Origin: a virus
Strand: one strand, 5' to 3'
IMG/VR virus record: IMGVR_UViG_3300030012_002914
Location: 1-29,210 of that record
Length of the DNA stretch: 29,210 bases
In this document: positions 1 through 29,210 of the stretch, in pieces
Layout of the letters: every line of letters begins with the position of its first letter
How positions within the stretch are numbered: the first letter of the stretch is position 1
Translations under genes and position numbers: made by a program
The notes under the pieces: generated by a model
What the model was told of the DNA's origin: nothing
Databases searched by the model: none
The model's input: the letters and a program-made list of their open reading frames with translations, nothing else

Positions 1-1308
1 CCTGATAATATAAAAAATAACTGGAGAGTTACAAAAACTTGTTTACGTTTAGGTAGTAGAGTTGTTGGTAAGTGTATGATGGGTAGTACAAGTAATGCGT
101 TAGATAAAGGAGGTGATAATTTTAAAAACTTGTACAATGATTCAGATGTTACCAAGCGCAACAGAAATGGACAAACTAAGTCGGGATTATATTCTTTGTT
201 TATTCCTATGGAATGGAATTATGAAGGATTCATTGATGAATTCGGACGACCTGTGTTCACTAATCCTGAACAACAAACATTTGATCCACAAGGACTAGAA
301 ATAGATTATGGTGTTATAAACCATTGGGAAAATGAAGCTGATGGTTTACGTGATGACCAAGATGCTTTAAATGAATTTTATCGTCAGTTTCCAAGAACTG
401 AAGAACATGCATTTAGAGATGAGACTAAAAATAGTATATTTAACTTAATTAAAATATACGAACAAATAGATTACAACGAAGGAAATAGACAAGATACATC
501 ATTAAGTATTGGTAACTTTCAATGGACAAATGGTGTAAAAGATACAAGAGTTGTTTTTAATCCAGATCCTAACGGTAGATTTAAAATAAGTTGGTTCCCT
601 GATAATAACATGCAAAACAACGTTATATTAAAAAATGGTATTAAATACCCAGGTAACGAACATGTTGGAGCTTTTGGTTGTGACTCATATGATATATCAG
701 GCACTGTTGATGGTACTGGATCAAAAGGCGCACTGCATGGTTTGACTAAGTTTTCAATGGAAAACGCACCATCAAATAGTTTCTTTTTAGAATATATAGC
801 AAGACCTCAAACAGCTGATATGTTTTTTGAAGACGTGTTGATGGCGTTAGTATTCTACGGTATGCCACTGCTTGCAGAAAATAATAAACCAAGATTACTA
901 TATTATTTAAGAAGAAGAGGTTATAGAGGTTTTAGTATGAATAGACCTGATAAAATATTTAATAAGTTGTCAACAACTGAAAAAGAAATAGGTGGAGTAC
1001 CAAACTCAAGCGAAGATATAAAGCAAGCTCATGCAGCCGCAATTGAAATGTATATCAACGATCATGTAGGTATGTTAGAAGATAATACTTACGGTAATAT
1101 GTATTTTAACGAAACATTAAATGATTGGTCTAAGTTTGATATAAATAGAAGAACAAGGCATGATGCATCTATAAGTTCTGGTTTAGCTATAATGGCTTGC
1201 AACAGACATATGTATAGACCAAATCCTAGCAAAGAAAAAACCTCTTTAAACCTAAATATAGCAAAGTATAATAATAAAGGATTATCATCTAGAATTATAA
1301 ATAAATAA
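1..1308 (+). CDS. terL: Terminase large subunit, C-terminal part (5' truncated by window edge)
   Basis: This is the motor and nuclease that packages DNA into the prohead; what is present is the end of the ATPase domain and the nuclease domain. The frame is open from base 1 without a stop, and residues read before the first ATG (NNWRVTKTCLRLGSRVVGKC) run straight into MMGSTSNALDKGG, a terminase-type motif around the ATPase/nuclease junction. The ATG at 76 is therefore internal, not the real start. Nuclease-domain acidic residues are visible as D228 of this fragment (AFGCDSYD, the usual first RNase H-like aspartate) and D388 (RRTRHDASISSGLAI, the usual last aspartate), with NKPRLLYYLRRRGYRGF between them. 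The portal gene follows after 2 bases, the usual terminase-portal order. Family assignment is confident; the catalytic residue assignment is by pattern only. Confidence 0.9.
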   Translation, partial: PDNIKNNWRVTKTCLRLGSRVVGKCMMGSTSNALDKGGDNFKNLYNDSDVTKRNRNGQTKSGLYSLFIPMEWNYEGFIDEFGRPVFTNPEQQTFDPQGLEIDYGVINHWENEADGLRDDQDALNEFYRQFPRTEEHAFRDETKNSIFNLIKIYEQIDYNEGNRQDTSLSIGNFQWTNGVKDTRVVFNPDPNGRFKISWFPDNNMQNNVILKNGIKYPGNEHVGAFGCDSYDISGTVDGTGSKGALHGLTKFSMENAPSNSFFLEYIARPQTADMFFEDVLMALVFYGMPLLAENNKPRLLYYLRRRGYRGFSMNRPDKIFNKLSTTEKEIGGVPNSSEDIKQAHAAAIEMYINDHVGMLEDNTYGNMYFNETLNDWSKFDINRRTRHDASISSGLAIMACNRHMYRPNPSKEKTSLNLNIAKYNNKGLSSRIINK

Positions 1309-1310
1309 AT

Positions 1311-3689
1311 ATGATGTACGCTCACATAAACTTTCCGTCTCAAGCGGTTAGTGATTCAGAAAAAGTTAGTCAAGATTACGGTTTAAAAGTTGCTCAAGCT
1401 ATAAGATATGAGTGGTTCAATGGACACAACTCAAAGTTTGAACATACTTTGAATACTTTTCATAAATTAAGATTATATGCTAGAGGCGAGCAATCTGTTC
1501 AAAAATATAAAAACGAATTATCTATAAATGGTGATTTATCTTATTTAAACTTAGACTGGACACCAGTACCTATAATACCTAAGTTTGTAGATATAGTTGT
1601 AAATGGTATGGCTCAAAGATCTTATGAAGTAAATTGTTTTGCTCAAGATGAATATGGTGTTAGTAGAAGAACTGAATACATGCAGTCTGTTCTTAGAGAC
1701 ATGAGAAGTAAAGAGTTTAATGACATGGTTGCAGAACAATTTGGTATGAACGTTTATGAAAATAAAAAAGAAACACTACCAGATACTGAAGAAGAATTAG
1801 CTTTACATATGCAACTTAGTTATAAACAAGCTGTTGAGTTAGCTGAAGAACAAGCTATAAACGTGTTGTTAGAAAATAGTGATTACGATTTAATTAGAAG
1901 AAGATGTTTATATGATTTAACAACACTAGGTATAAGTGCTACAAAAACTACATTTGATTTTAGTGATGGAGCTAGAGTTAAGTATGTAGATCCAGCTCAT
2001 TTAGTATATTCACATACTGAAAATCCTTACTTTGATGATTTATATTATGTTGGTGAAGTAAAGGAGCTACCAATAAATGAGTTAGTAAAAGAGTTTCCAG
2101 AATTAACAGAAGCTGAAATAAAAGAAATAACAGACAAAGGACAAGATCCACTTAGAAGGTCAGCTCATAGAGATAAAAATAAAATACACGTTTTATATTT
2201 TAACTATAAATCACATACAAACGATGTTTATAAATTAAAGAAAACAAAAGCTGGTGGAGAAAAATTAATACAAAAAGATGATACATTTAATCCGCCAGAA
2301 GGTTTAGAAGGTGACTTTAGCAAGTTAGAAAGAGTTGTTGAAGCTTTGTTTGAAGGTGTTTATATATTAGGTTCTAATAAGTTATTAAGATGGAGGATGG
2401 TTCCAAACATGATGAGATCAGACTCTGACTTTAATAGAGTTAAAATGAACTACCAAATAGTTGCACCGCGTATGTATGAAGGTAGAATAGAAAGTTTAGT
2501 TAGTAGAATAACTGGTTTTGCAGACATGATACAACTAACACATTTAAAGCTACAACAAGTTATGTCTCGTATGGTACCTGATGGTGTTTACTTAGATGCA
2601 GATGGTTTAGCAGAGATTGATCTTGGTAATGGAACAAACTATAATCCACAAGAAGCTTTGAATATGTTCTTTCAAACTGGTAGTGTTATAGGTAGAAGTT
2701 TCACATCAGATGGCGATATGAATCCTGGTAAAGTGCCAATACAGCAAATAAGCAATAATGTTAGTGGAGGTAAACTACAAGCTTTGATACAAACATACAA
2801 CTATTATTTACAAATGATACGCGATGTAACTGGTTTAAATGAAGCTCGTGATGGTAGCATGCCAGATGCTAATGCTTTAGTTGGTGTACAAAAATTAGCA
2901 GCAGCTAATTCAAATACAGCAACAAGACATATATTACAGTCTATGCTATACTTAACAGCCGAAGCTGCAGAGTGTTTATCACTTAGAATATCAGATATAA
3001 TAGAGTACTCACCAACACGTGACGCTTTTATAAGAGCTATTGGAGCTCATAACGTAGCTACTTTATCAGAAATGGCAGATTTACATTTATATGATTTTGG
3101 TATATTTATAGAGTTAATGCCTGATGAAGAAGAAAAACAATTATTAGAAAATAATATACAACAAGCTTTAGCTCAAAAATTAATAGACTTAGATGATGCT
3201 ATAGATATAAGAGATACTAAAAATGTAAAACTTGGTAATCAATTATTAAAAATTAAAAGAAGAAAAAAGCAAGAGCGTGATCAAATAATACAACAACAGA
3301 ACATACAAGCTCAAGCTCAAGCTAATACTCAAGCATCGCAAGAAGCTACTAAAATGAAAATAGAAGAAGCTCAAGTTAATTACGATAATGAAGTTAATTT
3401 AGAAAAGACTAGAAACTCTTTAAAAACAAGGTATTTAGAACAAGAAGCTAGAGTTAAAAAAGAGCTAATGATGTTAGAGTTTGAATTAAATAACAGAATA
3501 AAAAAGCAAGAAAGAGACAACTTAAATAAAGTAAACTCTATGAAAGAAAACAGAAAGGATGCTAGAGTTAATATGCAAGCTAGAAATCAAGAAAGACAAA
3601 TAGAGCAAAGAAACAGGGGTAAATCTTTTAAAAGCTTTGAGTCATCAGGTAATGATATAATTACAGGAGACGTAGGCTTAGATATATAA
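1311..3689 (+). CDS. Portal protein
   Basis: This 792-residue protein is the likely dodecameric portal at the capsid vertex through which DNA is packaged and ejected. Support comes from its place between terminase and scaffold, its size, and portal-like segments (VPIIPKFVDIVVNGMAQRSY near residue 90; DVTGLNEARDGSMPDANALV near residue 510). The last roughly 145 residues are Gln/Glu/Lys/Arg-rich (IIQQQNIQAQAQANTQASQ then long charged helices), as in a coiled coil or extended barrel/crown helix. The start is the first of two adjacent ATGs, 2 bases after the terminase stop, with A at -3; the second ATG (1314) is equally possible. No frameshift or missing segment is apparent. A portal identity is an inference from order, size and recalled similarity to marine phage portals, but I consider it likely. 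Confidence 0.85.
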   Translation: MMYAHINFPSQAVSDSEKVSQDYGLKVAQAIRYEWFNGHNSKFEHTLNTFHKLRLYARGEQSVQKYKNELSINGDLSYLNLDWTPVPIIPKFVDIVVNGMAQRSYEVNCFAQDEYGVSRRTEYMQSVLRDMRSKEFNDMVAEQFGMNVYENKKETLPDTEEELALHMQLSYKQAVELAEEQAINVLLENSDYDLIRRRCLYDLTTLGISATKTTFDFSDGARVKYVDPAHLVYSHTENPYFDDLYYVGEVKELPINELVKEFPELTEAEIKEITDKGQDPLRRSAHRDKNKIHVLYFNYKSHTNDVYKLKKTKAGGEKLIQKDDTFNPPEGLEGDFSKLERVVEALFEGVYILGSNKLLRWRMVPNMMRSDSDFNRVKMNYQIVAPRMYEGRIESLVSRITGFADMIQLTHLKLQQVMSRMVPDGVYLDADGLAEIDLGNGTNYNPQEALNMFFQTGSVIGRSFTSDGDMNPGKVPIQQISNNVSGGKLQALIQTYNYYLQMIRDVTGLNEARDGSMPDANALVGVQKLAAANSNTATRHILQSMLYLTAEAAECLSLRISDIIEYSPTRDAFIRAIGAHNVATLSEMADLHLYDFGIFIELMPDEEEKQLLENNIQQALAQKLIDLDDAIDIRDTKNVKLGNQLLKIKRRKKQERDQIIQQQNIQAQAQANTQASQEATKMKIEEAQVNYDNEVNLEKTRNSLKTRYLEQEARVKKELMMLEFELNNRIKKQERDNLNKVNSMKENRKDARVNMQARNQERQIEQRNRGKSFKSFESSGNDIITGDVGLDI

Positions 3690-3723
3690 ACTCCTAATAT
3701 TTAATATTTTATAAAATTTTATT

Positions 3724-4884
3724 ATGGCAGAAGAAACAAAAAAAGTCGAAGAGACTAATGTAGTCGAAGAGACTAAAAAAGATAATGTAACAAAGGTTAA
3801 AATACAAAAACCTAAAGACAATATAACAAGAGTTAATATAGACAAACCTCCTGTTAAAGAAGAAAAGGAAGAAGTTAAACAAGAAGAAGAAATTGTTGTT
3901 GTTAACGAAGAACCTAAACAAGAAGAGGTTAAAGAAACACCAGAAGAAGTACAACCTATTGTTGAAGAAGTAACTGATGAACAGGTACAAGAAGTAGAAC
4001 AAGAAGTTGAGCAAGCTATTGTAGAAGCTGAGCAAACTGGAAAACCTTTACCTGAGAAAATAGAAAAGCTAATAAGCTTTATGGAAGAAACTGGTGGTGA
4101 TTTAGTTGATTATGTAAATTTAAATAGAGACATAAAAAACATGGATGATGCCGATGTTTTAGATGAATACTATAGAACTACTAAACCTCACTTAACACCA
4201 GAAGAAAGAAACTTTATATTAGAAGAAAGATTTAACTACGATACAGAAGTTGATGATGAAAAAGATATAAAGAAAAAGAAAATAGCCCTTAAAGAGCAAG
4301 TTGCCGAGGCTAGAGCCTATTTAGACGGGCAAAAGTCTAAGTATTATGAAAATATTAAAGCTGGAAGCAAACTCACTAGTGAGCAGCAGAAAGCTATTGA
4401 TTTTTTTAATAGATACAATAAAGATTCTGAAAAACAAAAGAAGTTAACTGAAAAAAGCAAAAGAACATTTTTAAATAAAACTAAAACTCTTTTCAACGAA
4501 AATTTCAAAGGTTTTGATTATAAAGTTGGAGATAAAAAATTTAGATTTAACGTTAAAGATGTTGATAAAGTAAGGGAAACTCAAAGTGATATTAATAACT
4601 TTATCAATAAATTTGTTGATGAAGATAATGTTACTATAAGTGACGCTGCTGGTTATCATAAATCTTTATACACTGCTATGAACGCTGATAATATTGCAAA
4701 GCATTTTTATGAGCAAGGAAGAGCAGATGCTATAAAAGAAAAAATTGCTAAAGATAAAAACATTGATTTAAGTCCAAGAACAACACATGGTGAAACTAAT
4801 GTTGGTGGTATTAAATACAAAGTTTTAGGTCAGTCAGCTTCTGATATAAAAAACAGATCTTTTAAAATTAGAAAACAAAAATAA
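3724..4884 (+). CDS. Probable capsid scaffolding protein
   Basis: This 386-residue protein lies between portal and major capsid protein, the position of the scaffold in podoviruses (T7 gp8-gp9-gp10 order). Scaffolds are internal assembly factors absent from the mature head and are typically acidic and helical. That matches an extremely Glu/Lys/Val-rich N-terminus (residues 1-110, with VEET repeats), then a predicted helical charged middle (KDIKKKKIALKEQVAEARAYLDG, shown here as two overlapping helices near residues 180-205). The C-terminal part (SDAAGYHKSLYTAMNADNIAKHFYEQGRADAI) is less biased and may be the capsid-binding end. The 34-base upstream gap is almost pure A/T and ends ATT-ATG. No catalytic motif of a prohead protease is seen. 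Alternative: a head-associated structural protein. Confidence 0.7.
   Translation: MAEETKKVEETNVVEETKKDNVTKVKIQKPKDNITRVNIDKPPVKEEKEEVKQEEEIVVVNEEPKQEEVKETPEEVQPIVEEVTDEQVQEVEQEVEQAIVEAEQTGKPLPEKIEKLISFMEETGGDLVDYVNLNRDIKNMDDADVLDEYYRTTKPHLTPEERNFILEERFNYDTEVDDEKDIKKKKIALKEQVAEARAYLDGQKSKYYENIKAGSKLTSEQQKAIDFFNRYNKDSEKQKKLTEKSKRTFLNKTKTLFNENFKGFDYKVGDKKFRFNVKDVDKVRETQSDINNFINKFVDEDNVTISDAAGYHKSLYTAMNADNIAKHFYEQGRADAIKEKIAKDKNIDLSPRTTHGETNVGGIKYKVLGQSASDIKNRSFKIRKQK
3745..3776 (+). repeat. Short direct repeat in scaffold N-terminus
   Basis: GTCGAAGAGACTAA occurs at 3745-3758 and again at 3763-3776, an 18-base period equal to six codons (VEETNV / VEETKK). It uses the rare (for this genome) codon GTC twice, so the second copy looks like a recent tandem duplication inside the acidic low-complexity N-terminus. 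Confidence 0.85.
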
Positions 4885-4908
4885 TTAATAATTTAAAAAG
4901 AATATATT

Positions 4909-6444
4909 ATGGCAATTACTGCAGGAAATAGTTTGAATAGTGTACCTGCTCCACAGCAGCAAACACTAGCTACAAATTATTTAGATTTTACGGGCACAAA
5001 TGATGTAACTTGGGCTCAACAATACCTGCCTGACTTAATGGAGCAAGAAGCAGAAGTTTTCGGTCCACGAACAATTTCTGGTTTCTTATCTCAAGTTGGT
5101 GCGGAAGAGTCTATGACTTCAGATCAAGTTGTTTGGTCAGAACAAGGTAGACTACATTTATCATACAAAGGTAGAGTTTCAAACAACAACGGTGGTACAG
5201 CTGTTGGTGGTACTGCTGCTGCACAAATATTAATTGAGTTTGATATTGATGAAGCAGAAGGTAATACTTCTGGTATATCTAATGGTTTAACTGTTAGAAA
5301 CCACGGTATAAGAGTTAATGATACTGTTATTATAGCAAATAGTACTGATGGTGTTGTAAAAGCTTTAGTTACTAGAGCTGATGACTTAAGTACTATTGAA
5401 GTTGTTCCTTATGGAAACGCAAATCCAGCGGCGGTACTTACTGATAGTGCTGTTAGCAAATCTTCAACTATATTAGTTTATGGTTCTGAATTTGGAAAAG
5501 GTGTTAGCTATAACAACACAGCTGGAAACGCTTCAGCTGATTCAAGAACTGCTAATGAACCAGCGTTTAAAACTTTTACTAATAAACCAATTATAATGAA
5601 AGATTACTACGAAGTATCAGGATCTGATGTTTCTAGAATCGGTTGGGTAGAAGTTTCAAATGAAATGGGTGAGTCTGGTTACTTATGGTATTTAAAAGCA
5701 GAAGCAGATACAAGAGCTCGATTTGTTGACTACGTTGAAATGTCAATGTTAGAAGCTGTTGAAGGAGATTCTGATTTAACTGACTCTTTCTTAACAGGTA
5801 CTACTACTTTTGCTACAGGTACACAAGGTTTATTTGACGCTATCACAAAACGTGGTAACGTTACTTCTGGTGTTACAGGTGTTAACCCAGCTACTGATTT
5901 AGCTGAGTTTGATGCTATACTAGCTGAGTTTGACAAGCAAGGTGCTATTGAAGAATACATGATGTTTGTTAATCGTGCAACTAGTTTAGCTATTGATGAT
6001 ATGCTAGCATCTCTTAATTCTTACGGAGCTGGAGGTACTTCATTTGGAGTATTTGACAACGACGAAGATATGGCGTTAAATTTAGGTTTTTCAGGTTTCC
6101 GAAGAGGTTCTTACGACTTCTACAAGTCTGACTTTAGATACTTAAATGATAAAGCTACAAGAGGTGGTATTAATGATGCTGCTGGCTCTAACGCTATTAG
6201 AGGTGTATTTATACCAGCTGGTATGTCTTCTGTTTATGATCAAGTTGTAGGTTCTAACATTAAGAGACCTTTCTTACATGTTAGATTTAGAGCTTCTCAA
6301 ACTGATGATCGAAGAATGAAGTCTTGGGTTACTGGTTCTGTTGGAGCTGCAACATCACCACTTGATGCAATGCAGATTCACTTTTTAACTGAAAGATGTT
6401 TAGTTACACAAGGTGCTAACAACTTTATGTTAATGCAAGGGTAA
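4909..6444 (+). CDS. Major capsid protein
   Basis: This 511-residue protein is the probable major head subunit (HK97-like fold inferred, not shown). It follows the scaffold gene and has the typical N-terminal arm pattern (YLPDLMEQEAEVFGPRTISG). A threonine/glycine/valine-rich insert at about residues 105-195 (ending VYGSEFGKG) looks like an added beta-barrel/insertion domain. The C-terminal half contains MMFVNRATSLAIDDML and FLTERCLVTQGANNFMLMQG, as expected of a capsid core ending in a beta strand. The gene uses visibly more TTC/TAC/AAC codons than its neighbours, fitting very high expression, and a strong intrinsic terminator follows 10 bases after the stop. The start ends ATT-ATG. It resembles, from memory, capsid proteins of uncultured marine phages. 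Confidence 0.85.
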   Translation: MAITAGNSLNSVPAPQQQTLATNYLDFTGTNDVTWAQQYLPDLMEQEAEVFGPRTISGFLSQVGAEESMTSDQVVWSEQGRLHLSYKGRVSNNNGGTAVGGTAAAQILIEFDIDEAEGNTSGISNGLTVRNHGIRVNDTVIIANSTDGVVKALVTRADDLSTIEVVPYGNANPAAVLTDSAVSKSSTILVYGSEFGKGVSYNNTAGNASADSRTANEPAFKTFTNKPIIMKDYYEVSGSDVSRIGWVEVSNEMGESGYLWYLKAEADTRARFVDYVEMSMLEAVEGDSDLTDSFLTGTTTFATGTQGLFDAITKRGNVTSGVTGVNPATDLAEFDAILAEFDKQGAIEEYMMFVNRATSLAIDDMLASLNSYGAGGTSFGVFDNDEDMALNLGFSGFRRGSYDFYKSDFRYLNDKATRGGINDAAGSNAIRGVFIPAGMSSVYDQVVGSNIKRPFLHVRFRASQTDDRRMKSWVTGSVGAATSPLDAMQIHFLTERCLVTQGANNFMLMQG

Positions 6445-6454
6445 ACTATTTATT

Positions 6455-6488
6455 TATAAGGGCGGTGTAATATCGCCCTTATATTTTA
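6455..6488 (+). terminator. Intrinsic terminator after the capsid gene
   Basis: A perfect 10-bp inverted repeat, TATAAGGGCG (6455-6464) and CGCCCTTATA (6474-6483), encloses a 9-base loop and is followed by TTTTATTAATTTTTATT. The GC core is conspicuous in an AT-rich genome. It lies 10 bases after the capsid stop, where it would end or attenuate the head transcript. Confidence 0.88.
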
Positions 6489-6510
6489 TTAATTTTTATT
6501 ATATTATATT

Positions 6511-7341
6511 ATGGCAAAGAAAAAACAAGCAACTAAGGTTGAAGAACCTGTAGTTGAACAAACAGCGGTTGTTGAACAACCTAAGGTTGAAGCTCCTAAA
6601 ATAAAAGCTAAATCAAAAAATACTTGGGAAATAAAAGATAGAGTTTACTATTTAAAAGGAAATAATAAACCACTATCATATTCTATTAGAGCATCTAACT
6701 TATTCTGGTTTGATGAAGAAAAAGGTTACGAAAGAGAAATAAAATATTGTCAAAATCAAAGAACCTGTTTCGTTGATGAAATGAAAGGTGATCAAAGATT
6801 AGAGCACATTATATTTAGAAGCGGTAGCTTATTTGTCCCTAAAGAAAAGGTTATATTACAAAAGTTTTTATCATTATATCATCCTCATAAAGATAAATTA
6901 TTTTATGAGTTTGATCCAGTTGTTGTTGCTGAAGACGAGCTTGATTGGTTAGAATATGAAGTTGAAGCTCTAACAATAGCTAAAGATTTAGATATAGATA
7001 CAGCCGAAGCTATTATGAGAGTAGAGAAAGGTTCTGAAGTATCTAATTTAAGTTCTAAAGAGCTTAGAAGAGATTTACTTATATTTGCTAAAAAAAATCC
7101 ACAATTGTTTATAGAGCTTGTAAGTGACGATAATGTTCAACTTAGAAACTTTGGTATTAAAGCTGTTGAAGCTAACATAATAAGATTATCAAATGATCAA
7201 AGACATTTTGTTTGGTCATCAACTGATAGAAAAATTATGACAGTTCCTTTTGATGAACATCCATACACAGCTTTAGCTCATTGGTTTAAAACTGATGAAG
7301 GTATGGAGATATACTCAAATATAGAAAAAAGATTAAAATAA
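6511..7341 (+). CDS. Conserved phage protein of unknown function, head-proximal
   Basis: This 276-residue protein has no function I can assign. Residues 1-45 are a Lys/Val/Glu/Pro-rich linker (alternating VEEPVVEQ, VVEQPKVEAPKIKAK), followed by a compact domain beginning NTWEIKDRVYYLKGNNKPLS. Further conserved-looking stretches are YCQNQRTCFVDEMKGDQRLE and SSKELRRDLLIFAKKNPQLF (helical). From memory, near-identical domain patterns recur in uncultured marine phages next to capsid genes, so it is probably virion- or assembly-related. It stands alone between two intrinsic terminators, so its expression is likely set separately from the capsid gene, by read-through or its own promoter; none is obvious in the pure A/T leader. 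It could be a head auxiliary or completion protein, but this is only positional inference. Confidence 0.6.
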   Translation: MAKKKQATKVEEPVVEQTAVVEQPKVEAPKIKAKSKNTWEIKDRVYYLKGNNKPLSYSIRASNLFWFDEEKGYEREIKYCQNQRTCFVDEMKGDQRLEHIIFRSGSLFVPKEKVILQKFLSLYHPHKDKLFYEFDPVVVAEDELDWLEYEVEALTIAKDLDIDTAEAIMRVEKGSEVSNLSSKELRRDLLIFAKKNPQLFIELVSDDNVQLRNFGIKAVEANIIRLSNDQRHFVWSSTDRKIMTVPFDEHPYTALAHWFKTDEGMEIYSNIEKRLK

Positions 7342-7360
7342 TATCTTTTAATATAATATT

Positions 7361-7392
7361 AATAGCCACTTTAAACAGTGGCTATTTTTATT
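7361..7392 (+). terminator. Intrinsic terminator
   Basis: A perfect 10-bp stem, AATAGCCACT (7361-7370) and AGTGGCTATT (7377-7386), has a 6-base TTAAAC loop and runs directly into a T-rich tract (TTTATTTA). It lies 19 bases downstream of the preceding stop and 24 bases before the end of the next promoter-like motif, so it separates two transcription units cleanly. Confidence 0.92.
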
Positions 7393-7415
7393 TAGGGGCT
7401 AACCTTCTGCTTTAT

Positions 7416-7429
7416 TATGTAACTATATT
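7416..7429 (+). promoter_or_regulatory. Conserved intergenic motif, copy 1 (candidate late promoter)
   Basis: TATGTAACTATATT contains the 11-mer ATGTAACTATA (7417-7427) found also at 18149 and 28232. It lies just after a terminator and 22 bases before the ATG of the first neck gene. This placement suits a promoter for the neck/tail operon. No common upstream box is shared with the other copies, so it would be a single-block phage-type promoter, or a binding site. Function is inferred from position and recurrence. Confidence 0.6.
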
Positions 7430-7449
7430 AATATAATAATAAATAAAAG

Positions 7450-8202
7450 ATGGCAGTAAGTATAGACACAGTATATCAAAAAGTTTTAGCTTTAGCTAAT
7501 AAGGAACAAAGAGGTTATATAACGCCTCAAGAGTTTAACTTAATGGCTGATAGAGCTCAAATGGAAATATATGATAGTTATTTTCACGATGTTAAAACAG
7601 CATATAATAAAATAAGTAATAATTCTAAATATAGCGATGAGCTAGAAATGTTAGATGAAAAGCTATCTCCGTTTTTAAATATAAATACAGATACTATAAA
7701 CGCTGATGCAAGTATACCCACAGTATCTCTTCCTTCAACATTATATTATTTAAAAGCTGTTTCTATATCAAAAGTATCTAGCTCTGATGTAAGTGCTGAA
7801 GGATATAGTTCTGGAGAAACATTTTTTCACGAAATAGATAGAAGAGATTTTTTAAATATAAGTGGTCATCCTTTATTAGCACCAACAGGCACTAGACCTG
7901 TTTTTGTTAGAAGACCTGCTAATGTAATAGAAATAAGTCCAACACCAACAATAAATGTTAATATAAAATTTTATTTTTACAAAACACCAGCAACCCCTAG
8001 CTGGGGATATGTAGTGGTAAACGGTAGAGCACTTCACAATAATAGCGCAACTTATACTACAGACTTTGAATTACATCCTTCAGAAGAAGAGAACTTAGTT
8101 AATAAAATACTACAATACTCTGGTATTATAATGCAGAAAACAGGTTTGATAGAAGCAGCTATGACAGAGATAGCTCAAAAGAAACAATCACAAAATGATT
8201 AA
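7450..8202 (+). CDS. Probable head-tail adaptor / ring protein
   Basis: This 250-residue protein opens the neck/tail module. Its N-terminus (VYQKVLALANKEQRGYITPQ, then EFNLMADRAQMEIYDSYF) is a helical signature that I recall from uncultured marine phage genomes next to tail-tube genes. The C-terminal half is beta-rich with PTINVNIKFYFYKTPATPSWGY, then a final helix. This fits a helix-bundle adaptor with a beta domain that docks between portal and nozzle in podoviruses, but no structure-level evidence is available here. It is the first gene after a terminator and the promoter-like motif at 7416, and is followed after 2 bases by another likely ring protein. The start AAG-ATG has A at -3. Confidence 0.6.
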   Translation: MAVSIDTVYQKVLALANKEQRGYITPQEFNLMADRAQMEIYDSYFHDVKTAYNKISNNSKYSDELEMLDEKLSPFLNINTDTINADASIPTVSLPSTLYYLKAVSISKVSSSDVSAEGYSSGETFFHEIDRRDFLNISGHPLLAPTGTRPVFVRRPANVIEISPTPTINVNIKFYFYKTPATPSWGYVVVNGRALHNNSATYTTDFELHPSEEENLVNKILQYSGIIMQKTGLIEAAMTEIAQKKQSQND

Positions 8203-8204
8203 CT

Positions 8205-9077
8205 ATGGGATTATTAAGTCAAAATCAAGAACAATATTATGATGCTAGTAACTCCGCTAATTACGGTGATTACCAGTTTGTAACATTAGAAAACATAATA
8301 AAAGCTTTCATGGTAATTCATGTTGGCGAAGGTAAAATAATATCTAAAGTTAGTAAAACTGATGTTCAGTTTCATGGTATGCGAGCTATACAAGAATTAT
8401 CATATGATGTTTTTAGATGTGTAAAGTCTCAAGAAATAAAATTACCATCAAATTTAAAAATGATATTACCTCAAGATTATGTTAACTATGTTTCTATATC
8501 GTGTGTTGGTGATGATGGTGTAAAGAAGAATTTATATCCTATTAGTAAAACATCTAATCCATTTGCTATATCTCAGGACGCTAATGGTGTTTATCAGTTC
8601 TCAGCTAATAATTTAGTTGAAACTGATAGTGCTACTTTATCTGGATATCAAACAGGTTCTGGCAATGCTAATACTGATGCTACAGATGCTTATGATATAG
8701 AGCTTGATTTTCAAGGTAGAAGATATGGTTTAGATCCACAATATGCTACACAACACGGTACTTTTTATATAGATTATTTAAGAGGTTTTATAAACTTTAG
8801 TTCTGGACTTGCTGATAAAACAATAGTATTAAAATATATTAGTGATGGGTTAGGTACAGACGCTGAAATGGTAGTGCATAAGTTTTGTGAAGAAGCTGTG
8901 TACAAACACATAATGTATAGTATATTAGCCACAAGGTCTAATATACCTGAATATATAATAGCTAGATACAAAAAAGAAAGATTTGCTGAAACTAGAAAAG
9001 CTAAAATAAGATTATCAAATATTAAGATAGAAGAATTTACACAAGTACTCAAAGGTATGAGTAAACAAATAAAGTAG
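8205..9077 (+). CDS. Probable second adaptor / tail tubular A-like protein
   Basis: This 290-residue protein is translated in tandem with the preceding adaptor (2-base gap) and the nozzle gene (4-base gap). Features include FVTLENIIKAFMVIHVGEGK near residue 25, FHGMRAIQELSYDVFRCVKS near residue 65, and LPSNLKMILPQDYVNYVSIS near residue 85, segments I recall as strongly conserved in marine phage neck proteins. The C-terminus is helical and basic (YIIARYKKERFAETRKAKIR). A role like T7 gp11 or the ring proteins of other podoviruses, joining portal/adaptor to the nozzle, is inferred from size and order. It ends with TAG, one of the few non-TAA stops here. Confidence 0.6.
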   Translation: MGLLSQNQEQYYDASNSANYGDYQFVTLENIIKAFMVIHVGEGKIISKVSKTDVQFHGMRAIQELSYDVFRCVKSQEIKLPSNLKMILPQDYVNYVSISCVGDDGVKKNLYPISKTSNPFAISQDANGVYQFSANNLVETDSATLSGYQTGSGNANTDATDAYDIELDFQGRRYGLDPQYATQHGTFYIDYLRGFINFSSGLADKTIVLKYISDGLGTDAEMVVHKFCEEAVYKHIMYSILATRSNIPEYIIARYKKERFAETRKAKIRLSNIKIEEFTQVLKGMSKQIK

Positions 9078-9081
9078 AATT

Positions 9082-12000
9082 ATGCCAGAGATTAAACATA
9101 CTTTTGCTGGTGCTAGGATGAATAAAGATGTTGATGAGAGATTAGTACCAAACGGAGAATATAGAGATGCTAAAAACGTAAAGATTAGAAACACTGACAG
9201 CGTTGGTAACGATGGTGTTGGTGATGCTGGTACTGTACAAAATATTAAAGGTAATAAACTTATTTCTAGTAATCACTATATAGAAACTACTTATGTAGAT
9301 GAAAATAATGATAATTTTTCTAGATCTAAATGCGTTGGTAGTATTGCTAATGAAAAAAATAATAAATCTTATTTTTTAATTTCAGCTCCTAAGTTTGATA
9401 AGTTTTTTATAGATATTAAATCTATACAAAGTAGAAAAAACTTAATAGACTCTATTGTAGAAGTAGACATAAGAGATAGTAGTTCAGATCCAACTAGTAA
9501 TATAGTTGTCACTGATTTTTGGGGACTTATAGATAAAAAAACAAATATAATAACAGAAACACCTGTTATGCCTTTTCAACAGTTAAATATAGATCCTAAT
9601 GTTACTGTAACAGGTATTAGAGTTGGTATGGTAATGTCTGGCTTAAACGACGAAGGAGAAGTTTTATTTTCTTCTACTATACAAGAATTTAGCCCACTTC
9701 AAATAACATTTTATGATGAAATAAATATAAGCAACTGGGATGATTGTAAAGTTTTAACTTTTGTACATCCAAATAGACCTTTAAATTTCGATGTTGATAA
9801 TAATATAAGTTCTATTAATATTATTGATGATTTATTATTTTTTACAGATAACGTTAATGAACCTAAAAAAATAAATATAAAAAGATGTTTAGAAGGTACA
9901 ATACAAAACGGTATAGTACATACTACGTTAAAGTTAAAAGATCCTAAAGATAATGATAATTTATTAGATTATGTAGATGATTTAGAAGAGTCTTTATCAC
10001 CAGCTGTTAACAATGATTTAAAAGAAGAACACGTAACTGTTATTAGAAAAGCTCCTAAAATAGCTCCAACTCTAGAAATGAAAGACAAAGATAGAGAAGG
10101 TGAAACTATAGCTACAGGTTTAGAGTTTGATGTAGTTGGTTTAGCAAATGCTGCTGGAGATGAATTTGAAAATGGATATGTATTTACTATAACTGATAGT
10201 TCGATAGCTGGCACTAATGCTCCTAATTGGTTTGAAAATGATATATTAATATTTACTGAGCAAGTAAACTCAGATACACCAGCTGTTATAAAAGCTACTT
10301 TAAATTCATTTGATAAAGATACTGGAACAATTAATTTGACAGTAATATCATTTAGTTTAGATATAATACCAGCTGTAGATGGTTTATCTGGTTCTGGAGT
10401 TTGGGATGTTGATATAGAACAAAAAAAGCCATTATTTGAACTTAAAATGGTTAGGTTTGGATGTAGATATAAATATGAAGATGGTGAATGTTCTAGCTTT
10501 GGCCCGTGGTCTGAGCTAGCTTTTTTACCTGGTCCATATAAATATAATCATACAAAAGGTTTTAACTTAGGTATGGTTAATAATCTTAGAAGTTTAGTAA
10601 TAAAAGATTTTATACCATATCAAAGATCTAGAGAAGCAGATATCGTAGCTGTAGATATATTGTATAAAACAACAGACTCACCTGTTTGTTATTTAGTAAA
10701 AACTATAAAAAGAGGTATAGATCCTGAGTGGAACTTATCTACAACATCATCACCTGAAATACAACCACCTTCTGACTGGTTGTTTGGTAAATTCACTATA
10801 ACATCAGAAATGATATATAGAGCTATTGAAGAAAATCAATTGCTAAGATCTTGGGACAACGTACCTAGAACAGCGTTGGCTCAAGAAATATCAGCTAACA
10901 GGTTAATGTTTTCTAATTATGTACAAGGTTATAATATAAATAGTGTTGTAGGTTTGTTAACTAATCATAATTTTGATTCAACACCTAGTGTTAGTAGTCC
11001 AAAAAAATCAGTTAAAACTATAAGAAACTATAGGTTTGGTATGGTTTTTGGAGACAAATATGGAAGAGAAACACCAGTTATAGCTAATGGATTTTTACAA
11101 GGTGATAGTGTTAATAATCCACAAATGTTAAGCGGTGACTTATCTTTAGAAAAGTCATTTGCTGCAATGAGAAATTATTTTGAATTAACTCAAGACTGGA
11201 ATAGTGTAGATCCAAATGGTGTGCCAGAAGACTGGATGGAATATGTAAAGTATTATGTTAAAGAAACTTCTAACGAGTACTACAATATAATAATGGATAG
11301 GTGGTATGAAGCTCAAGATGGTAATGTTTGGATATCATTTAACTCTGCTGATAGAAATAAAGTTGATGAAGAAACTTATTTAATATTAAAAAAAGAACAA
11401 AACAGTGACCAAGCTGTTTTAGAAAAAGCTAGATATAAAATTATAGCTATATCAAATGAAGCGCCAAATGATATTAAAACAGAGGGTAGGTTTATGGGTG
11501 GAGTTGAATTATCAGGTGCCGACGCAGAATCTATTTTTAGTATAGACTCTCCAGCTTTTAATACTAGCATACCAGATAAACTAATGACTGAAACTGTTTT
11601 ATTAATAGATAGCGGTTCATGGGAAGATTACTTAGATCAGTATAAACCAAAGGGTGATTTAAAATTAAGAATAACCGGTACTGTAGGTAATCAAAAATTA
11701 ACAACACCTTATAGAAAAGTAACATACTACGGACTCGGTTTTAACAATGATGGTATAGTAAGATGGAATAAACCATTTGGAGATGCTGCTAATATGATTA
11801 ATAGATTTTCTTCTATAGGTATCACACCAGGAGGCGCTCAACCGTTAGTTTACGGTATTGAGTTTGAAGAAGATGTTATAACAGAAAACAAAGCTGAGTT
11901 TGACGGTAAGTTTTTTGTTAAATTAGAAAAAGATATAGTATTAGAAACTAAAGTTTTAAAAAATATAAATTCTAACACTACATTTCAAAATACAGAAACA

Positions 12001-15000
12001 TTTAATATAGGTTACTTAGATAATCAAGAAACAAATCCAGGTACTAATTGGAGTTATGAAGATGCTGATGGAAACACTGTTACTGCACCTAGATTTGGAC
12101 ACACGTTTATGCAAGCTACACCAGCAGCTAGTGATAGTAGTCCTAATAACGTAGATGGAACTAATATAGCTCCACTGTTACCTGTAAATGATTTAGCAGG
12201 TTTTTTTGCAACTGATCTTACAAGTTTTACTCAAGCTGCTCCATATTATGCTTTTGGTGGTGATGCTGGTAGCGGTGAGGGTGGACAGGCTTATCCTACA
12301 ATACCTACTTTTCAAGAACAAGATGGTTTAGTTAGAGTAAACTTAGCTAGACAAACAGCTAGGTTTTGGAAATGGTATGTAAATACTGCTAGTTCAGATA
12401 CTAGAAATAAATTATTTATTGATGGTTTTAGATTATTTAGAGGTAAATTAACAGGTGCTAACCAAACTGGTTCTTCTAATAATGATGGTGATGGTAGTTT
12501 TAAATCAGAGTATTACTACAAGCCAACAGGCATAGATCCAGGTGTTTCTAGTGGAGATGGTTTTAGTCCTACTAACGATGAGCTTGGTAGAGTGTTTTTA
12601 TCTTTTCCTTTAAAACAATCTAGTAATCCTAGTAATGTGCAAAATTCTTTTTCACAACCAGGTTCTGAAGAATCTGCTGTTGGTAGACTTGCTCAACATA
12701 TGATGGGTACAGGTAATTTATTTAGATTTACTGACGATCCTACTAATAGTATATATAAAATAGTAGGACAACCAGATACTTTAGAAATAGGTAATGCTAA
12801 AAATTTTGCTCAACTTCAAGATTGTTCTGAATTTTCTGAAGGAGCTGTTAGTTCTGTAGAAAATCCTAGTAGCTTACAATTTCAAGCTAATGGCACTGGT
12901 ATGTTAATGGATTTATTATCTGTTGGTGGTTATCAAGGACCAGGAACTTTTTCTGAACCAACTTTAGAAAATTTTATAATAGGTGGTGCAAACGGTCTTA
13001 GCGTAGCAAACGGTGTTCCAGAGTGTAATCCTATGAGTTCACAAGGTAATAGTACTGATTCAAAAACATTAACTAGATTTTGTCAAAGAGAAGGTTTTAG
13101 AGTTGAGTTTAGAAAAGTAAATGCAGAAACAGGTGAACTACTAGATAATGGAACTAGAGGTATAGATACAACACTATTTGATCCAAGATCTATGGTATGT
13201 CATGATGGTAGAGAGTCATTAAGAATTAGTATTGTAGATTCTATTAGCACTGGTGGTGATGTTGCACCAACTGAAAATGCAGCTTTATTTGAAACAGAAC
13301 CTAAAGAAGATATTGGTTTAGATTTATATTACGAAGCATCTAACGCTATACCAATGAACTTAACAAGAACTAATGCTTCTTATTTTGCTCCACACAAATC
13401 AAAAGTAACTTCTAAAGACGCTGATTTAGTAGACATAGACTTAAATACAAACTATGTTGATCATCATGTATCTCATATTGGTTTTACAGAAAACTCTGTT
13501 ATAATAGCTGTTAAGTCAACAACAGTTGCTACTGGAGTTGTTGATTTACACTCTGTATTAGACTTGTTTGGCACTGGACAATTTGAGTTTAATATAGGTA
13601 CTTTTATGGTTTTTGAGCATGGCAATGGAACAAAAACAATGGCTAGAATAACTGGTTTTGCAACGCCACTTGATGATTCAGAGATAGATTATGGTGAAAC
13701 AGTTTTTACTGTTGATAGCTCTTCTACAGCAACAACAACTGGATATTACGAAATACAAACAGACGTATATAAGAATAAAGTAGAACTAGGTTGGTTTAAT
13801 TGTTATTCTTTTGGTAATGGTGTAGAGTCTGATAGAATACGTGATGACTTTAATGCTCCGCAAATAGATAATGGTGTTAAAGTTTCTTCTACATTTTTAA
13901 ATTATGGTGAAGAAAATAAAGGCAGCACTATAATATATTCTGGCATATATAACTCAATATCAGGTGTAAATAATCTAAATGAGTTTAATATGGCTGAAAA
14001 AATAACAAAAGATTTAAATCCTACTTATGGTTCCGTACAAGCTTTGAAAGTTAGAGATACAGATGTTGTGGCTTTTGCTGAAGATAAGATTTTAAGAATA
14101 ACAACTCAAAAAGATGCACTGTTTAACGCAGATGGTAATTCACAGTTGATATCTACAAATAGAGTTTTAGGTACAGCAATACCTTATGTTGGTGATTATG
14201 GTATATCAAAAAATCCAGAGTCTTTAGTAGCAGATGAATATAGGATGTATTTTACAGATAAACAAAGAGGTGCTGTAATGAGATTATCACAAAATGGTTT
14301 AACACCTATATCAAGTGTAGGTATGAAAACTTATTTTAGAGATAATTTAGTAGACTCTGAGTCTTTAATAGGTACTTACGATAAAGTTAATAGTGAGTAT
14401 AATTTAACTATTAAAATGAAGCCTTTTGTAAATAGAGAAAATACTACAGTTTCATTTAATGAAGGTTCAAAGGGTTGGACTAGTTTTAAATCATTTATAC
14501 CAGACGATGGTAATTCTGTTGCTGGTAGATATTTAACTTCAAACTTAGCTCAAATATGGTTACATAATTCAAACGATGTTGATAGAAATACATTTTATGG
14601 AACTTATTATGAGTCTTCATTAAGCGTTGTTTTTAATGAAGTTCCTGGTTCTGTTAAATCATTTAAAGCTGTAAACTACGAAGGTTCTCAAGCTAGAGTA
14701 ACACAATTTACTAGTGATGCAGGTGAATACACTCAACCAGATGGTAGTGCTTTTAATATAACTACTGATGGTGAGTATTTTAATTTAGAACCAAAAGATG
14801 GTTGGTATATGAACAAAATAACCACAAATCACTCGTTAAAAGATAGTGTAAATGAAAGAGGTTTAGTAGAATTTATAGATAAAGAAGGTAAATGGTATAA
14901 TAGAATAGACGGTGGTGAAAGAGGTGATCTTACTAATAACGATTTAAACGAGTTTAGTGTTCAAGGTATAGGTATAGCCTATGCTGTAGTAAATACAACA

Positions 15001-15090
15001 GAAACTAATATAGAAAACGATAGTCTTGGTCCTATAAATCTTCAAGTAACAAGTGACTTTATAGATGATCCAACAAATACAATAGATTAA
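9082..15090 (+). CDS. Giant tail nozzle-like protein (tail tubular B / stabilisation-protein type)
   Basis: At 2002 residues this is far longer than T7 gp12 (about 800). The N-terminus HTFAGARMNKDVDERLVPNG, followed by EYRDAKNVKI, is the start pattern typical of podovirus nozzle proteins and of crAss-type stabilisation proteins. The C-terminal part has the matching end signature: VRDTDVVAFAEDKILRI (near residue 1655), GDYGISKNPESLVADEYRMY (near 1710), FTDKQRGAVMRLSQNGLTPI (near 1725). Between these ends is a long, beta-rich region (roughly residues 300-1600) rich in Asn, Thr, Gly and Asp, which could form a propeller plus extra decorations or fibre-docking domains. I see no internal stop, frameshift or repeat. 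Position after the two adaptor genes and before the fibre-like genes supports a distal tail role. It could alternatively be named muzzle protein. Confidence 0.75.
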   Translation: MPEIKHTFAGARMNKDVDERLVPNGEYRDAKNVKIRNTDSVGNDGVGDAGTVQNIKGNKLISSNHYIETTYVDENNDNFSRSKCVGSIANEKNNKSYFLISAPKFDKFFIDIKSIQSRKNLIDSIVEVDIRDSSSDPTSNIVVTDFWGLIDKKTNIITETPVMPFQQLNIDPNVTVTGIRVGMVMSGLNDEGEVLFSSTIQEFSPLQITFYDEINISNWDDCKVLTFVHPNRPLNFDVDNNISSINIIDDLLFFTDNVNEPKKINIKRCLEGTIQNGIVHTTLKLKDPKDNDNLLDYVDDLEESLSPAVNNDLKEEHVTVIRKAPKIAPTLEMKDKDREGETIATGLEFDVVGLANAAGDEFENGYVFTITDSSIAGTNAPNWFENDILIFTEQVNSDTPAVIKATLNSFDKDTGTINLTVISFSLDIIPAVDGLSGSGVWDVDIEQKKPLFELKMVRFGCRYKYEDGECSSFGPWSELAFLPGPYKYNHTKGFNLGMVNNLRSLVIKDFIPYQRSREADIVAVDILYKTTDSPVCYLVKTIKRGIDPEWNLSTTSSPEIQPPSDWLFGKFTITSEMIYRAIEENQLLRSWDNVPRTALAQEISANRLMFSNYVQGYNINSVVGLLTNHNFDSTPSVSSPKKSVKTIRNYRFGMVFGDKYGRETPVIANGFLQGDSVNNPQMLSGDLSLEKSFAAMRNYFELTQDWNSVDPNGVPEDWMEYVKYYVKETSNEYYNIIMDRWYEAQDGNVWISFNSADRNKVDEETYLILKKEQNSDQAVLEKARYKIIAISNEAPNDIKTEGRFMGGVELSGADAESIFSIDSPAFNTSIPDKLMTETVLLIDSGSWEDYLDQYKPKGDLKLRITGTVGNQKLTTPYRKVTYYGLGFNNDGIVRWNKPFGDAANMINRFSSIGITPGGAQPLVYGIEFEEDVITENKAEFDGKFFVKLEKDIVLETKVLKNINSNTTFQNTETFNIGYLDNQETNPGTNWSYEDADGNTVTAPRFGHTFMQATPAASDSSPNNVDGTNIAPLLPVNDLAGFFATDLTSFTQAAPYYAFGGDAGSGEGGQAYPTIPTFQEQDGLVRVNLARQTARFWKWYVNTASSDTRNKLFIDGFRLFRGKLTGANQTGSSNNDGDGSFKSEYYYKPTGIDPGVSSGDGFSPTNDELGRVFLSFPLKQSSNPSNVQNSFSQPGSEESAVGRLAQHMMGTGNLFRFTDDPTNSIYKIVGQPDTLEIGNAKNFAQLQDCSEFSEGAVSSVENPSSLQFQANGTGMLMDLLSVGGYQGPGTFSEPTLENFIIGGANGLSVANGVPECNPMSSQGNSTDSKTLTRFCQREGFRVEFRKVNAETGELLDNGTRGIDTTLFDPRSMVCHDGRESLRISIVDSISTGGDVAPTENAALFETEPKEDIGLDLYYEASNAIPMNLTRTNASYFAPHKSKVTSKDADLVDIDLNTNYVDHHVSHIGFTENSVIIAVKSTTVATGVVDLHSVLDLFGTGQFEFNIGTFMVFEHGNGTKTMARITGFATPLDDSEIDYGETVFTVDSSSTATTTGYYEIQTDVYKNKVELGWFNCYSFGNGVESDRIRDDFNAPQIDNGVKVSSTFLNYGEENKGSTIIYSGIYNSISGVNNLNEFNMAEKITKDLNPTYGSVQALKVRDTDVVAFAEDKILRITTQKDALFNADGNSQLISTNRVLGTAIPYVGDYGISKNPESLVADEYRMYFTDKQRGAVMRLSQNGLTPISSVGMKTYFRDNLVDSESLIGTYDKVNSEYNLTIKMKPFVNRENTTVSFNEGSKGWTSFKSFIPDDGNSVAGRYLTSNLAQIWLHNSNDVDRNTFYGTYYESSLSVVFNEVPGSVKSFKAVNYEGSQARVTQFTSDAGEYTQPDGSAFNITTDGEYFNLEPKDGWYMNKITTNHSLKDSVNERGLVEFIDKEGKWYNRIDGGERGDLTNNDLNEFSVQGIGIAYAVVNTTETNIENDSLGPINLQVTSDFIDDPTNTID

Positions 15091-15092
15091 TT

Positions 15093-16424
15093 ATGTCAGC
15101 AGTAAATTATCAAGTAACACCACAAAGTACATCAGTAGTTCCAGGACAAACTGTAGCACAGTCTATTGATCCTAGTGGTGGTTTTTATACATTAAGTTCC
15201 GTTATAACACCAATAAACCCATCTACACACACGGTTCAAGCTAGTTTTTTTACAATAGCTGGATCAAGTGGTGTAGATGATTTTATGCCAACAACAGGTT
15301 TAGGTGTTAGAACTTATGAAGATATTAGTATTTTACCAGAAAGTGTAATAAAAGTTACATTTAATGACACAGCAACTAATGAAGTAACTTTAAAAGTTTC
15401 TTTATTACCAAGTTTTGTTATACCTGCAAACGCAACTAATCCGTTTCAAATAATACTAGATATTGATGGTGATGCTCAAGAAATACAACAAACTCCACAA
15501 ACGCCAGATGGTAATCCTGGTATATTTAGATTATCAATAGACTTATCAAACTCAGTTCCAAATGCTAAAATATTTTGCGTAATACCACCATCTATTGGTG
15601 CATTTAATCTTCAGAATACTAGTGCTTGGAATATAGGTGCTGAAATTACACAAACTGATTTTACTAAATCTACAGCTCTTTTTATTCCAAACTCACAAAC
15701 TACAGAACAGTCACCTATATTAGGTCCTGGAGCTGTAGTGCAAGCATCGCAACCTACTAGCTGCGCTTGGTTTTGGATAGTACCAGATAGTGGCTATACT
15801 GTATCTAAATATAACTTTTCAATATCATCAACATCTCAAGGCACTCAATTTAACCCTGGACCTGCTATTAGCTTACCGTTTTCAGGTAATACTACATTAT
15901 CTAGTTTCTCTGCAAATAGTAGTGTTAATTTAAATTATAATCCTGGAAGTATAATACAAGCTGAAACTAATTTAATAGGTGATTTACAACCAGGATCTTA
16001 TAGTTTTGTTGGTTTTAATAATAATTCTGTTACATTAACTCCACCAGCAATACCACCATCAACTGTTACATCTTCTGTAATTGTAAATTATAATGAATTA
16101 GTTCAAGGAACTACTGTTAGTAGTTATTCATCTTTTGCTCAAATACTATTAGTTGATACTATTTCTTTTAGTGATTCGTATCCAGCTAATTTTATACCAA
16201 CAAGTAGTCAATTATCTACACTACAAAGCGCACAAGCTCCAGAAGGATATGCAACTAGTGATTGGACTAACAATGCTGTTTTGGTTATATTAAATGGTTT
16301 TCATAATTACGTTCCAGGAGCAAATAGTCCTGATTTAGATATACAAATAAGTGGTTCTGCTATGTTAGCAGATAATAATCAAAGTGAAGAATTTAACTTT
16401 TCAATACAAGATATTTCAACATAA
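15093..16424 (+). CDS. Beta-rich probable tail appendage protein
   Basis: This 443-residue protein is rich in Ser, Thr, Asn, Pro and Gln, has almost no Lys/Arg and few long helices, as is usual for phage fibre or spike proteins. Ig-like repeats are suggested by alternating strands such as VIKVTFNDTATNEVTLKVSL (near residue 85) and SFSANSSVNLNYNPGSIIQA (near 270), but no family motif is recognised. It begins 2 bases after the nozzle gene and overlaps the next gene by one base (TAATG), so both are probably co-translated parts of the same distal structure. Low charge and location suggest an outward-facing, host-contacting protein. Function is inferred only from composition and place. Confidence 0.5.
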   Translation: MSAVNYQVTPQSTSVVPGQTVAQSIDPSGGFYTLSSVITPINPSTHTVQASFFTIAGSSGVDDFMPTTGLGVRTYEDISILPESVIKVTFNDTATNEVTLKVSLLPSFVIPANATNPFQIILDIDGDAQEIQQTPQTPDGNPGIFRLSIDLSNSVPNAKIFCVIPPSIGAFNLQNTSAWNIGAEITQTDFTKSTALFIPNSQTTEQSPILGPGAVVQASQPTSCAWFWIVPDSGYTVSKYNFSISSTSQGTQFNPGPAISLPFSGNTTLSSFSANSSVNLNYNPGSIIQAETNLIGDLQPGSYSFVGFNNNSVTLTPPAIPPSTVTSSVIVNYNELVQGTTVSSYSSFAQILLVDTISFSDSYPANFIPTSSQLSTLQSAQAPEGYATSDWTNNAVLVILNGFHNYVPGANSPDLDIQISGSAMLADNNQSEEFNFSIQDIST

Positions 16425-17776
16425 TGGCAACTGAAACTAGAACTTTAAAAAACGGAAATGTAATAGAAGTTACTAATACTATTGGTAGTTTATCTATAAA
16501 TGTATTAAATCCAGGCTTTGAAAATGAAAAAGTTAAGTTTACATTTTCTGGTAGAGCTGTATTAAATAAAAAAACAAATGTTGGTACTTTAAAAATAACA
16601 AATAATAATACGCTTAAAAAACTAAATGTAACAGATTTTAAAAAATTATTTGCTAACGATGTAAAGAGTAGAGTTCAAATAAAATTTAATACATCGACTA
16701 AAGATAGTAATGGTAATATAGATTCACTTTTATATGACATTGTTTATGTAGGAAAAAAAGCTGTTTTAAAAAGAGATAATTTAATATATGAATTATCTAA
16801 TAATAATTCTACATTACCTACAGTAAAAACTGGTATTAGTAGTATCGTATACGGTAAAGATACTATTAGTCAAAATGGTGAAGTTAGAAGAATTAAAATT
16901 AGCGGAGTAGTAGGTACACAGTCTTTGATAGCTGTAACAAAACTAGAAGACTCTGTTGATTCTAATAATAATATAATAACAACAACAAATACTAATTTTG
17001 TAAAATCATTTATAGATACTACTCATACTTTGCAAAGTGGTGTTGTTTTAAAAGCAGCATCAATAAAAATTGATAGCACGGGTAAAGCTATAGTTGTTGT
17101 AAACTTTCCTAAAGTTACAACTAAAACTAGATATGCTATACACGTTTTAACTACTAGTTTATCTAGTAATTTTAGTAATAAAAACAATTTTTTATCAACT
17201 CTACAAGCTAATAACAATACGCCTGGTTTAGGTGTTACTAACTTTTCAACTAAAGTTTTAGAGCAAAATTTAAATCCTACTTTAACATTTAGAGCAACAA
17301 CCACTGAAAGCGCTGGAGTTGTTAAACTTACAGTAAACGGTGGTGCAGATCAAACTTTTAATAGTAGTGCTAGTGTTGATAAAGTTTATAATGGTAAATT
17401 TAACTCATCAGAAGGATTAACTTTTTTTACAATAACTTACGTAATGACAGCTTTAAGTGGTTCTTTTTCAGCCAGAACTGGTGCGGGTGGTGCTGTTACT
17501 TTTACAAATAGTTTAGGTGATCAAGAAACTACAGAAAACACACTTGGTGCTCCAGTTTTTAGTAATATAGATCAATCAGACTCTGACTGGACAAATAGTA
17601 TTGCTTCTAAAAACGGTGGTACAACTGTAGATATAATAAAAATAAATCAAGCTATAAGCACAACATCATCTAGTAATGATACTTTAACAGTTTCTTTTAC
17701 AGTATCGGTAAATAATTGGGGTACTAAAAATACTATAATGGCTTTAGCTTTAAACACTTTAATAGCAAGATCTTAA
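16424..17776 (+). CDS. Beta-rich probable tail appendage protein
   Basis: This 450-residue protein has a Thr/Asn/Ser/Val-rich, beta-strand composition and no recognised enzymatic motif. The N-terminus TRTLKNGNVIEVTNTIGSLS and strands such as GKAIVVVNFPKVTTKTRYAI look like stacked beta-sandwich domains. Its C-terminus (WGTKNTIMALALNTLIARS) is more hydrophobic and could be an assembly or trimerisation end. It overlaps the previous gene by one base and is followed after 1 base by a small gene, so the three form a tightly coupled set downstream of the nozzle gene. Tail fibre or receptor-binding function is a guess from composition and order. Confidence 0.48.
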   Translation: MATETRTLKNGNVIEVTNTIGSLSINVLNPGFENEKVKFTFSGRAVLNKKTNVGTLKITNNNTLKKLNVTDFKKLFANDVKSRVQIKFNTSTKDSNGNIDSLLYDIVYVGKKAVLKRDNLIYELSNNNSTLPTVKTGISSIVYGKDTISQNGEVRRIKISGVVGTQSLIAVTKLEDSVDSNNNIITTTNTNFVKSFIDTTHTLQSGVVLKAASIKIDSTGKAIVVVNFPKVTTKTRYAIHVLTTSLSSNFSNKNNFLSTLQANNNTPGLGVTNFSTKVLEQNLNPTLTFRATTTESAGVVKLTVNGGADQTFNSSASVDKVYNGKFNSSEGLTFFTITYVMTALSGSFSARTGAGGAVTFTNSLGDQETTENTLGAPVFSNIDQSDSDWTNSIASKNGGTTVDIIKINQAISTTSSSNDTLTVSFTVSVNNWGTKNTIMALALNTLIARS

Positions 17777-17777
17777 T

Positions 17778-18137
17778 ATGGCATTAATACAAATATCATT
17801 ACCACTACCTTTAAATGTTTCTTTACAAGCTGGAGATATAGCTTACTATGTAGAAGTAAATGACAATTTAGTTGGTGGTTTTCAAGTAAATCAAGGTACT
17901 AATCCACCTATAGAAATAGGTCCTATAGTATCTATATCAGGTGTTCAAGTTACTGTTGAAAACGAAAGTACAAATGAAGAACCTAGTGTTGGTGATTTTA
18001 TATTATTTAGTAAGAATAGAAATGTTAACGAAGCTTCTATAGTTGGGTATTTTGCTGAAATAGAATTTAAAAATAATTCTAAAGATAAAGCTGAAATGTT
18101 TTCGTCAGCTTGTGAAATTGAAGAAAGTAGTAAATAA
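17778..18137 (+). CDS. Small conserved virion-type protein
   Basis: This 119-residue protein resembles, from memory, small proteins found near tail genes of marine phages whose C-termini read like GYFAEIEFKNNSKDKAEMF followed by ESSK. The N-terminal half (ISLPLPLNVSLQAGDIAYYV) looks like a beta barrel with a proline/leucine lead-in; GDFILFSKNRNVNEASIVGY follows in the middle. It is the last gene before the second copy of the ATGTAACTATA motif, so it probably ends the neck/tail transcript, although I see no terminator hairpin there. The specific function is unknown; a small tail or baseplate-like accessory protein is plausible. Confidence 0.55.
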   Translation: MALIQISLPLPLNVSLQAGDIAYYVEVNDNLVGGFQVNQGTNPPIEIGPIVSISGVQVTVENESTNEEPSVGDFILFSKNRNVNEASIVGYFAEIEFKNNSKDKAEMFSSACEIEESSK

Positions 18138-18148
18138 CTAACAAAAAA

Positions 18149-18159
18149 TGTAACTATAT
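18149..18159 (+). promoter_or_regulatory. Conserved intergenic motif, copy 2 (candidate late promoter)
   Basis: ATGTAACTATA, followed by TTTAAAGAATAAAAC, ends 20 bases before the ATG of the first ejection-module gene. It shares AAAGAATAAA downstream with copy 3, in the same position give or take one base. This lies in one of the few gaps of more than 30 bases, as expected for a promoter. Function is inferred. Confidence 0.6.
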
Positions 18160-18179
18160 TTAAAGAATAAAACAAAATT

Positions 18180-18824
18180 ATGGCATATAAACAGAGATCT
18201 CCAAATAAATTTATAGGCAAAGCGTTACGTAGGGCTAGAAAAGGTGTCATGGGTGGTGCTACTAAGATACTTGGTGGTGGATTACTTGGTGGTGCACTTT
18301 CTAATGTAGGTAGAAGCGTTGCAAATGTAGTTCCAGGATTAGGTTCTGGACAAAATCCACTTTCTGTTTTAGGTGGTGGTGTAGGTATGCTTGCTGGTAG
18401 ACCATTTATGAAAAGAAAAAGAACTGGTTATAAACCATATGAAGCTCCTAGTCCGATGAAAACAGATGTTATGTTAGTTAGAGGTGCGTACGATGCTGCT
18501 TCAGGTAAAGGCGCTAGAAAATACGGACAAATAGCTAAAGCAAGAGCTTTTGCTGATATGGTTGATAGTGTTGAAAGAACAACTAATAGATCATCTAGAG
18601 TTCAACTTATGAAAGCTAGAAGAAGAAGTAAAAGAACTGTTAGGTCTAATGATAGATTTGCTAATTGGAGAGAAAGATACGAAAGAAGACAGCAAAGAAA
18701 AGAAAGATTTAAAGATAGATTTAGAGGTAAAAAAAGAAAAGCTATAGATTTTGATAGATATAAAGATCAACTTTCTCAACAACCAACAGGTCAAAGATTT
18801 ACCAATACTGGTATAGGTTATTAA
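18180..18824 (+). CDS. Basic, glycine-rich probable internal virion protein
   Basis: This 214-residue protein has two distinct halves. Residues about 24-78 are glycine-rich and hydrophobic (GGATKILGGGLLGGALSNVG; LSVLGGGVGMLAGRPF), resembling membrane-interacting or amphipathic segments of ejected proteins. Residues about 138-190 are extremely basic (KARRRSKRTVRSND; RYERRQQRKERFKDRFRGKK), suggesting DNA binding inside the head. It opens the ejection module, 20 bases after a promoter-like motif, and is followed at 10 bases by a gp14-like gene, so I infer a protein packed with the genome and released with it. No family is recognised, and nothing excludes a role in condensing DNA or in nozzle closure. 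Confidence 0.5.
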   Translation: MAYKQRSPNKFIGKALRRARKGVMGGATKILGGGLLGGALSNVGRSVANVVPGLGSGQNPLSVLGGGVGMLAGRPFMKRKRTGYKPYEAPSPMKTDVMLVRGAYDAASGKGARKYGQIAKARAFADMVDSVERTTNRSSRVQLMKARRRSKRTVRSNDRFANWRERYERRQQRKERFKDRFRGKKRKAIDFDRYKDQLSQQPTGQRFTNTGIGY

Positions 18825-18834
18825 AATTATAATT

Positions 18835-19572
18835 ATGTCTTTATTTTTAGGTTTAGGTTTATCTATTGCTGGAAGTGCTCTTGGTGCAATAAGTGCTAAT
18901 AAAGCTCAAAAAAAAGCTGAGCGTAGAGCTAAAAAAGCTAAACAAGAGTTAAATAGTATAAAAGATAAGTACTCACAACTAGATACTACAAATCCGTTTA
19001 CTGACATGGAAAACACCATGAAAGATTTGACAATAAATCAAAGACAATTTGAGCTACAAAGTCAACAATATGCTCAAAGTCAGTCAAATATATTAAGCGG
19101 TATAAAAGAAGCTGCTGGTAGCTCTGGTATAGCTGCAGTAGCAGACGCTTTATCTGGCGAAGCTAAAAGAGCTGTTAATCAAGCTACTTCATCTATAGGT
19201 TTTCAAGAACGTGAAAATCAAGTAAAAGAAAGAAGTATGGCTAGGAATTTACAAAATTTAGAAGCTGAAGGTGAGCTATGGTCTAGAAAAGCTGAAACAG
19301 ACAAAGTAGGTACACTATTAGGTATGTCACAGCAAGAAGTTGCAGCATATAGAGAACAAGCTGCAGCAGCTAAACAAGCTAAATTTGATGCTATATCAGA
19401 TGGCTTAAGTTCTATAGGTAATATGTTAGTACAACCTCCTGGTCCACCTGGTCCTGGTGCTATATCACAAGGTTCGGAACCTGGAAATGAAAGACCACCT
19501 GGTAAATATATTTTAGGTGTTAAAGTTGGTGAAGCAGATTATCCTACACCATGTAACGGATTAGTTGGATAA
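18835..19572 (+). CDS. Internal virion protein, T7 gp14-like (collagen-like tail segment)
   Basis: The 245-residue protein begins with a hydrophobic small-residue segment (SLFLGLGLSIAGSALGAISA), directly followed by a Lys/Ala/Gln helical coiled coil (NKAQKKAERRAKKAKQELNS). This is the layout of T7 gp14-type ejection proteins, which insert into the outer membrane. The middle (about residues 60-185) is all-helical and Gln/Ala-rich. Near residues 201-208 there is PPGPPGPG, a short collagen-like run, then a Gly/Pro-rich C-terminus ending CNGLVG with the only cysteine at the end. It is co-directional with its neighbours, 11 bases before the next gene. Orthology to gp14 is by architecture and gene order only; the collagen-like piece is not usual in gp14. 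Confidence 0.55.
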   Translation: MSLFLGLGLSIAGSALGAISANKAQKKAERRAKKAKQELNSIKDKYSQLDTTNPFTDMENTMKDLTINQRQFELQSQQYAQSQSNILSGIKEAAGSSGIAAVADALSGEAKRAVNQATSSIGFQERENQVKERSMARNLQNLEAEGELWSRKAETDKVGTLLGMSQQEVAAYREQAAAAKQAKFDAISDGLSSIGNMLVQPPGPPGPGAISQGSEPGNERPPGKYILGVKVGEADYPTPCNGLVG

Positions 19573-19583
19573 AAAATTTAATT

Positions 19584-20642
19584 ATGATAAATAAGTACGA
19601 TAAAATTGACAGATCTGATAAAGAGCTATCGGCGTTTGATAGGAAAACGCGTATGGATAAGCATGTTGAAAAAATATTAGATACATCAGGTGAGTTACCA
19701 GCTGAAGAATATAGTAATATATACAAATCTTTACTTCAAAAAAGATTAGAATTTATAGATGGTAATGAAGAGCAAAGAGCTAATATAAAAAGACAGTTAA
19801 ATCAAACTAAGGAAGCTATTGTTTCTTATAGAACATTTAGACAAGATTTAGCCGCTGCTTATAAAACAAATTCATTAATGAATACATGGACCGATGGTGA
19901 ACAAGGTCAGTCTGTTATGAGTCTTTTAGATGATGTTCCTAGATTAGTACAAAAAAAATATCCTGAAGGTTTAAATGGACCAGATAATAATGAAATAGGT
20001 GTTATTATGCCAGATTACAAATCAGTGTATGACGCTATGAAAAGAGTTGCAGAATTAAACTCTAAAAAATCTGAACTAACTAAAAATCCTGAAAGCGAAA
20101 AACAGTATAATGAAGCTATGTCATCATTAAAAACTATAGTTGATAATCAAGCTATGAGATGGGTTGGTATATCTAACTTAAAGAAAATGATAATGCTAAA
20201 AGATGAAGAGAGTAAAGAAGTTTTGAATAAAATGGGTAATAATTATCTAAGATCTTCTTCTAATCAAAACGAAGTTGAAGACATGCCTTTTAACGAACTT
20301 GCTGCTAGAAGACAAGTTGAAGGTACATTAATAGCAAAAGCTTCAAATTTACAGTCATTAGCATATGATGAAATGATACCAGGTAGAACTTTTTTTAAAG
20401 ATGTTAAAGAAAAGATAAAAATGACTACACCATTTAAAACCGATGAACAAGCTGATAGAGTTGCAAAGCTTATGATAAATGATCCAGTTTATAATGAACA
20501 GTTTAAAGCAGAGCTTACTGATTATTTTACTAGATTTTTAAAGAAGCAGCATGACATTGGCAAGTTAAATAGAAGAAAAGTAGTAAAAAAGAAAGATAAA
20601 AAATTTAGTGGTATAAAAAAATACAGACCAGGAACTTTATAA
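19584..20642 (+). CDS. Probable ejection-module virion protein, function unknown
   Basis: This 352-residue protein is predicted helical and highly charged, with no enzymatic motif that I recognise. Notable segments: YSNIYKSLLQKRLEFIDGNE (near residue 44), RWVGISNLKKMIMLKDEESK (near residue 192), and a very basic C-terminus (KLNRRKVVKKKDKKFSGIKK). By its place between a gp14-like gene and the giant last ejection gene, it occupies the slot of T7 gp15, though it is only about half as long as gp15. It is therefore most simply an internal core or ejected protein. Start ATT-ATG, 11 bases after the previous stop. I recall homologous hypothetical proteins in uncultured marine phages, without any known function. 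Confidence 0.5.
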   Translation: MINKYDKIDRSDKELSAFDRKTRMDKHVEKILDTSGELPAEEYSNIYKSLLQKRLEFIDGNEEQRANIKRQLNQTKEAIVSYRTFRQDLAAAYKTNSLMNTWTDGEQGQSVMSLLDDVPRLVQKKYPEGLNGPDNNEIGVIMPDYKSVYDAMKRVAELNSKKSELTKNPESEKQYNEAMSSLKTIVDNQAMRWVGISNLKKMIMLKDEESKEVLNKMGNNYLRSSSNQNEVEDMPFNELAARRQVEGTLIAKASNLQSLAYDEMIPGRTFFKDVKEKIKMTTPFKTDEQADRVAKLMINDPVYNEQFKAELTDYFTRFLKKQHDIGKLNRRKVVKKKDKKFSGIKKYRPGTL

Positions 20643-20666
20643 CAAACGGGTAACTAACGAAACAGT

Positions 20667-23600
20667 ATGAAAAGATATTTAATAGATGGTCAACCTATAG
20701 AGGTTGATCCAATACATGAGGAAGCTTTTGTAGAAGAAGCTAAAGCAAAAGGACTATCAGTTGATTTAGAAGAAACTGAAGAAGAAAAAGAAGAACAAGA
20801 AACTGAAAAAAAAGAAGAACAAGAAACTGACAAAAAAGAAGAGTCGGGAAACCAACAAGGCTCTACAGACAGTGCGACTGTGGAGCAAACTACTCAAGCA
20901 CAAACTCCAAGTATTCTAGGTACGGAATCCAGCTCGGAAGATATTTCATTGGAGCAACCGTCGTTCGAAATACAAAACTCAGCAAATAAAAATGAAAAAA
21001 TAAAAGTTAATAAATCGGAAATTAAAAAAAGATTTGGAAGTCCTAATTTTTTAAATCACGTAAAAGCCGGTAGAATTAATTTAGATTTATCTAGTGATAA
21101 AGATTTACAAGAGGAACTAAGTGAAAAAATGAAAACTTACAATGAAGCTACTGATGCTGAAGGTAATGTTGTTCCATTTCAATCTAATGAAGAAGGTAAA
21201 AGAAAATACTTTGACAGTAGAACTAATACGTATGAAGAAGAAGTTGATTACGATTATGATAGATCATATGGTATAAGATTTAAAAAAGATAGTCAAGGTA
21301 AGTTTCTTGATAGAATAAAATACAACTTAATAGAGCCTTTTATTGATACAACAATGCAGGCTATAGACTCTGGTCAAGATGGTGAATATACAAACGTTAT
21401 GTTAGACTTGTTTTTTGATGATGAACTTGATGAGGATGAAGCTAATAGAGTTATACAAGAAATGTTAGAAGCTGCTAATAAGCCGCCAGACGAAGACATG
21501 ATGAGATTTATGGAAATAGCTAATAATCCTGATGTTAGCGCTATAAGATCTTTTTTTGATGCTGTTACAGATGGTGGTGTAAAAACTGCTTACAAGGTTG
21601 CATTAAGTTCATTTGCTGGACAGGCAAAAGCTGTTTATGATTCTTTTAGTGAAGGTGGTGAAATAATAGGTCTTGCAGCTACTGGGGCTGCAGCTGGAGC
21701 TGCTACTGCTAGTTTTGGTGGTGGAATAACTATGATAGGTGGTGGTTTAAGAGGTGGTATGAGTGTTGTTGGTGGTGTTATAGAAGCTTCTGCAATACTA
21801 GGTGAATTAATAAGAGAAGAGTTTGGTGGTAGAGTTCCAAATAAAGAAGAATTAATAGACTTATTTAATGATAAAAATAAGTTTAATGAAATGCGTAAAA
21901 AATCTGCACTAAAAGGTGGTAGCATAATGCTAGTTGATTATATTGGTGGTACAGCTGTTGCTAAAGGTACTTTTGAAGTAGCTAGAAAAGGTGGTAAAGT
22001 TAATAAGATTTTAGCTGCTACTGGAGGTACAATAGCTGATGGTGGTGTTGGTGGTTTTGGTGAATATGTTAGTGGTGAAATAATAGATAGGCCAGCTACA
22101 AGAGGTGATGTTATGATGGAAATAATAGGTAGTTCTGGTACTGGTTTAGTAACTGATGTTACACCTTCTCTTATTGCTGCTGCAAGAACTAGATATACTA
22201 TAACAAAGCCGGGTGGTAGTAAAGAAAACATAACATTACAACAGTTATTAGGTATATTAGAGTCTTCTACGCCAGGTGAATTAGCTAGATTAGATATAGA
22301 AGTAGTTGGTGACAATGTAACTAAGCAAAGAGTTGAAAACGCTAAAAGAAGAGCTGATATAGAAGTAACAATACCTCCTGTTGTTATTGATAATATAGAA
22401 AGACAAGCATTAACTAGTTTAATAATAGATAAAAGAAGAGCTCAAATAAAGCAAGAAGAATCTCAAAACAAAGGAAACTTAGAAGACCCTACTTTAACTA
22501 ATGAAATAGAGCAAATAGACGATGCTATTGAAAGCATAATGTCTGAATATAAGAACATAGATAAAAGAACAAAGCCTGTTAGAGAACAGAAAAAAGATAG
22601 TCAAGAATATAAAAAATATAGATATCAAAGCGAATATGATTCAAGAGCTGAATTTTTAAAAGCTATAAGTGAAATATATAAAGTTAAAGTTGGTGATCCA
22701 AAAACAGATAAAGAGATAAAAGAAATTATATCTCAAAATCCAAGTATGCAAGGCAAAGGTCTTGAAGATGCTGCTGGTTTTTATGTTCCTGAGTTAAATG
22801 AAGTTTTTCTTAATTTAGATAAAATTGCATTTACAGGTAACTTTACTGTTGATACGCATGAAGCTTTACACGCTATACTTAAAAACGCTGTAGATATAGA
22901 TGGTAACTCTTTAATAACTCCGGATTTAATAGCTGACATGGAAAAAACTTTAGGTCCTGATAGTTGGAATGTTTTAAAGAAAAGAGCTGAAGAAATAAAT
23001 CCAAAAACAGGTGAAAGATATTATACAGATGATTATATGAAGCAAAATCCTGATGAGTGGTTTACTTTTTTATCTGATGCAATACAGAACAATCAAATAG
23101 TTTTTGATAAAACTATGGCAGATGGTATTAAAAATATACTAGAGTCTATAATAGGTAGTTACTTAACTTCAAGAATACCTGGTTTAAATAGAAAAGTAGG
23201 TTTTGCAACTGGAGAAGAAGCTGTTAATTTTGTAAGAACTTATGTTGAAAGTATTGATAAAGGCGCTTTAAATACATCAATAACAGATTTAATAAAAGAT
23301 AAAAAAACTAAAGCTACTGATATTAAAAAATCAGTGGTAAAACCTACAGAAGTAAACTTAGAAAAGTCAAGATCAGACTTAGATAAACATATAACTGATG
23401 ATATAAAAACTCAAGATGACTTTAAACAAAAGGGTGCTAGAGATAAAGTTTTTGAAGAAATATATTCAAACAATGTTTTAGATGGTGTTATACGTAATAG
23501 ATTAATAATAGATCCTAGATTTGGTGCGGTTGTTAGTGATGAAAGTAGAGTACAAAATTTAATTGACGATATAAAATTTAGGTTGTTAACTAAAATGGAT

Positions 23601-26600
23601 GCTCAATATAAGCCAGTTGTTGATGGTAATAAAAGAAGTATATTTAGTTATTTTTATGGTGACGCAAGTGGTAGACGTGGAGCTATTGGTTTTGTTATAG
23701 AAGATGTTGCTAAAGCCTATAAACAAACTGTTAGACCATCTGGTTCTTTAGAAGTACAAACAGATGAAGGTGTTAGAACTATAGATGTTGAAGATGAGTC
23801 TACTGGTTTAGAAGCTTTTGAAGAAGAAGAAGTATTAACAGATCAAGTTAAGCCAACAAAAGATATAGTTGTAGCTGATATATTAGGTTTGTCTGATGAA
23901 CAAAAGCGACTTATAACTAAAAACATACAAGAAGCTGATTTAGATATTACTAAGCTTAACTATAAAAATATAAAAGAACTATTATTAAAAGGACCACTTT
24001 TAGATATATTAGATATAGTTTCTAAAGAATTTGGTATAGAAACTAGAAGAATACAAATTAAACACGATTTAAACGGTAAACAAAGAAGCTCAGCAAGAGA
24101 TAAAATAATAGAAAAATCAAAAGAAATTAATTTATTTGATTTGTTACCTGAAGGTCAAGATCCTGATGGTAGAGCTACAGGTGTAGCTAATACTAAATTT
24201 GGTGAGTTTTATATAAAAGGTGGTAGAGTTAAAGTTAGTGAAGGTGCTACAAAAGGTTTAGGTCAAAAAGAATCTCAAAACAAAAGAAAAGACGTAAGTA
24301 ACGAAGAGTTTCTAACCGTATTTGGTATAAATGAAGATGGTACTATTGAATCTGGTAGAAAGTTTGATGGAGCATTGAGAGAATTTGTTGTTCAAATAGC
24401 TCAAATAATAGCTAATCAAGAAATAAGAAAAGACGCTTCAGAAAGAGGTACTGCTACTGAGTCTCAAATAGTTTCTATAGGTAGAGGTAAGTCTGAAATT
24501 GTACTATCTGCTGGTAGCTTTGATATTGTTAAAAAATACGGGCAAGAAAATACGTATTTTGAAATTAAAACAATGGATGACGCTAAAAGATACGTTGAAG
24601 AAGTTGTACCTTTATTAATACGAGTATTTGAACCACATGTTGGTTTGTTAAATCCAAACGAAGTAACACCTAGAAAAGGTTTGTCTAAGGAAATAAAAGA
24701 TTATTTAAAACAAGAGATACCTAAAAAATTTGAAGGAATTACAACTAAAGGTAATTTTCCTAAAAGACAGTTTTCTGATTATGTTGGTAAGAATAATAAT
24801 GAAATAATTAAAAATAAAAATAAAATATCAGATTATAACGCTCAAGCTAAAATAAATTTTGAAACACAATGGTTAGCTATTGACAAAGCTTTACAAGATG
24901 ATCCTACGCTATTAGGACCTATAATGATGTATCTTGATTTATCACAAAATTCAAGGACACATATTAATAGAGCTGGTGCTCAATATGGTGGTAGAGATAT
25001 AACTGCGCCAGGTAATATGACTTTAAAATTAGAACATGCGGTACAAAATGCTTATGCTTATAGATTCTTAATAGAGTCTTCTTTAATTGATAAATCTAGT
25101 GATAGAAGTGGCTTTAAATTTGATTTAAAACAATTACAAAAAAACTATAAACTAATAGCAATAAGACCTACTGATGATAGGAAGTTAGATTTATCTAGTT
25201 ATATTGATGAAAATGGTAATAAACAAAGCTATAAAGATGGCATGGGCCCTGGTTGGAATATATACACTGACAATTGGTGGCAAAGATATTTTAATGAAGA
25301 TGTTGTTAAAACAAACGGTGGTTTAAATCCAAATAATATAGTTGATGAAAATGGTGTTAGTCTTGCTGATAAGTTTAAAATAAATAGTAGTGGCGGTAGT
25401 ACTTTAGTTAAAAATTCTATTAACGATATTAATGCTGATAAAAATATAATAGAAGCTTTTAATAAACAAGCTGAGATAATTAAAAAAATAAATCAAGAGT
25501 TGCAAGCTGATTTGGAAAAGAGTGGTTATAAGTTTAGTAAAGGTATGTCTACTTTTGATTTTGATGAAACATTAATTATTGATGGTGAAAATTTTGTTAT
25601 CGCTACAGATCCTGTTACAGGAGAAACTCAACGAATAAAATCTGGTGATTGGCCTATTAAAGGTCCAGAACTTACTGAACAAGGTTTTACTTTTAACTTT
25701 AATGATTTTGTTAATGTTAGAGGCGGTGTTGAAGGTCCTTTATTAGATAAAATGAGAAACCAAATAAAAAAGTATGGACCAAATAATGTTTTTGTTTTAA
25801 CAGCTAGGCCGCAAACAGCTGATGTAGCTATACACGCTTGGTTAAGATCTAAGGGTATAAACATACCTTTTAAAAACATAACAGGACTGGGTGATAGTAG
25901 AGGTGATGCTAAGGCTGAGTGGATGCTTGAGAAGTTTGCTGAAGGTTATAATGATATGTATTTTGTTGATGACGCTTTACCAAATGTAGATGCTGTTAAA
26001 ACTGTATTGGATCAGTTAGATATAAAATCAAATATTGTTCAAGCTAAAATAAAAACTAGCAAAGGTTTGAGTGAAGATTTTAATAAAATGCTTGAAAGAA
26101 CTAAAGGCGTTGGAGCACACAAAGTCTTTTCAAAAGCTGAAGCTAAAAAAAGAGGTATTAACAAGGGTCGTTATGAATTTTTTGTACCGCCATCGGCAGA
26201 AGATTTTAAAGGTTTATTGTATAGATTTTTAGGTAAAGGTAAACAAGGTGAAAAAGATTTACAGTTTTTTAAAGATAAATTAATTAATCCTTATTCTGAA
26301 GGTATAAAAGCCTTTAATACGTATAAACAAGGTATGGCAGAGCAGTATGCTGCTATTAAAAAAGAATATAAAAATGTATCAAAAAACTTAAATCAAAACG
26401 TAGCTGGAACTAGCTTTACAAACGATGCTGCAATAAGAGTTTATTTATGGAATAAGGCTGGTTTTACTATACCTGGTATATCTAAAACCTTACAAAATAA
26501 ATTAGTTAAACATGTTAAGCAAAATCCTGAGATGATGGCTTTTGCAGACGCATTAAGTAAAATAGTTAAAACAGATGATGTATATGTAGAACCAACAGAA

Positions 26601-28229
26601 AGCTGGTATGCTCAAAGTATAGCTAGTGATTTAAAAGAAGTTACTCAATCTATAGGTTTACCACAATTTTTAAGTGAGTTTATTGAAAATAAAAATGAAA
26701 TATTTAATGAAGATAATTTAAATAAAATAGAAGCTACTTATGGTAATCCAACTAGAAATGCACTAGAAAATATATTGTTTCGTATGGAAAACAATACAAA
26801 TAGGACTACTAGTGCAGATGCTAATGTTAATCTTTGGTTAGACTGGATAAACGGTTCTGTAGGTGCGACAATGTTTGTTAATGTAAGATCTGCTGTACTA
26901 CAAACTTTATCATCTGTTAATTTTATAAATTGGTCTGATAATAATATATTTAACGCTGCTAAAGCTTTTGCTAATCAACCGCAATATTGGAAAGACTTTG
27001 CAATGATATTTAACTCTGACATGTTAAGACAAAGAAGAGCTGGTTTATCAATGGATGTAGCGTCTGCTGAATTAGCTAGGGTATTTGCTAATGGTGGTAA
27101 TACTATGTACCAAAAAACTCAAGCTGTTTTATCTTATTTGTTACAACTTGGTTTTACACCAACTCGTGTTGCTGATAGTTTTGCTATAGCTTCTGGTGGT
27201 GCTACATTTTATAGAAATAGAGTTAATGCTTATGTTAAGCAAGGTAAAAGCAAAGCTGATGCCGAGAAACAAGCGTTTTTAGACTTTCAAGAAATAGCAG
27301 AAGAAACTCAACAGTCATCAAGACCTGATATGATAGCACAACAACAAGCTGGTGTTTTAGGTAGACTTATATTAGCTTGGCAAAACACACCAATGCAATA
27401 TACTCGTTTAACTAAAAAAGCGTTAGATGATATTGTTAATAACAGAGGTGATAGAAAAACAAATGTATCTAAAGTTATATATTACGGTGCTGCACAAAAT
27501 ATATTATTTGGAGCTTTACAACAAGGTATAGCATTCACTATGTTTGGAGGTGGTATAGATGAAGAAGATATTCAAGATGCTGAAATAAGAGTTGCTAACG
27601 GAGCGTTAGATACTTTTCTTAGAGGTACGGGTATTTATGGTGCTGCTGCATCAACAATTAAAAATACTTTAATACAATGGCAAGCTATACAAGACAAGCC
27701 ATATGGTAGACAAGATTTTACAAAAATATCTCAAGCTGTTATTGATATATCACCACCTATTGGTAGTAAAGTTAGAAAAATTACACAAGCTTCTAAAACA
27801 GATTTGTTTAATAAAAATATATATCCTAAGTTAAAATATAGAATAGAAAATCCTAAACTATCTGTTTATGCTAATGTAATAGAAGCTACAACAAATGTTC
27901 CGCTAGCTAGATTAGTTAATAAAGCAAATAATATAGAAGAAGCTTTAGATTCTAATCATCAAATGTGGAAACGTATGGCTTTAATATCTGGTTGGAATAC
28001 TTGGAATTTAGGTATAGAAGATCAAGAAATAATAAAAGCTAGAGAAGAAGTTAGGCAAGATAAATTAGAACAAAAGAAAAAAGAAAAAGCGCAACAACAA
28101 ATAACAAAAGAAGCCATAAAAGAGTCTAAGAAAAAATCTAAAGTTAGATGTATTGCGTTAAAAAGAAATGCTGAAAGGTGTAAAAATATGACTGATAATA
28201 AAAACGGTAAATGTTATGCTCATCAGTAA
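20667..28229 (+). CDS. Giant multidomain ejection / polyvalent protein (HExxH peptidase-like, HAD phosphatase-like, Zn-knuckle tail)
   Basis: This 2520-residue protein sits in the slot of T7 gp16, so it is probably carried in the head and injected. In order: N-terminus MKRYLIDGQPIEVDPIHEEA; acidic repeats (38-60); Gly/Ala-rich hydrophobic stretch (about 335-385), possibly membrane- or channel-forming; HEALH (731-735) within VDTHEALHAIL, a zinc metallopeptidase motif, with a possible third ligand in NPDEWF (E797); an unassigned middle; a HAD fold with D1631/D1633 (TFDFDET), T1712 (VLTARP), K1749 and D1768/D1769 (YFVDDALPNVD); then a long helical region (about 1850-2400, including LQTLSSVNFINWSDNNIFNA), as in large phage polyvalent proteins. 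The end is C2495-x9-C2505-x10-C2516-x2-H2519. The domain set is read from motifs; activity and substrates are unknown. The 5' portion has atypical GC content. Confidence 0.78.
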   Translation: MKRYLIDGQPIEVDPIHEEAFVEEAKAKGLSVDLEETEEEKEEQETEKKEEQETDKKEESGNQQGSTDSATVEQTTQAQTPSILGTESSSEDISLEQPSFEIQNSANKNEKIKVNKSEIKKRFGSPNFLNHVKAGRINLDLSSDKDLQEELSEKMKTYNEATDAEGNVVPFQSNEEGKRKYFDSRTNTYEEEVDYDYDRSYGIRFKKDSQGKFLDRIKYNLIEPFIDTTMQAIDSGQDGEYTNVMLDLFFDDELDEDEANRVIQEMLEAANKPPDEDMMRFMEIANNPDVSAIRSFFDAVTDGGVKTAYKVALSSFAGQAKAVYDSFSEGGEIIGLAATGAAAGAATASFGGGITMIGGGLRGGMSVVGGVIEASAILGELIREEFGGRVPNKEELIDLFNDKNKFNEMRKKSALKGGSIMLVDYIGGTAVAKGTFEVARKGGKVNKILAATGGTIADGGVGGFGEYVSGEIIDRPATRGDVMMEIIGSSGTGLVTDVTPSLIAAARTRYTITKPGGSKENITLQQLLGILESSTPGELARLDIEVVGDNVTKQRVENAKRRADIEVTIPPVVIDNIERQALTSLIIDKRRAQIKQEESQNKGNLEDPTLTNEIEQIDDAIESIMSEYKNIDKRTKPVREQKKDSQEYKKYRYQSEYDSRAEFLKAISEIYKVKVGDPKTDKEIKEIISQNPSMQGKGLEDAAGFYVPELNEVFLNLDKIAFTGNFTVDTHEALHAILKNAVDIDGNSLITPDLIADMEKTLGPDSWNVLKKRAEEINPKTGERYYTDDYMKQNPDEWFTFLSDAIQNNQIVFDKTMADGIKNILESIIGSYLTSRIPGLNRKVGFATGEEAVNFVRTYVESIDKGALNTSITDLIKDKKTKATDIKKSVVKPTEVNLEKSRSDLDKHITDDIKTQDDFKQKGARDKVFEEIYSNNVLDGVIRNRLIIDPRFGAVVSDESRVQNLIDDIKFRLLTKMDAQYKPVVDGNKRSIFSYFYGDASGRRGAIGFVIEDVAKAYKQTVRPSGSLEVQTDEGVRTIDVEDESTGLEAFEEEEVLTDQVKPTKDIVVADILGLSDEQKRLITKNIQEADLDITKLNYKNIKELLLKGPLLDILDIVSKEFGIETRRIQIKHDLNGKQRSSARDKIIEKSKEINLFDLLPEGQDPDGRATGVANTKFGEFYIKGGRVKVSEGATKGLGQKESQNKRKDVSNEEFLTVFGINEDGTIESGRKFDGALREFVVQIAQIIANQEIRKDASERGTATESQIVSIGRGKSEIVLSAGSFDIVKKYGQENTYFEIKTMDDAKRYVEEVVPLLIRVFEPHVGLLNPNEVTPRKGLSKEIKDYLKQEIPKKFEGITTKGNFPKRQFSDYVGKNNNEIIKNKNKISDYNAQAKINFETQWLAIDKALQDDPTLLGPIMMYLDLSQNSRTHINRAGAQYGGRDITAPGNMTLKLEHAVQNAYAYRFLIESSLIDKSSDRSGFKFDLKQLQKNYKLIAIRPTDDRKLDLSSYIDENGNKQSYKDGMGPGWNIYTDNWWQRYFNEDVVKTNGGLNPNNIVDENGVSLADKFKINSSGGSTLVKNSINDINADKNIIEAFNKQAEIIKKINQELQADLEKSGYKFSKGMSTFDFDETLIIDGENFVIATDPVTGETQRIKSGDWPIKGPELTEQGFTFNFNDFVNVRGGVEGPLLDKMRNQIKKYGPNNVFVLTARPQTADVAIHAWLRSKGINIPFKNITGLGDSRGDAKAEWMLEKFAEGYNDMYFVDDALPNVDAVKTVLDQLDIKSNIVQAKIKTSKGLSEDFNKMLERTKGVGAHKVFSKAEAKKRGINKGRYEFFVPPSAEDFKGLLYRFLGKGKQGEKDLQFFKDKLINPYSEGIKAFNTYKQGMAEQYAAIKKEYKNVSKNLNQNVAGTSFTNDAAIRVYLWNKAGFTIPGISKTLQNKLVKHVKQNPEMMAFADALSKIVKTDDVYVEPTESWYAQSIASDLKEVTQSIGLPQFLSEFIENKNEIFNEDNLNKIEATYGNPTRNALENILFRMENNTNRTTSADANVNLWLDWINGSVGATMFVNVRSAVLQTLSSVNFINWSDNNIFNAAKAFANQPQYWKDFAMIFNSDMLRQRRAGLSMDVASAELARVFANGGNTMYQKTQAVLSYLLQLGFTPTRVADSFAIASGGATFYRNRVNAYVKQGKSKADAEKQAFLDFQEIAEETQQSSRPDMIAQQQAGVLGRLILAWQNTPMQYTRLTKKALDDIVNNRGDRKTNVSKVIYYGAAQNILFGALQQGIAFTMFGGGIDEEDIQDAEIRVANGALDTFLRGTGIYGAAASTIKNTLIQWQAIQDKPYGRQDFTKISQAVIDISPPIGSKVRKITQASKTDLFNKNIYPKLKYRIENPKLSVYANVIEATTNVPLARLVNKANNIEEALDSNHQMWKRMALISGWNTWNLGIEDQEIIKAREEVRQDKLEQKKKEKAQQQITKEAIKESKKKSKVRCIALKRNAERCKNMTDNKNGKCYAHQ
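20787..20830 (+). repeat. Tandem direct repeat in the acidic N-terminus of the giant protein
   Basis: The 20-mer AAAGAAGAACAAGAAACTGA occurs at 20787-20806 and again at 20811-20830, a 24-base (eight-codon) period encoding KEEQETEK / KEEQETDK. It sits immediately upstream of the GC-rich patch and is probably an unstable linker that varies in length between relatives. Confidence 0.85.
20860..20886 (+). other. Intragenic hairpin within a GC-rich island
   Basis: GCTCTACAG (20860-20868) can pair with CTGTGGAGC (20878-20886): nine pairs with one G-U wobble and a 9-base loop. A competing inner hairpin is ACAGT-GCG-ACTGT (20869-20881). It lies in a stretch (20841-20940) where I count 50 G/C of 100 bases. 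No T-tract follows, so it is not a terminator. It may be an RNA or DNA signal, or a chance result of the local composition. Confidence 0.5.
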
Positions 28230-28230
28230 A

Positions 28231-28246
28231 TATGTAACTATAAATA
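28231..28246 (+). promoter_or_regulatory. Conserved intergenic motif, copy 3 (candidate late promoter)
   Basis: TATGTAACTATAAATA contains ATGTAACTATA (28232-28242) and is followed by AAAGAATAAATT. It lies directly after the stop of the giant gene and ends 16 bases before the ATG of the next gene, so it would start the terminal small-gene/lysis transcript. Function is inferred from the three-fold recurrence. Confidence 0.6.
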
Positions 28247-28258
28247 AAAGAATAAATT

Positions 28259-28441
28259 ATGATTAATTGGATAAACTCTTGGAACTCCAAGAATAAAAAA
28301 GAAGTATACGAATTAAATTTTAGATTAGGTACAATAACTGTTTTACAGTTAGAATATTGTCCATGCGTAAAGTGTGACAATAAAAAAGGTACATGCTCTA
28401 AGTTTAGATTTATGATTTTAAACTTTGGATTTGAGATATGA
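28259..28441 (+). CDS. Small cysteine-rich protein of unknown function
   Basis: This 60-residue protein has a cluster of four cysteines (CPCVKCDNKKGTC: C-x-C-x2-C-x5-C), which could bind a zinc ion, flanked by hydrophobic strands (VYELNFRLGTITVLQLEYC before; KFRFMILNFGFEI after). Support for it being real: it starts ATT-ATG 16 bases after a promoter-like motif, its stop overlaps the next start (ATATGA), and it fills a segment otherwise without a + strand gene. It has no resemblance to a holin or endolysin. The antisense frame here is a shadow. Role unknown. Confidence 0.6.
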   Translation: MINWINSWNSKNKKEVYELNFRLGTITVLQLEYCPCVKCDNKKGTCSKFRFMILNFGFEI

Positions 28442-28656
28442 GATTTATAAACAGCGCACAAATAGAAAATAAAAACGCTATAAAAGATCGTAAGCTAGCT
28501 ATTAAACCAGATAGTAGAAATAACGTTGTTGTTAGTCACAATGAAACAAAAGTATCATTTGGTGAAATTATAAATGATAGAGGAAGGTTTACTGTAGTAG
28601 TTACAGTAACTTCCGATAGAGATGGCGCTAAAAGAATTATATTACCTTTATCATAA
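28438..28656 (+). CDS. Small hypothetical protein
   Basis: This 72-residue protein is not recognised. It has a hydrophilic N-terminus (MRFINSAQIENKNAIKDRKL) and a beta-like C-terminal half (GRFTVVVTVTSDRDGAKRII, then LPLS). It overlaps the previous gene by 4 bases and the next by 1 base (TAATG), a strong sign of translational coupling. Its start is the only one in the window with G rather than A at -3, which fits reinitiation from the upstream gene. It may be a small virion or lysis-accessory protein, with no direct evidence. Confidence 0.6.
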   Translation: MRFINSAQIENKNAIKDRKLAIKPDSRNNVVVSHNETKVSFGEIINDRGRFTVVVTVTSDRDGAKRIILPLS

Positions 28657-28952
28657 TGATAGTTTATCAAAACATAACAGGTGCAGATACAACTACTGTT
28701 ATCACAAAAGGTGGTTCAGTTAGTGGTAGTATTAATAAAATATTAATTGCTAATGTTAACACTACTAATGCTGTTACTATAACTGTAGACTTACATGACG
28801 GTACTAATACTTTTACTTTAATAAAAGAAGTAGACATACCAATTAAGTCTTCATTAGTTTTAGAAGATAACGTTAGATTTGATAGTGCTATATATAATTT
28901 GAGAATAACTACAGCAGGTACATCTCCTAATATATCTGTAATAATAAGTTAA
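28656..28952 (+). CDS. Small beta-sandwich-like structural protein
   Basis: This 98-residue protein consists almost wholly of predicted beta strands: VYQNITGADTTTVITKGGSV, SINKILIANVNTTNAVTITV, then IPIKSSLVLEDNVRFDSAIY. The pattern 'identical short strands, Asn/Thr-rich loops, then a charged edge' resembles small surface or fibre-associated proteins I recall from marine phages, where it often lies near the end of the structural region. No catalytic motif. It overlaps the preceding gene by one base and the next gene starts one base after its stop. Role in the virion (decoration or tail accessory) is a guess. Confidence 0.55.
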   Translation: MIVYQNITGADTTTVITKGGSVSGSINKILIANVNTTNAVTITVDLHDGTNTFTLIKEVDIPIKSSLVLEDNVRFDSAIYNLRITTAGTSPNISVIIS

Positions 28953-28953
28953 T

Positions 28954-29210
28954 ATGGAACTAGAAGTAATTAGATTTTCAAGTGGTACTGATAGTACTAA
29001 CGGAATATTAATAAATAAAACAAATAATAAATTTTTAGCATACACGCTTGAAGATGAATATAGAAATGAGAAAAAATTTGGCGAGACAAGAATACCTGAA
29101 GGAACTTACAAGTTGGGTTTACGCAAGGTTGGCGGCTACCATACAAAATATTCGAAGCGCTTTAGTGATATTCACATTGGCATGCTTCATGTTCTCGATG
29201 TTCCTAATTT
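28954..29210 (+). CDS. DUF5675-family protein, N-terminal part (cut by window edge)
   Basis: The frame runs 85 codons from the ATG to the end of the window with no stop. The sequence shows the usual layout of DUF5675: a short beta lead-in (MELEVIRFSSGTDSTNGILI), FLAYTLEDEYR, then the loop GETRIPEGTYKLGLRKVGGY and, after a basic stretch, HIGMLHVLDVPNF. Members occur in tailed phages and Bacteroidota, often near lysis genes; the biochemical role is not established, so I do not call it an endolysin. The start has AAT-ATG, one base after the previous stop. Base composition changes sharply within this gene (see findings): Arg appears as CGC and Leu as CTT/CTC, unlike the rest of the window. Confidence 0.65.
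   Translation, partial: MELEVIRFSSGTDSTNGILINKTNNKFLAYTLEDEYRNEKKFGETRIPEGTYKLGLRKVGGYHTKYSKRFSDIHIGMLHVLDVPN

Follow-up and report, generated by a model that had tools for sequence, protein, structure and literature searches.

The locus described here raises the question of what a single giant phage protein does with two unrelated sets of catalytic residues, one typical of peptidases and the other of HAD phosphatases, and where it would use them. This protein, P0001, is encoded in a 29.2-kb virus record (the window, i.e., the whole stretch of DNA analysed). We favor, at a probability of roughly 0.4, a reading in which P0001 is a virion-delivered polyvalent protein, whose HAD domain, with or without a nested kinase, would heal nucleic-acid ends and whose zincin would trim the polypeptide.

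The terminase, portal, capsid and muzzle-like genes of the record share one direction (muzzle C-terminal domain PF25729 matched at 9e-7), and the P0001 gene is a member of the structural block that holds the terminase, portal, scaffold and capsid genes (Table 1). It is the final large gene of this block, which bears out the position assigned to it by an earlier inspection of the letters alone (the sequence-only reading). Relatives of the portal are found in Maribacter phage Panino, the Flavobacterium elemo phages and phages of Cellulophaga and Tenacibaculum; as these are phages of Bacteroidota, the host is likely to belong to the same phylum. The earlier suggestion of a Bacteroidota-type podovirus core was likewise upheld by the portal, which is closest to those of Maribacter, Flavobacterium and Cellulophaga phages. 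The muzzle match is of the crass type, but the nearest portals, from Panino and the elemo phages, come from records outside Crassvirales, and the present record is a fragment without replication genes. At the equivalent place, an elemo phage encodes a 3757-aa 'structural protein' and Panino a 1829-aa protein, and in phi14:2 and crAss001 mass spectrometry has placed the giant late-block proteins in the virion. From this position and the examples of crAss001, phi14:2 and N4, we infer that particles of this Bacteroidota-type podovirus carry P0001 and release it together with their DNA; among the four steps proposed below, its entry into the cell alongside the genome is the one in which we place the second-highest confidence. 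Two of the three small ORFs just upstream were run against PHROGs, with weak or absent matches. Within P0001, hydropathy peaks at residues 333 and 364, with a mean of 1.4-1.5 over 19 residues.

The same late location would also suit a protein that acts mainly in the producing cell, with the zincin maturing virion proteins (a role proposed for zincins of some jumbo phages, PMC7824862), the HAD being regulatory or structural, and neither mattering after injection. We consider this quite improbable: in related and analogous phages, the giant proteins from the same place enter the host as ejected cargo, and assembly offers no obvious use for a phosphatase so strictly conserved or for a kinase that can be exchanged.

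Table 1. Features of the window, with positions in the 29.2-kb record
Feature	Position	Strand	Basis or remark
Terminase large subunit (cut at record start), portal, putative scaffold, major capsid	1..6444	+	PHROGs matches
Three small ORFs (214, 245, 352 aa) just upstream of P0001	18180..20642	+	Candidate internal/ejection proteins, from position
Giant polyvalent protein P0001, 2520 aa	20667..28229	+	Open reading frame; homologs in >200 viral contig stretches
Gly/Ala-rich hydrophobic segments, residues 333-382	21663..21812	+	Possible membrane-interacting part, putative function
Zincin-like (gluzincin) domain, ~residues 670-840	22674..23186	+	Invariants of alignment A3; AlphaFold2 core pLDDT mostly 93-98
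HEALH motif, residues 731-735	22857..22871	+	Sole HExxH in P0001
E797, probable third zinc ligand	23055..23057	+	Invariant in 60/60
HAD phosphatase domain, residues 1624-1800, short-cap form without nested kinase	25536..26066	+	Catalytic residues; dN/dS 0.10
HAD residues D1631, D1633, T1712, K1749, D1768/D1769	25557, 25563, 25800, 25911, 25968/25971	+
Strongly conserved C-terminal region, residues 1801-2450	26067..28016	+	45-59% identity to 18 diverse relatives; dN/dS 0.06
C-terminal CCCH module, C2495-C2505-C2516-H2519	28149..28226	+	Alignment A5; DUF5763

Pfam and PHROGs scans of the entire P0001 gave no informative match, and its domains had to be approached through fragments and alignments. 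Viral contigs scanned with the whole protein yielded 212 matching stretches, from which 79 loci were kept, and scans with alignments confirmed 245 stretches for the HAD and 182 for the HAD-kinase unit. Most of these relatives are incomplete metagenomic contigs, and no cultured relative with the HAD turned up in the phage collection; the complete homologous ORFs range from 1546 to 4518 aa (median 3062). The HAD and everything C-terminal of it form the conserved core of the family and the N-terminal part is variable, with the peptidase-HAD-knuckle order as the rule. P0001 unites a number of unrelated, enzymatic domains in a single large phage polypeptide: a zincin, a HAD and a CCCH module, to which relatives add a kinase. 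The contigs of two relatives were binned with a Sphingobacteriales and a Maricaulis MAG, the latter probably being a misbin in our judgement. Against the nearest relative (92% identical), dN/dS is 0.30 for the zincin, 0.10 for the HAD and 0.06 for the C-terminal region, and hence no region of P0001 is decaying. The C-terminal region has neither a PDB match nor an informative Pfam match. The 'zinc knuckle' that had been noticed downstream of it resolves into a C-x9-C-x10-C-x2-H module, which at least 90% of 20 relatives retain and which matches DUF5763 in three of them (best 3.2e-6).

The HEALH motif is present where the sequence-only reading had placed it, at residues 731-735, and H731, E732 and H735 are invariant in 60 of 60 zincin sequences. 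Across this alignment (A3), whose members are mostly 10-30% identical to P0001, the only other invariant residue is E797, and the HExxH motif with this distant glutamate constitutes the gluzincin signature (HExxH...E), with E797 as the likely third zinc ligand to judge by its conservation. E797 had escaped the sequence-only reading. In 130 of 131 complete homologous ORFs there is exactly one HExxH before the HAD. In the AlphaFold2 model, which is confident across the core, a first helix is followed by three short strands, then by the helix bearing the HExxH and further on by one that begins at E797; this predicted fold matches that described for the metallopeptidases (MPTases) of polyvalent proteins (PMC5512222). 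Comparison with PDB gave no significant match, its top entries being collagenase H and lethal factor, both zincins. In a viral structure library, the zincin matched polyvalent, MuF, N4-like vRNAP and phi14:2 structural proteins, of which only the first match, an unnamed viral protein, reached E < 0.001. The A3 profile also detects the zincin in elemo gp72 (E ~1e-8 to 1e-10); a candidate sequence link to the HExxH region of N4 was not significant and was dropped. The P0001 zincin is an ordinary member of the polyvalent-protein MPTase kind, for which zinc binding and proteolysis are predicted. Some 36% of the polyvalent proteins that phages and conjugative elements encode have a zincin, and self-processing is its favored role (Iyer et al. 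2017, PMC5512222). We propose, with the third-highest confidence of the four steps, that the zincin would cut its own polypeptide, or a host protein, to free modules.

All the HAD residues claimed in the sequence-only reading, D1631/D1633, T1712, K1749 and D1768/D1769, occupy the positions given and are conserved in nearly all of about 160 relatives. They constitute motifs I (DxD), II (T/S), III (K) and IV (DD) in order, a pattern that arose in none of 5000 composition-matched shuffles. T1712, R1714, K1749, D1768 and D1769 are 100% conserved in 80 relatives. When more copies were counted, all 161 had motifs II and III, and 160 had motif I (DxD[E/D/G]T); one further copy (L248), which has apparently lost the motif IV stretch, was left out of the count. 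A seeming loss of motif I in 22 relatives was rejected as an alignment artefact of the kinase insert.

With these data, it is very improbable that the HAD and kinase are catalytically dead scaffolds or that the HExxH is a chance match. A single HExxH does occur in about 0.7% of composition-matched shuffles (14 of the 2520 residues of P0001 are His), the zincins share little identity and the PDB fold matches lack significance; but the HExxH and the distant glutamate are the only residues invariant in 60 divergent copies, the HAD catalytic residues are invariant, and both domains are under purifying selection. Conservation largely refutes this explanation, and the HAD is very probably catalytically active, its action as a phosphomonoesterase being the step of the proposed mechanism in which we are most confident.

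On what the HAD acts is a separate matter. P0001 falls below the cut-offs of the HAD family models, with weak matches to unrelated phosphatase groups; the best matches among its relatives are DUF2608 (4.7e-6) and HAD-SF-IA-v3 (3.8e-5). HAD_PNKP (PF25109) and PNK3P (PF08645) were sought in alignments A1 and A2 and are not among the matches, and T4 Pnkp itself matches PF25109 at 2.8e-59. When the HAD, zincin and C-terminal alignments were used for sequence-profile searches of PDB, all matches were at chance level, and the HAD profile matches T4 Pnkp weakly (15%). By its residues the domain is a HAD, one that fits no nameable subfamily. Yet T1712, R1714, K1749, D1768 and D1769 align with S211, R213, K258, D277 and D278 of T4 Pnkp, and the spacing from the lysine to the DD pair is 19 in both.

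In 61 of 160 relatives, as counted by profile search, HAD motifs I and II are separated by a P-loop kinase of about 200 residues, and the remaining 99 copies, including that of P0001, are without it; the combination that characterizes Pnkp, a P-loop kinase and a HAD in one polypeptide, is accordingly found in these 61 relatives and not in P0001. Motif I is DFDET in 98 of the 99 kinase-less copies and DFDDT, DLDDT, DFDGT or DLDGT in all 61 kinase-bearing ones, and so apparently travels with the cap. On the tree there are at least seven changes between the two states, a count that recombination inside the gene can inflate and that comes from a tree with some long-branched rows. A Walker A motif is present in the insert, whose matches to AAA_33 (best 1.5e-12) and to Zeta_toxin (best 5.7e-11) both exceed the cut-offs; the insert is about equally close to zeta toxins and AAA_33 kinases. 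Its nearest standalone relatives are in pelagiphage HTVC008M (gp129) and Methylophilales phage Melnitz (profile E ~1e-32). No AAA_33 kinase was matched elsewhere in the genome in 15 viral records with a kinase-less HAD.

We modelled one kinase-bearing composite, L036, which has the same HAD motifs as P0001 (mean pLDDT 79.7, with the HAD part moderate). Its best PDB matches (E ~2e-7) are the Pnkp1 subunit of a bacterial RNA repair complex and T4 Pnkp, with both domains aligned, the match to T4 Pnkp being of moderate confidence; the low overall TM against the latter stems from a different placement of the domains. The kinase alone gives a TM of 0.73-0.76 of the target with Clostridium thermocellum polynucleotide kinase, and profile-profile comparison of the composite with T4-type Pnkp runs through both domains (95%, E 3e-8).

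These matches bear on a rather doubtful alternative, in which the virion-delivered HAD, together with the Zeta-like kinase in relatives, would have small-molecule substrates, be they nucleotides, second messengers of the nucleotide type or sugar precursors of the cell wall, and would thereby disarm signalling defenses, feed nucleotide pools or weaken the wall. The Zeta_toxin scores, the presence of the 1gvn zeta among the structural matches of L036, the zeta-like kinases fused to MuF domains in the survey of polyvalent proteins (PMC5512222) and the scatter of weak HAD matches over unrelated phosphatase groups all speak for it. Against it, the composite is most like polynucleotide kinase/phosphatases in both structural and profile comparison, with matches that span both domains, a kinase and a phosphatase in one unit follow a known end-healing logic, and the kinase-less copies retain the HAD unchanged.

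We prefer end healing as the substrate reading because the kinase and HAD form one unit, this unit matches Pnkp, and the catalytic residues and the spacing of 19 are equivalent. The nucleic-acid-end phosphatase role suggested by the sequence-only reading also gains indirect support, since relatives nest a polynucleotide-kinase-like domain in the same HAD. In the step of which we are least confident, the HAD would dephosphorylate nucleic-acid ends and so supply the phosphatase activity of an end-healing enzyme; its kinase counterpart would be the P-loop kinase that about 40% of relatives have within the HAD cap. If host nucleases cut at entry, the resulting ends could in this way be made ligatable before phage gene expression, with the P0001 copy, which has no kinase, serving as phosphatase only.

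A ligase could seal the healed ends. Among 17 relative contigs with a length of 60 kb or more, 12 have a ligase-family gene (PF09414), including that of the nearest relative of P0001; this ligase is a DNA ligase in both cases looked at. A T4-type RNA ligase was considered as partner, and a search with PF09511 gave no match, but the PF09511 control was also silent. Phages commonly encode DNA ligases, which need not act with P0001. For this reason, and because the HAD fails the PNKP Pfam models and the kinase is about as close to zeta toxins, working like a Pnkp is our leading but unproven reading of the HAD, and we do not call P0001 a Pnkp member.

Virion-delivered enzymes work when the incoming DNA is most exposed to host nucleases, and this large family of mostly metagenomic podoviruses has built a phosphatase, often with a nested kinase, into a giant protein. 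If the healing of DNA or RNA ends is its function, it would afford genome repair or counter-defense without transcription, and the idea lends itself to direct testing, since nature provides pairs that have or lack the kinase. The open-licence literature searched yielded neither a HAD that holds a kinase in its cap nor an ejected virion protein with a HAD. The broader proposition of a new end-healing architecture, i.e., a kinase nested in a HAD cap within a virion-delivered giant protein, gained and lost as a cassette and repairing phage or host ends before expression, we deem unlikely as a whole.

Compared with known systems, the kinase-bearing relatives share with T4 Pnkp and Pnkp1 a P-loop kinase and a HAD phosphatase in one polypeptide, with equivalent catalytic residues. 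In the latter enzymes the domains are in tandem, whereas in the former the kinase lies inside the HAD; P0001 itself differs further in its missing kinase and in the HAD being unmatched by the PNKP models. The HTVC008M gp129 and Melnitz kinases are free-standing proteins of 220-222 aa with no HAD fusion, in contrast to the nested kinase. N4 vRNAP (gp50), whose C1 domain has a conserved HExxH (PMC12633501), and the crAss-like vRNAPs are giant ejected virion proteins, as proposed for P0001, but carry an RNA polymerase, a domain for which Pfam and PHROGs searches of P0001 found no match. Elemo gp72 (YP_010109159.1), from a cultured Flavobacterium phage, follows the same kind of capsid block and has a significant zincin match; unlike P0001, it carries a DUF3293 and no detected HAD or kinase, and the rest is not alignable. 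With the large polyvalent proteins, P0001 has in common a giant multidomain organization, encoding in the phage late region and a zincin-like MPTase as the hub, with the HExxH in one helix and the glutamate in the next, and that class likewise features zeta-like kinases. The main text of the polyvalent survey (PMC5512222) reports no phosphatase and no HAD, whereas in the P0001 family the HAD is nearly universal and can host a kinase. The zincin of phage polyvalent proteins is thus already known, and it is the HAD, and the kinase nested in it, that is the unusual part.

On a tree of 155 HAD copies, the form of motif I goes with the state of the nested kinase, a P-loop kinase found between HAD motifs I and II in some relatives of P0001, the giant protein of the window: HADs lacking the kinase display DFDET in 98 of 99 cases, and all 61 that bear it have DFD[DG]T or DLD[DG]T instead. 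It is as if motif I and the cap had been swapped as one. In the giant ORF of a further relative (L248), the stretch with HAD motif IV has apparently been lost through a small deletion, which could be either genuine or a product of misassembly. Podoviridae sp. ctfjg026 (Manatee Spring) encodes a giant protein in which the HEFGH motif occurs twice, at a distance of ~890 residues, and in which no HAD could be detected.

The tightest constraint in P0001 falls after the HAD, on residues 1801-2450 (dN/dS 0.06 against the 92%-identical nearest relative), for which zero matches were recovered in Pfam and PDB. A P0001 homolog from a Sphingobacteriales MAG displays the C-terminal CCCH-like module twice. 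Elsewhere in the window, a 2002-aa protein matches the C-terminal domain of the crAss muzzle (PF25729, 9e-7); the nearest portals to that of this phage belong to flavophages whose records do not place them in Crassvirales.

Positions of the features, in the window or within relative loci (L-numbers)
Locus	Positions	Feature
window	9082-15090	muzzle-like protein
window	26067-28016	P0001 residues 1801-2450
L083	5336-12832	Sphingobacteriales homolog
L085	2453-3115	HTVC008M gp129
L086	2477-3145	Melnitz 118
L087	1721-4057	Atu_ph07 gp053
L090	741-12320	ctfjg026 giant protein
L248	at 3878	giant ORF

In gp053 of Agrobacterium phage Atu_ph07, a kinase of the same sort as the nested one follows an N-terminal part which, judged by eye, looks like an ADP-ribosyltransferase. 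Close kin of the nested kinase are also found as free-standing P-loop kinases, namely gp129 of pelagiphage HTVC008M and 118 of Methylophilales phage Melnitz, the latter gene being directly preceded by tail and baseplate genes and followed by an NT5C-type HAD gene.
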